A stretch of DNA of 64,000 nt from Microlunatus elymi (GTDB lineage: Bacteria > Actinomycetota > Actinomycetes > Propionibacteriales > Propionibacteriaceae): assembly GCF_007362775.1 (NCBI RefSeq), contig NZ_CP041692.1:372001-436000 (forward strand), given 5' to 3'. Below are positions 1 through 64,000 of the stretch, in pieces (the first letter of the stretch is position 1; each line of letters starts with the position of its first letter). Position numbers and translations under genes: made by a program. Under the pieces are notes generated by a model, which saw only the letters and a program-made list of their open reading frames with translations, was not told the DNA's origin and ran no database searches.

Positions 1-2
1 CT

Positions 3-47
3 GCGAACCCGCCGAAGGTGCAGCGGCTGGTGGTGCGTCGCGGGTAG
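3..47 (+). CDS. Possible 3' end of an upstream gene
   Basis: Reading frame 3 is open from the window edge to a TAG at 45-47 and ends ANPPKVQRLVVRRG, a composition that looks like a real protein tail. Only 14 codons are visible, so no family can be named. Confidence 0.25.
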   Translation, partial: ANPPKVQRLVVRRG

Positions 48-88
48 CCGCCTCAGCCGGCGAGGCAGGTGCTTGGTCGGATGATCGG

Positions 89-2581
89 TCAGGGTTTTGG
101 TGTGTCGATGGCCGCGGTGAAGTAGCCGCCGCCGGTCGGCGGGACGTCCCGGCCGAGCAGCCGGATCCGAGCCCCGTCGGCGATGGCCTGCTCGAGGCTC
201 TGCCGACCGGGTCCGGAAGACCTGATCACCCCCGGCACGGCGGTCCAGTTCTTGGCGTCCCGGCTGGTCCACAGGATCGCGTTCTGGTCCGCGCCGGACC
301 AGTCGCTACCGACGGCCAGCCAGCCGCCGGGGATCTTGACGATTCCGGACAGCCGGGCCTGGCCCGGCATTGCGGCCGCCAGGCGCCAGGTCTTCGCGTT
401 CGGGGCGAGCGTCCAGGTCAGCGTCCTGCGCGCGGACTCGGGAACGGCCGTCGAGGAGCCGCCGGCGACCACAAGTCGACCCGTACGGTCGGCCCCGACA
501 GTGGAGACGTCAACGTCGCGTACGCCGGCGGGCAACGGCAGCCGCTGCGATGCGCCCCAGGTCTTGCCGTCCTTGCTGGACCACACCACCGGTACATCGT
601 GCCGCTCACCTCCGCGGGCGCTCTGACTCCGGCTGCCGAAGACCCAGAAACCGTGATCGGTCGAGATCGCGTCACTGATCGACAACCCACCGCCCGGATC
701 GCGGAAGGTGGTCCACGGCGTCCGGCCGTCGGAGCGCTCGGTCGTCGACAACTTGATCTTGGTGGTACCGACGCCGCGTTCCCAGGTCCGGCCGTCGTCA
801 CTGTGCAGGAAGACGGCGTCGGTTCGCCGATCCGCATACTCGGTGCCGACGATCAACCAACCCCGGTCACTGTGGGTGACCGCGTCCGCATCCAGGTATC
901 CGTAGTCGTCGGCGACCCGCGAGACGAAGTCGGCGTCGTCGAGCTGCTCGACCCGGCGATCGCCGGTGATCCTCCAGGCCCCGATCCGGCTGCCCCGGGT
1001 GCGGTTCAGAGTTCCCACCGCGATCGTGGTGCCGTCGCCGTCGTCGGCCAGGTCGTACGCACCGGCGGTGGTGACACCGTCGCGACCGCGGGCCGGCAGC
1101 ACCAGCGGGGCCCAGCCCTTCCCGTCGGCGCTGGTCCACGCCAACGGGGTGCCGTTCACCGAACCGACGGCCCGATAGCCCGCCGGAGTGTTGATCATGG
1201 ACGCCACCTCGGCCGACGGTGTCGCGCCGGCGATCGGCAGCTCGATCCGCGCAGCCCGGCCGTTCCGGACCCGGATCATCATCGGGTCGCTGCTGCCGGT
1301 CCGCTCGTCCGTGCCCAGCAGGAAGGCCGTGTCGCCGAGCGCGACTCCGTCGTAGAGCGACTGCGAAGCAGCACCGACGAACGCGTCGGCGTCGACCCGC
1401 CGAAGCTGATCAACCGACCTGCCGACGGCCAGTCTGGCGTCCGACGGCGACTTTCCCACACTGCCGCCCAAGACCCAACCTGCACTTGTGTGCACGAGCA
1501 CGTCGGCGTAGTCGTCGGCGTCCGTACCGAAGGTCGTCGGCTTGGCGACGGTGCGCCACGAGTCGCCGTGTACGCCGCCGGAGAGCAGCACGCCGTCCCA
1601 CGAGGAGTCGTCGTCGCGATCGGCACCGTCGCCGATCGCGGCGGCGATGAACCGCCCGTCGGCGAACACCAGATGGTTCAGGTAGGCGCGGTAGCCGCCA
1701 CCCAGATCGGCCGGCGTGTCGACGACGTACCAGCTGTGACCGGCATCCGCCGACCGCAGCACGACGATCCGGTTGGGCTGCTCGGGGTTGCTGTTGTCCT
1801 TGAGATCACCGGTGATGATCAGATCCTTGCCGTGGACGGCGAAGCGGTCGGCCGACAGCGTCCCGGGCAGGTCGGCAAAGCTGACCGGGACTTCGCGCCT
1901 GGTCCACTTCTTGCCGTCCTTGCTGATCCAGGTCAGCACCCGGACCCGATCGCTGTCGGGATCCTGCGCCGTACCCGCGGCAACCCAGTGACCTCCTCCA
2001 CGAGCCAGCCCGGCAACGTTTTCGTCCTCTTCGAAGGCCCGGCCGACGTCGGCCGAACGCCGCCAGGTGACCCCGTCGGCGCTGGTCCAGCTCAGGTGTC
2101 GGCCCGCGGAATCCCTGCCCAGGGCCAGAAAGCCGGCGTTTCCGTCCGCGGCGACGTGGTAGGCGTACTCGTCATTACCGAGCCGGCCAAGGGTGTCGGC
2201 CCGTACGACTCCGCGGCGGAAGTGCTTGCCGCCGTCCGTGCTCGTGATGAACAGCGGCCTGCGGAGGTTGGCCGACTCCTCACCACCCACCGCGACGATG
2301 GTCGACGAGGTGGCGGCGACGTCGCTCAGTCCTTGATCAACCTGATCGCCGACAGGTACGTCAATCTGGTCCGCCGGCGGTGCCGTGAAGCCGACCGGCG
2401 CCGGGGCGTTGGGATCGTGCGGTGCCGACGCGGCCGGCGTGGACCGCTGGTCAGCCCCGGCCGCGCCCGTCTGTTCGGAGCCGTGGCAGCCGCCGAGCAG
2501 GCAACATCCCAGAACGACAATCGACAGGACGGCGCGAACCATCAGCGTCGTCCGTGAGGTCGGTCGGCGGCGAACAGACAT
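89..2581 (-). CDS. Secreted lipoprotein with BNR/Asp-box beta-propeller repeats
   Basis: 830 aa. Residues 14-32 form a lipoprotein signal peptide ending in the lipobox LGGC (Cys32), so the protein is probably anchored outside the membrane. The rest carries at least seven Asp-box-like repeats (S-x-D-G-x-x-W, e.g. SADGVTW, SKDGKKW, SADGKGW, SDDGRTW, SKDGKTW), each following a hydrophobic strand. This is typical of sialidase/BNR-type propellers. The classical sialidase Arg triad is not evident, so a catalytic role is not supported. Binding or sensing outside the cell is more likely. It lies downstream of the FtsX-type ABC genes on the same strand with a gap of about 120 nt, so it may be co-transcribed. 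Met14 is an alternative start. Confidence 0.75.
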   Translation of the reverse strand: MSVRRRPTSRTTLMVRAVLSIVVLGCCLLGGCHGSEQTGAAGADQRSTPAASAPHDPNAPAPVGFTAPPADQIDVPVGDQVDQGLSDVAATSSTIVAVGGEESANLRRPLFITSTDGGKHFRRGVVRADTLGRLGNDEYAYHVAADGNAGFLALGRDSAGRHLSWTSADGVTWRRSADVGRAFEEDENVAGLARGGGHWVAAGTAQDPDSDRVRVLTWISKDGKKWTRREVPVSFADLPGTLSADRFAVHGKDLIITGDLKDNSNPEQPNRIVVLRSADAGHSWYVVDTPADLGGGYRAYLNHLVFADGRFIAAAIGDGADRDDDSSWDGVLLSGGVHGDSWRTVAKPTTFGTDADDYADVLVHTSAGWVLGGSVGKSPSDARLAVGRSVDQLRRVDADAFVGAASQSLYDGVALGDTAFLLGTDERTGSSDPMMIRVRNGRAARIELPIAGATPSAEVASMINTPAGYRAVGSVNGTPLAWTSADGKGWAPLVLPARGRDGVTTAGAYDLADDGDGTTIAVGTLNRTRGSRIGAWRITGDRRVEQLDDADFVSRVADDYGYLDADAVTHSDRGWLIVGTEYADRRTDAVFLHSDDGRTWERGVGTTKIKLSTTERSDGRTPWTTFRDPGGGLSISDAISTDHGFWVFGSRSQSARGGERHDVPVVWSSKDGKTWGASQRLPLPAGVRDVDVSTVGADRTGRLVVAGGSSTAVPESARRTLTWTLAPNAKTWRLAAAMPGQARLSGIVKIPGGWLAVGSDWSGADQNAILWTSRDAKNWTAVPGVIRSSGPGRQSLEQAIADGARIRLLGRDVPPTGGGYFTAAIDTPKP

Positions 2582-2699
2582 CGGCGTCTCCTCCGTGGAT
2601 CAGGCGATGCCCTCCAGGCATCAGAGGTCCGCCGAGGCTAACAGCGTCCTGCCCCTGCTCCGGGTGAGTTGTCCACAGGTACCTGCCGTCGAGAGCGGG

Positions 2700-5186
2700 T
2701 CAGGTTTCGGCCAAGGCATCGACCGGCGCGGACCGTGCCGCCCGTCGGGCGGGCAGTACCGAAGCCAGTACGCCGGCGACGATCGCAACTCCAGCGACCG
2801 CGAGCGTCTGGCCGAGCGACATCGAGAAGTACGTCGTGGTGTAGTCGAGTTCGCTGCCGAGCGCGGCCGAGCCGACCCAGCCGAAGAACGCGCCCGCGAC
2901 AATGCCGACGGCGGCACCGGCGAAGGCCAACAGCACCGCCTCGATCGCGAGCATCAGCCGCAGCTGTCGGCGTTGCAGACCGAGCGCCCGCAGCAGTGCC
3001 GACTCGCGGCTGCGTTCGAGTACCGACAAGCCGAGCGTGTTGCCGACACCGATCAACGCGATCACCACTGCCACCCCGAGCAGCACGGTGGCGATCGTCA
3101 GCAGAGTGTCGAGCAGAGTCTCGTACGCGGCCTTCTGGGTCAGCGATCCGCTCAGCTGCAGGTCCGGTTGATCTTGCAGCAGTCGATTCAGCGCCGAGGT
3201 GATCTTGGTGATGTCGGCCGACGGCGCGGCCTTCGCCCAGACCGCGCCCGGGGTTGGGTTCGGCGCCAGCCGGTGCATCACCGCTGGCGAGACGACGCCG
3301 ATGTAGTCGGCGGCAATCCGGTTGGGTTCGGCGATCATGGTCTGCCTGACCGCACCGTGCCGCACCTGGACCCGATCACCGCTGCGGATGCCCATCGACT
3401 GGGCCAACACCGGATCGAGCAGCAGTCGATCGGCCGGGACCTGCCCGGCACCGGGATTGATCACCGACGCAGCGTGATCCCCGGCCAGGATAGGGATCTT
3501 GCGGGACGGCTGCCCGGCCGGCTTGACGGTGATCATCGTCTTGTTCAACACCACCGCACTCTGGATCCCGACGATCTTGGTGATCTTCTGATCCAGACCG
3601 GCGGGCAGCGGCTTCGTCGAAGCAGAGACCGTGACGTCGACCGGGTAGTGCTGATCGAGCGTGGCCGACGTGCTGGCTTTGACGCTGGCCGAACCCACCT
3701 GCAGGGTGACGATCAGACCGGTGGCCAGCATCAACGCCGCCCCGGTCGCCGCGGCCCGGCCGGGATTACGCGCGGTGTTCGCGGTGGCCAGCCGGCCGAC
3801 CGGACCGAGCGGAGCGGTGATCTTCCCGATCACTCGCAGCAATGCCGGGAAGTAGAGCTTCACCCCGACCAAGATCGCGACAGCGAGCAGGGCCGATCCG
3901 GCGATGCATACCAGCAGGGTTTGTACCTCGCCGCGCAGGCCGAGCACGATCAGACCGCCGCCGACAACGGCCAGCAGAGTGGCGACTACTCCACTGATCA
4001 CCGAGCCGCGCCGAGTGTCGGCGGCGTCACCGACCGGACGCAGCGCCTCCAACGGACTCACCCGCGTCGCCCGACGGGCCGGACCGATCGCGGCCAGCAC
4101 CGTCACCAGCACTCCGATCAGACCGGCGGCCAGCACGGTCGGCGGAATCACCAGACCACCGGCGAGTGAACCACTGATCCCGGCAGCGACGGCACTGACA
4201 CCGACGCCGAGGCCGATCCCGAGCGCACTGCCGATCAGACCGGTGATCAACGCCTCGATCAGTACGCTGCGGCGCACCTGCCGTCCGGTCGCACCGACGG
4301 CTCGCAGCAGACCGATCTGCCGACGGCGCTGGGCGAGCAAGATCAAAAACGTGTTGACGATCAGGATGGTGCCGACCAACAGAGCAATGCAGCCGAAGAT
4401 CAACAACAGATTGCGCAGGACGTCCGCGCCCTGGGCCATGTCCTTGACCTGTTGCTGTCCGTAGGCCGCCGAGGTCTGTACGGTGATCTTGGACCCGAGC
4501 CGTTGATCGAGCGCCTCCGCCAGGCCGTTCGCAGAGGTGGAGCCGTCGCCGATCACCAGGAGGTCGGCCTGAGCCTGCTGCGGATCGATGGCCGCCGGCA
4601 GGAGGAAGCCGGTCTGCAGCTTGCCGGAGAACAGCGACTTCTGCTCGTCGGTGATGCCGCTGACCGTGAACGTCTGCGGCCCGTTGCCAAGATCAACTCG
4701 GATCGTGCCACCGACGCCGAGATTCTGTTGCTCGGCCGCGGTCTTGCCGATCGCGATCTGATTCCTGCGCGTCGGCCAACTGCCGGTGGTGAGTTTCGCC
4801 CAGCGCAGTTGATCAAGGCGAGGGAGGCTCTGCAGCTCGATGGTCGACCGCTGGTCGATGTTTCCGTACAGCTGATAGCTGAGTTCCGCGTCGGCCACGC
4901 CGGGCGTGCGTCGTACGGTTTGCACCCGGTGGCCGAGCTGTCTCGCCGACAGTTCGTCGGAGCTCACCACGACGTCCGCACCGGCGGTCCGGGCCGCCAG
5001 TTGACGGCCGATCGCAGCAGTTTCCGTTGCCAGGAAGGACAATGTGGCGGTCAGATAGCCGACGCTGATCATCACCGCCAGCAGAACGGCAACGATCCGG
5101 CCCGGGTGTCGGCGCAGTTGACTGAACGCGATGTTGATCATGACCCGCCGGGTCGCGGTTGCCGGCGTCGCCGAGGTGGCCGACAT
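2700..5186 (-). CDS. FtsX-type ABC transporter permease (MacB/DUF214-like)
   Basis: 828 aa. An N-terminal membrane helix (about residues 28-52) is followed by a long extracytoplasmic domain, three helices (about 260-370, first FtsX domain with the GLLRAVGATGRQVRR loop), a middle membrane segment, a second extracytoplasmic domain, and a C-terminal FtsX domain (about 690-815, with ESALLRALGLQRRQLR). This two-FtsX layout is the usual one for actinobacterial permeases that work with a LolD-like ATPase in lipoprotein or peptide export, or in mechanotransmission. Its ATG shares one base with the stop codon of the ATPase gene, so the pair is translationally coupled. The substrate cannot be read from sequence. 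The two-component system upstream may control it, as in antimicrobial-peptide detoxification modules (inference). Confidence 0.9.
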   Translation of the reverse strand: MSATSATPATATRRVMINIAFSQLRRHPGRIVAVLLAVMISVGYLTATLSFLATETAAIGRQLAARTAGADVVVSSDELSARQLGHRVQTVRRTPGVADAELSYQLYGNIDQRSTIELQSLPRLDQLRWAKLTTGSWPTRRNQIAIGKTAAEQQNLGVGGTIRVDLGNGPQTFTVSGITDEQKSLFSGKLQTGFLLPAAIDPQQAQADLLVIGDGSTSANGLAEALDQRLGSKITVQTSAAYGQQQVKDMAQGADVLRNLLLIFGCIALLVGTILIVNTFLILLAQRRRQIGLLRAVGATGRQVRRSVLIEALITGLIGSALGIGLGVGVSAVAAGISGSLAGGLVIPPTVLAAGLIGVLVTVLAAIGPARRATRVSPLEALRPVGDAADTRRGSVISGVVATLLAVVGGGLIVLGLRGEVQTLLVCIAGSALLAVAILVGVKLYFPALLRVIGKITAPLGPVGRLATANTARNPGRAAATGAALMLATGLIVTLQVGSASVKASTSATLDQHYPVDVTVSASTKPLPAGLDQKITKIVGIQSAVVLNKTMITVKPAGQPSRKIPILAGDHAASVINPGAGQVPADRLLLDPVLAQSMGIRSGDRVQVRHGAVRQTMIAEPNRIAADYIGVVSPAVMHRLAPNPTPGAVWAKAAPSADITKITSALNRLLQDQPDLQLSGSLTQKAAYETLLDTLLTIATVLLGVAVVIALIGVGNTLGLSVLERSRESALLRALGLQRRQLRLMLAIEAVLLAFAGAAVGIVAGAFFGWVGSAALGSELDYTTTYFSMSLGQTLAVAGVAIVAGVLASVLPARRAARSAPVDALAET

Positions 5187-5941
5187 CAGGCCTCCAGTCG
5201 CTTCATCGCGGCCAGTACGGAGTCGGTGTCGGGACCGTCGATCGATTCGGTGATCCGGCCGTCGCTGAGCAGCAGCGCCCGATCCGCGTAGGACGCGGCG
5301 ATCGGGTCGTGGGTCACCATCACGATGGTCTGGCCGAGGTCGCGGCAGGAGGTCCGCAGATAGTCCAGCAAGGTTGCCGCGGTGCGGGAATCCAGCGCGC
5401 CGGTGGGTTCGTCGGCAAAGACGACGTCGGGCTCGGTGATCAACGCGCGGGCGATTGCCACCCGCTGCTGCTGCCCGCCGGACAGCTCGCTCGGGCGATG
5501 CGCCAGCCGATCCTCCAGGCCGAGCGAAGTGACCAGCGAACTGAACCGATGCTGATCGGCCCGCCGACCGGCAAGATCAACCGGCAGCAGGATGTTCTGC
5601 CGCGCGGTCAGGGTCGGCAGCAGATTGAAGGACTGGAAGACGAAGCCGACCCGGTCCCGCCGCAACGTTGTCAGCCGACGGTCGGACAGTCCGGTGAGCT
5701 CGGTGTCGCCGATCACAATGCTGCCGCTGGTCGGCGCATCGAGCCCGGCCAGGCAATGCATCAAGGTCGACTTGCCGGAGCCGGACGGGCCCATGATCGC
5801 GGTGAAGCTGCCGGCCGGGAAGGCGACGCTGACCCGGTCCAGCGCCCGTACTGCGGTGTCTCCGCTGCCGTAGATCTTGATCAATTCGTCGGCTCGGGCG
5901 GCGACCCGAGTCGTTGGCGACGTGATCACGGGTACGGACAT
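5186..5941 (-). CDS. ABC transporter ATP-binding protein (LolD/MacB type)
   Basis: 251 aa. Walker A is GPSGSGKST (about residues 52-60), the signature is [14 protein letters not shown], Walker B is [13 protein letters not shown], and the H-loop is MVTHD. The length and the close link to an FtsX permease place it in the LolD/MacB-type group of ATPases that drive conformational work on extracytoplasmic substrates. The stop codon overlaps the permease start (TGATG), so the two products are made in a fixed ratio. The two-component genes lie about 200 nt upstream on the same strand. Confidence 0.95.
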
Positions 5942-6110
5942 GCGGCAATCCCTTCTGGGTAAGGACGACCGGGTGATCCCGGCCCTCGCAGACGCTACGG
6001 AAACTGCCGCCGACGGGGCATCGGAGTGCGGTTCCTTCCGAGGTCGGCGGGATGCGACCAGGGGAGTAGGGATGCGATCTCGGGTACGAGTTCGGTGGGT
6101 TGGGCGAAAG

Positions 6111-6130
6111 TCCCTTCGACAGGCTCAGGG
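6111..6130. repeat. CTTCGACAGGCTCA dispersed repeat, copy 1
   Basis: The core CTTCGACAGGCTCA lies between the ABC and response-regulator genes and recurs at 60543-60556. Short palindrome-like repeats of this wording are scattered between genes in many high-GC bacteria. A role in mRNA 3' ends is possible but not shown. Confidence 0.6.
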
Positions 6131-6141
6131 ACCGGCGGGGT

Positions 6142-6828
6142 TCAGGAGCCGGGTTGGGGAGAGCGGGCGGCGCGCGGTTCGGCCAGGCCGGCCTCGAAGG
6201 CGAAGAGCACCAGGCTGACTCGGTCCCGGCAGTCCAGCTTGGCCAGCAGTCGGCCGATGTGGGTCTTCACGGTTCCTTCGGCCATGTAGAGGGTGCCGGC
6301 GATCTCGGCGTTGGTCGCGCCGGCGGCGATCTGCTGCAGGACCTCGACCTCGCGCGCGGTCAGCAGCTGCACCTTGTCGTCGTGTTGGCCGGCTGCCTCG
6401 CCGGGCAACGACTGCACGACGTGGGCCAGCAACCGGCGGGTGGCGCTGGGAGCGACCACCGCGTCACCGCCGGCCACGTTGCGGATTGCGGACAGCAGCT
6501 CCTCGGGCCGGGCGTCCTTCAGCAGGAAGCCGGCCGCTCCCGCCTTCAACGCCGCGAACACGTACTCGTCAAGATCAAAAGTGGTCAAGATCAACACCCG
6601 GGTCGGCGAGCCGGCGGCGACCAGTCGCCGGGTCGCCTCGACGCCGTCCATGATCGGCATCCGGATGTCCATCAGCACCACGTCGGCGGGGCGCTGCAGC
6701 AACTGCTTGACCGCACCGGCGCCGTCGGCCGCCTCACCGACCACCTCAAGATCATCTTCTGCTTCGATCAACATCCGGAAGCCGCCGCGGACCAGTCCTT
6801 GATCATCGGCCAGGAACACCTTCGTCAT
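6142..6828 (-). CDS. LuxR-family (NarL/FixJ) response regulator
   Basis: 228 aa from the ATG at 6828, which overlaps the histidine kinase stop (ATGA). The receiver domain begins TKVFLADDQG, has the phosphoacceptor Asp in VLMDIRMP and the conserved Lys in LLKDARPEE. A C-terminal LuxR HTH (LTAREVEVLQQIAAG, then AEGTVKTHI) binds DNA. It is the cognate partner of the kinase just upstream. The nearby FtsX-ABC operon on the same strand is the obvious candidate target. A longer start at 6843 would add five residues upstream of the receiver fold and is less likely. Confidence 0.93.
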   Translation of the reverse strand: MTKVFLADDQGLVRGGFRMLIEAEDDLEVVGEAADGAGAVKQLLQRPADVVLMDIRMPIMDGVEATRRLVAAGSPTRVLILTTFDLDEYVFAALKAGAAGFLLKDARPEELLSAIRNVAGGDAVVAPSATRRLLAHVVQSLPGEAAGQHDDKVQLLTAREVEVLQQIAAGATNAEIAGTLYMAEGTVKTHIGRLLAKLDCRDRVSLVLFAFEAGLAEPRAARSPQPGS

Positions 6829-8507
6829 GGCCGCGGGCTCCAACCCGAGGACTGCGAATCGTCGCCGGCGTGTCCCGAGACTGTCGACGGGGCGTTGGCC
6901 CGGATCGAGGGATCCGAAGTGGTGCTGAGGCTGTCCATGGAGTTGTTGATCATCCTGTCGGTGTTGACGTCGGTCGGAATCTGCTGGGTCGGCTCGGTGT
7001 CGAGGGCGATCACCTGAGTGGGTTCGTCGGTGATCGGGATCACCGCGGTCGGCTCGACGGCCGTCGGTCGACTGGTCGGGACGGAACCGGTGAAGGTTGG
7101 CTGCTCCGGTTGTGGTTGCCAGGCAACCGGCGGTCGTTGGTCGCCGGTTCGCGCGATCGGCCCCGGTTGCCGGCCTGGCGCGAGCTGTTGACCGGTCTGG
7201 AACTGCGGGCCGGTCTGGGACGGAGGTGCCGTCGGGGCGCCGCCCGTCGGGAACGGCAGCCAGGCTAGGACTTCGAAGCCGCTGCCACGTCGCGGTCCGG
7301 CGGTGAGCGTGCCGTGATGCAGGGTGACGCGCTCCCGCATGCCGCGCAGCCCGTGCCCCTTGCCGTCGCTGCTCGCCTGGCTTCCGTGGCCGTCGTCGAC
7401 CACCCGGATGCCGATCCCGTTCGGCGCGTAGGTGACCCCGACCGCCGCCCGAGCGGACGGGCCGCCGTGCTTGAGGACGTTGGTCAGCGACTCCTGCACG
7501 ACCCGGTAGACGGTCAGGCCGAGCGCCTGGCTGACGACCGGACGGGCACCGTACTCGGTCAACTCGACGCTGTCGGCGGTACGAGCCACCAGTTCGGGCA
7601 GGTCGTCCAGTCCCGGCGTCGGCAGATAGCCGTCCGAACTGCCGTCGACCCGGCCCTCACCCGGCGCGCCGCCACTGCGCAACAAGCCGACCATCTGCCG
7701 CATCTCGCTGAGAGCTTCCCGGCTGGTGTCGGCGATCGTGCTGAACACCTCGGGCGCCATCTGGGGCCGTTTGGCCGCCAGTGCCCGGCCGCCCTCGGCC
7801 TGTACCACGATCACCGACAGCGAGTGCGCGACGATGTCGTGCAGTTCGCGGGCGATCCGGTTCCGCTCGTTGATGCTGGCCACCCGGGCGCGTTGTTCCT
7901 GTTCGGCGGCCAGCAGCCGTTCCCGCTCGATCCGGGCCTCGATCGACTGCGCCGCCCGCTCGGAGCGTTCCCGCCGGCGGCTGCCCAGCACGTACGCCAG
8001 GCAGACCATGCCGGCGCAGGCCAGCACCGTCATCATCAGCACCCCGACGTGGACCAGGACCTCACGCAGACTCGAATCGGTGACCAGCCAGCGCAGCGGG
8101 CCGAGGATCGAGCCGATCAGCCCGATGCCCAGCGCGAGCCGGGCCAGCGTACGGTCGAACCAGCGTGCGTAGGTGTAGATCAACAACGGCACGGTGATGA
8201 TCGCCACAGCCGGCATCGGTGAGGCCACCAGCACACCGAGCGCACCGACGGTGGCGACGGCCAGCGCGGTCCGTGGATAGCGGCGGCGGATGATCCAGGG
8301 CAGTGTCAACGTGAACGAGGCGAGCATCAGGGCCGGCTGGGAGACGTAGAAGAGGCCGCAGAATCCGGTCAACAGCAGGCCACTGATCAGATCGAATCTC
8401 CAGGCGCGCTCCCGAGCGGCGCTGAGCTGGGTCGACTGGGAGGCTCGCGGGTCCGGCGGCACCGGATGCCCGGACGAGCTGGCGGTCGGATCCGGCAGAT
8501 AGCTCAT
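6825..8507 (-). CDS. Sensor histidine kinase (HisKA_3 type)
   Basis: About 560 aa from the ATG at 8507 (MSYLPDPTASS). The open frame runs further upstream, but that part is low-complexity and crosses a promoter-like gap. Several hydrophobic segments (about residues 40-180) are followed by a coiled coil and the dimerisation/phosphoacceptor box ERNRIARELHDIVAHSLS (His in ELHD). The ATPase domain has GHGLRGMRERV. The C-terminal 150 residues are a Pro/Gln/Thr-rich tail, unusual for this family and probably disordered. The stop overlaps the response-regulator start. This is the common actinobacterial NarX-like kinase type; the signal is unknown. Confidence 0.92.
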   Translation of the reverse strand: MSYLPDPTASSSGHPVPPDPRASQSTQLSAARERAWRFDLISGLLLTGFCGLFYVSQPALMLASFTLTLPWIIRRRYPRTALAVATVGALGVLVASPMPAVAIITVPLLIYTYARWFDRTLARLALGIGLIGSILGPLRWLVTDSSLREVLVHVGVLMMTVLACAGMVCLAYVLGSRRRERSERAAQSIEARIERERLLAAEQEQRARVASINERNRIARELHDIVAHSLSVIVVQAEGGRALAAKRPQMAPEVFSTIADTSREALSEMRQMVGLLRSGGAPGEGRVDGSSDGYLPTPGLDDLPELVARTADSVELTEYGARPVVSQALGLTVYRVVQESLTNVLKHGGPSARAAVGVTYAPNGIGIRVVDDGHGSQASSDGKGHGLRGMRERVTLHHGTLTAGPRRGSGFEVLAWLPFPTGGAPTAPPSQTGPQFQTGQQLAPGRQPGPIARTGDQRPPVAWQPQPEQPTFTGSVPTSRPTAVEPTAVIPITDEPTQVIALDTEPTQQIPTDVNTDRMINNSMDSLSTTSDPSIRANAPSTVSGHAGDDSQSSGWSPRP

Positions 8508-8670
8508 GACCCGGCCAGCGTAGGCCGATCGGCGTTCCAGGCCCATCTGACTGCGGTCTGACATCTCGGCGGACCGCTCCGAGCGCGGTCGGACGGTTCG
8601 GCTCCGGTCGAGGGATGTCGCCCGGCAGTCAGCCGGTTCCGGACGGGCCGAGGCGGCATAGGGTGGCGGG

Positions 8671-8814
8671 ATGAAGAAGCTTCTGTTCGCCCTGGCCGTT
8701 GCCGGCGGCGTCGCGGTGCTGGTCCGGCAGTACAACCGCAAGACCGCCGAGGCGGACCTGTGGGCCGAGGCCACCGACCACGTCAGCCCGGTCGGCGAGT
8801 CCAGCCGCCGCTGA
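8671..8814 (+). CDS. DLW-39 family small protein
   Basis: 47 aa, starting MKKLLFALAVAGG, with one N-terminal hydrophobic helix (residues 4-20) and the motif ADLWAEATD near the C-terminus. The Asp-Leu-Trp motif, tiny size and single helix match the actinobacterial DLW-39 family, whose function is unknown. It reads away from the kinase gene and is followed closely by the MFS gene. It is shorter than most gene-calling limits. Confidence 0.75.
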   Translation: MKKLLFALAVAGGVAVLVRQYNRKTAEADLWAEATDHVSPVGESSRR

Positions 8815-8837
8815 CGCTCATTTCATCAGTCGAACCA

Positions 8838-10157
8838 TTGCCGTTGCCGAAGCACCGCGGTGGCCGGGCCGCGCTGGCGGTGATCGGCCTGCTGCTGGTT
8901 GCCGCCTGCCTGCGTTCGGCGATCACCTCGGTCGGCCCGGTGCTGGATCAGATCGGTGCCGCGACCGGACTCGGTTCTGGCGCGCTGGGACTGTTGGCGG
9001 CGCTGCCGCTGTTGGCCTTCGCCGGCATGTCGCCGCTGTCCCATCTGGCCGCTCGTCGGTTCGGCACCGACCGGATGGTGCTGGTGTCGCTGGGCGTGCT
9101 GGCCGTCGGCCTGCTGTTGCGCTCACTGCCGGTGCCCGGGCTGTTGTGGTTCGGCACGCTGGCCATCGGCGTCGGCATCGCCGTCGGCAACGTGCTGGTG
9201 CCGGCGGTGGTGAAGCGGGACTTCCCGACGCACATCTCCCGGCTCACCGGCTCCTACACCGCCACCATGAACACCTTTGCTGCGTTGGCATCCGGGCTGT
9301 CGGTGCCGATCGCGGCCTGGGCTGTCGGCGGCTGGCGGACCGCGATCGGGATCTGGATCATCCCGGCGGCGTTGGCGTTGATCGTCTGGGCGGCGCGGAT
9401 GCGGTGGGTGCCGGGCGGTGATTCCTCCGTACGAGGTCGGGCCGGCGTTGCGTTGTCGGGCGCCGTCGATGTTGATCATGGTCGCCCTGATCACGCTGCT
9501 GCCGACTCCGATGTTGATCATGAAGAAGTTGGTCACTCCGGCCGGTCGGTCGCCGGCCGGCGGGTCGCGGACCCGTCGGCCACCGTGCGGCCGATGTGGC
9601 GGTCGGCGCTGGCCTGGCAGGTCACCCTGCACATGGGCCTGCAGTCCACCGTCTTCTACACCCTGGTGAACTGGCTGCCGTCGATCGAGGCCGATCGTGG
9701 CGTGTCGGCAGCCACGTCCGGTGCGCACCTGTTCATCTACCAGCTGGTGGGGATCGGGGCGGCGTTCGGCGTCAGCCTGTTGATGAATCGGCGTCACGAC
9801 CAGCGGGGGATCGCGGTCTTGGTCGTGTCGCCGATGATCATCGCGTTGCTGGGCATGCTGTTGTTGCCACAACTGGTGGTGGTGTGGGTGATCTTGGCCG
9901 GGATGACGTCCGGGAGTTCGATCACGTTGGCGTTGGCGCTGATCGGGTTGCGCACCGCGGACGCGTCCGCCACGGCGCGGCTGTCGGGGATGGCGCAGGG
10001 GTTGGGTTATTTGCTGGCGGCCGGTGGTCCGATTGCTGCCGGTGCGATCCGCGGGTTGACCGGCAGTTGGCTGCCGGAGATCATCTTGCTGCTGGCGTTG
10101 ACCGTGGCGCAGGGAACGTTCGGCGTGTTGGCCGGCCGGAATCGTACGATCGGCTGA
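8838..10157 (+). CDS. MFS transporter, CynX/NimT type
   Basis: About 439 aa with roughly 12 hydrophobic helices. The first follows LPKHRGGRAALAVIG, and CLRSAITSVGPVL is the family's typical helix-1 text. CynX/NimT members move small anions or nitroaromatics such as cyanate or 2-nitroimidazole; the substrate here is unknown. The start is uncertain: TTG at 8838 is the best fit, while GTG at 8760 would overlap the DLW-39 gene. The central cytoplasmic loop is long, acidic and His-rich (DVDHGRPDHAAADSDVDHEE) and is encoded by two TTGATCATG iterations, an atypical insertion for the family. Confidence 0.85.
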   Translation: MPLPKHRGGRAALAVIGLLLVAACLRSAITSVGPVLDQIGAATGLGSGALGLLAALPLLAFAGMSPLSHLAARRFGTDRMVLVSLGVLAVGLLLRSLPVPGLLWFGTLAIGVGIAVGNVLVPAVVKRDFPTHISRLTGSYTATMNTFAALASGLSVPIAAWAVGGWRTAIGIWIIPAALALIVWAARMRWVPGGDSSVRGRAGVALSGAVDVDHGRPDHAAADSDVDHEEVGHSGRSVAGRRVADPSATVRPMWRSALAWQVTLHMGLQSTVFYTLVNWLPSIEADRGVSAATSGAHLFIYQLVGIGAAFGVSLLMNRRHDQRGIAVLVVSPMIIALLGMLLLPQLVVVWVILAGMTSGSSITLALALIGLRTADASATARLSGMAQGLGYLLAAGGPIAAGAIRGLTGSWLPEIILLLALTVAQGTFGVLAGRNRTIG

Positions 10158-10206
10158 CGGTTGCTGTACCGCGCTCTCGGAAGATGATCATGGAGGAGAA
10201 CGAAGC

Positions 10207-10641
10207 ATGACCAGCTCGGATCTGGTGTTTCGGCTGCTGCCGTTGGCTTTCCTGGTCGGCGGCATCCTGATGTTGATCTTCGGGGTTCGGACCGCCGTCG
10301 GCGTTCGGCATCGTCGGCTGACCTGGCTGCGGTACCAGGGTGAGGCATTCGATTACGTGTGGGACAACAGCGGTGACAGCTCCACCCAGCACTGGATGAT
10401 CCGCTGGATCGACAACCAGGGTGTGCAGCGAACCGCACGTAACCCGTACGGCGTCTCCGGCGGCACGCTGAAGAGTTTTCCTTTCCCGGTTGAGATTCTG
10501 GTCAATCCGGACGACCCTCGGCAGGGGCAGGTGGCCGGCGGCGCACAGTCCGGGCTGACCGTCGCGATCGCGTTCATCGCGGCGGGCGTGGTTTTCGCGC
10601 TGGTCGGCGCGGTGTGGTCGGTTTCCACCTTGATCAACTAG
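10207..10641 (+). CDS. DUF3592-like membrane protein
   Basis: 144 aa. A helix at residues 8-28 and another at about 116-140 flank an extracytoplasmic beta-rich part with IRWIDNQGVQRTARNP and VEILVNPDDPRQGQV. This layout matches DUF3592 proteins, whose role is unknown. A strong ribosome binding site (GGAGGA) precedes the ATG. It follows the MFS gene by about 50 nt on the same strand. Confidence 0.75.
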   Translation: MTSSDLVFRLLPLAFLVGGILMLIFGVRTAVGVRHRRLTWLRYQGEAFDYVWDNSGDSSTQHWMIRWIDNQGVQRTARNPYGVSGGTLKSFPFPVEILVNPDDPRQGQVAGGAQSGLTVAIAFIAAGVVFALVGAVWSVSTLIN

Positions 10642-10782
10642 GCGTCTTGCTGCTCGGGGGTCGCGAAGGGTCCTCGCCGCCGGCGCTGCTGTCAACTGGA
10701 TCCCACTGGGTGAAACCGGATTTGAGTCTGGCGTCCAGAGCGGGAACGGTGGACAGATCTGTTCACTACGGAAGGAGAGCTC

Positions 10783-11061
10783 ATGCTCACCCTCACCGAG
10801 AACGCAAGCAACGTCGTCACCACCATCGTCGACAAGCAGATCCAGTCCGAGGATGCGGGATTGCGGATCAGCGGACCGACCGACGGGGCCTTCGCCATCG
10901 CGGCGGTGCCGTCGCCCGAGCCGGGGGACACCCTGGTGGAGAGCGGTGACGCCAAGGTCTATCTGGAACAGAGCGCGACCGAGGTCTTGGACGACAAGAT
11001 CCTCGACGCCCAGGTCACCGAAGCCGGTGACGTGCAGTTCCAACTCGCCCAGCAGGGCTGA
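10783..11061 (+). CDS. HesB/IscA-like protein without cysteines
   Basis: 92 aa, starting MLTLTENASNVVTTIVDKQ, with the HesB/IscA beta fold pattern (GLRISG, DAKVYLEQSATEVLDDKILDA). The three Cys ligands used by true A-type Fe-S carriers are absent, so iron-sulfur transfer is unlikely. Cys-less members of this family are common in actinobacteria and uncharacterised. The ribosome binding site GGAAGGAG lies at good spacing. A strong hairpin follows the gene, so it is probably a single-gene transcript. Confidence 0.8.
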   Translation: MLTLTENASNVVTTIVDKQIQSEDAGLRISGPTDGAFAIAAVPSPEPGDTLVESGDAKVYLEQSATEVLDDKILDAQVTEAGDVQFQLAQQG

Positions 11062-11090
11062 GATCAGCGGTCGGCCTGTCGGCTGACCAC

Positions 11091-11138
11091 GCACGTACGG
11101 GGCCGTCATCGCACGTCGATGGCGGCCCCGTACGCGTG
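11091..11138 (+). terminator. Hairpin terminator after the HesB-like gene
   Basis: A 16-nt stem (11095-11110 pairing with 11118-11133, one G-T wobble) closes a 7-nt loop and can be extended by a few bases. It sits 30 nt after the stop codon. There is no T-tract, as is usual for high-GC actinobacterial terminators. Confidence 0.75.
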
Positions 11139-11279
11139 CCCGATAGGGTCGCTGCACGGTGACGGCCTGTTGCCTGCGACGCGGACCTGCCAGGCCGGAC
11201 CTCTTCGGATTTGAACGCGTCCACTCGGCTGGGTGCTGTGCGTGGCGTGGATGATGTGGCGGCGGGACGGAGGGTTCGA

Positions 11280-11849
11280 GTGACCGAGGGCGGCGGGGCG
11301 GCGGACTGGACAGCGCGATTTCCGGGGCTGTTTGCGCGTGGGTACGTCGACTATGCCAACGCCGATGTCGACTTCTTCGTCGGCGAGCCTCCGGACGAGT
11401 TGATCGCGCGGATCCACTGCATCGCCACCGATTCCGCCGGCCGCGTGATCGTGTGTCGCAGCGAGCAGGAGTGGCGATTCCTGCCCGGCGGCACCCGCGA
11501 ACCCGACGAGCCGATCGCCGAGACCGTCGCCCGCGAACTGCTGGAGGAAGCCGGGGCAAAGGTGACCGGTGAACCGGTGATCTTCGCCGCGCAGGTCGCC
11601 ACCAGCCGCAACGAGGGCCCGTACCGGCCGCACATGCCACATCCCTTGTCCTACTGGGCTTTCGCGCTCACCACCGCCGACCTCATCCACCCGCCGACCA
11701 ACCCCGCCGACGGCGAACACGTGGTCGAGGTCCTCGCACTCCCCGTCGACGAAGCCGTCCGCTGGCTGGCCGTCCACGACCAAACCGCTGCCGACGTAGT
11801 CCGCCTGGCCGCCGCGATGGGCCTCCTGACATCGCCCAACGGTTCCTGA
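11280..11849 (+). CDS. Nudix hydrolase
   Basis: 189 aa from the GTG at 11280, chosen because GGAGGG precedes it. The frame is open 69 nt further up without a good site. The Nudix box is complete: G-x5-E-x7-RE-LL-EE-AG (GGTREPDEPIAETVARELL and on). The enzyme should cleave a nucleoside diphosphate linked to another group; the substrate is unknown. It converges with the nucleoside hydrolase gene. Confidence 0.88.
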   Translation: MTEGGGAADWTARFPGLFARGYVDYANADVDFFVGEPPDELIARIHCIATDSAGRVIVCRSEQEWRFLPGGTREPDEPIAETVARELLEEAGAKVTGEPVIFAAQVATSRNEGPYRPHMPHPLSYWAFALTTADLIHPPTNPADGEHVVEVLALPVDEAVRWLAVHDQTAADVVRLAAAMGLLTSPNGS

Positions 11850-11880
11850 GCTAGGCAAGGGCGCTGAGCTAGGCAAGGGC
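11846..11880. repeat. 17-nt direct repeat at the Nudix gene end
   Basis: CTGAGCTAGGCAAGGGC occurs at 11846-11862 and 11864-11880, one base apart. The first copy contains the Nudix stop codon. A recent slippage duplication is the simplest explanation. Confidence 0.8.
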
Positions 11881-11903
11881 CGAAACCCAGCCCGGGCAGG
11901 GAA

Positions 11904-12950
11904 TCAAGCTCGCGCGGCCGGACCCGGACCTCGATCCCGCGCCAGCGTCCCGACCGTGCGGACCAGGTCCTCGAAGAAGGCATCGACGTCGGTGCGTTCC
12001 GCGATCAGCGCATTCGGCTCGCGACCCCAGAAGCCGTCCTCGTCGGCAACCACCTGCCCGCGAGTGAGCGTGCCGGTGAGTTCGACGTCGAGCACGGCAG
12101 GCCGGGTGTGCACGATCGACGGATCGATGGCGACCGCCGCCGCGAACGGATCGTGCACGTGAGCGAAGTAGCCGCCGTCGTGATCTTGATGAAACTCGAA
12201 GTAGAACCGCAGCGCATCCGTCAACCTCCTGACAATCGAATTGCTTGCTCCGGAACGGATCCCGCGGACGTCGTCAACGCCGGCGACCTCAACCGGCGCA
12301 CTGCCCGCGACCTCCGCGAGCCGGGCCAGATGCTGCGGTGTCATCACGATCTGTTCGGTCAGATTGAGACCACACAGAATCGGCCGCGGCGCACCGTTCG
12401 TACCGAACGCGGTGAGCACCTCGTGAGCAGCCTCGGGATCGACCAGCACATTCCACTCGGCGACCGGCGTTGTGTTGCCCGGGTAGTTGACGCAGCCGCC
12501 CATGATCACCAACCGCTTCAGCCGCCGCGGCAGGTCGGGATCGCGTCGAATCGCCAACGCCAGATTGGTGCAAGGTCCGATCACCAGCCCGATCAGCTCG
12601 CCCGGACGTTCCCGGGTCAGCTCGATCCACGCATCGGCCGCGCCGCGTTCCGAAGCCGTTCGAGAATTCAGCGGCCGCTCCGCGTATCCGATGCCCTGCG
12701 GCCCGTGGGTGTCCTCGCAGGTCCGTAAGTCGATCGCCAGCGGCGCCTCCGCACCGCGGCACACCTCGACGTCGCCGCGGCCGCAGAGTTCCAGCCAGGC
12801 AAGGTTGTTGGCGACCACCTGATCCACCGGCACGTTGCCCGCCGTGGACAGCACCGCGGCCAACTCCACGCCGGGATGCCCGAGCAGATACAGCAGTGCC
12901 AGCGAATCGTCGATCCCGGTGTCACAGTCCAGCACGATCGGCACACTCAC
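11904..12950 (-). CDS. Inosine-uridine preferring nucleoside hydrolase (IunH family)
   Basis: 348 aa. The N-terminal calcium-site motif DCDTGIDDSLAL (residues 8-19) is diagnostic, and IGPCTNLALAI and MGGCVNYPGNTTPVAEWN follow as in the family. The enzyme hydrolyses the N-glycosidic bond of ribonucleosides for purine or pyrimidine salvage. Length and motif order are normal. It is the last chromosomal gene before the left attachment site. Confidence 0.93.
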   Translation of the reverse strand: MSVPIVLDCDTGIDDSLALLYLLGHPGVELAAVLSTAGNVPVDQVVANNLAWLELCGRGDVEVCRGAEAPLAIDLRTCEDTHGPQGIGYAERPLNSRTASERGAADAWIELTRERPGELIGLVIGPCTNLALAIRRDPDLPRRLKRLVIMGGCVNYPGNTTPVAEWNVLVDPEAAHEVLTAFGTNGAPRPILCGLNLTEQIVMTPQHLARLAEVAGSAPVEVAGVDDVRGIRSGASNSIVRRLTDALRFYFEFHQDHDGGYFAHVHDPFAAAVAIDPSIVHTRPAVLDVELTGTLTRGQVVADEDGFWGREPNALIAERTDVDAFFEDLVRTVGTLARDRGPGPAARA

Positions 12951-13124
12951 CCGCGCACCCTAGCCCCGCCGACCGGTAAGAATGTCGGACGGGATCGCCT
13001 CCACCCCACCAGATCGGGCCGTACAAGCCATCGCGTCCGACGTTTTTACCGCTCTCGGTCCGCGAGTAGCCGCGGCCGCACGACCACCCTCGCCGAGCCG
13101 CCCCCGCTCCCGGCGGTCAGAACG

Positions 13125-13179
13125 CAGGAGCAGATCGCCCCAACCCGGGCAAACAGGGCGTAGGAGCGAACTGCTCCTG
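13125..13179. other. Nested inverted repeat in the chromosome-element gap
   Basis: CAGGAGCAG (13125-13133) pairs with CTGCTCCTG (13171-13179), and an inner CGCCC/GGGCG pair lies inside. The gap 12951-13249 holds no convincing gene. The structure may be a terminator or operator. Confidence 0.45.
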
Positions 13180-13249
13180 CATTGTTACCGCTTCTGCACA
13201 CGCGGGAAACCGCGACACGCGCCCGATTCCGCGACGCGCGCGTTGAGTT

Positions 13250-13293
13250 GGTGGAGCTAAGGGGACTCGAACCCCTAACCCCCTGCTTGCAAA
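13250..13293. repeat. Attachment site copy 1 (left end of AICE 1)
   Basis: 44 nt identical to 60448-60491, the 3' half of tRNA-Ala from the anticodon loop to past the discriminator base. The sequence diverges right after GCTTGCAAA, so no full tRNA forms here. The crossover lies within this core. Confidence 0.9.
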
Positions 13294-13377
13294 CGCCAAT
13301 TGGGCTGTGGTCGGGCGCATTCTGACCACGGTCTGAGTCCGTGCGTGTCCGTGTTCGACGGTGCCGGCGGTCGCCTG

Positions 13378-13399
13378 TTGTCAGGCACTTTGTCAGGCA
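13378..13399. repeat. Integrase arm-type repeats, AICE 1 left arm
   Basis: TTGTCAGGCA at 13378-13387 and 13390-13399, start-to-start 12 nt. The same pair with the same spacing lies beside the right attachment site at 30168-30189. Inferred binding sites for the integrase N-terminal domain. Confidence 0.7.
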
Positions 13400-13625
13400 A
13401 CGTGGGCGACCGCAGCCTTCTTAGCAGGTCGTCTCGTGGGTGTCCGAGTAGCGATTTCACGCTGCCGGCCAGCGGCACGAGCCGCCGAATTGGCCTGCAT
13501 GGACGTCACCGGACGGTAGGTGGATGAGATCAAAACTGAGACCAGAACTCGATCTCTAGTCAGCCGGCCGGCCCACACCAGCCGCGTCCCCTCGTAGGCG
13601 CCAATCGTAGGTCGGAGCGGAGTGG

Positions 13626-13676
13626 GTCAAGGGTGGAGCGAAGCGGAATCCGAAGGACGCCGAAGGCGCCCTTGAC
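13626..13676. repeat. GTCAAGGG...CCCTTGAC inverted repeat, copy 1
   Basis: Arms GTCAAGGG (13626-13633) and CCCTTGAC (13669-13676) flank AATCCGAAGGAC. A clearly related copy (58804-58850) lies inside the 3' end of the AICE 2 repSA gene. Shared arms and interior suggest a mobile or regulatory repeat carried by both elements. Confidence 0.65.
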
Positions 13677-13768
13677 GTGCGGAGTGGAGGCCGGAGACTG
13701 GTCCGGAGAGGGGACGCGGCGAACCACACTCAGATAGGAATGGCCTCAGGGTGAATCCTGGCGCGAAT

Positions 13769-14746
13769 CTAGCCGCGAAGGTCCCGTAGGAGGTCCTTGC
13801 GTGGAAATTTGATCCAGTCTGGTTCGGTCACTGCGCCACCAGATGAAAATACACGCCAACCTTTGCCCACTAGGAAAACCAGGGTGACGACCAGAGCCCG
13901 CGCTGAATCACCCTTTCTTGCTCGCTCGATGTCGTCATCATGGATCAGCCGGACGTAGGCAATCCGTGGCGTCGGATACCACACATGCGCTGCCAGGCCG
14001 TAGGCGGCGTGTTCGTCGCGTAGGGCTACGAGCTCCTCGTTGGTTAAAGCCGACCATCCCGTCGCGGTCGGCGACAGAAGCGGCTTGAGGTCCTGGACGG
14101 TGGTCGCGCTTTCCAGCGCTGAATGGAACGCTGTGACGACTGCGATCGGGTTGAACGGGCTATCGAGCGGACCAATCTGTGCCTCGCCGGTCTCGCTGTC
14201 CGGAGAGATCGCCTGGTGTCCGCCGCCTTCTTGAAGCTTGCCGTCGTAGCCTCGAGTCCACGCAACGCCTCGAGAGTCCTCGAAGGAAATGCTAGCGATT
14301 GGGTCCGTGGGAACCTGGCCGACGCCAGTCGAATGGGCGGCGAATCCAGGGCTGACATCCCACGACCTGGCCTGCCTGGCAGGGAGGACGTGTATCGGAA
14401 CTGGAATCGAGAGCGGACCCAGCTGTATCAGCGGCGATCCGTAGGCCAGCACTACGTTCAGATTGAATGCGGGCTCAGTGCTTTCGTTTGCGACGTGGGC
14501 AATTACCCGTCTGACGTAGTGAGTTCCGTCAGGCGATGGTTCGTATTGGGACTCTGCCCAGGCGGTCACCAGTGCAGCAATGCCTCGACGCTGCTCTGCG
14601 AGGCGTTGCCGGCGCTCGTCCTCCAGGGCCGATTCTGCCGCGCGTGCTCGGGCCACCTCGCGAATCGCGACGGCGACTGACACCAAGACAGCAAGCACGG
14701 TGCCGATCGCTGACAGCGCTTCCCACCAGTTGGCGCCGGGGTCCAT
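13769..14746 (-). CDS. Membrane-anchored protein of unknown function
   Basis: 325 aa from the ATG at 14746, chosen because GAAGGAGA precedes it; an ATG at 14770 has no good site. One N-terminal membrane helix (residues 10-30, SAIGTVLAVLVSVAVAI) is followed by a charged coiled-coil stretch and a long soluble part with an immunoglobulin-like strand pattern (VIAHVANESTEPAFNLNVVL). I do not recognise a family. It is the first cargo gene of AICE 1, reads towards the attachment site, and has lower GC than the backbone, as expected of acquired cargo. A phage-exclusion or abortive-defence role is conceivable but unsupported. Confidence 0.65.
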   Translation of the reverse strand: MDPGANWWEALSAIGTVLAVLVSVAVAIREVARARAAESALEDERRQRLAEQRRGIAALVTAWAESQYEPSPDGTHYVRRVIAHVANESTEPAFNLNVVLAYGSPLIQLGPLSIPVPIHVLPARQARSWDVSPGFAAHSTGVGQVPTDPIASISFEDSRGVAWTRGYDGKLQEGGGHQAISPDSETGEAQIGPLDSPFNPIAVVTAFHSALESATTVQDLKPLLSPTATGWSALTNEELVALRDEHAAYGLAAHVWYPTPRIAYVRLIHDDDIERARKGDSARALVVTLVFLVGKGWRVFSSGGAVTEPDWIKFPRKDLLRDLRG

Positions 14747-14860
14747 CTGGTCTCCTTCGGTCTCTCGCATGACATGCTCGGAGTGACGCTATCGACGGCC
14801 TTACCCTCTCGGGCGGATTTAGGCAGATTGTCGAGAACACGTTGCGTCCCGTCGACTGCG

Positions 14861-14926
14861 AGGACCGGAGCGGAGCGGAGCGAGCAACCGGACCGCAGCG
14901 GCGCCGAGCGCAGCGAGGCGCTCTTG
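14861..14926. repeat. GAGGACCGGAGCG-type repeat, copy 1
   Basis: A GC-rich tract with GAGGACCGGAGCG and ACCGGACCGCAGC beside the left end of the IS21-family element. A similar block lies at 41719-41761 in AICE 2. It may fold, but its role is unknown. Confidence 0.5.
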
Positions 14927-14991
14927 ATGTCGGCGTACTACCTCACATGTTGCATGGGGTACGACCTGACGTGTCGGTCTCGGCATGGTGA

Positions 14992-15762
14992 TCATGGCAT
15001 GGTTTCTCCTCCGGTGGTGAGGTTGAAGCGGTCTTTGAGTCGGTAGGAGGGTCCGTTGATGTTGATGACGTCGCAGTGGTGTAGGAGTCGGTCGAGGATG
15101 GCGGTGGCTAGGACGTCGTCGCCCAGGACGCTGCCCCATTCGGTGAAGGCCTTGTTCGAGGTGATGATCATGGAGCCGCGTTCGTAGCGGCGGGAGACGA
15201 GTTGGAAGACCATGTTGGCTTCGGCCCGGTCCAGGGGGAGGTAGCCGACTTCGTCGACGATCAGGACCGCGGGTCGGAGGTAGGTGGCGAGTTGGCGGTT
15301 GAACCGGCCGGTGGTGTCGGCGGCGCGGAGTTTGCGGACCAGGTCGTCCAGGGTGGTGAAGTAGATGGAGAACCCGGCTTGGCAGGCGGCGACCGCGAGG
15401 GCGACGGCGATCATGGTTTTCCCGACGCCGGGTGGGCCGAGGAGGACCACATTGGATTTGGTGCGGGCGAACTCCAGGGTGGCCAGGTCGCGGACCTTGC
15501 GGACGTCGAGGTCGGGTTGGAAGGCGAAGTCGAAGTCGTCGAGGGTTTTGTGGTGGGGCAGGCCGGACAGGCGTAGGGCGTTGCGGAACCTGCGGCCCTC
15601 GCGCAGGCCGACTTCTTCTCCCAGGAGCAGGTCGATGAAGTCGAGGTAGCCCAGTTGGGCTTGCTCGGCGCGGTCGACCAGTGGGCCGATCGATTCGGTC
15701 AGGTGGGTCAGTCCGAGTTTGGTGGCGTGGTCACGGATCCGGTCGCTGGTCAGGCTGTTCAC
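14992..15762 (-). CDS. istB: IS21 helper ATPase IstB
   Basis: 256 aa AAA+ protein. Walker A is LLGPPGVGKTMIAVAL (about residue 100) and Walker B is AVLIVDEVGYLPL, with the family text TSNKAFTEWG and ILDRLLHHC. IstB oligomerises on target DNA and activates the IstA transposase. It starts at a GTG overlapping the stop of the middle gene (GTGA), so it is translationally coupled. Length and motifs are complete. Confidence 0.95.
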   Translation of the reverse strand: MNSLTSDRIRDHATKLGLTHLTESIGPLVDRAEQAQLGYLDFIDLLLGEEVGLREGRRFRNALRLSGLPHHKTLDDFDFAFQPDLDVRKVRDLATLEFARTKSNVVLLGPPGVGKTMIAVALAVAACQAGFSIYFTTLDDLVRKLRAADTTGRFNRQLATYLRPAVLIVDEVGYLPLDRAEANMVFQLVSRRYERGSMIITSNKAFTEWGSVLGDDVLATAILDRLLHHCDVININGPSYRLKDRFNLTTGGETMP

Positions 15763-16232
15763 CGGGCCACCACCCCGGTGCGGGCCTGGGCAGCGGTGAC
15801 CGGGATGATCCGGTCGTGGTCGGGGTCGGTGTGCCAGTTGTCGCGTGGGCTGGGGGTTGTGGCCTTGATCCGCTGGTGCAGGTGGAGTTGGTGGAAGCCG
15901 AGCATGTCGATCAGCCAGCCCGGGTCGGCCGGTGGGGTCTGGCCGGTGAGGTATCGGCGAAGTTCGGCATGGACGGCCGGGCCGGCGGTGCGGAGGAATT
16001 CCTCACACAGGCCGAGCAGCTCGGCCAACGTGGCGGCGGTGTACTGGCTCAGCTCCACCCCGGCAGCTGCTGGTGTCGGGCTCGGGTCCAGGCTGTGTCC
16101 GGGCAGACCCTGGATCGACGACACGGAGTTGGGTGGGCCGCAAACCTTACCGCTGCTGCTGTTCGTGCTGTTGATCATGTCGTTGTTGATCATGCTCTCG
16201 TCGTTGTTGATCTTGTTCCTGTTGTTGATCAT
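15759..16232 (-). CDS. Extra middle gene of the IS21 element
   Basis: 157 aa, starting 2 nt after the istA stop and ending in a GTGA overlap with istB. The first 27 residues are Met/Ile/Asn-rich, because four TTGATC[A/T]TG iterations are read on the opposite strand. The rest has helices (AATLAELLGLCEEFLRTAG, then HAELRRYLTGQTPPADPGW) and ends TAAQARTGVVAR. I do not recognise a family. Tight coupling to both transposition genes argues that it is a real protein, perhaps a transposition co-factor or regulator. Confidence 0.6.
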   Translation of the reverse strand: MINNRNKINNDESMINNDMINSTNSSSGKVCGPPNSVSSIQGLPGHSLDPSPTPAAAGVELSQYTAATLAELLGLCEEFLRTAGPAVHAELRRYLTGQTPPADPGWLIDMLGFHQLHLHQRIKATTPSPRDNWHTDPDHDRIIPVTAAQARTGVVAR

Positions 16233-16233
16233 G
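16171..16233. repeat. Four TTGATC[A/T]TG iterations
   Basis: TTGATCATG at 16171, 16186 and 16225, and TTGATCTTG at 16207, within 63 nt spanning the start of the IS21 middle gene. The same 9-mer recurs through the window. Confidence 0.85.
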
Positions 16234-16234
16234 G

Positions 16235-17653
16235 TCAGCTCCTGGCGGTGTGGGATCCGGCGGCGGGGTTCGTCTGGGCGGCGGGGTTGGTCTGGGCGGC
16301 GGTCTGGTAGTCCGACAGCGGCCGGACAGCGACCGGCTGGCCGGCGGCGTGATGGCTGGCCAGCAGCGCGGTCAACGGACTTGGCTCGGCCGGACCGGTT
16401 CTGGAGCGTGGTGCCGGTGGAGGGTCGAGACAGATGGCCCGGGTGTGACCGTCGGGCAGCCCGGCCCAATGGGTCTCATCGACGATCCACGAGCCCCGTC
16501 GGCGGGCCCGTTGGTGGGTCGCCAGCCAGCCGCCACCATCAACGGCGAGCGCGCTGATGGTCACGGTGTCGGCGTTCACGGCCACCTCGACCTGCCCACC
16601 GGGCCGGACCCGGCTGGCGGGCACGGAGTAGAAGCTGGCCTCAAAGGAGACCAGGGCGTCCTTACCGACTCGACGCAGATACCGATCGCAAACCAGATAT
16701 GGCCGGTCCGGCAACGGCAACAGGGCGGCCCGATCGCCGATCGCGCGAACGGCGATGACCTGACCGTGGGTGCGGTGGACCTGCCCACGTCGGATCGGTA
16801 GCCAGGCATCGAAGGCGCCGTCCAACTCCTGGATCGAGTCGAACCAGCGGCCGGCGACCACGTGTTCACGCACGATGTTGACCTGGCGTTCGACCCGGCC
16901 CTTACCGGTGGGTCGGTAGGCGGCCAGAACGTCGATGACGAACCCGTAATGATCGGCGAACGCGGCCGCTTCCGGGTGCACCGGCACCGCCAGCCCGGGC
17001 GCGACATGGCGTTTGACCACGGTCTTGGTCCGGTCATAGACGATCGCACCCGGCACCCCGCCGAAATGGGCGAACGCGCGCCGATGGCAGTCGAAGAACG
17101 TGGCCAAATCCATGCTGGTGGTGAAACAGCAGAACGGGTCCCGGGAATGGGACAAGGTCATGTGGAACGAATACACATGGCCGATCCCGACATGGGCCAG
17201 CAGATCACCCTCATCGCCCCAATCGACCTGGGCCTGCGCACCCGGCACGACCTCGAACCGGCGATGGAACCCGATCAACGGGTTCTCATCGGTCTGGGCC
17301 AGCTCGGCGGCGATCCGGGGCCGGGCCTCGGCCAGGAACATCTTCACCCGCTGATACGACCCGGTGAACCCGTGCTCGGCCACCAGCCGCTCATGGATCA
17401 CCGTGCCCTTCAACCCGACATCGGCACGCAGCCAGGCCTCGACCACCCCGATGAACGGGGCGATCACCCTCGGCTGCGTCCCGGCCCGGGGCGGTGGTGT
17501 CGGTGGGACCGAGGCAGCGTCCTCGATCAGATACCTCTTCACCGTGCGCCAATCCACCCCGCACTCACGGGCGATCTCGGCAAAGCTCGCGCCGGCAACA
17601 TGCAAGGCGCGGAAACGACGGACATTCATCCAGGACTCCGTATCCAGGATCAT
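16235..17653 (-). CDS. istA: IS21 transposase IstA
   Basis: 472 aa from the ATG at 17653 (MILDTESWMNVRRFRAL), which aligns with usual IstA N-termini. An in-frame ATG at 17629 has a slightly better ribosome binding site. An HTH (SFAEIARECGVDWRTVKRYL) binds the ends. The catalytic core has the first Asp in VQVDWGDEGD, the second in IVYDRTKTVVK and the Glu in GKGRVERQVNI. The C-terminus ends in short AAQTNPAAQTNPA repeats. It appears intact and acts with IstB. Confidence 0.94.
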   Translation of the reverse strand: MILDTESWMNVRRFRALHVAGASFAEIARECGVDWRTVKRYLIEDAASVPPTPPPRAGTQPRVIAPFIGVVEAWLRADVGLKGTVIHERLVAEHGFTGSYQRVKMFLAEARPRIAAELAQTDENPLIGFHRRFEVVPGAQAQVDWGDEGDLLAHVGIGHVYSFHMTLSHSRDPFCCFTTSMDLATFFDCHRRAFAHFGGVPGAIVYDRTKTVVKRHVAPGLAVPVHPEAAAFADHYGFVIDVLAAYRPTGKGRVERQVNIVREHVVAGRWFDSIQELDGAFDAWLPIRRGQVHRTHGQVIAVRAIGDRAALLPLPDRPYLVCDRYLRRVGKDALVSFEASFYSVPASRVRPGGQVEVAVNADTVTISALAVDGGGWLATHQRARRRGSWIVDETHWAGLPDGHTRAICLDPPPAPRSRTGPAEPSPLTALLASHHAAGQPVAVRPLSDYQTAAQTNPAAQTNPAAGSHTARS

Positions 17654-17799
17654 GGAGCAAGTCACCCTTCGGACTCGTCTACTTGGCAGTTGACGAACCG
17701 AAGGGTGACCCAACTCAAGGCGAGCAGGGACTCAACTCGCCGAGACCGACCTACACGTCAGGTCGTACGGAGAACGACATGTGAGGTCGTACGCGGACA

Positions 17800-18304
17800 C
17801 TTGATACATCAGAGCCAGAATCGGCAGGGCACTAGACAACTAGACAAGCGATTCGTAAGGCGTCCCCATCCGGGCACTTGGTGCCGGGCGGGGTCTACGG
17901 ACAACCGCGTCCCGAGTGTGTGCGGCTCGTCTGCCGTGGCCCCGGTGATGGAACCTCTTACGGTGCGCCCGTCGATTGGTCCGCCTTCCTTGGGGTGCTC
18001 GATGGTGAAGCTGCTTGATGGTCGGGGCTCGCTGGAGTGGGGGTGGTCAGGTGGTGTGGCGCATCGGCAATTCTGCCTATCTGCTCGGATTCGGGTTGGA
18101 CTTGCGGCGTGCGGCCGTATTCTCTTGCCCCAGACTTCGTTATCATGTTGTTATCTGTTTGGGCTGTGCGTTTGCGATGGGACCCGTGAGAGTAGTGACC
18201 GTCTTCGTCAGGTAGACGAGCTAACTGATCTCAGATCTTCCCCGGTCTGCCGCTCCTCTCCTGATTCCCTTTTCTGTGGCCGTTGGCCAGTTTCGGGGTG
18301 TGTT
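17800..18304. other. Gap between the IS21 element and the Rhs gene
   Basis: No convincing gene. Just after the IS target duplication there are two adjacent CTAGACAA words, similar to the sequence in front of the AICE 1 GntR gene. An A/T-richer stretch near 18140-18160 could be promoter sequence for the Rhs gene. Confidence 0.4.
17832..17847. promoter_or_regulatory. Tandem CTAGACAA operator-like words
   Basis: CTAGACAA at 17832-17839 and 17840-17847, immediately adjacent. The same word, followed by G, lies at 24603-24610 in the divergent promoter region of the AICE 1 GntR gene. It may be a second site for that regulator (inference). Confidence 0.4.
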
Positions 18305-21300
18305 GTGCGCTCTTCTCGCATCGTGGCGGGTTTGTCGGGCTTCGTGTTGTGTTCGGCTTTGTTGGTGGGCGGTCAGTTGCCGTCGGCGTTCGGATCGGCG
18401 TCGATCGGCGTGTTGGCCGGGGCGGGGGAGCGGCCGGGGGCGACCCGGTTGCAGTTCACTGCCGGTGACTCGGTCCGCGCTCAGGTCGATGTCGGTTCCG
18501 GGAATCTGTTGCTTACGGTGCGCGGACTCACGATGCGGGGTGTCAACGGCCAGCAGCCCTTGGGTGCGTTCTACAACTCCGCGGCGGTGATCGGCTCCGG
18601 CCCGTCGTCACGGCTGGGCAATGGGTGGGGCTTGGACTACACCCAAGACATCCAGCTCACCTCGAATGCGGACAATTCGGTCACCCTGCATGCCTCGGGT
18701 GGCCTGACTGGGGTGTTCGCGCTCGTGTCGGGTTCGACCACGAACTACCTTTCGCCGGAGGGTTTTGAGCAGTCGTTGGTGAAGAACCAGTACGGCTGGA
18801 CGCTGACCGACCATCAGTCCCAGCAGCAATGGACGTTCGACACCGGCGGCAAACTGTCGAAGGTGACCGACCGCAACGGCAACACCACCACCGACACGGT
18901 GACCAGCGGGTCGGGAACCACGGCGACGTTGACGGTCACGCCGCCGGCCGGGCCGACCGCGGGCCGCCGGTTCACCGTGTCCACCAACAGCACCAGCGGG
19001 GTCACCACGATCAGCCAGGGCGTCTCGGCGTCGTTGCGGCAGGTGTCGTTCACCCAGACCAATCATCAGATGCGCAGCTTCACCGACGCGTTGGGCCGTA
19101 CGACCACGTTCGGCTATAACAGTGCCGGGCTGGTGACGTCGATCAAGGCGCCAGGTGGGGTGGAGACCGACTTCTTGTACGACTACTCCTGGCGGGTCAT
19201 GTCGGTGACCCAGGTCGAGAACGCCACCGGCGGACCGGGATCGTCGGTGACTCGGCTGGATTACCCGTCAGCGACGCAAACGTTGGTCGCCGGACCGGAC
19301 ACGCTGCAGTCGAATCCGGTGTCGGTGGCTGCCCACACCACCTACACGCTGAACAGTGACCAGCGCGTCACCCAGGCTATCGATGAGCTGGGCCGGGTCC
19401 GGTCGCGTACCTACACCCCGAATTTCGCCACCGCCACCGACACGGTCGGTTCCGGTGCGTCGGCGTCGACGACCACGAACACCTACGGCGCCAACAGCGG
19501 CGAATCTCTCACGAAGACCCAGACGCCGTCCGGGGCGAATTTCTCCCTGACCTATGCCAACACGTCGGGGCCGGCGCAGTACCTACCGACCGGGTCGAGT
19601 GATGATGCCGGCAACGCCAGCAGCTATGGCTACGACACTGCCGGGAACCCGTCCTCGACCACCGACGCGTTGACCAACCAGGCCGCCCTGACCTACAACA
19701 CCGACGGCACGGTTGCGACCGCGACCGCACCCGGGAACGGGTCGATCAAGACGACCTACAGCTACAGCGCCAAACAGTTGGCCCAGGTCCAGTCTCCGGC
19801 CGGTGCGATCGGCGCCAAGTCCTACACCTACGACGATTACGGCCGGGTCAAGACCGCGACCGATGGCCGCGGCATCACCGCCACCTACAGCTATGACGAT
19901 CTCGACCGGACCACCAAGATCGCCTACACCGGCGGCGATCAAGTGACCTACGGCTATGACGCCGGCGGTCGCAACAACAGCCGGGTCGACTCGACCGGGA
20001 CGACGACCTACACCTACGATCAGCTGGGCCGGTTGACGTCGCGGCAGAACACCGCCGGCGGCGGGTTGATGCAGTACAGCTACGACAAGGCCTCCCAGCT
20101 GACCCAGACGATCACCCCAGCCGCGGGCACCATCACCTACGCCTATGACAAGTCCGGGGTGCCGACGTCGATCTTCTACCCCAAGAACGGCAACACCCAG
20201 ACCCTGAACATCGCCACCGATGATCACGGCCGCCGGACCGATCTGTGGCTGCAAACCAGTGCAAACAACACCGTCTGGTCCGCCCACCAACACATGGACT
20301 ACGACACCTCGGGCCGTCTGGTCCGGCTGATCGGTGAACGCGGACCGGGCAGCAGCGACAGCACGCCGGTGATCGACTACAGCTACTGCTACGTGGCCAA
20401 CACCACCGCACCCAACTGCACCGCCAGTACCAGTAACGACCGCAGCAAGCTGCAATGGCGACGTAGCAACATCTCCGGCGTCGTCACCCACTACCACTAC
20501 GACCCGGCCGGCCGACTCATCAAGGCCACCACCAGCGACGGTGACAGCTACGACTACGGCTACAACAGCCGCGGCGACCGCACCAGCGCCGACTCCCAAA
20601 CCCTGACCTTCAACGCCGCTGATCAGATCACCAGCAGCGGATACGGCTATGACGCCAACGGCAACCTGACCGCCGACCCCAGCGTCAACGCCACCCAGGT
20701 CACCTACACCGCCGCGAACCAGCTCGCCTCGGCGACCGTGGCCGGCACCACCTACACCTACACCCACGCCGGCCCCAGCAACAACGAAATGCTGTCCCAG
20801 ACCGCGCCCAACGGCACCGGCACCGTCCAGTACGCCTACGCCTACGGCCGGCCCGACGCCAACGGACAACCCGTGGTCGAATCGCTGACCCGCGGCACCG
20901 GTTCCTCGGCCGAAACCGCGGCGGTCACCAGCGACCCCGTCACCGGCCGGCCGCTCTTCCTGAAAACCAGCACCGGCACCGTGTCGCTGTACATCAACGC
21001 CGACAAAGGAAGCCCCCTCGGCCTCTTGACCGACTTCAACTCCACCGCCTTCACCTACAAATACGACCCCTTCGGCGCCCCGATCCTGGACCAAAACTCC
21101 GGCGGCACCGGCGTCCCACAAAACCCCTACACCTTCGCCGGCGGCATCCAAGACCGCGCCACCGGCTGGATCCACTACGGCAACCGCTACTACAACCCCA
21201 AAACCGGCACCTTCACCCAACAAGACACCCTCGACACCCCACTCAACCCCGCCAACGCCAACCGCTACGCCTACGCCGGCAACGACCCCATCAACAACAC

Positions 21301-21466
21301 CGACCCCACCGGCCAGCTTCCGTACGCCTGCCCCGTTGCAACGGCTGGACTGATCATCGGGGCAGCCTTTGTCGTGACGGCTGACATTGCCAGCCTGGGA
21401 GCTGCTTCTGCGGCGGTGGTGGGCTACGGCATCGCAGCCTATGGATTCATCGACAGCTGTTACTGA
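18305..21466 (+). CDS. Secreted Rhs/YD-repeat protein
   Basis: 1053 aa from the GTG at 18305. Residues 1-32 look like a Sec signal peptide (hydrophobic core GLSGFVLCSALLVGG). YD repeats fill most of the protein, with many Y-x-Y-D and G-Y-D-A-N-G-N-L units. The conserved Rhs core end is present (NRYYNPKTGTFTQQDTLDT, then YAGNDPINNTDPTG). The variable tail after DPTG is only about 50 residues and is hydrophobic and glycine/alanine-rich, ending GFIDSCY, so any toxic tip would probably act on membranes. YD shells encapsulate and deliver C-terminal effectors in contact-dependent competition. The next gene encodes a small membrane protein, a candidate immunity factor. Confidence 0.88.
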   Translation: MRSSRIVAGLSGFVLCSALLVGGQLPSAFGSASIGVLAGAGERPGATRLQFTAGDSVRAQVDVGSGNLLLTVRGLTMRGVNGQQPLGAFYNSAAVIGSGPSSRLGNGWGLDYTQDIQLTSNADNSVTLHASGGLTGVFALVSGSTTNYLSPEGFEQSLVKNQYGWTLTDHQSQQQWTFDTGGKLSKVTDRNGNTTTDTVTSGSGTTATLTVTPPAGPTAGRRFTVSTNSTSGVTTISQGVSASLRQVSFTQTNHQMRSFTDALGRTTTFGYNSAGLVTSIKAPGGVETDFLYDYSWRVMSVTQVENATGGPGSSVTRLDYPSATQTLVAGPDTLQSNPVSVAAHTTYTLNSDQRVTQAIDELGRVRSRTYTPNFATATDTVGSGASASTTTNTYGANSGESLTKTQTPSGANFSLTYANTSGPAQYLPTGSSDDAGNASSYGYDTAGNPSSTTDALTNQAALTYNTDGTVATATAPGNGSIKTTYSYSAKQLAQVQSPAGAIGAKSYTYDDYGRVKTATDGRGITATYSYDDLDRTTKIAYTGGDQVTYGYDAGGRNNSRVDSTGTTTYTYDQLGRLTSRQNTAGGGLMQYSYDKASQLTQTITPAAGTITYAYDKSGVPTSIFYPKNGNTQTLNIATDDHGRRTDLWLQTSANNTVWSAHQHMDYDTSGRLVRLIGERGPGSSDSTPVIDYSYCYVANTTAPNCTASTSNDRSKLQWRRSNISGVVTHYHYDPAGRLIKATTSDGDSYDYGYNSRGDRTSADSQTLTFNAADQITSSGYGYDANGNLTADPSVNATQVTYTAANQLASATVAGTTYTYTHAGPSNNEMLSQTAPNGTGTVQYAYAYGRPDANGQPVVESLTRGTGSSAETAAVTSDPVTGRPLFLKTSTGTVSLYINADKGSPLGLLTDFNSTAFTYKYDPFGAPILDQNSGGTGVPQNPYTFAGGIQDRATGWIHYGNRYYNPKTGTFTQQDTLDTPLNPANANRYAYAGNDPINNTDPTGQLPYACPVATAGLIIGAAFVVTADIASLGAASAAVVGYGIAAYGFIDSCY

Positions 21467-21479
21467 ACGAGGCGACGCC

Positions 21480-21659
21480 GTGACCCGAAAGCTAAAAATC
21501 GGAATGTGGACTGTTGCATTCTGCGTCCTTTTGAGCCAGATCCTGCTGGTAGCAGAGCAAGGAGGAGTACGAACCACCAACGTGGTTCTCGTCTGTGTGG
21601 TCGCCGCCTTCGCTATTGCCATCGCTCTTATGCCTGCGCGGCCGCGCAACGATAAGTAG
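21480..21659 (+). CDS. Small two-helix membrane protein after Rhs (candidate immunity)
   Basis: 59 aa from the GTG at 21480, 13 nt after the Rhs stop. Two hydrophobic helices (MWTVAFCVLLSQILLVAE and TNVVLVCVVAAFAIAIALM) are joined by a short loop, and the ends are basic. Small membrane proteins directly downstream of polymorphic toxins commonly protect the producer; here that role is inferred from position and the hydrophobic toxin tail only. Confidence 0.55.
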   Translation: MTRKLKIGMWTVAFCVLLSQILLVAEQGGVRTTNVVLVCVVAAFAIAIALMPARPRNDK

Positions 21660-21848
21660 GACGGCCCGAGTGCTGATCGTGCTTTACAGCATTGAAGGTC
21701 TGAGGCGCCCGGACAGGGTTCCACCGCGTGCTCACCGGGCACCACTCTCGGCCGGACGAGCGCCCGGCCATCGATCGTCCTACGACACCTTCGACGGTCT
21801 CGATGACCCTCCGACCGGAGTTCGTCTCAGGAATGAGTGCAACCGTTG

Positions 21849-22262
21849 CTACGGCTGAAAGTCGTTGGATGTGAGGTAGTCCTCGACGGCGGGGGCAAAG
21901 CCGTACGGGACGTACTTGGCTACCTCTGGCGGCGTCACCCAGGCGACGGCGGCGAGTTCGTCGTCGTCGTTGACGTGGGCTTCGCCGGAGTCGATGTCGC
22001 AGGCGACGTAGGCCATCCGGCGGCCGGTGTTGGGGTGGACTCGTTCGCCGAGGTGTTTGGTTGCGTGAACGGTGAGGCCGACCTCTTCGCTCGTTTCGCG
22101 TACGGCTGCTTCCTCCGCTGTTTCGCCTGGTTCGACTTCGCCGGCTGGGAATTGCCAGGAGAGGCTGCCTTCTCGGACTTTGCGTTGCGCCAGGAGCAGC
22201 TTGCCGTCTTGCAGGATGATCGCTGCGGAGATGGCGGGTCGATCCTCGGGTGCGGTGGTCAC
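21849..22262 (-). CDS. Nudix hydrolase (intact member of a tandem pair)
   Basis: 137 aa from the GTG at 22262, which overlaps the stop of the upstream Nudix gene (GTGA). It has the full Nudix box G-x5-E-x7-RE-TS-EE-VG (EVEPGETAEEAAVRETSEEV), and WQFPAGE precedes it as in MutT/ADP-ribose-type members. In the AICE pSAM2 the immunity factor Pif contains a Nudix motif, so a role in element exclusion is a reasonable guess; nucleotide-pool cleaning is the alternative. Translational coupling to the interrupted HTH-Nudix gene suggests the two acted together. Confidence 0.85.
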   Translation of the reverse strand: MTTAPEDRPAISAAIILQDGKLLLAQRKVREGSLSWQFPAGEVEPGETAEEAAVRETSEEVGLTVHATKHLGERVHPNTGRRMAYVACDIDSGEAHVNDDDELAAVAWVTPPEVAKYVPYGFAPAVEDYLTSNDFQP

Positions 22263-22793
22263 GAGGCCTCCTTGATGGCGTCGAGTACGGGTGGATAGAT
22301 GCGGTCGGACGGGATGAATTTCGTCAGGTCGTCTGTCGGGACCCAGCGGACGTTGATGTTCTCGAAGGGGTCGCGGTTCTCGGGTTCGCCGGCGAGGTAT
22401 TCGCACAGCAGGTAGACGCAGTAGACGCCGGTGATCGGGTGGGTGCGGCTGCCTATCTGTCCTCGGACGGCGCAGTCGATGCCGGTTTCGGCGAGGGTTT
22501 CGCGTACGGCGACAGCTTCGGGTGAGGACTGGGGTTTGACGACTCCGGCGGGGAATTGCCAGGACGCCGATTCGGGGGTCCGGGGTCGCACGAGCAGGAT
22601 GTCGGGTTGCTTGACGACGACGGCCAGGGCCGCGCTGAGTGCGACGGCGGGTGTGACGTCGGAATCGCTTGCGTAGAAGCGTTCCCGCTGTTCGGGTGTC
22701 GCGTTTTCGAGTGCGTGATCGAGCACTTGCTGGATCGCCGGCCGCGGTGTGACATCAGGGTGAGATTTCCCCGAAATCGTGAAGGGTTTCGGT

Positions 22794-23711
22794 TTAGGCC
22801 GCTGCCGGTTGGTCAGCGGTGATCATCTCGTATTGGTCGGGTGGCAGCAAGGCCGCGCCGCTGTGCCGTCGTTGGACGTTGTAGAACTGGTGGCACCAGG
22901 CCAGGACGACAGCCCTGGCTTGGGCTTTGGTTTCGAAGTGGTGGCGGGACAGGACTTCGTGTTCGAGGGTGGAGAAGAACGACTCCGCTGCCGCGTTGTC
23001 GAAACAGGATCCGACCCGTCCCATCGACTGTCGGATCCCGAGTTTCTTCTTACACAGCAGGGAAAAGTCCTTCGCTGTATACGTTGATCCACGGTCGGAG
23101 TGGAAGATCACACCCTCGATGTGGTCCCGGCCACCGCGGACCGCCGCGGCGATCTTGATCGCATCACAGACCAATGGCGCGTCGGGGTGATCGCTGATCG
23201 GGCAGGCCAGCAGCTTGCGCGAGAACAAGTCGATCACCGTGGCCATGTAGAGCTTGCCCTCATCGGTCGGAATCTCAGTGATATCGCCACACCATTTGCA
23301 GTTCGGCGCCCGGGCGGAGAAGTCCCGCTGCACCAGGTCCGGGAACTTGGCCGCCTTGCGGTCCTGCTTGGTCAATCCCTTACGGTGTTTGCGTTTTCTG
23401 CCCTGCAGGCCTTGGCGGGTCATCGAGTCGGCGACCGTGTTGTGGCCCACCCTCCAGCCGGCATCGACCAGATCCCGGTGGATCCGCGGTGAGCCGTAGG
23501 TACGACCGGACGCCTCAAACATGGCCAGCACCGCAGCATCCAGCTCGCGGCGCCGCTGCTGTCGGTCGGTGACCGGGGACTTGATCCACTTGTAGAACCA
23601 GCCCACACTCAGGCCGAGGATGGCGCAGCAGACCGCGATCGGGACGCGGTAGAAGGTCCTCTGGTCGGCGATGAAGCGTGCCACGCTCACCTCATCGCCT
23701 CCTTCACCCAC
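22794..23711 (-). CDS. IS3 transposase OrfB (DDE integrase domain)
   Basis: 305 aa in the open frame; the working product is probably the OrfAB fusion made by a -1 frameshift in the 25-nt overlap with orfA. An HTH_21 region (YGSPRIHRDLVDAGWRVG) is followed by the rve core with catalytic Asp in CGDITEIPT, Asp in FHSDRGSTYTAKDF and Glu in AAAESFFSTLEHE. It looks intact. Confidence 0.93.
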   Translation of the reverse strand: MGEGGDEVSVARFIADQRTFYRVPIAVCCAILGLSVGWFYKWIKSPVTDRQQRRRELDAAVLAMFEASGRTYGSPRIHRDLVDAGWRVGHNTVADSMTRQGLQGRKRKHRKGLTKQDRKAAKFPDLVQRDFSARAPNCKWCGDITEIPTDEGKLYMATVIDLFSRKLLACPISDHPDAPLVCDAIKIAAAVRGGRDHIEGVIFHSDRGSTYTAKDFSLLCKKKLGIRQSMGRVGSCFDNAAAESFFSTLEHEVLSRHHFETKAQARAVVLAWCHQFYNVQRRHSGAALLPPDQYEMITADQPAAA

Positions 23712-23977
23712 AGGACCACGGAACGCTTGAGAACATCACGCTCCATCCGCAGCTCGGCGTTCTCAGAGCGCAGCCGCTTCAACTCGTCAAGATCATCTTT
23801 GGACAGGCTATTGACGCCTTCACGCTGTTCACGGTCCCGGGCCACCCAGTTGCCCAGGGTGCCCTCGTTGACCCCCAGGTCACGGGCGACCTGCGCGATC
23901 GACTTGTTGGACTCGTGCACCAGCCGCACAGCGCCCTCGCGGAACTCCGCGTCGAACTTCCGTCGCTTCTCTGGCAT
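23687..23977 (-). CDS. IS3 transposase OrfA
   Basis: 96 aa, starting MPEKRRKFDAEFREGAVRLV, with an HTH_Tnp_1 domain (AQVARDLGVNEGTLGNWV) and a C-terminal leucine-zipper-like helix (LKRLRSENAELRMERDVLKR). It binds the IS ends and regulates transposition, alone or as part of the frameshifted OrfAB protein. Confidence 0.93.
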   Translation of the reverse strand: MPEKRRKFDAEFREGAVRLVHESNKSIAQVARDLGVNEGTLGNWVARDREQREGVNSLSKDDLDELKRLRSENAELRMERDVLKRSVVLWVKEAMR

Positions 23978-24223
23978 GACAACTCCTCATAGTGCATGCC
24001 TTCACGAAAGTGGGGGATTTCCAGGGTCGTGATGCCAGCGGGCGACGGTGCGTGGTGCGACGTCGAGGTGTTGGGCGAAGTCTTCGATTGAGTGCCTGAG
24101 GGCGCCTTGCAGTTGAGTCGCGGTGCGGCCGCTCCATTGCTGCATGCCGGTCCTATCGGGGTCTGATGATCTTTCGCTGACTACAGACTGTCGGGGACAT
24201 GTCACGGCTGGTGCATGGCTGAG

Positions 24224-24580
24224 TCATGGCTCTGCCGGCTCGTCGCGACTTGCCTTGGAAACATGATTTTCGAGGTCAATCGTTCGGCCCTCAAGGTTGT
24301 CGAGTCGCTCGCGGATTGCGCGGAGCTGGTCGGCCAGCGATTCCTCTTGCTGGCCGGGGATGGCGAGGACGCGCGATCGTGTCCCGCGTCCGGTCGAGAC
24401 GATGCCGTTCTCGCGCAGTGTGCGGAGGGCCTGCTTGATCGTCATGTGCGAGACCTGGAACTCCTCGGCCAGGTTCGTGACCGTCGGCAATTCGTCGCCG
24501 ACCTTGAACTGCCCGCTTCGAATCTGCGTGCTGATCGTCGCGACCACGTGACCGTATCGGGTCGGGTTCGCAGACGTCAT
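24224..24580 (-). CDS. GntR-family regulator (KorSA-like)
   Basis: 118 aa from the ATG at 24580 (MTSANPTRYGHVVATI). It has a GntR winged helix (IRSGQFKVGDELPTVTNLAEE, then VSHMTIKQALRTLRENGIV) and a short C-terminal coiled coil (LADQLRAIRERLDNLEGRT) but no ligand domain. It is divergent from the transfer/replication operon that starts at 24670, the position of korSA in pSAM2-like elements, where it represses tra and replication genes. CTAGACAAG and related words lie between. Confidence 0.88.
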   Translation of the reverse strand: MTSANPTRYGHVVATISTQIRSGQFKVGDELPTVTNLAEEFQVSHMTIKQALRTLRENGIVSTGRGTRSRVLAIPGQQEESLADQLRAIRERLDNLEGRTIDLENHVSKASRDEPAEP

Positions 24581-24669
24581 GACAGAAACCTTAGCTAAAA
24601 GGCTAGACAAGTTCATCCTGTTCGTGATAGGCAAAAGTAAGCTAGCTCAATCTACTTGAAGGAGCAGTT
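24581..24669. promoter_or_regulatory. Divergent regulatory region of the AICE 1 transfer operon
   Basis: An A/T-richer 89-nt gap between korSA-like and the first transfer gene. It contains TTAGCTAAAAGGCTAGACAA (24591-24610) and AAGCTAGCTC further right, candidate GntR operators. GAAGGAG precedes the ATG at 24670. Confidence 0.55.
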
Positions 24670-25059
24670 ATGTCGAACCAAGCGATCAGTCAGGGAACCG
24701 CACTGCCCGTTGCCACGCACTCCGATGCGTGGCCGGTCGAGGTGATCGGACTGGGTGAGTCCCCGCGGGAGCGCAAGGACAAGGCCACGCCGGCCGGCGA
24801 GGTCACGTATTCGTCGGGCTGCATTCTGCGGCGCCGGCAGAAGGACGGCTCGGTGCGGGTGGACAAGTCCGCGTCAATCAACGTGATCAATCCGGCGGCG
24901 ACCTATGAACTCGGAGTCGTGTATCTGGCTCGCGGCAGGGTCTATGTGATGCCGTACGAGTCGAACGGCCGGATGGCACTGTCGATCACGGTCGAGGGTC
25001 TGTTCCCGGCCGAGCAGGCATCGGCGCCGGCACGGCCGTCCAAGACTGAGGCGGCCTGA
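24670..25059 (+). CDS. Conserved AICE protein upstream of FtsK
   Basis: 129 aa, first gene of the AICE 1 transfer operon, with a strong GGAGCAG ribosome binding site. A beta-rich part (EVTYSSGCILRRRQKDGSV, SINVINPAATYELGVVYLARG) and a Pro/Ala-rich tail are visible. No membrane helix. The equivalent slot in AICE 2 is filled by the gene at 54997, also a single-domain beta-rich protein. Proteins in this slot recur in pSAM2/SLP1-like elements without assigned function. Confidence 0.7.
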   Translation: MSNQAISQGTALPVATHSDAWPVEVIGLGESPRERKDKATPAGEVTYSSGCILRRRQKDGSVRVDKSASINVINPAATYELGVVYLARGRVYVMPYESNGRMALSITVEGLFPAEQASAPARPSKTEAA

Positions 25060-25064
25060 TCGTC

Positions 25065-25511
25065 ATGGGCGAGAACGTGAGTGTGACGGTCGCCGGCCTG
25101 CGGGCCTGGGCTCGTGGTTCCTACGCCGAGGAAGCGGCGGTGGAGTTGCTGGCTCGGTCGTTTGGTGGCCGGTTCGCCTCGACTGGTTGGCCGTGGGTGC
25201 AGCAGTGTGACCGGGCGGGCTGGTTCTGGCTGAACCCGGACGCGATCTGGACCGGCTCGGGTGCCCTGTCCGGTGGTGAGCGGCGACTGTTGAACGTGGT
25301 CGCTGCCCTTGTCGGTGGGCAACCACTCACCGATCTGGGCGGCATCCTGGCCGGCCTGGACAGGCAGAACCTGGCGCTGGTGCTGGCGGCGTTCGCCCAT
25401 GCCGGCGGCTCCCATGAGCACGCACTGTTGATCATGACCGCCGACGGCCAACCGTCCTTTGATCGGCCAGGCGCGTTGATCGGCTGGCCGACCGTAGTCG
25501 AGGCGGTGTGA
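25065..25511 (+). CDS. Unknown AICE protein
   Basis: 148 aa, 5 nt after the previous stop. Mixed alpha/beta, Trp-rich N-terminal half (WPWVQQCDRAGWFWLNPDAIW) and a helical middle (GERRLLNVVAALVGGQPL). There is no recognisable domain. Its position between the first transfer gene and the FtsK gene suggests a role in transfer or its control. Confidence 0.6.
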   Translation: MGENVSVTVAGLRAWARGSYAEEAAVELLARSFGGRFASTGWPWVQQCDRAGWFWLNPDAIWTGSGALSGGERRLLNVVAALVGGQPLTDLGGILAGLDRQNLALVLAAFAHAGGSHEHALLIMTADGQPSFDRPGALIGWPTVVEAV

Positions 25512-25514
25512 GCG

Positions 25515-25715
25515 ATGTTGTCCGCTGTCGCCGTCGCCGTCCTGCTCGGTCTGTTGATCGTGTTCATGATCAAGTCCAAGATCCAACGGATCCCCGGCGC
25601 CGTCGTCTGTGTCCTGTTTGGTCTGGTGATCGGCGTGACGCCGGTCGGTGACCCGGTACAGGACGCGTTGCACGCCTCCGGTGCCTGGCTGTGGGAACAG
25701 GTGACCCAGCTATGA
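25515..25715 (+). CDS. Small membrane protein upstream of FtsK
   Basis: 66 aa with two hydrophobic helices (AVAVAVLLGLLIVFMI and GAVVCVLFGLVIGVTPV) and a KSKIQR loop. It ends in an ATGA overlap with the FtsK start, so the two are translationally coupled. It may help seat the translocase in the membrane, or be a spread (Spd-like) protein; this is inferred from position. Confidence 0.65.
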   Translation: MLSAVAVAVLLGLLIVFMIKSKIQRIPGAVVCVLFGLVIGVTPVGDPVQDALHASGAWLWEQVTQL

Positions 25716-27193
25716 GCCCGACACCCTTCACCCGCGGACAAGCCACCGACACCACCCCGGTCCGCGTCCACACCAGCTCGCTACGGGTCGGCCTGGTGTT
25801 CGTCGTCGCGGTCTGGCTGATCCGCCGGCTCGCCGGCCTGGTGATGATCATCGTCCGGACTCCGCTCCTGTTGGCGGCCGCGCTGGTGATCATCGGGCTG
25901 GCCGTGCTGTGGTCGAGGTTCGGCACCTGGCCGGCGGTTGTGGCTGCGGTGCTGCTGGTCGTCGGCTTGGTCGTCTGGCGGCTGCGGTGGCCAGCGTGGT
26001 TCACCCGAACCGTCGGGAACCGGGCCCGCAGCCTGGGCCGTTGGTTCTGGATCTATCGGCGCAGCTGGCAGCCGGCGATGATCACGGCGAACCTGGCCCA
26101 GCATCGCGACGGCACCGAGTACCTGCCGCAGCTGCTCGACGTCACCTCAACCCGGTGGGTGGATCGGGTCCGGGTCCGGCTGCTACCGGGTCAGACCCTC
26201 GATGATTGGGCCGAGATCGCGCATCGGTTGGCGCAAAGCTTCGCCGTCGATGCCTGCCGGGTCCACTCCACCGACCATGTCCAGGTCATCGAAGTCTGGG
26301 CGCTGCATCGTGACCCGCTCACCGACACGGTTGCCCCCACAGATCCGGCGGATCTCGACCTGGACCGGCTCGAGCTTGGCCGGGCGGAGAGCGGTGATCG
26401 GTTCCGGCTCGGGCTGCTCGGTCATCACGTCCTGGTGGTGGGGGCGACCGGCTCGGGCAAAGGGTCGGTGATCTGGTCCATGATCGGCCAACTCGCGCCC
26501 GGCTTGGTCGATGGGTCGGTGCGGTTGTGGGTGATCGATCCCAAAGGCGGGATGGAACTCGCCCCCGGCGAAGCCGTCTTCGACCGCTTCGCCCACGGCA
26601 CCACCGCGACCGATGCCGGTGAGGTTGGGCTATGGGAGGGATCCTTCGCCGGCCTGCTGGACGATGCGGTGGAGGTGATGCGGGACCGGCAGGACCGGCT
26701 CCGCGGCGTCACTCGGTTGCATCAGCCGACACCGGGTGATCCGTTGATTGTGATCATCATCGACGAACTCGCCTCGCTGACCGCCTACGTCAGCGACCGG
26801 AGCATGCGGAAACGGATCGATGCGTCGCTGTCGCTGCTGCTGTCCCAAGGACGCGCGGTCGGCGTCTCGGTGGTGGCCGCGGTGCAGGATCCGCGCAAGG
26901 ACACGATTCCGGTGCGGGATCTGTTCCCGACCCGGATTTGTCTGCGGGTGACCGAACCTGAACACGTCACCCTCGCCCTGGGCGCCGGCACTCGCGCCAA
27001 AGGGGCGCAGGCTGAGCGGATCCGGCACGACCTGCCCGGCGTCGGGTTCGTCCAGGTCGACGGCATCCCCGAACCGACACGGGTCCGGTTCGCTCACATC
27101 ACCGATCCCGACATCGCCGCGATGGTCACCAAGATCACGACTGCGGCTGACCATGACCAACAACTCCATGCGGTCGGCGGGGCAGTCGCATGA
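25712..27193 (+). CDS. FtsK/SpoIIIE-type DNA translocase (TraSA-like)
   Basis: 493 aa. Three or so N-terminal membrane helices (residues 25-95) are followed by a RecA-like motor with Walker A GATGSGKGS (about residue 250), then WVIDPKGGMELAPG, and Walker B LIVIIIDELASLTAY. In AICEs one such protein moves double-stranded DNA from donor to recipient mycelium or cell. There is no gamma domain of chromosomal FtsK. It starts within the previous stop and ends in an ATGA overlap with repSA. It is clearly homologous to the AICE 2 copy at 55787. Confidence 0.92.
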   Translation: MSPTPFTRGQATDTTPVRVHTSSLRVGLVFVVAVWLIRRLAGLVMIIVRTPLLLAAALVIIGLAVLWSRFGTWPAVVAAVLLVVGLVVWRLRWPAWFTRTVGNRARSLGRWFWIYRRSWQPAMITANLAQHRDGTEYLPQLLDVTSTRWVDRVRVRLLPGQTLDDWAEIAHRLAQSFAVDACRVHSTDHVQVIEVWALHRDPLTDTVAPTDPADLDLDRLELGRAESGDRFRLGLLGHHVLVVGATGSGKGSVIWSMIGQLAPGLVDGSVRLWVIDPKGGMELAPGEAVFDRFAHGTTATDAGEVGLWEGSFAGLLDDAVEVMRDRQDRLRGVTRLHQPTPGDPLIVIIIDELASLTAYVSDRSMRKRIDASLSLLLSQGRAVGVSVVAAVQDPRKDTIPVRDLFPTRICLRVTEPEHVTLALGAGTRAKGAQAERIRHDLPGVGFVQVDGIPEPTRVRFAHITDPDIAAMVTKITTAADHDQQLHAVGGAVA

Positions 27194-28725
27194 CCTTGTC
27201 GCCGCTGACCGACATCACCAACGACATGGTCTATGACATGGCGATCGTCGCCAAAGTCTGCGTCCGGCCGTTGCTGCGCCGAGTCCTCGACCGCACCACC
27301 GGCATCGAGGAAGTCGTCCCGATCCCGTGCGGCTCGACCCGCGAGACAGTCTGCCCATCGTGTGCACACAAGGCTCGTGTGCTGCGGATGCAGCAATGCG
27401 CCGAAGGATGGCACCGCAACACCGAACCCGAACAACCACCGACAGCCAACCAAGATCAACACGACGCCGATCAAGATCAACACGAAGATGATCAAGATCA
27501 ACAGGACGAAGATCAAGAGTCGGATCGTCGGGTGCGGTCAACACGTCGCCGGCCGGATGTTGTTGATCTTCCGCGCGTGAAGGCCGATGACCGGACGATC
27601 GGGCGGACGTTCACCAGTCGGGAAGGGCAGGAATACCGGCCGTCGATGTTCCTCACCCTCACCCTGCCCTCCTACGGATCGATCACCGACGGCGTACCCA
27701 CCCAGCCGGCAAGCTACGACTATCGGCGGGCGGCGATGGATGCGTTGCTGTTCCCGAAGCTGGTTGACCGGTTCTGGCAGAACCTGCGGCGCTGTGCCGG
27801 CTACAAGGTGCAGTACTTCGCCGCCGTCGAACCCCAGCAACGGATCGCGCCACACCTGCACGCGGCGATCCGCGGTGCCATCCCCCGCGAGTTGCTGCGC
27901 CAGGTCATCCGGGCCACCTACCTTCAGGTGTGGTGGCCGGCCTGCGACCGACCCGTCTACGTCCACCGAACACCTGTCTGGAATGGAAGCGACTACCTCG
28001 ACCCCGACACCGGCCAACCCCTGCCCAGCTGGGATCAAGCCGTCGACGCCCTGGCCGACGACCCCGACGCCACACCGGCACACGTGATGCGCTTCGGAAC
28101 CCAGGCCGACATACGCGGCATCATCGCCCCGTCCGAGGAAGCCGACCGGGCCATCCGCTACCTGACCAAATACCTCACCAAAGCCATCGCCGAACCCATC
28201 ACCGACACCACCTCAGCTCGGCGGGAAGCGCACATCGGCAGGCTTCATGATCAACTGCGCTGGCTTCCCTGTTCCGAACGTTGCTCGAACTGGCTGCGCT
28301 ACGGCGTCCAACCGCAGAACGCGACCGCCGGCATGCAAGCCGGCCACTGCCCGAGCAAGGCTCACGATCGCGAACACCTCGGCGTCGGCGGCCGCCGCGT
28401 TCTCGTTTCCCGGCAGTGGTCGGGAAAGACCCTGGCCGAACACAAAGCCGACCGGGCGACCGTGGTCCGCGAGACGCTGCATGCGGCCGGGATCGTGCCG
28501 CCCGAGGTCGAGCGACTGTCGGCTGAGGTGAAGGCGCCCGATGGGTTGCCGCGTTACGTGTGGACCGACACCCGACCCGGCAACGCGGGCGAGTATCGCA
28601 AGATCATCTTCGCCGCGATCCAACAGCGCCGCACGTGGCAACAGCAATACGACGCCGCCAAAGCCGCTACGGAGCCTGTGGAAAACCATTCGGCAACCGA
28701 GCAGGAGGGCGGTCCTGCTCCGTAG
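27190..28725 (+). CDS. Rolling-circle replication initiator (RepSA-like)
   Basis: 511 aa. An N-terminal Cys pair (PCGSTRETVCPSCAHKA), the metal-binding HUH-type motif in RIAPHLHAAIRG and a catalytic Tyr in AIRYLTKYLTKAI match RepSA of pSAM2. It nicks the double-strand origin so the excised circle can replicate before transfer. Residues 80-105 are an Asp/Gln-rich run (QDQHEDDQDQQDEDQE) encoded by AAGATCAA iterations, absent in this form from the AICE 2 copy. It overlaps the FtsK stop. Confidence 0.9.
   Translation: MTLSPLTDITNDMVYDMAIVAKVCVRPLLRRVLDRTTGIEEVVPIPCGSTRETVCPSCAHKARVLRMQQCAEGWHRNTEPEQPPTANQDQHDADQDQHEDDQDQQDEDQESDRRVRSTRRRPDVVDLPRVKADDRTIGRTFTSREGQEYRPSMFLTLTLPSYGSITDGVPTQPASYDYRRAAMDALLFPKLVDRFWQNLRRCAGYKVQYFAAVEPQQRIAPHLHAAIRGAIPRELLRQVIRATYLQVWWPACDRPVYVHRTPVWNGSDYLDPDTGQPLPSWDQAVDALADDPDATPAHVMRFGTQADIRGIIAPSEEADRAIRYLTKYLTKAIAEPITDTTSARREAHIGRLHDQLRWLPCSERCSNWLRYGVQPQNATAGMQAGHCPSKAHDREHLGVGGRRVLVSRQWSGKTLAEHKADRATVVRETLHAAGIVPPEVERLSAEVKAPDGLPRYVWTDTRPGNAGEYRKIIFAAIQQRRTWQQQYDAAKAATEPVENHSATEQEGGPAP
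27452..27517. repeat. AAGATCAA iterations inside repSA
   Basis: AAGATCAA at 27452, 27473, 27494 and 27510, encoding an Asp/Gln-rich linker. It is the reverse complement of TTGATCTT seen elsewhere in the window. Confidence 0.8.
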
Positions 28726-28800
28726 GGCTCGGGTCTCCTGCAAACACCGATGGCTCGTGTTCACGATGCCGTCGCCACACCTGAGGAAGGGATGTTGATC

Positions 28801-28995
28801 ATGAAAGAGCGAGTGATTGTCCCCGTCCTGTACAGCGTGGACGAGGCGTGCGAGGCGCTGCGCTTGAGCCGGTCCGCGATCTATGAGCTGATCCGGTCCG
28901 GTCGCCTGCGCTCGATCAAAGAAGGGCGCCGGCGGCTGGTCCCGGTCGCTGCACTTCAGGAGTACGTGGCGGCCTTCGATGAGGATGCAGCGTGA
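28801..28995 (+). CDS. xis: Excisionase (MerR-like HTH)
   Basis: 64 aa from the ATG at 28801, 10 nt after GGAAGGG. A single winged HTH of the excisionase/DNA-binding-17 type (YSVDEACEALRLSRSAIYEL, IRSGRLRSIKEGRRRLVP). It should bend DNA at the attachment sites and drive excision by the integrase, whose start overlaps its stop (GTGA). Confidence 0.88.
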   Translation: MKERVIVPVLYSVDEACEALRLSRSAIYELIRSGRLRSIKEGRRRLVPVAALQEYVAAFDEDAA

Positions 28996-30158
28996 GGCCT
29001 ACGCGACGTGTGCGCGGTGAGGGCGGCTTGCGTTGGCAGGAGGGGCGACAACGCTGGATCGCTGAGCAGACCGTTGGCTATGACGGCCGCGGGAAGCGCA
29101 TCGTTCGGTCAGGCTCGGGCAAGACAGAAACGGCCGCGCTTCGTGCGTTGCGCGACCGTGTCCGGGAGTACGAATCCGGTCTGTTGCTGGAAGGGCGTCG
29201 GGTCACGGTCGGCCAGGTGGTGGAGGACTGGCTGAAGTTCGATCGGTCGAACGTGAGCGAGAAGACGCGGCAGGGCGACGAGGAGAAATACCGGCTGCAC
29301 ATCAAGCCATATCTGGGCGCCCGCCGGCTCAAGGATCTGCGGCCGGATGAGGTTGACCGTTGGCTGCTGGACCTCTCGTCGGAGTTGGCCTCCTCGACGC
29401 TGAAGCAGGTTCTATCCGTGCTGCGGCGCTCGGTGAATCGGGCGGTCAAGGTGCGGCTGGTGGATCGCAACGTTGTTGACCTCTGTCAGGCGCCGAAGGG
29501 TCGTCCGGGCCGGCCGTCGAAATCCCTGACGCTGCAACAGGCGTCGGATCTGTTGGTCCGGACTCGCGAGCAAGAGATGCACGCCTACATCGTGGTGTCG
29601 CTGTTGACCGGGCTTCGTCCGGAGGAAGTCCGCGCGCTCCGGTGGGATCGAGTGCATCTCGATGCGGAGGTGCCATTTGTCGAGGTTTGGCGGTCGGTAC
29701 GCGTCGGTGGTGATGTGAAAACCGCAAAGTCGCGACGGACTTTGGCGATAGCCGGCTACGTGGTCCAGGTCCTCGAGGAGCACCGCGAACGTCAGGCCGT
29801 GAAGGCTGCTCGGAGTGACTGGCAGGACAACGGCCTGGTCTTCCCATCCGAGGTCGGGACTGAGCAGGACGCGCACAACGTCCGCCGGAAGTTCCGCGAT
29901 GCGCTGAAGCAGGTTCCCGGGATCGTGCACACCGAGTGGGCTCCGTACGAGCTGCGGCACTCGTTCGTCTCGATTCTGTCGGAGCACGGGCTGCCGATCG
30001 AGGAGATCTCGCGATTGATGGGCCACAGCGGTACGGCGGTCACCGAGCTGGTTTATCGCCACGAGTTGCGGCCGGTGCTGGAGTCCGGGGCGACCGTGAT
30101 GGATTCGGTGTTTGGCCTGGTCACGAAGGAAAACGGGACTGACGACGATGCAGCGTAG
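28992..30158 (+). CDS. int: Tyrosine integrase of AICE 1
   Basis: 388 aa. An N-terminal AP2-like arm-binding region, a SAM-like core-binding domain (about 70-160) and a catalytic domain with Arg in LLTGLRPEEVRAL, H-x-x-R in PYELRHSFVSIL, then HSGTAVTELVYRH with the nucleophile Tyr. It should recombine attP with the tRNA-Ala site. It lies 90 nt from the attachment site at 30248 with its arm-type repeats in between. It differs strongly from the AICE 2 integrase although both use the same tRNA. Confidence 0.94.
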   Translation: MRPTRRVRGEGGLRWQEGRQRWIAEQTVGYDGRGKRIVRSGSGKTETAALRALRDRVREYESGLLLEGRRVTVGQVVEDWLKFDRSNVSEKTRQGDEEKYRLHIKPYLGARRLKDLRPDEVDRWLLDLSSELASSTLKQVLSVLRRSVNRAVKVRLVDRNVVDLCQAPKGRPGRPSKSLTLQQASDLLVRTREQEMHAYIVVSLLTGLRPEEVRALRWDRVHLDAEVPFVEVWRSVRVGGDVKTAKSRRTLAIAGYVVQVLEEHRERQAVKAARSDWQDNGLVFPSEVGTEQDAHNVRRKFRDALKQVPGIVHTEWAPYELRHSFVSILSEHGLPIEEISRLMGHSGTAVTELVYRHELRPVLESGATVMDSVFGLVTKENGTDDDAA

Positions 30159-30167
30159 AGCTTGCGC

Positions 30168-30189
30168 TTGTCAGGCAGTTTGTCAGGCA
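30168..30189. repeat. Integrase arm-type repeats, AICE 1 right arm
   Basis: TTGTCAGGCA at 30168-30177 and 30180-30189, same 12-nt phasing as at 13378-13399. In the excised circle the two pairs would flank the core on both sides. Confidence 0.7.
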
Positions 30190-30247
30190 GAGCCACTTTT
30201 CGGGGATCGCCGCGTCGGGCGGTTTTGCGTTTGCCCTAGTCAGAGTG

Positions 30248-30291
30248 GGTGGAGCCAAGGGGACTCGAACCCCTAACCCCCTGCTTGCAAA
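30248..30291. repeat. Attachment site copy 2 (AICE 1/AICE 2 junction)
   Basis: The 44-nt core with one mismatch (GAGCC for GAGCT) to copies 1 and 3. It is the shared boundary of the two elements. Sequence after GCTTGCAAA is not tRNA. Confidence 0.9.
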
Positions 30292-30776
30292 GTCCCGGGG
30301 GCACGCGCGTTACGCGGTGCTGAGCGCACCCCTGGAACAGCGTTGCTCGCCTAGCAACGGTCAATTTCACTCTTACTGCTGCAGTTCGCTGCTGCACATT
30401 CACCGTTGCGGCCGTCGTGGGCGACTCGGTGAACAGCAGTCGCCAGATCTGGACTCGCAGCGTGTCAATCCTGAACGTTCGCTGAGTTCGATGGGAGCGT
30501 TCTGGGCAACGTTTCGGACGTTCCCTTCACCCGGAGGCGCGCGTGAGCCCACAGCCGGTCGGGGCGGTTTGCCCGTCGGCGCGCTGGCGCGCTCTTGCTC
30601 CGGGTCGCCGGGAACCCGTCCCGTTTTGGGCATCCGACTCGGGGGAGTTGGTGGATGTCTTTCGGCCGCGCCTGTTCTGGGCCGCGGCGATATTCCCTGG
30701 TTCGACGCGCGTTGTCGCGTCTCTGCCGCATGCCGTTCGGCTGCGGTTTCCTTCTCTCCCCCGGAGGTAGTTCGTC
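30292..30776. other. Left end of AICE 2 upstream of the T4SS genes
   Basis: No convincing gene. It holds the arm-type repeats and probably the promoter of the secretion operon. An open frame from a GTG at 30543 has a GGAGG in front but a composition unlike a protein, and I do not call it. Confidence 0.4.
30376..30396. repeat. Integrase arm-type repeats, AICE 2 left arm
   Basis: CTGCTGCA at 30376-30383 and 30389-30396. An almost identical block lies at 60376-60396 beside the right end, with the same 13-nt phasing. The wording differs from the AICE 1 arms, fitting a different integrase. Confidence 0.65.
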
Positions 30777-31004
30777 ATGTTCGATGAAGGCAAGATCCAG
30801 ACCCTGCTGCTGGCGGTTTTCGGCCTGGTGGTGATCGCGGTTGGTATCGCGATCGCGGCGGGTGCGAAACGGGCCCAGTATTCGGAAACGGCGCGGGTCG
30901 GGTTCAACACGATGGTGTCGATCGTGATCGTGGCGGTCGGCTTGGGGGCTGTCGGGGTGGCCGCGTTCGGCGGCAAGGTGCTCGACGCGCTGGGCATCAA
31001 CTGA
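30777..31004 (+). CDS. Small two-helix protein (VirB2/TrbC pilin-like position)
   Basis: 75 aa with two hydrophobic helices (LLLAVFGLVVIAVGIAIA and MVSIVIVAVGLGAVGVAAFG) separated by a charged loop KRAQYSETARVG, the general shape of VirB2/TrbC-type proteins. A GGAGG lies before the ATG. It is the first gene of the secretion-like operon. The pilin-like role is inferred from size, topology and position in front of VirB3/VirB4-like genes. Confidence 0.65.
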   Translation: MFDEGKIQTLLLAVFGLVVIAVGIAIAAGAKRAQYSETARVGFNTMVSIVIVAVGLGAVGVAAFGGKVLDALGIN

Positions 31005-31020
31005 TCTGCGGTGATCGGTG

Positions 31021-31476
31021 ATGCCGGAATTGCGTACCGATGACGGTCCGCGGAAGTTGCGGGCGGTCTGGCTGGGTCCGAAAGGTGCGACGTTGCCGTT
31101 TGAGTGGACCTATGTCCAGTGGGCGGTGACGTTGTTGATGATCCCGGTTGGCGTGGTGTTGGTCGCCGGGATCGTCGCCGGCGGTGGCTTGTTGATCTTG
31201 GGTCATTTGCCGTGGTTTACCTGGTGGTTCGGCCTGATCTACGGCGGGCCGGCCGGGGTGTGGGTGGCGGTCCGGTTGATGCGCGGGGTGAGTTTCGATG
31301 AACCGCTCCGGTTCAAGCTCACCACGCTGCCCCAGGAGTGGGGCCGGCAGTCGCGGATGCGAGCCGAGACCACCATCCGGTGGCAGATGCCGTGGCCGCC
31401 GGTGCGTGAGCTGCCGCCGACGGCGCTCGAACTCCCCGACGACTCCCTAGGCCCGCCCGATTCCGATGAGGAGTAA
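31021..31476 (+). CDS. VirB3/PrgI-like membrane protein
   Basis: 151 aa from the ATG at 31021 (GTG at 31018 is possible). Two adjacent hydrophobic helices (about 35-85) follow a short N-terminus; the C-terminal 60 residues are soluble (KLTTLPQEWGRQSRMRAE). Such small two-helix proteins directly before the VirB4 ATPase are typical of Gram-positive type IV secretion operons. Identification rests on topology and context. Confidence 0.55.
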   Translation: MPELRTDDGPRKLRAVWLGPKGATLPFEWTYVQWAVTLLMIPVGVVLVAGIVAGGGLLILGHLPWFTWWFGLIYGGPAGVWVAVRLMRGVSFDEPLRFKLTTLPQEWGRQSRMRAETTIRWQMPWPPVRELPPTALELPDDSLGPPDSDEE

Positions 31477-31479
31477 CTG

Positions 31480-34281
31480 ATGATGTTCAAACGCAAGGTT
31501 GTTGAGCAAGATCAACAACAGCAGTCGGATGAGCAGCCGGCCAGTGGTGCACGGATGGTGCATCCGGGCCGTGCAGCTGAGGGGTGGTTGCGGCGGCATC
31601 TGACGTCGCGCCGCGAGGTCACGTTTCCGTTGGCGACACGCGAGATCGCCGGGCCGTTGCAGTTCACGCGCGGCGGGGTGTTCGCCTGGTTCATGTTGGA
31701 AGGGCAGGCGTGGGACTTCCGCACCCTGGATGAGCGGCGCCGCCTGTGGGATCAGCAGACCTTCCGGTACGGGCAGTTGGCGGCGTCGCGTCCGGAGGGC
31801 CGGCCGATCCGGTTGCGGTTGTCGACGCGGCCGTATCCGTCGTTTGAGTACGCCCGCAGCCTGGATGAGCAGACGCCGGATCCGTTGCCGCAGGTAGAGG
31901 GCGGCGAATCCTGGGACGACTACCTCGGCCATGCCCAACGCCGGCTGCAATCCACCGGACTGGATCAGAAGATCACCGCCCTCGGCGTCTGGATCGCGCC
32001 GACCCCGAAACCCGCCGTCCGTGAGGAACTCGTGTCGGGTGCGGTGGCGCCGTCGCGGGAGGCGTTGGCGATCATCGAGCAGATCCTGCAGATCGAGAAG
32101 ATCGTTTCCGGCCCGGGGTTTGACGGCTGCCGGGCGACCGGCCGGGAGATGGCGTTCCTGATGCACCGGTCGCTGTCGATGGGCGTGCCGGCACCGGTGC
32201 ACGCCGGGGTGGGCGGCGAACGGTGGGATGTCGAGGATCTGGCCGAGTTCACCGAACGGCGGGCCTGGTTGTGTGAGCCGTACGCGTCGTCGGTGCAGGT
32301 CATCTCCGAGGTCCGCGGCACCCAAGTGTCGAGGTCGGCGGCGGTGTTGACGATGGGGGTGATGCCGGATCGGACCTGGCCCGAAGACGGGAAGGATCCG
32401 TGGATGGTGGCCTCGAACCGGCTCGGCTTCCCGGTCGAGTGGTCCCTATCGGGGACGTTGTTGTCGGCGAAGACGTTGTCGAAGGCGATCGAGTTCGAAC
32501 AGAACCGGGCCTCCGGCATCGCCTCCCACTACGACGAACACCGGATGGCGCCACCTCCGTCGGTGGGTCGGGCGATCCGTGCTGCGGCCGGGAATCTGGA
32601 CGAGGTCACCGAGGGCGATTCACGGACCGCGGCACGGTTCTTGGGCACGGTCCGGCTGGCCGTGTACGGGGCCAGCGAGGATGAGGCGTTGAAACGCGCC
32701 CGCGATGTCGTTGATCTGTATGGGGAGCGGTTGAACATGCCGCTGCATCATGCCCGCGGGCAAGCCCGCGCGCTGCGCGAATTCATCCCCGGCGAACCTC
32801 GCGCCGCGCACGGATACGAGCGACGGATGCCGGTCCGCTATCTCGCCTCCGCGTTGCCGAACGTGGACAGTGCCCTGGGCACCCCGACCGGGCCGTATCT
32901 GGGGTACGGGATCGGCTCGGCCCGACGGGCGTCCCGGTTCGACATGCACTACGGGCCGGAGGTGCTACAAACACCGGGTCTGTTTCCGATCGTCGCTGAG
33001 CCGGGCGGCGGGAAGAGTGTGTTGATCGGCACCCTGGCCTACAACGCGGTCCGGGCCGGGCAGCCGACGATCATCTTCGACCCGTCCGGACCGCTCGCGC
33101 GCCTGTGTGAGTTGCCGGAGTTGGCGCCGTTCTCGCGGGTGTTGGATTTGACCGCGTCTCGGGCGGGGACGTTGTCGCCGTATCAGCTGGTGCCCGAACC
33201 GACACGCGATGCCTTCACCAACGATGGCGGCGCGTTGAATGAGGTCGAGTTCGAACGGGCGGTCCGGCGGGCGGTGGCCGAGCGGCAGCAGTTGATGTTC
33301 GACGTGCTGCGGATGTGGCTGCCGTCCTCGACCCTGCGCCATCCGGGCACCGATGTGATGCTCCGCGACGCGCTGCGCAAGGTGGCCGAACGGGTGAAGA
33401 AACGCGGACTGCGCGACACCCGGACCAATCCGCGCTGGATCATCGAAGAACTCGAGCAGCTCGCCGACACCGCCAATGAGGCGTCGAAGGACCTGGCCCA
33501 CCAGTTGGTGGAGGAACTCCGCGCGGCCTCGGAGTTCCCGCTGGGTGAGTTGATCATGCCGCCCCACCGGGCCCCGATCGACGACGAACAAATCGAAGAC
33601 AAAACCCTCGTCGTGGTCACCATGCCCGGCCTGGCGCCGCCACCCGAGTCGGTGGAGCGGGAGTTCTGGGGATCGGAAGAGCGCTACACCCAACCCCTGC
33701 TGCATCTGGCGGCGTTCTTCGCCTCCAAGTTCATCTACGGCCGACCCCGCGACGTACGTAAGAACGTGTTTCTGGATGAGAACCATCTGATGGGCCAGTG
33801 GGGATCCGGTCGAGCGTTCTTCGTGAGACTGTCGCGGGACTCGCGGAAGTGGAACACCGCAATTGGCGCAGCCTCGCAGCATCCTGCCGATCATTTGTCG
33901 ATCGGCCGGATGGACGCGCTGATGGGCTCGGCGTTCGTCGGCCGGCTGACCAAGGATGCGACCGCGGTCGAGGCGTGCAAGCTGATCCAATGCCCGGAGG
34001 ACTACGCCCCGGTCATCCAAGCACTCTCCCCGAAGCCCCGTGAGGGTGAGACCACGGCCGAGACCGGCGAGTTCGTCTGGCTCGACCCGCTCGGTCGGCT
34101 GGGCAAGATCCGCATCGACCTGGACTGGCACCCCGCGCTCCGGGCAGCCCTGCAGACCACACCCGGCCGAGTACGGGGAACCGGGCCAGTGGAGCCGCAG
34201 CCGACCCCGTTCATCGACCCCGACCTCTTCGAGTACGTGCCCCACATCCCGATCGAGGACACCGTGGAGGCGGCAGCATGA
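31480..34281 (+). CDS. VirB4-like conjugation ATPase
   Basis: 933 aa. The N-terminal 450 residues are the non-motor part. Walker A is AEPGGGKSVLIG (about residue 505) and Walker B KNVFLDENHLMG (about 765), followed by an arginine-rich stretch (FVRLSRDSRKWN) as in VirB4/TraE proteins. It powers assembly of the mating channel at the membrane. It starts 4 nt after the previous gene and its stop overlaps the next start (ATGA). This is a different motor from the FtsK-type translocase at 55787, so the element has both kinds. Confidence 0.88.
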   Translation: MMFKRKVVEQDQQQQSDEQPASGARMVHPGRAAEGWLRRHLTSRREVTFPLATREIAGPLQFTRGGVFAWFMLEGQAWDFRTLDERRRLWDQQTFRYGQLAASRPEGRPIRLRLSTRPYPSFEYARSLDEQTPDPLPQVEGGESWDDYLGHAQRRLQSTGLDQKITALGVWIAPTPKPAVREELVSGAVAPSREALAIIEQILQIEKIVSGPGFDGCRATGREMAFLMHRSLSMGVPAPVHAGVGGERWDVEDLAEFTERRAWLCEPYASSVQVISEVRGTQVSRSAAVLTMGVMPDRTWPEDGKDPWMVASNRLGFPVEWSLSGTLLSAKTLSKAIEFEQNRASGIASHYDEHRMAPPPSVGRAIRAAAGNLDEVTEGDSRTAARFLGTVRLAVYGASEDEALKRARDVVDLYGERLNMPLHHARGQARALREFIPGEPRAAHGYERRMPVRYLASALPNVDSALGTPTGPYLGYGIGSARRASRFDMHYGPEVLQTPGLFPIVAEPGGGKSVLIGTLAYNAVRAGQPTIIFDPSGPLARLCELPELAPFSRVLDLTASRAGTLSPYQLVPEPTRDAFTNDGGALNEVEFERAVRRAVAERQQLMFDVLRMWLPSSTLRHPGTDVMLRDALRKVAERVKKRGLRDTRTNPRWIIEELEQLADTANEASKDLAHQLVEELRAASEFPLGELIMPPHRAPIDDEQIEDKTLVVVTMPGLAPPPESVEREFWGSEERYTQPLLHLAAFFASKFIYGRPRDVRKNVFLDENHLMGQWGSGRAFFVRLSRDSRKWNTAIGAASQHPADHLSIGRMDALMGSAFVGRLTKDATAVEACKLIQCPEDYAPVIQALSPKPREGETTAETGEFVWLDPLGRLGKIRIDLDWHPALRAALQTTPGRVRGTGPVEPQPTPFIDPDLFEYVPHIPIEDTVEAAA

Positions 34282-36341
34282 ATACCGCGGCCATTTCGCA
34301 CCCCGGCGGGCATCGGTGGCTTGTTCGGATCGTTGCGTTGTTGATCTTGGCAGCGGCCGCGCTGACGGTTCAGGCACGGCCCGCGGCGGCCGACATCTGT
34401 AAGGATGCGCCGGCTCCGATCGAGCCCAAGTCCGGGCTCCCGGGATTGTTGACCAGCAGGCCGAAGGACATCCCGGATCAGGCGCCGGATCCGTTTGCCG
34501 ACACGTCGGTGCCGATCGGTGATGTGTACGGGTACAACTGGCAATGGTCGAACTACGACCTCGGCTGCGGAAACGACTTCCTCCGCGACCCGGTCGCGGT
34601 GACCAACACCAAATCCGGAAACGTCGTCCTGTCCTTTGTCGGCATGGTCCCGGCCGGTGTCGCCTCGTTGGAGCAGATGGCCCGGACCTCGTCGCTGGCC
34701 TGGCTTACCACCGTGATCACCGGCATCGCCGACAAACTCCGCACCCCCGTACTGGCCGTGTGGCTGCCGCTGGCCCTGCTGGGCGTCGGGGTGATCATCG
34801 GCGTTCGGGCGAGACGGGCCAGCTACTCCGACACGCTGCGCACCCTGATCATCATCACCGGCGCGATCAGCCTGGCCGTGTTCGCCCTCGCCTACCCCAC
34901 CATCGCCTCCAGAACCGCAGACAAGGCCGTCGTCGCTGTGGCCGACGCCGCAGGCTCCCAGTTCCCGCACTCATCGTCCGATGCGATCAACCGGGAGAGC
35001 GCGTACAGGACCTGGCTGGCGGGGAACTTCGGCGATCCCGACTCCCAAGTCGCCAAAGACCTCGGGCCACGGTTGATGGCGGCGACGCACTACTCCTGGT
35101 CCGACATCAAACGGATCCAGGCCGACCCCGATGCCAAAGACGACATTGACGATGCCAAAGCCGACGAATTCAAGAAGATCGCCAACGAACTCGAAGACCG
35201 TAACGAGGGCGCTTACGACACCTTCACCGGCAGGGGTGAACGGACCGGACCGGCCCTGTTCGGGATGGTGCTCGCGCTGTGTATGTCGTTCTTCGTGATC
35301 GTGTCGATGATCATGGTCCTGGTCGCCCGGTTGATGATGCAAGGTCTCGCCCTCGCCGCACCCTTGGCCGCCGTGATCGGGATCCTGCCCACCCACACGT
35401 TCGCCCTCGCCCGGGTGTGGGATCTGTTCACCGCCGCCCTCCTCGCCGTGGCCAAGTTCGTCATCGCCGGCGGTGTGATGACCATGGTGCTGGCCGCGAT
35501 CGAAACCAACGACGATCTGGCCGGGGCGCCGAAACTGTTCTGGATCGTCGTGGCCACCGTCGTCGGGATCGTCCTCACCCACCCGGTCCGCAGCTTCAAA
35601 ACCATCGTCCCCGGTATGGACCCCAACCGCTCCTACATCCGCACCATCATCTCCGGCGTCGCCAGCTACCTCGGAGCACGCGCCGGAGCCGAAGACGGCC
35701 AACACGACGACGGCGAGGATGAATCCTCGACCCAGACGAAGAAAACAACCACGGCTCGACCCTCGCCCGACGCGCGGGAATCACTGCCCGCACTGCCCGC
35801 GCCGCAATGGCAGTCGGCCGACCAGACGTCCAGCGTCCGAGTCATTCAAACTGAGCCAACCCAACCGCCCACCACAGCCACAGCCCCAGAAGAGAACCGC
35901 GTATGGCCCGGAGTCGTCACCGCGCCACGCGCCGCAGAACTTCCGGCCGCATCCGCACGGATCTCTGCCGTACCCGAGCCTGCGTTGGCCATCACGGCCG
36001 GCACGACATCGACAACCGAAAACGACCGGCAAGCCGACACCTCATCTGAGAGCGGGTCCGGCGGATCGTCGGGGACCGAGGCTGATCACGGATCCAGCAC
36101 CGTGACACCGGATGTGGATCGTCCGCGGTCGAACGTACCGGCCGAGAACGGCAGCGAGGTCGTCTACCCGACCGGGATCATCGTCGCCGACGACGAATCA
36201 CCGCTCTACCGGCGCTCCGAATCCGACGACGGCCGGTCGCGGGAAACCTATGTTCCGATGGGCGACCTCGAGCTCGCCCAGGACGGCAGCGAACACGACC
36301 ACGTGACCTACCACAGCGGAGCCGGCCATGCGACGCCGTGA
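34278..36341 (+). CDS. VirB6/TrbL-like polytopic membrane protein
   Basis: 687 aa. A Sec-like signal or helix (residues 15-38) is followed by a short extracellular part and helices around residues 155-215 and 310-440 (FFVIVSMIMVLVARLMMQGL, LALAAPLAAVIGILP). The last 220 residues are Ser/Thr/Pro/Glu-rich and probably disordered. Size, helix bundle and position after VirB4 match the channel component VirB6/TrbL. It is coupled to both neighbours by overlaps. Confidence 0.72.
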   Translation: MNTAAISHPGGHRWLVRIVALLILAAAALTVQARPAAADICKDAPAPIEPKSGLPGLLTSRPKDIPDQAPDPFADTSVPIGDVYGYNWQWSNYDLGCGNDFLRDPVAVTNTKSGNVVLSFVGMVPAGVASLEQMARTSSLAWLTTVITGIADKLRTPVLAVWLPLALLGVGVIIGVRARRASYSDTLRTLIIITGAISLAVFALAYPTIASRTADKAVVAVADAAGSQFPHSSSDAINRESAYRTWLAGNFGDPDSQVAKDLGPRLMAATHYSWSDIKRIQADPDAKDDIDDAKADEFKKIANELEDRNEGAYDTFTGRGERTGPALFGMVLALCMSFFVIVSMIMVLVARLMMQGLALAAPLAAVIGILPTHTFALARVWDLFTAALLAVAKFVIAGGVMTMVLAAIETNDDLAGAPKLFWIVVATVVGIVLTHPVRSFKTIVPGMDPNRSYIRTIISGVASYLGARAGAEDGQHDDGEDESSTQTKKTTTARPSPDARESLPALPAPQWQSADQTSSVRVIQTEPTQPPTTATAPEENRVWPGVVTAPRAAELPAASARISAVPEPALAITAGTTSTTENDRQADTSSESGSGGSSGTEADHGSSTVTPDVDRPRSNVPAENGSEVVYPTGIIVADDESPLYRRSESDDGRSRETYVPMGDLELAQDGSEHDHVTYHSGAGHATP

Positions 36342-36897
36342 CCCGCTGACCTACGACCTCGGCGACCCACACCCCACGGCTTCGACGGTGAGCCGGCCGA
36401 TGATCTTGCTGCTCGCCAGCATTCTCGCGATCGCCGCGCTCCTGGTCGTCTGGATGCTGCACGCGGTCAACCGCACAACCACCGCCACCGACGACAACGC
36501 GCCCGAAGCCGTGGCCTCCTCGGCTTCGCCGTCCACCGAGGCGTCGGCATCGCCCGCACCGTTGGGATCGGATGAGGCAACCGCCGGCATCGCGCCGACC
36601 GGAAGTCAGACAGCGACCGCCGAGTTCGTAGCGGCCTGGCTCGAAACAAACCCCACTGCGCGGAAGCAGGCACTGCAGCGCACCGCAACGCCGGGCCTGG
36701 CCGAACAGCTGATGATGACCACACAGGAGAACATTCCCGACGCGACACCGGCCGGGGCGCCGACACTTGAGCACGCGTCGACCTACAGCGCCCAGTTCGT
36801 CCAGAACCTGACCGGCGACCTGAGCATCCGCGTCTACCTCGCTGCCGATCCGCAATCCCGCAACGGCTGGATCGCCACCTCGGTCGAACAGGCCTGA
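36328..36897 (+). CDS. VirB8/TcpC-like single-pass protein
   Basis: 189 aa with one N-terminal helix (about 26-46, ILLLASILAIAALLVVWML), a Ser/Ala linker and an extracytoplasmic domain of about 100 residues (TATAEFVAAWLETNPTAR to the end). This is the shape of VirB8/TcpC-type scaffold proteins, but the sequence itself is not diagnostic. It overlaps the previous gene by 14 nt. Confidence 0.5.
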   Translation: MRRRDPLTYDLGDPHPTASTVSRPMILLLASILAIAALLVVWMLHAVNRTTTATDDNAPEAVASSASPSTEASASPAPLGSDEATAGIAPTGSQTATAEFVAAWLETNPTARKQALQRTATPGLAEQLMMTTQENIPDATPAGAPTLEHASTYSAQFVQNLTGDLSIRVYLAADPQSRNGWIATSVEQA

Positions 36898-36899
36898 TC

Positions 36900-38432
36900 G
36901 TGGATCCGAAAACCGCGCAGATGGCAGTCCAGATCGGGCTCACCCTCGCCCGATCCAAAGCGGTCCGGTACGTAATCGTCGGCTCGATCCTGGCCTCGAT
37001 GCTCGCGGTGCTCTCCCTCACCTTCGGGCCCTGGATCCTGACCACCCAACTCGCCGCCAGCATGAGCCACCACAACCAGCAACAAAGCACCGACGGCGGA
37101 ACCTGCTCCGACACCACCGGCACGAGCGACACGACCGGCGACGGGCAACAGTCCGCGTCAAACCTGACCGCTGCCCAGGTCGGCAACGCCAAGATCATCT
37201 GGACGGTCGCCCAATCCATGTCGCTCGGACGGCAGGCGGCCGTGATCGGGATCGCCACCGCGCTCCAAGAAAGCGGGCTGCAGAACCTGCCCCATGGCGA
37301 CCGCGACTCGGTCGGGCTGTTCCAACAGCGCGCCAGCTGGGGCAGCTACACCGAGCGGACAAACCCCCAGACATCGTCGCGGCTGTTCTTCCAAGCGTTA
37401 AAGAAGATCCACGGCTGGGAACTGATGTCCGTCGCCGCTGCAGCACAAGCCGTGCAACGCTCAGCCTTCCCCGGCGCCTACGCCAAACACGAAAAGGCCG
37501 CCGCCGGCGTCGTCGCGACCATCGAGTCCAAGGCCGAGCCGGGTACCGTGCAAGCCCAGATCGCCGCGGGCTCGGCCATGTGTGGAACCGCGGCCGCGGA
37601 GTCGTGCCCGCCGACTGGAATGGCTGTCGAAGCCGGGCTCACTCCCGACGCCCTACGGGTGCTGCGCTGCGTCAAACAACGGTGGCCACAACTCACCAGC
37701 TTCGGCGGCATCGGCGAGCGCCCCAGCAACGTCGACCGCGACCACCAAGACGGCCGCGCCATCGACGCCATGATCCCCAATTACCACAGCGACACCGGAC
37801 GGAAGCTCGGGAAGACCATCGCCGACTGGGCCGTCGATAACCGCCAGCGGCTCGGGGTCAAGTACGTCATCTGGAACGCCCAGATCTGGAACGCCGAACG
37901 TGCGAAAGAAGGATGGCGCGTCTGCGCCGGCCCAGACGCCAGCTGCTACAGCGGACCCGACGACACCGCCGCCCACCGTGACCACGTCCACATCTCCGTC
38001 TACGGCAACCACGCCGGCCAAACCGCTGCCGACACCGGCACACCGGTGCTTCCAGTCGAGCAATACGTGCTCACCGCCCGGTTTGGTCAATGCTCCAGCC
38101 ACTGGGCCAACTGCCACACCGGCCTCGACTTCGCCGCACCCACCGGCACACCCATCCACGCCACCCTGCCCGGCACCGTGATCTGGACCGGCTGGGGCGG
38201 CGCCTACGGCAACCTGACCAAGGTTCAAAACGGCGGCGGTGTGCAAACCTGGTACGCACACCAATCCGCCGTCGACGTCAAGGTTGGTGACACAGTGACC
38301 GCAGGACAGCTCATTGGCCAGGTCGGCGCCACCGGCAACACCACTGGACCCCACCTCCACCTCGAGGCCCGCGTGGCCGGCAACCCGGTCGACCCCGACC
38401 AGTGGCTCACCATGCGAGGAGTCAAACCATGA
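36900..38432 (+). CDS. Conjugation-associated peptidoglycan hydrolase (lysozyme-like plus M23)
   Basis: 510 aa from a GTG. A membrane anchor (residues 20-48) is followed by a lysozyme-like domain (GIATALQESGLQNLPHGDRD, then SVGLFQQRASWG, with the candidate catalytic Glu in QESG), a middle domain with paired Cys (CVKQRWPQ, CAGPDASC), and a LytM/M23 metallopeptidase (zinc ligands in HTGLDFAAP and HLHLE, about 390-500). It should open the wall for the mating channel, like VirB1 or TcpG-type enzymes. The stop overlaps the next start. Confidence 0.88.
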   Translation: MDPKTAQMAVQIGLTLARSKAVRYVIVGSILASMLAVLSLTFGPWILTTQLAASMSHHNQQQSTDGGTCSDTTGTSDTTGDGQQSASNLTAAQVGNAKIIWTVAQSMSLGRQAAVIGIATALQESGLQNLPHGDRDSVGLFQQRASWGSYTERTNPQTSSRLFFQALKKIHGWELMSVAAAAQAVQRSAFPGAYAKHEKAAAGVVATIESKAEPGTVQAQIAAGSAMCGTAAAESCPPTGMAVEAGLTPDALRVLRCVKQRWPQLTSFGGIGERPSNVDRDHQDGRAIDAMIPNYHSDTGRKLGKTIADWAVDNRQRLGVKYVIWNAQIWNAERAKEGWRVCAGPDASCYSGPDDTAAHRDHVHISVYGNHAGQTAADTGTPVLPVEQYVLTARFGQCSSHWANCHTGLDFAAPTGTPIHATLPGTVIWTGWGGAYGNLTKVQNGGGVQTWYAHQSAVDVKVGDTVTAGQLIGQVGATGNTTGPHLHLEARVAGNPVDPDQWLTMRGVKP

Positions 38433-38833
38433 GCGAACGGCCAAGCCGGTGGGAAGACCTCGCCTTCGACGAGAACGGTCGCCTAGTTGATGTCAACGGC
38501 CCGGTCGAGTTCGTCGAGTTCGGCCCACCTCCACCTATTACCTGGGTCTCGGTTCTTGACGTGCCCAACGTGTTCGGACGTCGCGCGGCGACGATGAACT
38601 CGCGTGGACCCACGTATGGCCTCCGCATGGCGTCAGACATCTTCGAGAACGGTGGCAGCCTGTACGTGAATCTCATTGGCGAGGATCAATGGTGGGACTG
38701 GCGATCGCTGCCCGACGAACAACGGTCGGAACGACCAGGACGAGCGGTGTGCTGGCACGCACGGTACGTATGGGCCGAGGTACGCGAACATCCGGAACCG
38801 GTGACACCGCCGAGGGCTGCGGATGACTCTTGA
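38429..38833 (+). CDS. Small protein at the end of the T4SS operon
   Basis: 134 aa, ATGA-coupled to the hydrolase gene. No membrane helix; Pro- and Trp-rich (DQWWDWRSLPDEQRSERPG) with an acidic C-terminus. I do not recognise a family. Coupling suggests a cytoplasmic accessory to transfer or a regulator. Confidence 0.6.
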   Translation: MSERPSRWEDLAFDENGRLVDVNGPVEFVEFGPPPPITWVSVLDVPNVFGRRAATMNSRGPTYGLRMASDIFENGGSLYVNLIGEDQWWDWRSLPDEQRSERPGRAVCWHARYVWAEVREHPEPVTPPRAADDS

Positions 38834-39163
38834 GTCCGTACGATCTTTCGCTCACAGACATCAGTGCGCAGCCTCCCCAGGGTGGACTCTAACTAACTCC
38901 GTACACTTCCCTCGCCTGATCGACTGCCCAGGGTGTTATCTGGCCTGGAACCGCACGGGATTCCTCGCGCCTGACTCAGCCGGGTCCCCCCTGTGTACTC
39001 CCGACGAACGGAGTGGAGACCAAGAGCCTGGACGGAGGGACCTGCCGGGCCGCGCGAGGCCTGTCGGTGTAGTTACGACTGTGCTCATCCGGTGATGCAG
39101 GCGTAGCTTCCCCTTCTGGAACCGCAGCTGTGGTATTGTTTGAGGAAGTTGAAGGGAGGGCTC
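38834..39163. other. Gap between the T4SS and cargo
   Basis: An open frame from 38823 (90 codons) has non-protein-like composition and I do not call it. GC falls across this gap, marking the change from the conjugation module to acquired cargo. GAAGGGAGGG at 39151-39160 serves the next gene. Confidence 0.4.
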
Positions 39164-39829
39164 ATGTCAATCAGCCCAATCGGTCGCCCTGTACTTGAGT
39201 ATGCGGGCGCGGATGCTGTTCAGCGGCTCCAGTCGCTCGGACTTACGGTCGATTCATTGCGTGGGGCAGTTGAGCGTGGGAGTGAGCATCGGCAGAATGT
39301 TTCACCGTTGAGTCCCAAGATGTACCCGAGCCTGGTGATGTGGGCCCAGACTACCCAGGCACTGCGTGAACTGCTTATTCCGTCGGGGCGTGATTGGGAG
39401 CCGAATTCAGAGTGGAACTACGAGACAGTTGACAGCATTGCGACTCGGACAGCAATCGTTGTAGTTGGAGGAAACTCTCGGACCGGCAGGGCAGGGCCGC
39501 CATACCCAAGCACGGATCGGCCACGGGGGCCTATGACACGGCACAGGGTTGATCGAAATTCGGATCCCGCCGTACCGATTCCAGGGCTTGGTGGCGATGC
39601 CGCGAGTGATGCGCCCGTTCGGCTGCGCACTTGGTTCCTGATGATTTACGGAGCTCGTAATCGGGTCCAAGTTGAACTATCACTACCTACCAGTTATGAC
39701 CAGCACAATTATGTTGGAAACTGGGCCGAGCGGATCCTATTGGACGACATCGACACGGATGGAGACGTTTCAGTTGAAGGTTGGGAACCCGATGGAGAAG
39801 GCCCAACAGTCAGCGTCCATCGCCGATAG
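39164..39829 (+). CDS. Unknown protein paired with an XRE-ImmA protease
   Basis: 221 aa from the ATG at 39164 with a near-perfect ribosome binding site; an in-frame upstream start adds eight residues. An N-terminal helical half (EYAGADAVQRLQSLGLTVDS) and a beta-rich C-terminal half (RTWFLMIYGARNRVQVELSL) are seen. It overlaps the next gene by 38 nt in another frame. The two-gene arrangement with an XRE-ImmA protein suggests a regulated effector or toxin, but no catalytic motif is visible. Confidence 0.65.
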   Translation: MSISPIGRPVLEYAGADAVQRLQSLGLTVDSLRGAVERGSEHRQNVSPLSPKMYPSLVMWAQTTQALRELLIPSGRDWEPNSEWNYETVDSIATRTAIVVVGGNSRTGRAGPPYPSTDRPRGPMTRHRVDRNSDPAVPIPGLGGDAASDAPVRLRTWFLMIYGARNRVQVELSLPTSYDQHNYVGNWAERILLDDIDTDGDVSVEGWEPDGEGPTVSVHRR

Positions 39830-40883
39830 CGAGTTTCTGCCTGAGCGCCTCACTGTCGCGCGCGAACGAGTGGGCTGGACTAAGGCCGAACTCGCGGACG
39901 CGTGCGGAGTTACACGCCGAACGGTCTCTGACTGGGAGGCAGGGAGAGTCGTGCGACCGCCAGTCGAGCAAATCGCGGACGTTCTCGACTTTCCTGTGGG
40001 CTTCTTTGGAGTCGAACCCGTTGACCAGGTCGACGTGGAGCATGTGAGCTTTCGTGCTCTGACTAGCCTCAGCGCGAGAGAACTTAAGAGTACGATCGCC
40101 GCCGCAACTATTACTGGCTCGCTAGCGCGGTGGATTGACGAGAATTATGCAACCCCTGAGGTGGATATTCCATGGCTCGACCAGCTGATCCCCCCGGTGT
40201 CACCCGGGGATCCAAATCCAATTCAGGCGGCGGCCAGCCTACGCAGGATCTGGAATATCGGTGATCGGCCAATCCCCAACATGATGTCTCTACTGGAAAG
40301 TCGGGGAGTAAGAATATTCAGCCTCTCTCCGGATGTTCGCGAGGTTGATGCATTCTCACTGTGGCTGAGCGAGAGACCTACGATCTTTGTGAATCCCGAC
40401 AAGAGCGGAGAACGTCTGCGGTTCGATCTCGCCCACGAGCTGGGCCACCTAGTGATGCATCGTGCCGTTGTGACAGCAGGCAGACGAGAATGCGAGATAT
40501 CGGCAAACTCATTCGCCGGGAGCTTCCTAATGCCCGCAGCGAAATTGATGGCGATAGTCGGTCGAAATGTCAGCCTCACGACGGTTTTCGAGTTGAAGCG
40601 TCTTTTTCGCGTATCGGCGACGTCGATGGTTTTTCGATTGCACGAGTTGAAGCTAATCAATGACTGGAAGTATCGCAATTGGATGTCTGATCTGAGCGGT
40701 CGTGGATTTCGGAGATCTGAGCCGGATGGGATCCCGTCTGAGAAGTCCGAGCTGCTAACGCAAATCGTTCGTTTGGCGCGTGAGGATGGCCTGCCGATTG
40801 CTCGGCTCGCGGATAACTTGCACATTCCCGCCCGGGATGTCAGGGCAGCATTGGGCGGGTTAACACTCGTCAGTATGTCATAG
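39792..40883 (+). CDS. XRE regulator fused to an ImmA/IrrE metallopeptidase
   Basis: 363 aa from the ATG at 39792. An N-terminal XRE HTH (RLTVARERVGWTKAELADAC, VTRRTVSDWEAGR) is followed by an IrrE/ImmA (COG2856) peptidase with the zinc motif HELGH in FDLAHELGHLVMH, and a C-terminal helical part. Such proteins cleave partner repressors to switch mobile-element or stress genes, or act as antitoxins. It is coupled to the 221-aa gene. GC is low compared with the AICE backbone. Confidence 0.85.
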   Translation: MEKAQQSASIADSEFLPERLTVARERVGWTKAELADACGVTRRTVSDWEAGRVVRPPVEQIADVLDFPVGFFGVEPVDQVDVEHVSFRALTSLSARELKSTIAAATITGSLARWIDENYATPEVDIPWLDQLIPPVSPGDPNPIQAAASLRRIWNIGDRPIPNMMSLLESRGVRIFSLSPDVREVDAFSLWLSERPTIFVNPDKSGERLRFDLAHELGHLVMHRAVVTAGRRECEISANSFAGSFLMPAAKLMAIVGRNVSLTTVFELKRLFRVSATSMVFRLHELKLINDWKYRNWMSDLSGRGFRRSEPDGIPSEKSELLTQIVRLAREDGLPIARLADNLHIPARDVRAALGGLTLVSMS

Positions 40884-41640
40884 CTCGTGATTACGACAAG
40901 ATCGGCTTGTTTCCGTCGGCGTATACGGCACGTCAGCCTCGTGATTCAGAATCGCGGCGTTACCGGCGCGCATCGACTGATCCCCGACTTGGCCCTCGCC
41001 TGTGTAGTAATACGCGCCATCCGCCGATCCGTCGAAGTCGTAGTCGTGGCATCGACCGGTAGCAGGATCCGAGTAGATCATGACGTTCGGAGTGCGGGCA
41101 GATTGGTTGGATTCCGCCTTGGGTGGATCCGCCGTAACGTGCAGCGACGCCAGCCCGCGTCACGGTTTTCCCCGGGTTCAATGCCCCAGTGAGTGCGCGT
41201 GCCGAGCTGGTCAAGATGGTCTCGCCATCGACGCTCGAGGTTGGTATCCGCTGGGGGCCTGACCTGAGCAGCTGCCCGGATGCGTAGACCTGGTTCCATC
41301 GATGACCAGAAACATTCGAGATCAGGTCATCTATCGGGATGCGGGCCTCAGGCGGCAAGATCGCATCCCACGAGACCTGGACGTAGGCCACAGGTTCGTT
41401 GCTTGACTCAGTGTCCCAGTGAGGGCCCTCAAATAGCCCGCGAAGAACACGGCCGCTCGCGATGATGCCCCGATGATCGTGCTGCCGCAGCAGGAAGAGC
41501 CGATCGCCGACCGAAATGGAACGACTTCTGCACGCCCACGGCATCTCGACGTGGCTTCCATCCGCGGAAGTCCTTTGGTCGGCCTCGTAGCTCGGCCAAC
41601 CTTGAGGGCTGCCGTTCCAGGTCAAAAGGTAAGTCGGCAT
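40878..41640 (-). pseudogene. Frameshifted EVE/SRA-type restriction-like gene
   Basis: The 5' frame, from the ATG at 41640 (MPTYLLTWNGSPQGWP), has a PUA/EVE-like domain (ISVGDRLFLLRQHDHRGIIA, SGRVLRGLFEGPHWD) and then RAGVAARYGGSTQGGIQP, the start of an SRA-like domain. Near 41100 the reading frame changes. The next frame continues the same domain (NVMIYSDPATGRCHDYDFDG, then YYYTGEGQVGDQSMRAGN) and stops at 40878 soon after AAILNHEA, earlier than expected. The arrangement resembles McrA/HNH-type modified-DNA restriction proteins; no HNH part remains. Confidence 0.65.
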
Positions 41641-41718
41641 GTTGGCATGCTGGCATAGGAACGGCTGCGAAGTCCTGCACGGCGTGCTGCTGGAGTTTCC
41701 CTGGCCGGAGGCTGCGGC

Positions 41719-41783
41719 GAGGACCGGAGCGCAGCGAAGCGAGCACCGGACCGCAGCCGCCGGCGCGGAGCGCCGGCCTTGAT
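41719..41783. repeat. GAGGACCGGAGCG-type repeat, copy 2
   Basis: GAGGACCGGAGCG and CACCGGACCGCAGC match the block at 14861-14926 in AICE 1, followed by a CCGGCGC/GCGCCGG hairpin. It lies just upstream of the decayed restriction gene. Confidence 0.5.
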
Positions 41784-42593
41784 CCATTAGAGCTCAGTTC
41801 GGCAGAGCAGGGTCGGAAGTCGGATCGGAAGAGGCAATGGTCAAAAGAGCCGCTTTGTCTCCGTTGAGGTCTTGATAGTCCGGCATCACCTGCTTGTTGG
41901 CATGGATCGGGACCGGCAAGCAGAATCGTAAGATGCTGAATCGGCGGGCGTTGGACTAGTCGACGTGCAGACCGGGTTCGACTAGCTAGAGCTCGTCAAA
42001 TGGGACCTGCTGGCGGGCTTCTTGGACCAGGTTCGATCCACTCGAGTCCATGCAGGACGTCCGGGCGGGGCCCAAATGATGAGTTGGAGCAGTACGCCGG
42101 CAAACCTCCCAGCAGTCGCCGGACGGAAAGCTGTCGATCCCGACGGTTCCGTGTCCCGCTACCGGAACATGGCGTTGATCGTCTGATCTGTGTAGCCGCC
42201 GTCAGGGCCCGCCGCCCGTCGATCCTCGCAGACCAAGAACCAGCACCGATGGGCCGGGATGAACCAGCACCGATGACTTGGTCGGCGATCCAGAGCATCA
42301 GTTCTTCCAGGGATGGGCCCTGACGCTAATGCCGTGGGCAATGCGTTGCAACCGCGCGGCAGGTCGATGGTGTGGCGGTCTCGGCGGATCAGGCTCTGTG
42401 GCCAGTTTACATCAGCCGGCTCACTTCGTGTTGGCTCACTTCGTGTTGTTCGTCCAGCTCCTATGCCAGCCGTTCCAGGCGCAGTGCGCGGACACGTTCT
42501 TGTCGCTGATCCATCGGGCGTTCCGACCCGCAGTCCTGGAAGTCACGTTCGGGCGCGCCGACCTACGAGTGCCGGGAACTCCGACCGGCGACC
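41784..42593. other. Gene-poor stretch with small duplications
   Basis: About 800 nt without a gene I can support. AACCAGCACCGATG occurs at 42238 and 42262, and GGCTCACTTCGTGTT is tandemly duplicated at 42418-42447. The stretch looks like decayed cargo. Confidence 0.5.
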
Positions 42594-43229
42594 TTAGCTG
42601 ACTGACCGCCACGAATCCGACAGAATTTTAAGCGCGTGAGTCACATCACTTGGTCCAGCGTTTTCACGTAAGTACCGACAGGCTCGTATCACGCCAAGCC
42701 GCACATTGCTCTTGGCCGCATTTGCACTCGCAGCGTCCTGAAGTGCCGATTGCATGCCTGTGAGTGCCAGTTCGAGGTACGGACGCCTTCTAGGTTCTGG
42801 CAAGTCCCGTCCGTTTCGGAGGAATCGATGAATAAGAGGGAGGAAGACTCCATCGGAGTTGTTGAGAACGTCAAATATTCGGCGGTCGTGCGTGGGATCC
42901 AAGTGTGCCAGCTCTGTGAGCATCCAGTGACTCATAAGCGAACAGCCATCGCACACGCGAGTTCCGTTCTCCGAGCGCCAGCGACAGGATTCCCTGATGG
43001 GGCACTCGGCACCATGGTCCGTTAGGTCAGCCGACGTCGACCTGGAGTTAGCCAGAGCACCGACCTTGCACCTGCCACCCACGTCGTTCTTGCAGCCCTT
43101 ACCCAAGCACGGCTTAGCAACGCGGACCAGCAAGGGATCATAGCCGCCTGTCCGTGTAGTCGGCATGCCTAGAGGGACCCATCGATCTTGGGGGGTCCCT
43201 CGAACAGCAATTGGAACTACCTCGCCCAT
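42594..43229 (-). CDS. Cys-rich, probably metal-binding protein beside a RiPP precursor
   Basis: About 211 aa from the ATG at 43229; the frame is open to 43292 and the exact start is unsure. Eight cysteines lie within some 55 residues: CLGKGCKNDVGGRC, then ECPIRESCRW and RVCDGC, a spacing that suggests an Fe-S or zinc site. The C-terminal half is helical (DAASANAAKSNVRLGVIRAC). I do not recognise the family. It follows the minus-strand precursor gene by about 100 nt and would be co-transcribed, so it may be a maturation enzyme, carrier or binding partner of that peptide. Confidence 0.7.
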   Translation of the reverse strand: MGEVVPIAVRGTPQDRWVPLGMPTTRTGGYDPLLVRVAKPCLGKGCKNDVGGRCKVGALANSRSTSADLTDHGAECPIRESCRWRSENGTRVCDGCSLMSHWMLTELAHLDPTHDRRIFDVLNNSDGVFLPLIHRFLRNGRDLPEPRRRPYLELALTGMQSALQDAASANAAKSNVRLGVIRACRYLRENAGPSDVTHALKILSDSWRSVS

Positions 43230-43326
43230 TGGAAGCGCACTCGGACACATCAGAGACGGTCGAGGCTCCGGCGGGTCTGCTTGCCTGGACACTCTTGGCT
43301 ACCTGCTCTGCGGATTGCGGTCGCCA

Positions 43327-43500
43327 CTACGGTGAGCAAGGAGAGCATGCGCCGCCGCACCCCGTGGAGCTACAGTCCATCAGATCGATTATCGAGCGAT
43401 CGATCTGAATCTCGTAGAGGGTGAACTCTGACTCTGGACGATCTGTGGGCGGCACCCCAGCGATTACATCTGGCTGGTCAATCAGGACAGTTGGCGGCAT
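43327..43500 (-). CDS. RiPP precursor peptide, minus-strand arm
   Basis: 57 aa, missed by length cut-offs. GAGGGAGG lies 6-7 nt before the ATG. The leader ends in an acidic stretch and the C-terminus is CSSTGCGGACSPCSP with four Cys. The leader shares GVP-x(2-8)-D with a following P and then SEFT[IL]-x-EI with the precursor at 46319, so the two are related. A TTGACT-17-TACGTT promoter lies upstream. It is followed by the Cys-rich protein gene. It was originally divergent from, and only about 560 bp from, the main cluster before an IS1380-family insertion. Confidence 0.82.
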   Translation of the reverse strand: MPPTVLIDQPDVIAGVPPTDRPESEFTLYEIQIDRSIIDLMDCSSTGCGGACSPCSP

Positions 43501-43584
43501 CGTAAGCCTCCCTCACATGTAGAACCTTGGGTCGTCCACGTTGGAACGCCCATGTGATGCGACACACACACCTACTAAGGTCGC

Positions 43585-43613
43585 AACGTAGACGAGGATC
43601 CATCCCAAGTCAA
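43585..43613 (-). promoter_or_regulatory. Promoter of the minus-strand precursor
   Basis: Read on the minus strand: TTGACT (43613-43608), a 17-nt spacer, TACGTT (43590-43585). About 80 nt lie between it and the start codon. The match to the actinobacterial housekeeping consensus is good; not otherwise verified. Confidence 0.5.
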
Positions 43614-43757
43614 TGCTTGCGGCGGAGTGCGAAGGCTGGCCGCCATGACTGCAATGCATGTCTACCGTTGACTATCAGCGAACTGGCCCGGTGGCATCTA
43701 GAAATCCTTGCCGGCGGGGGTCGAAACCGGCGAGTCGCATCGCCAAGTCCTTCTAAG

Positions 43758-45452
43758 CCTCAATCCGTGGACTGGCTCGGGTGTTGATCTTGGTTTGTGA
43801 TGTTGATCTTGGATTGGCTCGTTGTTTGTCGTCGGGGCATGGGTGAGTTGCTGGTCTGCCCAGCTTTTCCACGTCTGCTCTCCGGTTGGCGCCGATGCGG
43901 CGGTCGGGTCGATGGGCTATGTGGCTGCCGGTGGCCCGATGCTGTTGGTGAACACGTGGTGCCACAATCGGAGCCACTGATCGGCCCAGGGCCAGTGAGC
44001 GGGTAGGTGCAGGAACTTTCGGCGGGCCGGCCGCGCGATCCGGGCGGGCACCATGATCAGGTGCCGGCGCAGGGTGGCTCCCCGAGCCACGGCATGCCGG
44101 CCGCCGACCAGGCTGCCGGCGGCGCGGAGCAGGTTGTGACAGATCCCGGCGCAGATCGCCCAGGCTGTGTTGGCGGCGAATCGGCCCGACGGCAGGTGAG
44201 CCAACGGGCCGTCGATCAGATCCGAGTGCACGGTTTCGATGATCGCGTGTTGGCGATGGGTCACATCGGCTCGGGTGACGGATTCGAGACTGTTGGTCAG
44301 GAACGGGTGGTAGCGCCACACCGGGAACAACTCGTCGAGCCTGGCGACATCCCGCACTCGGCGGACGACCAGCCGGGCGGTGATCGGCCGGGCAGTGCTG
44401 GCGAAGGCGGTGAACGCCTCGACCTCGGCGACCTGGGCGTCGGAGATCAACACGCCGGTGTCGGGGTCGACGACGGCACCGGGATAGTGCACGGCAGTCC
44501 AGGCATCCTCCGCGATCGAGGCAATCGCTTGGTCGAGCGCGGCGTTGCGGGTCAACACCAGTGAGAACCGCACGCCGTGGTCCAGGCAGGCTCCAGCGAC
44601 CAGGTGGTTGCCGTAAGCCGAATCGCCCCGCACCAAAATCTCGCCGGTCGCGCCGGCCTGTCGGGCGGTGCCGATGGCCTCGGTCACCATCGATGCCGCA
44701 CCACGCCCGGATCCGGCCTTCCCGGCCCTCAGCCGGATCCCCGCCACTACCGGGGCACCGTCGGTAGTGCTGATCGTGGTCACCAGCGGCGACAGGCCCT
44801 TGCGGAGCACCTGTTTGCCGGCGATCTTGGCGTGCCCGAAACTCGCACCCTCCTTGGCATGCCCGTAGACCGGACGGAGCAGCGAGTCGATATCGATCAA
44901 CGCCCGCTGCTCGATCCCCGGCAACAAGTCGCTGCAGCCGACGAGGTTGACCAGGTGGGCTCGGGCCACCGACGCCAGCTGGCTGGTGTGTCCATGGCTG
45001 AGGTTGCGCAGGAACTGACCCAAGGTCGCGGGCGCGTACACCTGCTTGAACAGTCGCGCCGTTCCACCAGCCCGGATCACGTCCAGATCATCGATACAGT
45101 CCGCACCTGCGGCCATCCCGGCGATGATCGAGGTGACCTTCCCCGCCGGGTTGACCCCAGACGAGGCCACCCATGCCGAATCGACCCGAACCCGGTCGGC
45201 CAGCAACTCCGACAAGCCGGCCCGCTCGGCCAGACCCATCACCGGAGCCAGCCCGGCACACGACACCAGGTGCTCCTCATCGAACATCGGAACAGCCCGC
45301 GTCCACCCATGAGGTAGTTTCACTATCAGTGCCTTCTTGGTTCGGTCGGATCAGTGCGTTAGCAACACAGATTCTCCCTTGCCAGGAAGGCCTCTCACGT
45401 CCTCACACGCTGGACAGCCCCACCCAACCGACTACTCGTCCACGGATCGAGG
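43758..45452 (-). mobile_element. IS1380-family insertion sequence
   Basis: 1695 bp. Terminal repeats begin CCTCAATCCGTGGAC and CCTCGATCCGTGGAC. The 5-bp target duplication CTAAG lies at 43753-43757 and 45453-45457. It encodes one transposase and sits between the two arms of the RiPP cluster. Confidence 0.9.
43917..45323 (-). CDS. IS1380-family DDE transposase
   Basis: 468 aa from a GTG. An N-terminal part (GLAPVMGLAERAGLSELLAD) is followed by the catalytic core with Asp in ALIDIDSLLRPVYG, Asp in ILVRGDSAYGNH and a distal acidic residue in the HAIIETVHSDLIDG region. C-terminal text (LLRAAGSLVGGRHAVARGAT) is typical of the family. No stop or shift is seen, so it is probably active. Confidence 0.92.
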   Translation of the reverse strand: MKLPHGWTRAVPMFDEEHLVSCAGLAPVMGLAERAGLSELLADRVRVDSAWVASSGVNPAGKVTSIIAGMAAGADCIDDLDVIRAGGTARLFKQVYAPATLGQFLRNLSHGHTSQLASVARAHLVNLVGCSDLLPGIEQRALIDIDSLLRPVYGHAKEGASFGHAKIAGKQVLRKGLSPLVTTISTTDGAPVVAGIRLRAGKAGSGRGAASMVTEAIGTARQAGATGEILVRGDSAYGNHLVAGACLDHGVRFSLVLTRNAALDQAIASIAEDAWTAVHYPGAVVDPDTGVLISDAQVAEVEAFTAFASTARPITARLVVRRVRDVARLDELFPVWRYHPFLTNSLESVTRADVTHRQHAIIETVHSDLIDGPLAHLPSGRFAANTAWAICAGICHNLLRAAGSLVGGRHAVARGATLRRHLIMVPARIARPARRKFLHLPAHWPWADQWLRLWHHVFTNSIGPPAAT

Positions 45453-45763
45453 CTAAGATTCGCCTCAGGAATCGCTCCGCGCCTTCAAGGGCTGTGCCAG
45501 GGGGCTAGTGCCGAAGGCGGACTACCGACGATGTTTGCATACGAAGCACCACTCCAATGGTCAAGGGGACTCTTGACCGGCGTCAGCGGCGAAGCGTGGC
45601 CCGCGTGTTCAGTGTGCGGCCTCGGCACCTCGCTCAGAAGTGGCCAGTACGCCCAGCTCGGGGAGGGTCGATGACTACGTGGCTGGCGAGCAGACGAGGG
45701 CCAGGAGTAGATGCCCACGAAGCCGTCAATCCGGGCGCGTCACAGTCTGCTGGAACGGAAGCC
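45453..45763. other. Region upstream of the RiPP operon promoter
   Basis: About 310 nt between the IS1380-family element and the promoter, with no convincing gene on either strand. Before the IS insertion it was the intergenic region between the two divergent precursor operons. Confidence 0.4.
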
Positions 45764-45792
45764 TTGACGACCCCTTGATGCGGTGCTAGCGT
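45764..45792 (+). promoter_or_regulatory. Promoter of the main RiPP operon
   Basis: TTGACG (45764-45769), a 17-nt spacer and TAGCGT (45787-45792), a good housekeeping-type promoter. The leader RNA would be about 110 nt to the first precursor start. Confidence 0.55.
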
Positions 45793-45909
45793 CCCGAAGC
45801 AACGTCCGGCTAAGGGGACACTCGATGCAGATGTCCGCCTCGTCCGTAGGGCGGCCTCTCAAGTCCCGCCACCGACGCCGGGCCCATTCAACGACGATTG
45901 GGGCTTACC

Positions 45910-46128
45910 GTGACAACTGGGACTTTGCAAGGCGCCGTCTCAATGGAGTACCTGGCGGCGGACGACACGATTGGGCTGCCGACCAGTAACCGGTCCGGCG
46001 CGGAGCAGGGGCTCGATCCATTCTGGATCGACGACTTTGACGGCATGATTGTCGAGGTCGTCAACAGTGCCGCTTACTGCTCAGGCTGCAGCGGTTGCGT
46101 CGGGTGCTCCGGGTCCTGCCGGGGATAA
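45910..46128 (+). CDS. RiPP precursor peptide 1 (five-Cys core)
   Basis: 72 aa from the GTG at 45910, or 61 aa from the ATG at 45943; neither has a strong ribosome binding site. The N-terminal part is an acidic leader (DPFWIDDFDGMIVEVV) and the C-terminus is AAYCSGCSGCVGCSGSCRG with five Cys in a Cys-x-x-Cys ladder and Gly/Ser between. There is no helix or signal peptide. It is the first gene after the promoter. The ladder resembles substrates of MNIO enzymes such as bufferins, whose Cys become thiooxazoles or related groups, but the modification here is unknown. Confidence 0.82.
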   Translation: MTTGTLQGAVSMEYLAADDTIGLPTSNRSGAEQGLDPFWIDDFDGMIVEVVNSAAYCSGCSGCVGCSGSCRG

Positions 46129-46255
46129 TCTCGTCTCAGACCCGATTGTTCACGAAGCACTCTGATTACCTCCCGCACCGTGAGGATGATCACGCCATTA
46201 TGCGTGCCCAGGTCGCACTCCTGTGCGCGCGGCCCGTCAAAGCGGCGAAAGGATC

Positions 46256-46267
46256 CCGCCATGGCGG
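46256..46267. promoter_or_regulatory. Perfect palindrome between the two precursor genes
   Basis: CCGCCATGGCGG, a 12-bp perfect palindrome about 50 nt before the precursor 2 start. It could be an operator or an mRNA hairpin that sets the ratio of precursors. Chance occurrence is possible. Confidence 0.3.
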
Positions 46268-46318
46268 CAAAGAATTGTAGTAGAGCGTCGCGCAATTCCA
46301 CGACAGGAGAAGTTAAGC

Positions 46319-46516
46319 ATGACGACATTGATTGCGCCGGATGCCGGCCAATGTCAGGAGACAGCATTGGGGGTGCCAGAGTTCACGGATCTCGACACAC
46401 CCTCCGAGTTCACGATTGCGGAGATCAGCTCGGCCTCACAGCTCATGGCCTTCGACAAATCGGAGCCCCTCGGATTCTGTGACGGATGCCAGGGATGTAG
46501 CGGGTGTTCAGTCTAG
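46319..46516 (+). CDS. RiPP precursor peptide 2 (four-Cys core)
   Basis: 65 aa. CAGGAGAAG precedes the ATG at 46319. The leader (residues 1-50) contains PSEFTIAEISSASQLMAF and the C-terminus is CDGCQGCSGCSV, a regular Cys-x-x-Cys ladder with four Cys. One further Cys lies in the leader (Cys12). The leader is related to the minus-strand precursor (SEFT[IL]-x-EI), and the core type matches precursor 1. It ends 57 nt before the glycosyltransferase gene. Confidence 0.85.
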   Translation: MTTLIAPDAGQCQETALGVPEFTDLDTPSEFTIAEISSASQLMAFDKSEPLGFCDGCQGCSGCSV

Positions 46517-46573
46517 CGCACACCACGTTCTGTCAGTCACGGGTCTAGAACCGCGGTTGACTATGAAACAAGA

Positions 46574-48658
46574 ATGGTGTCAGGCGTGAGGATAGGAATA
46601 ATCGGAAAGGTCCCTCCCATCGAAGGGGGAGTCAGCCGATCAACATTCTGGGAGGCCCTTGCGACGGCGGAAATTGGCTACGCAACCACCGTTGTAACGA
46701 ACGCATCAGAGGTCGAGCAGGAGTACCGCTCTAGTCATCTAGGGCAGATGCCAACAAATCCCCTTCTGTCCATTCATAGTACCGTCACACCTGCGGCCGC
46801 ACTTCGCCATATACCACGGTCGAATCCGTTCGTTTCCAAGCTGGTGGGCTTAGCGTTAACTCAGTTTGAGCGTTCTCGCCCGGAATTCATTCACGCTCAC
46901 TACCTGGAACCGTACGGCGTCGCGGCGATGGTCGTTAGCAAGCTGCTGGAAATCCCATACGGGGTTCGACACGCAGGCAGCGACGTTGGACGTCTCTACA
47001 ACCGCGCACCGGAACTGCGTGGCGTGTATGAGCGCGTATTCGCAGATGCCTCCTACATAATCGCGTCAGCGAGAGTCAAGAGGGCTCTTATCCATCTCGG
47101 CATCGATCCGGACGCATTTCTGAACTCACCGCCAGATTGTCTGAACGACAACTACTTCAGGCCCAGCGGTCAGACCTTGGACTTCAGTGCACGGAGAGCG
47201 GGGCTTGATCCAGGCTCCATCCATGCTCGCTTGAATGCCGATTCTAGGTTTGACGAGTCCGCGCCGACCCTTGGGGTCTACGGAAAAGTCGGCGAATTCA
47301 AGGGCTCTTTTGACCTTGTCGAAGGGCTCCGTCGTATGCGTTCCGCTCGGTACAACCTTGTGGTGCTATCCTCGGGGCCGCCGGTCGCTCTCGAGCAGAT
47401 GCACGCCAGAGCCACCGAGCTCGGTGTAGCGGGGAACATTACGTGGATTCCCTTCATCCCGCATTGGGAGATTCCTCAGTTCATCCGTGGGTGCACCGCC
47501 GTTGCGTTCCTAGAACGGAACTTCCCAATCGCGATCCACCGCCCGGGAATCATGAGAGAAGTAATGGCATGCGGGCGCCCCCTTGTTGTCTCGCAAGAGG
47601 TGGCAGCGAAGGCCCCCGTCGAGGGTGAGCCGTATCTCGTCGTCGATCCGACTCAACCGGAGGAGCTTGCCGCAGCACTCGACACGGCCCTGGAGCCTTC
47701 TGGGGACGCCGCACAGAGAGCTGAAGCAGCACTCGTCCACTATGCGGCATCGGCTCCCTCGTGGGTCGAGTACCGCGAGATCCTACAAACGCATTGGGAC
47801 CTGCGGCTCGAGGCGGTAAGGGAAAGGAAGCAGAAGGTGTCAGCCATCGCTGTACAGAAACTTGTGGCTCGCCTTAGTGTCAGTGAGCCTTTCAGAGAAT
47901 GGTTCAAGGTAGCACCGGCCGAGGCCATGCGTGGGTATGATCTGTCTGACGATGAGACGGAAGTTCTGCGGAAGATCAATCGCAGGATGCTGGATCACTT
48001 CGCGGCGTCCCTTATGTCCAAGTGGCGCCAGTCGGCTGAGCACCAACTGCCTCGTGCTCACGGCTTTCTGGAGGACGATTTCTCCAAGCTTTTCTCGGAA
48101 TATTACGGGCTTCACGCGCCAGACCCCTCAAGAAGCCGGGTCGACTACATCCTGGCCTTTGCACGCTTTCTTGAGGACTCCTTCAGCATTCCTAATGCCG
48201 ACGATCGAACACTCAGGGCCATGAATATATGCAAACTTGACCGATGCCTACTTGAGGTCAAGACCCGAGTGAGTTCCTTGGATAGCCTGCTGCGAATAAA
48301 TGCAAAGACCGGCGGCCTATCCCCAGATTCTAAGGTGGCTCGAGATCCGCGAATGATGATTGAGTCGTTCGACTACCCGGTGACTAGCCTTATCGATCCG
48401 GCATCGTTCGATGGCGCACAGCTTGACAGTGGGATGAAGGTTGCCTTCCGGCCCGCTGATTCTTTAAACCGTAGTCCATGCGTGGAGATCTCTGGAGCGG
48501 TTGGGCGTCTTCTGGGGTACGCATCGGAGTCACCGAGAACGATCGCGGAGATCGCGGAGCTCTATGCTCGTGACAATGGAGGATCGGTTGATGCCGAGCA
48601 GGTCGCAAAGGCATGCCAGATGTGTGTGGATCAGGCACTCATGGTGGTGATTGAGTGA
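46574..48658 (+). CDS. GT4 glycosyltransferase with a C-terminal partner/RRE-like part
   Basis: 694 aa. Residues 1-410 are a GT4-type glycosyltransferase (RIGIIGKVPPIEGGVSRST, FIHAHYLEPYGVAAMV, GVYGKVGEFKGS, then RPGIMREVMACGRPLVVS as the donor-side region). GT4 enzymes normally have about 380 residues, so some 280 are extra. Residues about 425-500 (LSVSEPFREWFKVAPAEAM to SKWRQ) resemble helical domains found next to MNIO enzymes. The last 90 residues (ISGAVGRLLGYASESPRTIA and on) have a winged-helix pattern like PqqD/RiPP recognition elements. A protein that binds the precursor leader and presents or glycosylates it is the simplest reading; the RRE assignment is tentative. Confidence 0.75.
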   Translation: MVSGVRIGIIGKVPPIEGGVSRSTFWEALATAEIGYATTVVTNASEVEQEYRSSHLGQMPTNPLLSIHSTVTPAAALRHIPRSNPFVSKLVGLALTQFERSRPEFIHAHYLEPYGVAAMVVSKLLEIPYGVRHAGSDVGRLYNRAPELRGVYERVFADASYIIASARVKRALIHLGIDPDAFLNSPPDCLNDNYFRPSGQTLDFSARRAGLDPGSIHARLNADSRFDESAPTLGVYGKVGEFKGSFDLVEGLRRMRSARYNLVVLSSGPPVALEQMHARATELGVAGNITWIPFIPHWEIPQFIRGCTAVAFLERNFPIAIHRPGIMREVMACGRPLVVSQEVAAKAPVEGEPYLVVDPTQPEELAAALDTALEPSGDAAQRAEAALVHYAASAPSWVEYREILQTHWDLRLEAVRERKQKVSAIAVQKLVARLSVSEPFREWFKVAPAEAMRGYDLSDDETEVLRKINRRMLDHFAASLMSKWRQSAEHQLPRAHGFLEDDFSKLFSEYYGLHAPDPSRSRVDYILAFARFLEDSFSIPNADDRTLRAMNICKLDRCLLEVKTRVSSLDSLLRINAKTGGLSPDSKVARDPRMMIESFDYPVTSLIDPASFDGAQLDSGMKVAFRPADSLNRSPCVEISGAVGRLLGYASESPRTIAEIAELYARDNGGSVDAEQVAKACQMCVDQALMVVIE

Positions 48659-48864
48659 TGTCAGGAATTGTTCTCGAAACCTTGCAGTTTCGCGAGGTCC
48701 CCGTTGAGCCGGTCAGCGATGAACACCCCTGTGATATATGTCAGGCATGTTTTGGCCGGATTCTGTCCCGGACAATCGACCCGCGAGCCGTAGACGGAGA
48801 TGACCAGCGATCATGTGACGGTGGACCCGTCACTCGTTCACTAGCTCAATCGGGGATGCAATGA
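48658..48864 (+). CDS. 68-aa protein with CDICQAC, coupled to the MNIO gene
   Basis: 68 aa. Its ATG overlaps the glycosyltransferase stop (TGATG) and its stop overlaps the MNIO start (ATGA). The middle has CDICQACFGR, very like the precursor 2 core CDGCQGC, and a later lone Cys (RSCDGG). No helix. It could be a third substrate, a metallochaperone, or the small partner that MNIO enzymes often need. Its coupling to the oxidase argues for a partner; the Cys ladder argues for a substrate. Confidence 0.65.
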   Translation: MSGIVLETLQFREVPVEPVSDEHPCDICQACFGRILSRTIDPRAVDGDDQRSCDGGPVTRSLAQSGMQ

Positions 48865-49706
48865 ACTCGGAGCCTCGGGGAGCCGTTGAGCCGGGTCCCG
48901 TCGTGAATGTTCGGACGGGTGGCTTCGGGCTGGGATATCGGTCTGAGCTCATGGATGAAATTTCGAACGCTGCGTACGTGGACACTCTTGAAGTCTTAAG
49001 CGAGCAGTTCTTTGACTCCAAGTCCAGGGAACTACTTCGCGAACTGGCGGCTGCCTATCATGTAGTCCCGCACGGTACAGGTCTCTCGATTGGTTCGTTT
49101 ACTCGTCCTCGGCCGGAGTATTTGCAGTCGATTAGACAGGTTTGCGACGAGATTGGCGCGGACTACTATTCTGAACACTTGTGCATGACACGCGCTCCAG
49201 GCGTGAACATGGGGCATCTTGGTCCGCTGTTGCCAAGTCGCGCATCTGTCGACATCGTCGCGCGTAATGTTGACATCGTTCAGAATGAGTTGGGCTTACC
49301 GCTTGCCCTAGAGAACATCACACAGCCTTTGATTTTGCCCTCGCCCGACATGAGCGAGGCTGAATTCTTCTCAGAAGTCATTGACCGCACCGGTGCGCTT
49401 GTGCTTCTGGACATTACGAACCTCTACACAAATTGCGTAAACCAGGGCAGAGATCCAGATGCGGAGCTGTCGCACATGCCGTTGGATCGAGTGCGGCATG
49501 TCCACCTGGCAGGAGGACGGTGGCGTGACGATGTGCTTGTAGATAGTCACTCTCACCCAGTTCCGGACGCTGTTTGGGAGTTGCTAAAAACCGTTTCTAG
49601 CATTACACGAAATTTCAACCTCATCATTGAGCACGATCAGAATTACGCAGACCCCGCGACCATTGTGTCGCAGGTCGCGCGAGCGAGGGAAGTAGTTCTG
49701 ACGTGA
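48861..49706 (+). CDS. MNIO (DUF692) multinuclear iron oxidase
   Basis: 281 aa TIM-barrel of the DUF692 family. Metal-site motifs are in order: VVPHGTGLSIGS, ADYYSEHLC, LPLALENIT, LLDITNLYTNCVNQG, RVRHVHLAGG, VDSHSHPVPDAVWELL and NLIIEHD. Family members (MbnB, TglH, ChrH, BufB) use two or three irons and oxygen to rewrite Cys in peptides into oxazolone/thioamide, thiooxazole or excised products. With Cys-rich precursors upstream this is very probably the core maturase. The typical separate DUF2063-like partner gene is missing; the extra part of the 694-aa protein or the 68-aa protein may replace it. Confidence 0.92.
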   Translation: MNSEPRGAVEPGPVVNVRTGGFGLGYRSELMDEISNAAYVDTLEVLSEQFFDSKSRELLRELAAAYHVVPHGTGLSIGSFTRPRPEYLQSIRQVCDEIGADYYSEHLCMTRAPGVNMGHLGPLLPSRASVDIVARNVDIVQNELGLPLALENITQPLILPSPDMSEAEFFSEVIDRTGALVLLDITNLYTNCVNQGRDPDAELSHMPLDRVRHVHLAGGRWRDDVLVDSHSHPVPDAVWELLKTVSSITRNFNLIIEHDQNYADPATIVSQVARAREVVLT

Positions 49707-51448
49707 AGAGCAAGCTGCGACGCGATGCACCTGAATGGCGCCGCTTGCTCCGCTCGACCTTCAGGCCGTATTCGGGCCGACTGGTCGTTGTCGGCCTGGC
49801 GACGGTAGTCACATCGGTTGCGAGCATCGTGACTCCATTGATACTTGCGACTCTGGTCAATGAAGCGTTCGCTGTCCAGCCTCGCGGTGGCGTAATCGCG
49901 AGGGACGTCATTCTTCTGCTGCTGCTGCCTTTGATAGCCGGCATTGGTGGTATGTGGCATGCGCTCCAAGTCACGGAGATTAGCCAACTGGCTATCCGCG
50001 ACCTGAGAGTGCGACTCTTTGACGCTGTTCACCACCAGCCGATGGAAGCAATTGACCGGGCTGGCGGTGGCCATGGGCATGCTGCAATAGTCACAGACAC
50101 GGTGTCCATCGAGAACTCCATACTTGAACCTGCGCGTGGCGCACTACTGAACCTCACAATCCTCGGTGGTTCGATCGGTGGCATGTTTCTTCTGAACTGG
50201 CAGCTTTCCCTCGTGGCCGTGTGTATTCTGCCTCTGTATCTAGTTCTTATCTGGCGAATTGGTATCGTTCGACGAAGAGTTGCACGTATCCGACAGGAGC
50301 GGCTTGCCGGCTTAAACGGAACCGTCGCTACCACAACAAGCAGAGATGCTGTTGTGACGGCCCGCACACTGGGATCCGTTGCTCGTCTTCGGGACATTTT
50401 TCGTGAGAGTATCGCGGAGCTACCGCTGTTGGCCCTCCGGGAAAAACGCGCCGGCCGAGTATTTTTCACTAGCTCAAGCATTCTCTTTAGCTGGCTTCCG
50501 CCAATCATTTATGGTCTAGTTGCCGTTTCCCATATGGGTGGATTTGGCGGCGCGTTTTCGATCACTGTTGGCGGTGCCGTCGGATTCGTGGCCATTCTGA
50601 CTCGGTTGTATTCGCCCGGCGGTCCACTCAATCAGCTCCTTTCGATATACGGGGATTTTGTTCGAGATCTTGCCGTGTGGGATCGGATCGCGGACTTCTT
50701 GGGTGCTGAAGAACCTGGCGATGAGGCGGGGCCGCGGCCGGGGCGCTCCGATGATCGATCGGCGAGAGCGCCGTCGGGCATGGGGTTGTCGCTGCGGGAC
50801 GTCGCGTTCCACTACTCTGGGGATTCGGTAGCATCGGTTGGACCGGTGTCTATGGACGTTCCCCGAGGGCAGCTGATCGCGATTTCTGGTCGCAGTGGGG
50901 CGGGGAAGACGACGTTTGGAATGCTTTGTGTCGGACTGCTGTCCCCATCGTCGGGTTCAGTGACATTAGATGGGGTTCCGATTAGCGATTTGGGTGTCGC
51001 CCTCCCTGAGCGTATCGGATATTTACCGCAGAGTTCATACATTCTTGATGCCGACTGGAGGTCGAACCTTCTTTTAGGCGGCGATGTCGCAGACTCTGCT
51101 TTGGAAGGCACTCTCGCTGAAGTGGGATTGTCAGATAGGTCGTCACATTCCGAGTTGGGACTATCCGAACCGCTGGGGTTCGACGGTGTCAACCTGTCCG
51201 GCGGGGAGAGACGACGTCTTGCCTTGGCGCGGGTCTTGCTCAGGAAGCGCGAGCTCTACGTCCTCGATGAGCCAACGGCGGGCCTTGATGGATACTCAAG
51301 GCGGCTGGTTGGCGATCGGATTGAGCAGCTCGCTAAGGATGCGGCGGTTATTGTGATCACGCACGATGACGGCCTTCTCAATGTGGCCACGAGGCGACTT
51401 GTGATCGATCGTGGCCTTTTGATTGCAACTGACGTGGTAGGTGCTTGA
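49703..51448 (+). CDS. ABC exporter (membrane and ATPase domains fused)
   Basis: 581 aa from a GTG inside the MNIO stop (GTGA). Six membrane helices lie in residues 25-320 and the nucleotide-binding domain begins at about 365, with Walker A GRSGAGKTT (about 396), signature LSGGERRRLALARV and Walker B LYVLDEPTAGLDG. The type is that of RiPP and lipid exporters. There is no N-terminal C39 peptidase, so leader cleavage must be done elsewhere. It should export the mature peptide and may give self-protection. Confidence 0.92.
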   Translation: MKSKLRRDAPEWRRLLRSTFRPYSGRLVVVGLATVVTSVASIVTPLILATLVNEAFAVQPRGGVIARDVILLLLLPLIAGIGGMWHALQVTEISQLAIRDLRVRLFDAVHHQPMEAIDRAGGGHGHAAIVTDTVSIENSILEPARGALLNLTILGGSIGGMFLLNWQLSLVAVCILPLYLVLIWRIGIVRRRVARIRQERLAGLNGTVATTTSRDAVVTARTLGSVARLRDIFRESIAELPLLALREKRAGRVFFTSSSILFSWLPPIIYGLVAVSHMGGFGGAFSITVGGAVGFVAILTRLYSPGGPLNQLLSIYGDFVRDLAVWDRIADFLGAEEPGDEAGPRPGRSDDRSARAPSGMGLSLRDVAFHYSGDSVASVGPVSMDVPRGQLIAISGRSGAGKTTFGMLCVGLLSPSSGSVTLDGVPISDLGVALPERIGYLPQSSYILDADWRSNLLLGGDVADSALEGTLAEVGLSDRSSHSELGLSEPLGFDGVNLSGGERRRLALARVLLRKRELYVLDEPTAGLDGYSRRLVGDRIEQLAKDAAVIVITHDDGLLNVATRRLVIDRGLLIATDVVGA

Positions 51449-51510
51449 TTTGTGGATTGCGGCCGGCTTTCGACAGATCTGCCGCCCGACTCATGGTTGA
51501 AGGATTTCGC

Positions 51511-52629
51511 GTGGCGCTTAACGTACTGTTCATCTCGGCATCTGTGGCGCCACACCATCGCGGAGGAATTGGCCGATTTGTCACTGAGGCTGCTCATGGG
51601 CTTGTCGCGGCCGGCGCTCGCGTTGGAATATGCTGGCCTGGTGGCAGCTGGATTGAAAACGGGGTAGAGGTATTCGGTGCCAGCAGTGACACCGGCCCAC
51701 GGCATTGGAGTCGTGTCTTTACGTGGCAGGACTACGCATCTCGTTATGCGGCCGCTATTGAGAGGTCGATCGACGCCGGACCTTGGCATGTTGTTCACTT
51801 ACACGACTGGTTGGTGGCGCCATCCCTGCCTTCAGTCGGCCGGCTTCAAGCTCCGCTCAAAGTTGCGACATTGCATACGGACGCGAACCTCGCGGTAGGA
51901 GCCAGTGATCAGCGGCGTGCGTTGCGAATACGTTGGGAGAGGCAAGTTGTAGAATGTGCGGATGCGCTGACGGTCTGCAGTTTGGATATGGCACGTCGCG
52001 TCGCGACTCGATATGTTGACAGTCGGGTTGAGATTGTACCTGGTGGAGTGAACACTCAAGTATTCGGGCGTCCGTTGGTTACGGGACGGTTTCACAAGAA
52101 GGTGTTGTTCTTTGGGCAGTTGATTCGACGCAAGGGCTGCGACACATTCCTGCGGGCTGTTTCGCGTGTACTGACTGAAGTGCCCGACCTAGAAGTCGAA
52201 GTCATCGGCAGCGGGCCCGAGGCGGAGCGGCTTGCCTTGCTCGCTAAACAGTTGTGTATCGAGTCCGCGGTTAGGTTTCGGGGTCGGCTCGACGGAAGAG
52301 AGCTCGGCGATGAGGTTGCGAGCGCGTCAGTGGCTTGTCTTCCGAGCCGTGAAGAGCCATTCGGATTGGCTGCGTTAGAGGCTATGGCGGCCGGGGCAAT
52401 TGTTGTGGCCTCCCGCACTGGTGGATTTGTGGACTTTATCAAGCCTGGATTCAACGGATTCTTGTGTCGCGTGGACGACGACGAATGCTTCGCGGACTGC
52501 ATGTTGAATGTCCTTAATGGTCGCATCCCGTATGGCGTCATTGCGCGAAGGGGGCGAGAGACTTCTGATAGGTACTCATGGGAAGCGGTCGCGGAGAACC
52601 TTCTGGATGTGTACCGAGCGACGCTGTGA
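51511..52629 (+). CDS. GT4 glycosyltransferase (second)
   Basis: 372 aa from the GTG at 51511, chosen because GAAGGA sits 7 nt upstream; an ATG at 51493 and a TTG at 51445 are in frame. It has the complete GT4 layout: N-domain APHHRGGIGRFVTEAAHGL, VVHLHDW, C-domain VLFFGQLIRRKGCDTFLRAV, and the E-x7-E donor site REEPFGLAALEAMAAGA. It should use a nucleotide sugar to add a hexose-type sugar, possibly to Ser/Thr or Cys of the peptide or to a first sugar set by the 694-aa enzyme. Having two GT4 genes in one RiPP operon is unusual. Confidence 0.88.
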   Translation: MALNVLFISASVAPHHRGGIGRFVTEAAHGLVAAGARVGICWPGGSWIENGVEVFGASSDTGPRHWSRVFTWQDYASRYAAAIERSIDAGPWHVVHLHDWLVAPSLPSVGRLQAPLKVATLHTDANLAVGASDQRRALRIRWERQVVECADALTVCSLDMARRVATRYVDSRVEIVPGGVNTQVFGRPLVTGRFHKKVLFFGQLIRRKGCDTFLRAVSRVLTEVPDLEVEVIGSGPEAERLALLAKQLCIESAVRFRGRLDGRELGDEVASASVACLPSREEPFGLAALEAMAAGAIVVASRTGGFVDFIKPGFNGFLCRVDDDECFADCMLNVLNGRIPYGVIARRGRETSDRYSWEAVAENLLDVYRATL

Positions 52630-52685
52630 TGAGTTATGTTTGCCCGCTGTCTTGTTCGTGGTGTTTGACAGGAGATGTGGTTGCA

Positions 52686-53231
52686 GTGTTTGAATCGTTT
52701 ACATCCGAGGCGCGAGTAAGTATTGAAAATGGTAAGGGGGCAGCCCGGGTCCTTCGATCGAATTGTGTTGGAACTGAGCATATACTTCTCGGTGTCTTAC
52801 ACGATCGGTCGGGTATGTCGTGTCGCATCCTTGAAGAGTTCGGACTGACGGCGTCATCTGTGCGTCGGGAGATCGAAAGGACCATTAGTCCGAGCGTTAC
52901 TGAAGGTGGCGCGCATGTGTCGTTTTCGTTGCATGCGAGAAGTGCTCTCGAGGCAGCCCGTCTTATGGCCACACTGATGCGCGCCAGCGGTGTCGGAAAT
53001 GAGCACCTGGTGCTCGGCGTGATGGGAGAGATCGGCGGCGGTGCAGTTCGGGTGGTGTCTGATCTGTGTCCGAGTCCGGGCAAGATTCGTGCAGATCTGC
53101 TGTCTGCCATGGCTAAGGAAGATTCGCGATCCGGAGGTAACCTTGCGATCGATACCCGTGTGGCAGCGGTCGAGGAGCGGCTTCAGGCCATTGAGAGGGC
53201 GCTGAACGGTCGTGAAGGCCTGGAGTCCTGA
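52686..53231 (+). CDS. Clp-N domain protein
   Basis: 181 aa from the GTG at 52686, preceded by CAGGAGA and aligning with ClpC starts (VFESFTSEARVSIENGKGAA). A frame extension to the ATG at 52629 (ATGA overlap with the GT gene) would add MSYVCPLSCSWC. Two Clp-N repeats are visible (NCVGTEHILLGVLHDRSG and GVGNEHLVLGVMGEI), with a C-terminal coiled coil (VAAVEERLQAIERALNG) and no AAA+ domain. Such stand-alone Clp-N proteins bind peptides or recruit ClpC/ClpP. It may hold the precursor, direct leader removal, or give immunity. Confidence 0.82.
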   Translation: MFESFTSEARVSIENGKGAARVLRSNCVGTEHILLGVLHDRSGMSCRILEEFGLTASSVRREIERTISPSVTEGGAHVSFSLHARSALEAARLMATLMRASGVGNEHLVLGVMGEIGGGAVRVVSDLCPSPGKIRADLLSAMAKEDSRSGGNLAIDTRVAAVEERLQAIERALNGREGLES

Positions 53232-53293
53232 TTCCGATACGATTGTGCAGGGCCTCGACGGCCGGTCGACTTGACATTATGTGGGGAGACCAC

Positions 53294-54010
53294 TTATGCG
53301 GAGTCGTTGTCACCTTGCCGGTTGAGAAATTCGGAAATCGAGTCGGCGAGGGTCCCGATCGTCGTTGTGAGGGCCTGGGCTCCGGCCTGACCAAGTTCTC
53401 TGCGTCGATCGGGCCGCTTCGCATATCCGATGGTCCTGAGACCCGTTAGCTCTCCGACTTCAACGTCGCTAACCGAATCCCCGATGAATGCGACCGTCGA
53501 GGGTTCCGATCCGATGAGCTGGAGCGCCTGGTCGATAAGGTGTCGGTTCGGCTTCATGAGGTATGGGTCGCCTCGGACGCGCCCTACAACGGCGTCTACC
53601 TGGTCCGAAAGCTTGAGGCGCTCAAGGTATGCATGAATGGCGTCCGCCGAGTTGTTGCTGACTATGATCAAGGGGCGGCCCGAGGCGCGACAAGCGCGGA
53701 TGAAGACCGTCGACCCGGGAGCTGGGTCGCTGTCGCCAGCCGCTTGCACTTCTCCGTCAATGCAGGTCTGCTCCGCGTCTGCGGCTGCATCGGGCGTGCA
53801 GTGGTCGTACGCCCACCGGAGAACGGCAAGCGGATCAGCCGTTGTGGCCGCCTCTCCATTGGCCGGCTGTTGATGCTGTTCCAGTCTTGACCGCATACGG
53901 TCAGCGATGGCCTGGTTACGTCCATCGGCGAACAGATGCGTCACGGGGCCATCGAAGTCGAGAAAGACTGCGGTCGTTTCGGCCAAGATCTGACTTGGGT
54001 TGGTGGTCAC
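53294..54010 (-). CDS. HAD-family phosphatase
   Basis: 238 aa from the GTG at 54010 (GTGA overlap with the GntR stop). Motif I is VFLDFDGPVT, motif II VSNNS, motif III Lys in YLMKPNRH, and motif IV FIGDSVSDVEVG. The enzyme removes phosphate from a small molecule. Such HAD genes coupled to a GntR regulator recur in actinomycete elements; the substrate might be the regulator's ligand (inference). Confidence 0.87.
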   Translation of the reverse strand: MTTNPSQILAETTAVFLDFDGPVTHLFADGRNQAIADRMRSRLEQHQQPANGEAATTADPLAVLRWAYDHCTPDAAADAEQTCIDGEVQAAGDSDPAPGSTVFIRACRASGRPLIIVSNNSADAIHAYLERLKLSDQVDAVVGRVRGDPYLMKPNRHLIDQALQLIGSEPSTVAFIGDSVSDVEVGELTGLRTIGYAKRPDRRRELGQAGAQALTTTIGTLADSISEFLNRQGDNDSA

Positions 54011-54855
54011 AGTGTCACCGGCCGGGCGATTGTGGACCAGACGCTGTCGAACCATCGCTCAGCTTCTGTGACGTACTGAGTGCCCAGTGCGTCGGGATCC
54101 TTCGTCGCAGTGTGGTGGAAGAGTGCGGTGTCCTTTCCCATTGGATCGAAGGTCGGTACCACCTCCCCGCCGATCACGACGTCGTGAGCTACAACTGGGT
54201 AGAAGCCAAAGAAGAGATCCGCCCGGTTGATCAGATACAGCTTGAACAACGGTGCCGAGCCATGGACACGGATGTCGGCCGATGCCTTCTCGACTAAGCC
54301 CAGCAGGGCTAGTTCACCCAATGACTCGTTGATGCCGCCGGCGTAGCGTTCGATCGTCTTCTGCATTCGTTGGCGAACCCTTGGGTCGTCTCCTGGGTCG
54401 TCACCGGCCCGCACCGGCAACGCGATCGGCTGGGTCATGTCGGCGAGTAGCAGCCGGAGCCGAATGCTTCTGGGCGCGAGTCTTCCGTCGCGGATCTTGT
54501 CGATCGGTTCCTGGATGGCGGTGTGCAGGGTTTCAGCGGTGTAGCCGGAAAAGTCAATCTGCACGTCGGCGTGTTCGAAGGCAGCCTCGATGTGCGGTCG
54601 AAGACCGACGGGACGACTCGTACGCTCGCGGACAAAGACGCCGCTCCCCTGGCGGGAGACGATCAGATTCTCCTCGCGTAGGAGCCGCAGGGCCTGTTGG
54701 ATCGTCATCCTGGCAACGCCATACCGCTTGGCTAGCTCCGCCTGAGACGGGAGGCGATCCCCGGGCTCGATCGACTTGCTCAGGATCGCGGCGCGCAACA
54801 GCTGTGCCACCTGCATGTACGGCGGTTTCGGATTGTCGAGATCAAGCCCACTCAT
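54007..54855 (-). CDS. GntR-family regulator with ligand domain (AICE 2 KorSA equivalent)
   Basis: 282 aa from the ATG at 54855 (MSGLDLDNPKPPYMQVAQLL). It has a GntR winged helix (IEPGDRLPSQAELAKRYGVA, RMTIQQALRLLREENLIV) and a C-terminal sensor part of about 200 residues rich in beta strands, larger than the AICE 1 regulator (118 aa). It reads away from the transfer operon, and three ACATG[GA]CTAGGC words lie between. It should repress the operon starting at 54997 until a signal arrives. Confidence 0.88.
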   Translation of the reverse strand: MSGLDLDNPKPPYMQVAQLLRAAILSKSIEPGDRLPSQAELAKRYGVARMTIQQALRLLREENLIVSRQGSGVFVRERTSRPVGLRPHIEAAFEHADVQIDFSGYTAETLHTAIQEPIDKIRDGRLAPRSIRLRLLLADMTQPIALPVRAGDDPGDDPRVRQRMQKTIERYAGGINESLGELALLGLVEKASADIRVHGSAPLFKLYLINRADLFFGFYPVVAHDVVIGGEVVPTFDPMGKDTALFHHTATKDPDALGTQYVTEAERWFDSVWSTIARPVTL

Positions 54856-54872
54856 GACGCCACTGTAGAGCC

Positions 54873-54963
54873 ACATGGCTAGGCGACATAGAAAAGTTGT
54901 CCAAATGCTTGACATGGCTAGGCAGGCTAGTGCTACCGTCTTACTTGAACAACATGACTAGGC
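54873..54963. promoter_or_regulatory. Triple ACATG[G/A]CTAGGC operator array
   Basis: ACATGGCTAGGC at 54873-54884 and 54912-54923 and ACATGACTAGGC at 54952-54963, spaced 39 and 40 nt (about four helix turns). TTGACA at 54910-54915 overlaps the second copy and could be a -35 box. Very likely binding sites of the adjacent GntR regulator. Confidence 0.7.
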
Positions 54964-54996
54964 CAGTTGGCCAAACGTCTATCGAGAGGACCTGTC

Positions 54997-55428
54997 ATGG
55001 CTATCCAAGGGCCGTTCACCATCGACTGCAAGACGCTGTTTCCGCTTGGGTGCGGTGTCGTCTCCGCAGTGACGCCCATCAACGACTTCGAACGCTCGAC
55101 GCGTGAGAACCCCGTGCAGTCGCGCGACCGAGAGACGGGGTTGCCCATGTGGTCGGTCGATGTCATCGACTTCGACCCAGACGCCCGCGAACGCACTTTT
55201 AAGGTCAAGATCGCAGCGGAAGTGCAGCCGATCCCTCCGGAAGCTGTCTCAGGCGTCCCGGTTCGTCCCGTCTACCTTGAAGGGCTGCAGATGACGCCGT
55301 ACATCAAGGAGGGCGGCATCCGGCCGAAGATTGCCTACAGCCTGCGCTGCTCCGGTCTCTCCGCGCCGAAGAACGCCCCCGTGGCCAAGCCCGACGGTGG
55401 GCGCACTGAGTCGGGGAGGGCTGCCTGA
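54997..55428 (+). CDS. Conserved AICE protein, first gene of the AICE 2 transfer operon
   Basis: 143 aa from the ATG at 54997, with GAGAGGA in front. Beta-rich text (MWSVDVIDFDPDARERTFKV, KIAAEVQPIPPEAVSGVPVR) and a Pro/Gly tail; no helix. Proteins with this opening (AIQGPFTIDCKTLFPLGCGV) sit before the translocase gene in many Streptomyces elements and have no known function. The stop overlaps the next start (TGATG). Confidence 0.75.
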   Translation: MAIQGPFTIDCKTLFPLGCGVVSAVTPINDFERSTRENPVQSRDRETGLPMWSVDVIDFDPDARERTFKVKIAAEVQPIPPEAVSGVPVRPVYLEGLQMTPYIKEGGIRPKIAYSLRCSGLSAPKNAPVAKPDGGRTESGRAA

Positions 55429-55784
55429 TGAGTCTCGCTCCGATGAACCGGGGTTGCGCTTCGGTCATGGTCCACCTAGGAGCGCCGGGAACCGTGACGG
55501 CTCGAGAGTTCGCCGGTGCTGACCCATTCGTCTCGATCGATGTCGCGCCGGAAGTGACGCTGATGTGTCGGGACCCGGACGCGTTGTTGGCCTTCGAGCG
55601 GGAGGTACGACACGCACGTCAACGGCTGACTGCACTGCTGGAAGCTGCTATGACCGAGTTTGAGGTTGTCTCGGATCTGCTCGAGGTGGACGCGGACGGA
55701 GACGAGATCGGATCGGAATCGACCGGGAGGGACGCCTGGACACCGCCGGGGCGGATTCATTCCGGTGTGAGTGGGCGGTTTTGA
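55428..55784 (+). CDS. Unknown AICE protein
   Basis: 118 aa, TGATG-coupled to the previous gene. A beta segment (VMVHLGAPGTVTAREF) and a helix (DALLAFEREVRHARQRLTAL) are followed by an acidic stretch (LLEVDADGDEIGSES). No family recognised. It ends 2 nt before the FtsK start at 55787. Confidence 0.6.
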   Translation: MSLAPMNRGCASVMVHLGAPGTVTAREFAGADPFVSIDVAPEVTLMCRDPDALLAFEREVRHARQRLTALLEAAMTEFEVVSDLLEVDADGDEIGSESTGRDAWTPPGRIHSGVSGRF

Positions 55785-55786
55785 TC

Positions 55787-57199
55787 ATGCGGCGCCTTGT
55801 CGTGCGGGTCGGGCCGATTGTTCGTCAGCCGGCATGGGTGGTGATCATGGTTGGTTTGTACCGCGGCATTGCTCGGGGGCTTCGCCGGTGCGTCCGGGCG
55901 CCGTTTGTTCTGATCACCATCGTCGGTTTCGTGGGCCTTGTTTGGTGCCTTATCCATCACGGCTTGCGGCCGGTGGCGGCAGTTCCGGCCGTGGTGGTGG
56001 TCTTGGCGGGTTGGCGGTGGCGTTGGCCGGCCGGGTTTGATCGGCTGGTCTGGATTCCGTTGCGGTCGTCGCGGCGGCGTCGGCGGACTTATCGGCGGCA
56101 TTGGGATCTGGCGATGGACGCGTCCGGCCTGGTGCGGATGAGTGGCGACGTGAGGCGGGTGCCGCCGCTGGTTCGGGTGCGGAGTTCTCGATCGGTGGAT
56201 CGGGTTCGGGTGGAGATGCTGCCAGGTCAGGTGTTGGACGACTTCGCGGCGGTGGCTGATCGGTTGGCGCAGACCTTTGGTGCGTTGGATTGCCGTGTGC
56301 ACAGCGTTCCGGGTCGTCCGCATCGGATCGAGTTGTGGATGTTGATCAAGGAACCGTTGGAGCAGGTGGTGCAGCCGTGGCCGACCACGGTGGAGGACCT
56401 GACGCGGGGCGTTCCGGTGGCTCGGGCTGAGGACGGCCAGGTCCATCGGTTGATGATCATCGGCTCGCACGTGCTGGTGGTGGGTGCGACGGGCGCCGGT
56501 AAGGGGTCGGTGGTGTGGTCGCTGCTGGTTGGTCTGCAGCCGGCGATCGCGGCCGGCCTGGTGCGGGTGTGGGCGATCGATCCGAAGGGCGGCATGGAGC
56601 TGTCCCTGGGTGCTGGCTTGTTTGATCGGTTCTGCCACGGCGACGCCACCTCGGCCTCGTACGAGGAAGCGTTCGCCGGGCTGCTCGAGGACGCTGTGGT
56701 GACGATGCGGCAGCGGCAAGATCAGCTGCGCGGCGTGTCCCGGCTGCACGCGCCGACGGTGGATGAGCCGTTGTTGATCATCGTCATTGACGAGCTGGCT
56801 GCGTTGACGGGCTGGGTTTCGGACCGGACGCTGAAGAAGCGGATCGAAACTGCACTCGGGCTGTTGTTGTCCCAAGGCAGGGCCGTGGGCGTGGTGGTCG
56901 TGGGCGCGGTGCAGGATCCGCGCAAGGAAGTGCTGCCGATGCGGGACCTGTTCCCGACCCGGATCGCGTTGCGGGTCAACGAATCCGAGCAGGTCGGTCT
57001 GGTGCTGGGTCAGGGTGCTCGATCGCGTGGCGCGTTGGCCGACCGGATCCCCGAACGTCTCCCCGGTGTGGGTTACGTCGTGGTCGACGGCATCGCTGAA
57101 CCGCGCCGGGTCCGATTTTCCTACGTCAGCGATGAACAGATCGCCGAGGCGTGCCGCAAACACAGCAAGGCGCTGGCGGCCGAGGAGGTGGCGGCGTGA
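55787..57199 (+). CDS. FtsK/SpoIIIE-type DNA translocase (TraSA-like), AICE 2
   Basis: 470 aa from the ATG at 55787. Two N-terminal helices (about 32-90), then the motor with Walker A GATGAGKGS (about residue 233), WAIDPKGGMELSLG and Walker B LLIIVIDELAALTGW. It is closely similar in text and order to the AICE 1 copy (25712). It moves double-stranded DNA between cells. In this element it coexists with a VirB4-type system, for which it could also act as coupling protein. The stop overlaps the repSA start (GTGA). Confidence 0.92.
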   Translation: MRRLVVRVGPIVRQPAWVVIMVGLYRGIARGLRRCVRAPFVLITIVGFVGLVWCLIHHGLRPVAAVPAVVVVLAGWRWRWPAGFDRLVWIPLRSSRRRRRTYRRHWDLAMDASGLVRMSGDVRRVPPLVRVRSSRSVDRVRVEMLPGQVLDDFAAVADRLAQTFGALDCRVHSVPGRPHRIELWMLIKEPLEQVVQPWPTTVEDLTRGVPVARAEDGQVHRLMIIGSHVLVVGATGAGKGSVVWSLLVGLQPAIAAGLVRVWAIDPKGGMELSLGAGLFDRFCHGDATSASYEEAFAGLLEDAVVTMRQRQDQLRGVSRLHAPTVDEPLLIIVIDELAALTGWVSDRTLKKRIETALGLLLSQGRAVGVVVVGAVQDPRKEVLPMRDLFPTRIALRVNESEQVGLVLGQGARSRGALADRIPERLPGVGYVVVDGIAEPRRVRFSYVSDEQIAEACRKHSKALAAEEVAA

Positions 57200-58929
57200 G
57201 CGCGGCAATCATGCCTGAGGTCACAGCGGAGATGGCCCGGGAGCTGGCGGTCGAGCAGAAGGTGTGTGTCCGGCCGTTGTTGCGGCGGGTGATCGATCAG
57301 CAGACCGGGGACGAGACCCGGGTGGCGCTGCCCTGCGGTTCCACGCGCGAATCGGTGTGCCCGTCGTGCGCTGACAAGGCACGCCGGCTCCGGATCCAAC
57401 AATGCGCAGAGGGATGGCACCGCGACGTCGAACCCGAAATCGACACTCCGGAACCGTCCGAGGACCCTGCCGCTGATGATCTTGATGCCGAGACCGGTGC
57501 GGGTGATCTGGACGAGAGTGATGCTCGGCGGGTTCGGTCGACACGCCGGCGGCAGGATGCTGCCGAGCTTCCTCGGGTTCCGGTCGAGGATCGCACGGTT
57601 GGCCGGGTGTTTGAGACGCCGGATGGGCGACGGTACCGGCCGAGCATGTTCGTCACGATCACCCTTCCTTCCTACGGCAAGGTCAAGGCCAACGGGGCAC
57701 CGGTCGACCCGAGCAGCTACAACTACCGTCGGGCTGCGTTGGATGCGTTGCACTTCCCGAAGCTGGTGGACCGGTTCTGGCAGAACCTGCGCCGCTGTGC
57801 CGGGTTCAAGGTCCAATACTTCGCCGCTGTTGAACCACAGAAACGGCTCGCACCGCACTTGCATGCCGCGGCGCGCGGTGCGATCCCGCGCCAGACGATT
57901 CGGCAGGTCGTTCGGGCAACCTACGCCCAAGTCTGGTGGCCGCACTTCGATCAACCGGTGTACGTGGATCGGGTGCCGGTCTGGGACGGGCACGACTACG
58001 TTGATCCCGACTCCGGCGTCGTTCTGCCGACCTGGGATCAGGCGGTTGCTGATCTTGATCAGGATGGTCGGGCGGCGCACGTGCTGCGGCTGGGGTCGCA
58101 GGTGGACATGGCCGGCATCATCGCCCCGAGTGAGGACGCCGACCGGGCCATTCGCTACCTGACCAAGTATCTGGCCAAGTCGATCGCCGACACGTACGTC
58201 GACAACGATGCTGCTGTTGTTGATCTTGACTACGAGTCGCACGTGGATCGGCTGCACCAGGAGTTGCTGTACTTGCCGTGCAGCGAGCGGTGCGCGAACT
58301 GGCTCCGGTTCGGTGTGCAGCCGAAGAACGCCGGTCCCGGACTGCGGCCCGGCGCGTGTGTGTCGAAAGCGCATGATCGGGAGAACCTCGGCATCGGTGG
58401 CCGGCGGGTCCTGGTGTCGCGGCAGTGGTCAGGCAAGACGTTGAAGGAACACCGGGCCGATCGGGCGACCGTGGTGCGCGAAGCCCTGTTGAACTCGGGG
58501 ATCGTGGCGCCGGAGATCGAACGATTGGCGGCGTCGGTCAGGTTGCCGGACGGGCGGCCGCGGTTCGTCTGGTCGGACTCGAAAGTTGATCATGCCGGCT
58601 ACGTGTGGACAATTCTGCAGTCGGTGAACGAACGGGCCAGGTGGCGGGAACAGTACGAGGCAGCCAAGAAACGCCAGGCTGTGGACACTGTTTCGGCAAT
58701 TGATCATGAAACCGCCGACCGTCCGCCGCCAGGTGCAGACCGAGAGGGTGACCACAGGGTGGCCTCCCCGATAACCAGCCCAAATGTGGTCCCCGGGCCG
58801 TGGGTCAAGGGTGAGCGCAGCGAATCCGAAGGACACGAAGTGCCCTTGACGCGCGGCCCGGGGACCAGACAATCACAAGTCGGGGAGGCCACTCCCGGGA
58901 ACGGCACGGAGGGTGATCATGACGGCTAA
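57196..58929 (+). CDS. Rolling-circle replication initiator (RepSA-like), AICE 2
   Basis: 577 aa from the GTG at 57196. It has the Cys pair PCGSTRESVCPSCADKA, the HUH-type motif in RLAPHLHAAARG and the Tyr motif AIRYLTKYLAKSI, as in the AICE 1 protein. It is longer at the C-terminus. The last 60 residues are low-complexity and include a tract (KGERSESEGHEVPLTRG) encoded by the shared GTCAAGGG inverted repeat, and the gene runs 11 nt into xis. The repeat seems to have extended the gene. Confidence 0.9.
   Translation: MSAAIMPEVTAEMARELAVEQKVCVRPLLRRVIDQQTGDETRVALPCGSTRESVCPSCADKARRLRIQQCAEGWHRDVEPEIDTPEPSEDPAADDLDAETGAGDLDESDARRVRSTRRRQDAAELPRVPVEDRTVGRVFETPDGRRYRPSMFVTITLPSYGKVKANGAPVDPSSYNYRRAALDALHFPKLVDRFWQNLRRCAGFKVQYFAAVEPQKRLAPHLHAAARGAIPRQTIRQVVRATYAQVWWPHFDQPVYVDRVPVWDGHDYVDPDSGVVLPTWDQAVADLDQDGRAAHVLRLGSQVDMAGIIAPSEDADRAIRYLTKYLAKSIADTYVDNDAAVVDLDYESHVDRLHQELLYLPCSERCANWLRFGVQPKNAGPGLRPGACVSKAHDRENLGIGGRRVLVSRQWSGKTLKEHRADRATVVREALLNSGIVAPEIERLAASVRLPDGRPRFVWSDSKVDHAGYVWTILQSVNERARWREQYEAAKKRQAVDTVSAIDHETADRPPPGADREGDHRVASPITSPNVVPGPWVKGERSESEGHEVPLTRGPGTRQSQVGEATPGNGTEGDHDG
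58804..58850. repeat. GTCAAGGG...CCCTTGAC inverted repeat, copy 2
   Basis: Arms at 58804-58811 and 58843-58850 with AATCCGAAGGAC inside, matching 13626-13676. It lies within the 3' coding end of repSA. Confidence 0.65.
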
Positions 58930-59152
58930 TGCGGTTGATCATGAGGTTCGTGTGCTTCGTCCGAAGTGGTACACGGTTGCTCAGGTGGCAGAACTGTTGG
59001 GTTACGGCGAGTCGAAGGTGCGGTCGTTGATCCTTGCTGGTGACCTTCGATCGTTGAAGGATGGCCGGTCCCGCCGGGTGTTGCCGGAGTGGGTTGATGA
59101 GTACGTTGCGATGCGAGCGGCTGAGGCCGAGCAGGCCTGGTGGACGTCATGA
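58919..59152 (+). CDS. xis: Excisionase (HTH), AICE 2
   Basis: 77 aa from the ATG at 58919, with GGAGGG just before it. A single HTH (WYTVAQVAELLGYGESKVRS, LILAGDLRSLKDGRSRRVLP) of the excisionase family. ATGA overlap with int. It directs excision of AICE 2. Confidence 0.87.
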   Translation: MTANAVDHEVRVLRPKWYTVAQVAELLGYGESKVRSLILAGDLRSLKDGRSRRVLPEWVDEYVAMRAAEAEQAWWTS

Positions 59153-60369
59153 GCCCGCGGCGAGTGAACGGTGAGGGTTCGATCTATCCCTATCCGCATG
59201 GGTTTCGGGCGTATGTCTGGGTGACGACTCCGAGTGGTCGTCGGCAGCGGAAGTACGTTACGGGCAAGACGCGTGAGGACGTCCGGGAGAAGTACCTCCG
59301 GCTGCACGAGTCCGCCCGTCGTGGTCCTGTGGTGACGAAGGCTCCGCGCCTTGAGCAGTTTCTTGACGGTTGGCTGGATGAGGTCGTCGAGCCATCGTTG
59401 GCGCCGACGACCGCGGCGAGCTATCGGATGTGTGTTCGGCTCTACATCGTTCCGAGCCTCGGTGCGAAACGGCTGGACAGGATCACTGTGCGCGACGTGC
59501 AGTCGTGGCTGAATCGTCTTCGGGTGACGTGTCAATGCTGTGCGCAGGGCAAGGACGCCTCGCGGGAGAGGCCGCAGTGCTGCGCAGTGGGTCGATGCTG
59601 TAACCAGCTGCTTGGTGATTGGGCAGTGCATCAGGCGTACCGGGTGCTGCGAGCGGCGTTGTCTCAGGCGACTCGGGAGGAGCTCGTGGCGCGTAACGTC
59701 GCGGCGTTGGTTCGGGTGTCCGCTCCGCGAACGCAAGGGCGGGCGGTGTGGACGGTCGAGGATGCGCGCCGGTTCTTGGAGTCGTCGCGGGAGAGTGGCG
59801 ACCCGTATCACGTTGGCTATGTCTTGCTGTTGGTCCTGGGGCTGCGTCGCGGGGAGTTGTTGGGCCTGAAGTGGTCGGACGTCGACCTGGATGCGGCGGA
59901 GGCAAGGATTCGGTGGCAGTTGCAGCGGACGAACGGTGAATTGGTGCTCCGGAGGACGAAGACGTACGCGTCGGAAGCGGTGCTTCCTTTGCCGCAGATC
60001 TGCTCCGACGCTCTGGCGTCGCATCGCGCGTTGGCGAGTGCTTGGCGGCTGGCAGCTGGTCCAGCTTGGCACGACAACGACTTGGTTCTGTCGACGCGCT
60101 ACGGGCTGCCGATTGATCCTCGCAACTTCCACCGGAAGTTCAAGGAGCGTGCAGCGGCTGCCGGGGTGCCGGTGGTTCCGGTGCACTCAACGCGACGGAC
60201 GTGTGCTTCGTTGCTGGTCGAGTTGGATGTGCACCCTCGGGTCGCGATGCAGATCCTTCGGCACAGCCAGATCGCGGTGACGATGGACATCTACAGCCAG
60301 GTCGCCTCCGCCTCGACGCGTGAAGCTTTGACGAAGCTCGGTGGGCGGCTCGATTTCGGGAGGAATTGA
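59149..60369 (+). CDS. int: Tyrosine integrase of AICE 2
   Basis: 406 aa from the ATG at 59149. The N-terminal arm-binding region begins GEGSIYPYPHGFRAYVW. The core-binding domain carries a Cys-rich insert (CQCCAQGKD, QCCAVGRCC) common in actinobacterial integrases and likely to bind a metal. The catalytic domain has Arg in LGLRRGELLGL, H-x-x-R in VHSTRRTCASLL, and the nucleophile Tyr in HSQIAVTMDIYSQV. It lies 79 nt from the att core and targets the same tRNA as the AICE 1 integrase, from a different subfamily. Confidence 0.94.
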   Translation: MSPRRVNGEGSIYPYPHGFRAYVWVTTPSGRRQRKYVTGKTREDVREKYLRLHESARRGPVVTKAPRLEQFLDGWLDEVVEPSLAPTTAASYRMCVRLYIVPSLGAKRLDRITVRDVQSWLNRLRVTCQCCAQGKDASRERPQCCAVGRCCNQLLGDWAVHQAYRVLRAALSQATREELVARNVAALVRVSAPRTQGRAVWTVEDARRFLESSRESGDPYHVGYVLLLVLGLRRGELLGLKWSDVDLDAAEARIRWQLQRTNGELVLRRTKTYASEAVLPLPQICSDALASHRALASAWRLAAGPAWHDNDLVLSTRYGLPIDPRNFHRKFKERAAAAGVPVVPVHSTRRTCASLLVELDVHPRVAMQILRHSQIAVTMDIYSQVASASTREALTKLGGRLDFGRN

Positions 60370-60375
60370 ACGATG

Positions 60376-60396
60376 CTGCTGCAGTTTGCTGCTGCA
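60376..60396. repeat. Integrase arm-type repeats, AICE 2 right arm
   Basis: CTGCTGCA at 60376-60383 and 60389-60396, separated by GTTTG. Matches 30376-30396 with the same phasing. Confidence 0.65.
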
Positions 60397-60447
60397 AGTG
60401 CCGATTTCGGTGCCTCCGATGAGGGCTTGAAATGCGGTCTGACTAGG

Positions 60448-60491
60448 GGTGGAGCTAAGGGGACTCGAACCCCTAACCCCCTGCTTGCAAA
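60448..60491. repeat. Attachment site copy 3 (within tRNA-Ala)
   Basis: The 44-nt core lies within and just beyond the intact tRNA-Ala gene and is identical to copy 1. It marks the right end of AICE 2. Confidence 0.9.
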
Positions 60492-60522
60492 GCAGGTGCG
60501 CTACCAATTGCGCCATAGCCCC
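60450..60522 (-). tRNA. tRNA-Ala (anticodon TGC)
   Basis: 73 nt on the minus strand. The acceptor stem GGGGCTA pairs with TAGCTCC and holds the G3:U70 wobble that defines alanine tRNA. The D-arm, the anticodon loop TTTGCAA with TGC, and the T-arm GGTTCGAGTCC are complete. CCA is not encoded. The 3' half is the integration target, and integration has kept the gene whole. Confidence 0.96.
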
Positions 60523-60540
60523 AGATCGGTTCCCGGTCAG

Positions 60541-60559
60541 GTCCTTCGACAGGCTCACT
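60541..60559. repeat. CTTCGACAGGCTCA dispersed repeat, copy 2
   Basis: Same core as at 6111-6130, just outside the tRNA gene. Confidence 0.55.
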
Positions 60560-60638
60560 GACGTCGTACCAGGTCGACGCCAAAGCTTACGGCACTGCGA
60601 TGATGTCGGACAAAAGCTGACTCATCGAGGAGGTCGGG

Positions 60639-61751
60639 GTGGACATCCACGCCGCGCACGGGGCCCATCGCACACACGGTCCGATCCGGTACGGAGTGGT
60701 CGGCAGCGGCTACCGGACTGAGGCGTTCGTCCGGATCGCCGAACGGATGCCGGAGCGGTTCACGCTGGAGGGCGTGGTCACCAGGACCGAAACGCGCGTG
60801 GACGAGATCGTGGAGGATTGGCAGGTGCCGGCCTACACCGATCTCGGCACATTCCTCGAGCACCATCCGGTCGACTTCATGATCACCTCGACGCCGCATG
60901 CGGTCACCCCGTCGGTGATCGGCGACCTGGTTGCCCGTGAGATCCCGGTGCTGGCGGAGACGCCGCCGGCGCCGGACGTCGACGGGCTGCGAGCGCTCTG
61001 GAAGAACGTCGGGGCGAGCGGGCTGGTGCAGGTGGCCGAGCAATATCCGTACGCCCCGGGCAACGCGGCCCGACGCGCGCTGCTGGAAACCGGCGCACTC
61101 GGCGACCCCACCTGGGCCTACGTCTCCTCGACGCAGACCTACCACGCGGTTGCCCTGCTGCGGCACTTGCTCGGCGTCGAATTCGAACCTGCTCGGGTCA
61201 GCGCCCAGCAGTTCGAGCTGCCGGTGGTCGACCCGCAGACCCGTGCCGGCTGGGCCGACGACCTCGAACCGCAGAACCGCAGGACCACCCTGGCCACCCT
61301 CGACTTCGGCGGCCGGGTCGGCGTGTACGACTACACCGACAACCAGGTCCGCAATCCGATCCGCGGCAACCGGATGCTGGTCCGCGGCACCCACGGCGAA
61401 CTCGCCGATGACCAACTCACCCGACTGGCCGCGCCGAAACAGCCGCTGCGGTCCGAGCTCACCCGCTGGCAGACCGGCGAATACCTCAGCTTCGAGGAAC
61501 GCGACCTCTACCAGATCGGCGACGGCGAACGCGTCCTCTACCGCAACCCCTACTTCGGCGCCCGGCTGTCGGAGGAGGAGATCGCCGTCGCCACGCTGCT
61601 GGAACGCACCGGTCATTGGGTCCGCGACGGCGGCGAACCGCCCTACCCGCTGGCTCAGGCTGCGCAGGACCAGCTGCTCGCGCTGGCGATCGCCGAGTCG
61701 GCACGGAACGGTTCGGTGGTGCAGACCGAGCGGGAGGATTGGGCCGGATAA
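60639..61751 (+). CDS. Gfo/Idh/MocA-family protein
   Basis: 370 aa from the GTG at 60639, with GAGGAGG in front. The N-terminal Rossmann fold has the dinucleotide loop VVGSGYRTEAFV. The C-terminal alpha/beta domain follows (about 130-330). The usual EKP motif, whose Lys is catalytic, reads ETP (VLAETPPAPD), so sugar dehydrogenase activity may be altered or lost. No operon partner is evident. Confidence 0.85.
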   Translation: MDIHAAHGAHRTHGPIRYGVVGSGYRTEAFVRIAERMPERFTLEGVVTRTETRVDEIVEDWQVPAYTDLGTFLEHHPVDFMITSTPHAVTPSVIGDLVAREIPVLAETPPAPDVDGLRALWKNVGASGLVQVAEQYPYAPGNAARRALLETGALGDPTWAYVSSTQTYHAVALLRHLLGVEFEPARVSAQQFELPVVDPQTRAGWADDLEPQNRRTTLATLDFGGRVGVYDYTDNQVRNPIRGNRMLVRGTHGELADDQLTRLAAPKQPLRSELTRWQTGEYLSFEERDLYQIGDGERVLYRNPYFGARLSEEEIAVATLLERTGHWVRDGGEPPYPLAQAAQDQLLALAIAESARNGSVVQTEREDWAG

Positions 61752-61825
61752 TGATCGGCTGAGACCTCCGCGGCAACCCCCTTAAGGGTTCTGCGGCTGC
61801 TTGCCCTGGTCGTACCCTAGAGCCC

Positions 61826-62245
61826 ATGTGGTCGCAGCGGGAGGTCATCGATTACGCGCTGCAGCGTCGTGCAACTCTGACGGCGATGCGGCAGCCGGTG
61901 CGTAATCTGGCGTCCCTGGATGCCTGCGACGCCGATCCGATGTTGGTCCGGGCCGCGAAGCATCACGGCGAAACCACCGACGACGCCTGCCCGGTCTGCA
62001 GCAGCGACGAGATGGTGCATCTGCACTACGTCTTCGGCGACCAGCTCGGGCAGTACTCCGGCCGGATCAAGAAGCTGGCCGAGCTGGACCTGATGCAGAA
62101 CCAGTTCGGTGAGTTCAAGGTCGTGGTGGTCGAGGTCTGCCCGGCCTGCGGTTGGAACCACATGATCACTTCGTATCTGCTTGGCGACGGGGTCAAGCGC
62201 AAGCCCCCACGCCGCCAGCAGACCGTCGAGGACATCTATGGCTGA
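61826..62245 (+). CDS. DUF5318 family zinc-ribbon-like protein
   Basis: 139 aa. Two Cys pairs (CPVCSSDE at about residue 53 and CPACGWNH at about 112) probably bind zinc. The text (VIDYALQRRATLTAMRQ) and position directly before a class A penicillin-binding protein match actinobacterial DUF5318. Function unknown. It overlaps the next gene by 8 nt. Confidence 0.82.
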   Translation: MWSQREVIDYALQRRATLTAMRQPVRNLASLDACDADPMLVRAAKHHGETTDDACPVCSSDEMVHLHYVFGDQLGQYSGRIKKLAELDLMQNQFGEFKVVVVEVCPACGWNHMITSYLLGDGVKRKPPRRQQTVEDIYG

Positions 62246-64000
62246 ATCCAACCGGAGGACCCGCTCGGGGACCTCCGCCAAGACAGGTGCGTCCACAGCC
62301 AAGAAGGCAACCGCCAACAAGGCCACCGGCAGGAAGCAGAAGAAGAAGCGCGGCCCGGGCCGGATCATCGGCCGGATCGCGCTCACCATGTTGATCTTGG
62401 TCGTGGTCGGCGGCCTCGCCTCGGCAGCGTTCGTCGGCGTCTCCTACCAGCGGCTGACCGTGCCCGACCCGAACGCCGAATTCACCACCAACACGACCAA
62501 CATCTACTACCACAACGGCAAGACCAAGCTCGGCGACATCGCCATCCAGAATCGGCAGTCCATCCGGTACGACCAGATGCCCGATTCGATCAAGAACGCC
62601 GTGGTGGCCGCCGAGAATAAGACCTTCTGGACCGACCCCGGCTACTCCATCCAGGGCATGATCCGGGCCGGCGCCAACATCGTCCGCGGCGGTTCGCTGC
62701 AGAGCGGTTCGACCATCACCCAGCAGTACATCAAGATCATGTACTTGTCGCAGGAGCAGACCGCGAGCCGCAAGTACAAGGAGATCCTGCTGGCCCGCAA
62801 GCTGTCCCAGCAGATGTCCAAGCAGGACATCCTCACCGGTTACCTGAACACGATCTACTTCGGCCGGGGCGCCTACGGGATTCAGGCCGCCAGCAAGGCC
62901 TACTTCGACGAGGACGCCTCCGAGCTCACCGTGCCGCAGTCCGCGGTACTGGCCGCCGTACTGAACAGCCCGTCCTACTTCGACCCGGAGGAGAACGGCG
63001 GCGACCCCGATCCACTGCTCGGCCGCTACCGCTACGTCCTCACCTCCATGCAGGAGTCCGGCTTCCTCACCGCAGCCCAGGAAGCCAAGTACGCAAAGAA
63101 ACTTCCGAAGTTCCCCAAGATCAAAGTCAGCGAGAAGTACGGCGGTTCGCAGGGCTTCCTGATGAAGGCGGTCGAGTCCGAGCTGTCCACCCTGCCGGTC
63201 GATCAGGCCCAGGTCCGCGGTGGCGGTTACAAGATCATCACCACCTTCGACAAGTCGGCGCAGGACGCAGCAGTTCAGGCCGCCCAGGACAACACCGCGC
63301 AGGCAGCCCAGCTGGCCGGCCGGAAGAAGTCCAACCTGCACGCGGCGATCGCCTCGGTGGACACCGACACCGGTGGTGTGGTGGCGATGTACGGCGGCCC
63401 GGACTACATCAAGAACTCGCGCAACTGGGCGACCACCCCGCGGGCCGCGGCGTCGACCTTCAAGCCGTTCGCGTTGGCGACCGGACTGGAGAACGGCTTC
63501 AGCCTGTATTCGATCATGAACGGCAACACGTTCACCCCGCCCGGCGACGGGGTGCCGATCCGCAACGAGTTCTCCACCCAGTACGGCCCGGTCACCCTGC
63601 TGAAGGCGACGGCCGACTCGATCAACACCGCCTTTGTTGATCTTGACACCAAGCTGCCCGGCGACGGTCCGCAAAAGGTGATCGACACCGCGCAGAAGCT
63701 CGGTGCGGTGAAGCAGAAGGGTGCCCAGGACTGGGTGGCCAACAACCGGGTCGCGATCGGCAGCGCCCAGGTCAGCCCCCTCAACATGGCCAATGCGTAC
63801 GCCACCTTTGCCAACAACGGCGAATACCTGCAGAACCACGTGATCTCCGAGATCCTGGACAACCACGGCAAGGTGATCTACCAGGCCGATCCGAAGCCGA
63901 AGCGGGCGATCTCCTCCGACGTCGCCGCCGACGTCACCTACGCCCTGCAGGGTGTTGTCAAGGACGGCACCGGCACCGCGGCCCAGTCGTTGGGCCGGCC
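62238..64000 (+). CDS. Class A penicillin-binding protein (cut by the window end)
   Basis: At least 587 aa. A Lys/Thr-rich cytoplasmic tail and one membrane helix (about 48-72) precede the GT51 glycosyltransferase domain (VVAAENKTFWTDPGYSIQGM with its Glu, then SGSTITQQYIK and LSQQMSKQDILTGYLNTIYF). The transpeptidase domain begins at about 370 and has the active Ser in STFKPFAL (about Ser406). The SxN and KTG motifs lie at or past the end. It polymerises and cross-links peptidoglycan at the membrane. It overlaps DUF5318. Confidence 0.92.
   Translation, partial: MAESNRRTRSGTSAKTGASTAKKATANKATGRKQKKKRGPGRIIGRIALTMLILVVVGGLASAAFVGVSYQRLTVPDPNAEFTTNTTNIYYHNGKTKLGDIAIQNRQSIRYDQMPDSIKNAVVAAENKTFWTDPGYSIQGMIRAGANIVRGGSLQSGSTITQQYIKIMYLSQEQTASRKYKEILLARKLSQQMSKQDILTGYLNTIYFGRGAYGIQAASKAYFDEDASELTVPQSAVLAAVLNSPSYFDPEENGGDPDPLLGRYRYVLTSMQESGFLTAAQEAKYAKKLPKFPKIKVSEKYGGSQGFLMKAVESELSTLPVDQAQVRGGGYKIITTFDKSAQDAAVQAAQDNTAQAAQLAGRKKSNLHAAIASVDTDTGGVVAMYGGPDYIKNSRNWATTPRAAASTFKPFALATGLENGFSLYSIMNGNTFTPPGDGVPIRNEFSTQYGPVTLLKATADSINTAFVDLDTKLPGDGPQKVIDTAQKLGAVKQKGAQDWVANNRVAIGSAQVSPLNMANAYATFANNGEYLQNHVISEILDNHGKVIYQADPKPKRAISSDVAADVTYALQGVVKDGTGTAAQSLGR

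Follow-up and report, generated by a model that had tools for sequence, protein, structure and literature searches.

The operon considered here raises the question of what is made where short genes with cysteine-ladder C-termini are coupled to an MNIO oxidase and to GT4 glycosyltransferases. It lies in Microlunatus elymi (NZ_CP041692.1, assembly GCF_007362775.1), and the DNA analysed, hereafter the window, is the 64,000-nt stretch at positions 372,001–436,000 of the forward strand, within which all coordinates below are counted. A sequence-only reading of this DNA had listed the genes from the Cys-ladder ORFs to a Clp-N protein, and every one of them is present and tightly ordered (viz. Cys-ladder ORF 1, Cys-ladder ORF 2, GT4 fusion, 69-aa Cys ORF, MNIO, ABC exporter, GT4 no. 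2, and Clp_N, all on the plus strand), with 4-nt overlaps at three joins (fusion/69-aa ORF, 69-aa ORF/MNIO, and MNIO/ABC). Two details of that reading are corrected here, viz. the operon start, placed at 45764, which is 146 bp ahead of the first gene (45910), and the length of the small Cys protein, given as 68 aa, which reads as 69 aa. Chance ORFs are ruled out by the overlaps, the family matches and the recurrence described below. No leader protease is seen among the operon genes.

Our analyses have identified several candidate precursors. Precursor 1 (Cys-ladder ORF 1; 45910–46128) is 72 aa long, has a GTG start and ends in the tail CSGCSGCVGCSGSCRG, with cysteines at positions 57, 60, 63, 66 and 70. 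Precursor 2 (Cys-ladder ORF 2; 46319–46516) is 65 aa long, has an ATG start with GACAGGAGAAG upstream, and combines the leader SEFTIAEIS with the tail CDGCQGCSGCSV (tail cysteines at 54, 57, 60 and 63). A candidate third precursor on the minus strand (43327–43500; 57 aa, tail CSSTGCGGACSPCSP) has a leader motif, SEFTLYEI, like that of precursor 2 and is separated from the operon by an IS1380-family insertion. The 69-aa Cys ORF (48655–48864), which contains HPCDICQAC and overlaps both the stop of the GT4 fusion and the start of the MNIO gene, is possibly a further precursor; it matches no family in Pfam or NCBIfam. When the leaders of 8 peptides were compared, 6 of the 28 pairs gave p<0.05 (all p values uncorrected), and three of these are paralogues within locus L012 (p 0 to 0.002), where three short peptides of one leader family lie upstream. 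The leader motif is common to precursor 2 and the first L012 peptide (p 0.014, uncorrected over 28 pairs), and to precursor 2 and the minus-strand peptide (p~0.03, likewise uncorrected); the noise level of this comparison is indicated by precursor 2 and the L016 leader, which reach p 0.025 but align outside the motif.

Short Cys-tail ORFs are not rare in themselves, since 8 of the 618 window ORFs of 25–120 aa, precursors 1 and 2 among them, pass the 3-link test used here. What exceeds chance is their recurrence beside the GT4 family rather than the short Cys-tail ORFs alone: within 2 kb of the GT4 gene in 19 other loci, 16 were observed where the distal rate predicts 2.5, a count that includes two out-of-frame artefacts (one each in L018 and L026), passes over genuine Cys tails in L020 that fall below the threshold of the test, and draws on loci several of which are close relatives. 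MNIO is present in 6 of the 20 GT4-family loci (window included), and 12 others encode a larger protein of carrier-like appearance, which has a Cys tail in 11 of these loci and is decayed in 1; no locus of the 20 combines the two, and L014 and L026 are truncated. The GT4-family neighbours of Cys-tailed peptides or proteins span several phyla, and this recurrence, together with the MNIO genes, supports a Cys-modified, probably glycosylated peptide, the glycosylation of which had earlier been proposed as possible. AsnB is encoded in all five of the other MNIO loci and is absent from the window, and the order GT4-partner fusion, MNIO, ABC, AsnB is common to L012 and L013 (Pseudoalteromonas and Burkholderia). 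Conservation of short ORFs beside MNIO, the lack of which was to count against the earlier reading, gives a mixed picture in the five other MNIO loci: short Cys-tail ORFs are seen in L012, L015 and L016, none was found in L013, and L025 offers a weak candidate only. Surveys recovered the GT4 family in at least 1 of 398 Pseudomonadota and at least 2 of 396 Actinomycetota genomes, counts that are lower bounds because at most four candidates were scored per genome, and in 1 of 20 congeners, the central genome of the survey or the query's own being counted each time. Scanning genome contigs with the undivided fusion protein confirmed none of 8 stretches, and a scan of viral contigs with A1 none of 24.

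The fusion gene (46574–48658; 694 aa) appears to carry more than a glycosyltransferase. Known MNIO partners had been regarded as absent from the operon, but over its final 285 residues the encoded protein is similar to TglI/DUF2063 (PME) partners, and its end is RRE-like. This region comprises a helical MNIO-partner-like (TglI/DUF2063-like) domain (47843–48262), indicated by profile comparison and a low-confidence fold, whose start also resembles Os17/Frankia_peptide (below cut-off), and a C-terminal PqqD/RRE-like winged-helix domain (48437–48658), indicated by fold comparison. The only PDB matches with E <= 0.001 for the fusion C-terminus are 8hi7_A (E 1.9e-4) and 8hci_A (E 8.9e-4) of the TglHI complex, both at probability 1.0 and over 285 and 288 alignment columns, respectively; chain A of each we take to be TglI. 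After TglI, the fold matches PqqD, MibB/NisB, ThcOx and TruD at E 0.01–1.1 (MibB, PqqD and ThcOx at 0.01–0.2). The underlying model was built from 3 sequences (mean pLDDT 50.9; 71–84 over residues 231–285 and lower before 231), and TglI superposes poorly on this low-confidence model, with TM 0.36–0.40 and rmsd 12. A profile of 8 DUF692-adjacent proteins, which retrieves 3dee (the DUF2063 protein NGO1945), matches the fusion C-terminus at a probability of 70% (E 3.9e-5). The C-terminal extensions of MNIO in L015 and L016, with an edge piece of L014, match the same 8 proteins at 95.7% and the fusion C-terminus at 83.6%; two unrelated control profiles gave 0.15% and 0.23%, and the partner match of L025 spans only 70 columns. 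Neither Pfam nor NCBIfam gives an above-cut-off match over the fusion C-terminus (PF09836 is not matched), PF05402 in the L012 homologue is below cut-off (E 0.0014), and searches of PDB sequences returned no partner protein for either A5 (no match) or A7 (only XPF pieces, E 0.05–0.1). The gene with the partner-like domain lies directly before MNIO in L012 and L013, whereas in the window the 69-aa ORF stands between the two. Among Actinomycetota, the fusion C-terminus was matched in 4 of 396 genomes including the query's own, with matches confined to the Os17-like segment in the remaining three, and likewise in 5 of 376 genomes (own plus four) in a further survey. The apparent fusion of a partner/RRE-like module to GT4 is supported, short of proof, by the profile comparison and the low-confidence fold, and a reading without an MNIO partner runs against both of these and against the low values of the controls.

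The explanation that we favour, with somewhat better than even confidence, is that the operon makes a RiPP in which tail cysteines are oxidised by MNIO and glycosylated by GT4, with one chimeric protein serving both steps. The operon would be a horizontally acquired RiPP-type operon whose precursors carry a leader at the N-terminus and a CxGC ladder at the C-terminus. The RRE-like end of the chimera, in which a GT4 glycosyltransferase and an MNIO partner appear to form one chain, would bind the precursor leader; MNIO would dock on the partner domain and oxidise one or more tail cysteines; and the GT4 part of that chimera would attach a sugar to the tail, presumably to cysteine and most likely through sulphur. 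The second GT4 may extend this sugar or add another, and the ABC exporter would secrete the product. A broader and more tentative suggestion is that of a cross-phylum RiPP class in which a constant GT4 glycosylates C-terminal Cys ladders. In its MNIO-partner-fused branch, one chimera might coordinate cysteine oxidation and S-glycosylation, and short peptides might come to carry S-glycosylated oxidised cysteines; in its carrier-protein branch (rhizobia, other Alphaproteobacteria, an actinobacterium and Patescibacteria), where no MNIO was found, GT4 might modify the Cys tails of the larger carrier-like proteins.

The MNIO (DUF692) protein (48861–49706) is a member of PF05114 (245.8 bits, cut-off 25, 6e-73), and its PDB sequence matches are 8hci_D ('DUF692 family protein') and MbnB. 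All 15 aligned MNIOs share, among other invariant residues, H71, H106, E151, N152, D184, H215, D228, H230 and E257, a set that presumably includes the iron-binding residues. In a tree of 15 rows, with L025 left out and several long branches, the glycosyltransferase-linked MNIOs do not form one clade, and L009 falls among them. The best NCBIfam model for the protein is BufB, which would accord with a metal-binding Cys peptide of the captophorin/bufferin kind, whose MNIO makes thiooxazoles and in which GT4 would act on Ser/Thr or have a minor role. We consider this unlikely: the BufB and HvfB equivalog scores fall below their cut-offs (202 of 310 and 164.5 of 360 bits), so that membership of these families is rejected, an ABC exporter is present, and the named operon genes include neither DoxX nor a copper gene. 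Captophorins and bufferins (MNIO + DUF2063, PME-type 1) share Cys-containing substrates with this operon, but precursors 1 and 2 contain no EGKCG and no Lys adjoining Cys (neither Lys-Cys nor Cys-Lys), match neither DUF2282 nor any other Pfam family, and no separate DUF2063 gene is seen in the operon. Another likeness is to the PME-type 2 grouping of MNIO RiPPs, viz. TglHI pearlins, ApyH aminopyruvatides and biphenomycin-like compounds (PMC12452194), with which the operon shares a PF05114 MNIO and a partner-like region whose best PDB matches are the TglHI complex; it differs from them in that its partner is apparently fused to GT4 and its precursors end in a CxGC ladder.

The GT4 domain of the fusion (46574–47830; about residues 1–410) has a GT-B fold, with PF00534 and PF13692 above cut-off and a model pLDDT of 88.6. 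Its family alignment shows invariant EPYG and AGSD motifs and invariant glutamates E314 and E329, which lie farther apart than in the usual GT4 motif, E-x7-E. This wider spacing and the best PDB neighbours, MshA and BshA, which are small-molecule glycosyltransferases, would also fit an enzyme that is not a peptide glycosyltransferase but one whose product is a small glycoside or a glycan of the envelope, the fusion being otherwise used. The apparent fusion to the partner/RRE-like domain and the recurrence of Cys tails even in loci where no MNIO was found argue against it, and we regard it as improbable, slightly more so than the metal-binding peptide. Glycocins (sublancin, glycocin F) are made with a PF00535-type S/O-glycosyltransferase. 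The operon resembles them in pairing a RiPP with a glycosyltransferase and in the proposed S-linked sugar, but both of its glycosyltransferases match PF00534/PF13692/PF13439, neither matches PF00535 at E <= 0.05 in Pfam, and an MNIO is present. The main text of the MNIO landscape paper contains neither 'glyco' nor 'transferase' (PMC12452194), and the earlier statement that no described class matches holds, no such GT4-MNIO system having been found in the open-access literature searched. If the favoured RiPP reading is correct, MNIO cysteine oxidation and GT4 glycosylation would be joined in one substrate-presenting protein; a GT4 with invariant EPYG and AGSD motifs plus a Cys tail would provide a search handle for new glycopeptides, and the system a route to test cysteine glycosylation by a glycosyltransferase type unlike that of glycocins.

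The remaining genes encode the ABC exporter (49703–51448), with membrane and ATPase domains and, as had been read earlier and again unlike glycocins, no C39 peptidase match in Pfam; GT4 no. 2 (51493–52629; start at 51445, 51493 or 51511); and a stand-alone Clp_N protein (ClpC N-domain; 52686–53231; PF02861 46 bits, cut-off 20.7), which starts at 52629 or at the GTG at 52686 (181 aa) with AGGAG upstream. Any toxicity of the product and the role of Clp_N are matters that we infer: the protein is a candidate immunity decoy or adaptor, with weak support for the decoy role. ClpC2 of mycobacteria is reported to protect against cyclomarin as a decoy, with F2, F80 and E89 critical for cyclomarin binding (PMC10030653). 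Clp_N is 33% identical to the host ClpC N-domain and keeps the equivalents of these residues; relative to ClpC2, the 181-aa form starts at the ClpC-like part, is without the ~90 preceding residues and lies in a RiPP operon. An antibacterial RiPP aimed at ClpC, with Clp_N directly after GT4 no. 2 as a decoy shielding the producer, is the least probable of the alternatives, because the residue test is non-discriminating, the same residues being kept in host ClpC and in the host's second Clp_N protein, and because a search of the other 19 GT4 loci with a Clp_N profile (ORFs >=60 aa) gave no match.

The partner-like domain of the fusion, the minus-strand Cys-tail peptide, the IS1380 insertion and the surrounding integrative element are observations beyond the sequence-only reading. 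A pSAM2-type actinomycete integrative element (30257–60492) carries the operon as cargo; its limits are set by two 36-bp copies of the tRNA-Ala 3' end in direct repeat (30257–30292 and 60457–60492). Its assignment to the pSAM2-type AICEs follows from the RepSA initiator (57151–58929), the tyrosine integrase (59140–60369) and the tRNA att repeats; an AAA_10 ATPase (31480–34281) is also present. Comparison of the operon with plasmids by blastn gave no match, and neither did tblastn with the protein of 42594–43292. A phage origin is rejected, since the sole phage-collection match to the GT4 fusion (49% cover) equals an Agrobacterium match in span, identity and bits. The IS1380-family insertion that separates the operon from the minus-strand peptide (43752–45458, minus strand) has 21-nt terminal inverted repeats (90%) and a transposase at 43917–45323 (NF033539, 288 bits, cut-off 180).

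The gene list and gene order that the sequence-only reading gave for this operon are borne out by our analyses, all of the genes being present in that order. Pfam and NCBIfam recognise the GT4, MNIO, ABC exporter, second GT4 and Clp_N proteins encoded in it, and the MNIO scores 245.8 bits to PF05114 and retains the polar residues that are conserved in related proteins. Two Cys-ladder ORFs, the second preceded by a good Shine-Dalgarno-like sequence, lie upstream of the genes for the GT4 fusion, a 69-aa ORF, the MNIO and the ABC exporter, which overlap by 4 nt at every join. No match to a peptidase came up for the ABC exporter, nor was a leader protease seen in the operon. Because short Cys-tail ORFs are not rare by themselves in the GC-rich DNA of the window (8/618), the case for the operon rests on its recurrence in other loci.

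The sequence-only reading recognised the GT4 fusion but overlooked what the GT4 is fused to, and its statement that a known MNIO partner is absent is very probably wrong, as the fusion C-terminus resembles a TglI-like partner by both fold search and profile match. The last 285 residues, folded together with the corresponding Pseudoalteromonas (L012) and Burkholderia (L013) homologues, gave a poor model (mean pLDDT 50.9, with 71–84 only in the last 55 residues). In a Foldseek search of the PDB with this low-confidence model, the TglHI complex ranks first and second (8hi7_A, E 1.9e-4; 8hci_A, E 8.9e-4; probability 1.0) at TM-scores of only 0.36–0.40, followed by MibB, PqqD and ThcOx (E 0.01–0.2), which bear RRE domains. 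Chain A of 8hi7 and 8hci is probably TglI, in agreement with its length of 269 vs. 304 for TglH. The published MNIO landscape names the TglI of 8hi7 as the typical relative of such partners and classes TglI-like partners as PME-type 2 (PMC12452194).

Independently of the Foldseek result, the fusion C-terminus profile matches a reference profile of 8 proteins encoded beside DUF692 genes on plasmids (annotated as "DNA-binding domain-containing" or hypothetical) at 70% (E 3.9e-5), two unrelated control comparisons giving 0.15% and 0.23%; the reference profile also retrieves NGO1945. In the Catellatospora (L015) and Mycobacterium (L016) loci the MNIO itself carries a C-terminal extension, and these extensions, with a matching piece at the contig edge of a Xanthobacteraceae locus (L014), match the 8 proteins at 95.7% and the window fusion C-terminus at 83.6%. 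In the Kaiserbacteria locus (L025), a separate gene overlapping that for the MNIO encodes a 158-aa protein matching only the first ~70 columns of the partner-like region (60%, E 8.6e-5). The first helical part of this region shows a weak match to Os17/Frankia_peptide, and by such sequence similarity NHLP-type "precursors" may possibly be linked to MNIO partners. Open frames of 79–119 aa in other Actinomycetota (L047–L050, L003–L005) also resemble this helical part.

The 20 GT4 loci compared comprise 16 found via GT4 alignment, the Agrobacterium and R. gallicum plasmids, one actinobacterial contig and the window; a third plasmid match, R. gallicum R602sp, was left out, and L007 and L021–L024 are close relatives that are not independent in the counts. 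Gene content was determined by HMM searches of ORFs of at least 60 aa, covering only 36–62 kb in the window. An MNIO is found in 6/20 loci (the window, L012, L013, L015, L016 and L025) and a larger related protein (158–294 aa as longest ORF) in 12/20, the two occurring together in none of the 20; the two loci with neither (L014 and L026) are short contigs. Eleven of the 12 larger proteins have a C-terminal Cys tail (for example CKGCSACSSCGGGGSC), and the remaining one (L027) is decayed, as is its GT4. By inspection, a genuine Cys-tail peptide or protein lies within 2 kb of the GT4 in 14 of the 19 non-window loci, none being found in L013, L014, L025 (a weak candidate only), L026 and L027. The three short peptides of L012 share a single leader family and differ in their tails, behaving in sequence as precursor paralogues would. 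ABC exporters are present in eight loci and AsnB-like proteins, perhaps a further tailoring step, in six (L012, 14883–16817; L013, 14834–16765; L015, L016, L020 and L025); the L012 protein exceeds the asparagine-synthase cut-off, and the search of 36–62 kb found none in the window. The order fusion, MNIO, ABC, AsnB is common to L012 and L013.

The GT4 domain is predicted with high confidence (pLDDT 88.6) to adopt a GT-B fold, with MshA and BshA as the closest relatives of known structure, and its invariant residues include K238, K243, E314, H322 and E329. Since the GT4 occurs beside Cys tails even where no MNIO was found, we infer that the Cys tail itself would be the simplest substrate for all of these loci to share. 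In the likely order of events, the RRE-like domain would capture the precursor leader, the MNIO would dock on the partner domain and oxidise the tail cysteines, the attached GT4 would transfer a sugar, and the product would then be exported. A RiPP system in which one GT4–partner chimera serves both MNIO oxidation and glycosylation of the tail cysteines is the best reading, which we consider somewhat probable, our confidence being slightly lowered by the low TM-scores of the partner-region fold match.

The GT4–MNIO operon is a sound finding and more interesting than was stated earlier. As the MNIO, the partner and the RRE are all familiar components, it is classed among the MNIO RiPPs and is not categorically new; novelty lies in the GT4 and in the way it appears to be fused to an MNIO partner. 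No GT4–MNIO system or GT4–partner fusion was found among the matches and passages listed from the openly licensed literature on MNIO/DUF692/DUF2063 and glycosylation, and the words "glyco" and "transferase" are absent from the entire main text of the MNIO landscape paper (PMC12452194). The sole mention of glycosylation in another paper concerns vancomycin (PMC12707348). RREs fused to PF00535 glycosyltransferases are reported in PMC12710340, but these belong to a family different from the GT4 of the window.

The larger operon genes have a GC content of 54–58% vs. 63–70% over most of the window, with 58–62% also at 38–44 kb and 54–56 kb. The operon lies inside a pSAM2-type element that has RepSA and a tyrosine integrase and is bounded by direct repeats, each a copy of the tRNA-Ala 3' end. 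Three such repeats (13250–13293, 30257–30292 and 60448–60492), together with RepSA and integrase, lead us to two pSAM2-type elements that appear to stand in tandem, the operon being cargo of the second. The first (13250–30292) encodes an FtsK-like protein (25691–27193), RepSA (27190–28725) and an integrase (28992–30158). The GT4 was found at E 1e-25 in 0/19 congeners. An IS1380 sits between the operon and a candidate third precursor, a minus-strand Cys-tail peptide (43327–43500). Just downstream of this peptide, a 232-aa Cys-rich protein (42594–43292, minus strand) has a weak zinc-ribbon match, below cut-off, and no plasmid relatives.

The operon Clp_N protein retains all three residues named for cyclomarin binding in PMC10030653, and these are equally kept in both other Clp_N proteins that the search returned from the Microlunatus elymi genome. 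It is no more than a possible immunity decoy; no Clp_N was found in the other GT4 loci.

In R. gallicum pRgalIE4872c (L007, 8300–10290), a GT4 and a Cys-tail protein lie among nif genes (nifB, nifA, nifW, nifS and NifQ), and a role in symbiosis is possible. A 6.2-kb "Bacteriophage sp." record from a phage collection (MT837770.1) has a GT4 match identical in span, identity and bits to that of the Agrobacterium plasmid, and is perhaps plasmid DNA under a wrong label. Another MNIO cluster, on a plasmid of Streptomyces sp. NBC_01527 (L009, 7708–14240), encodes a 56-aa Cys peptide, a 274-aa protein without assignment, an MNIO, an FAD protein, a 2OG oxygenase and an ABC exporter.
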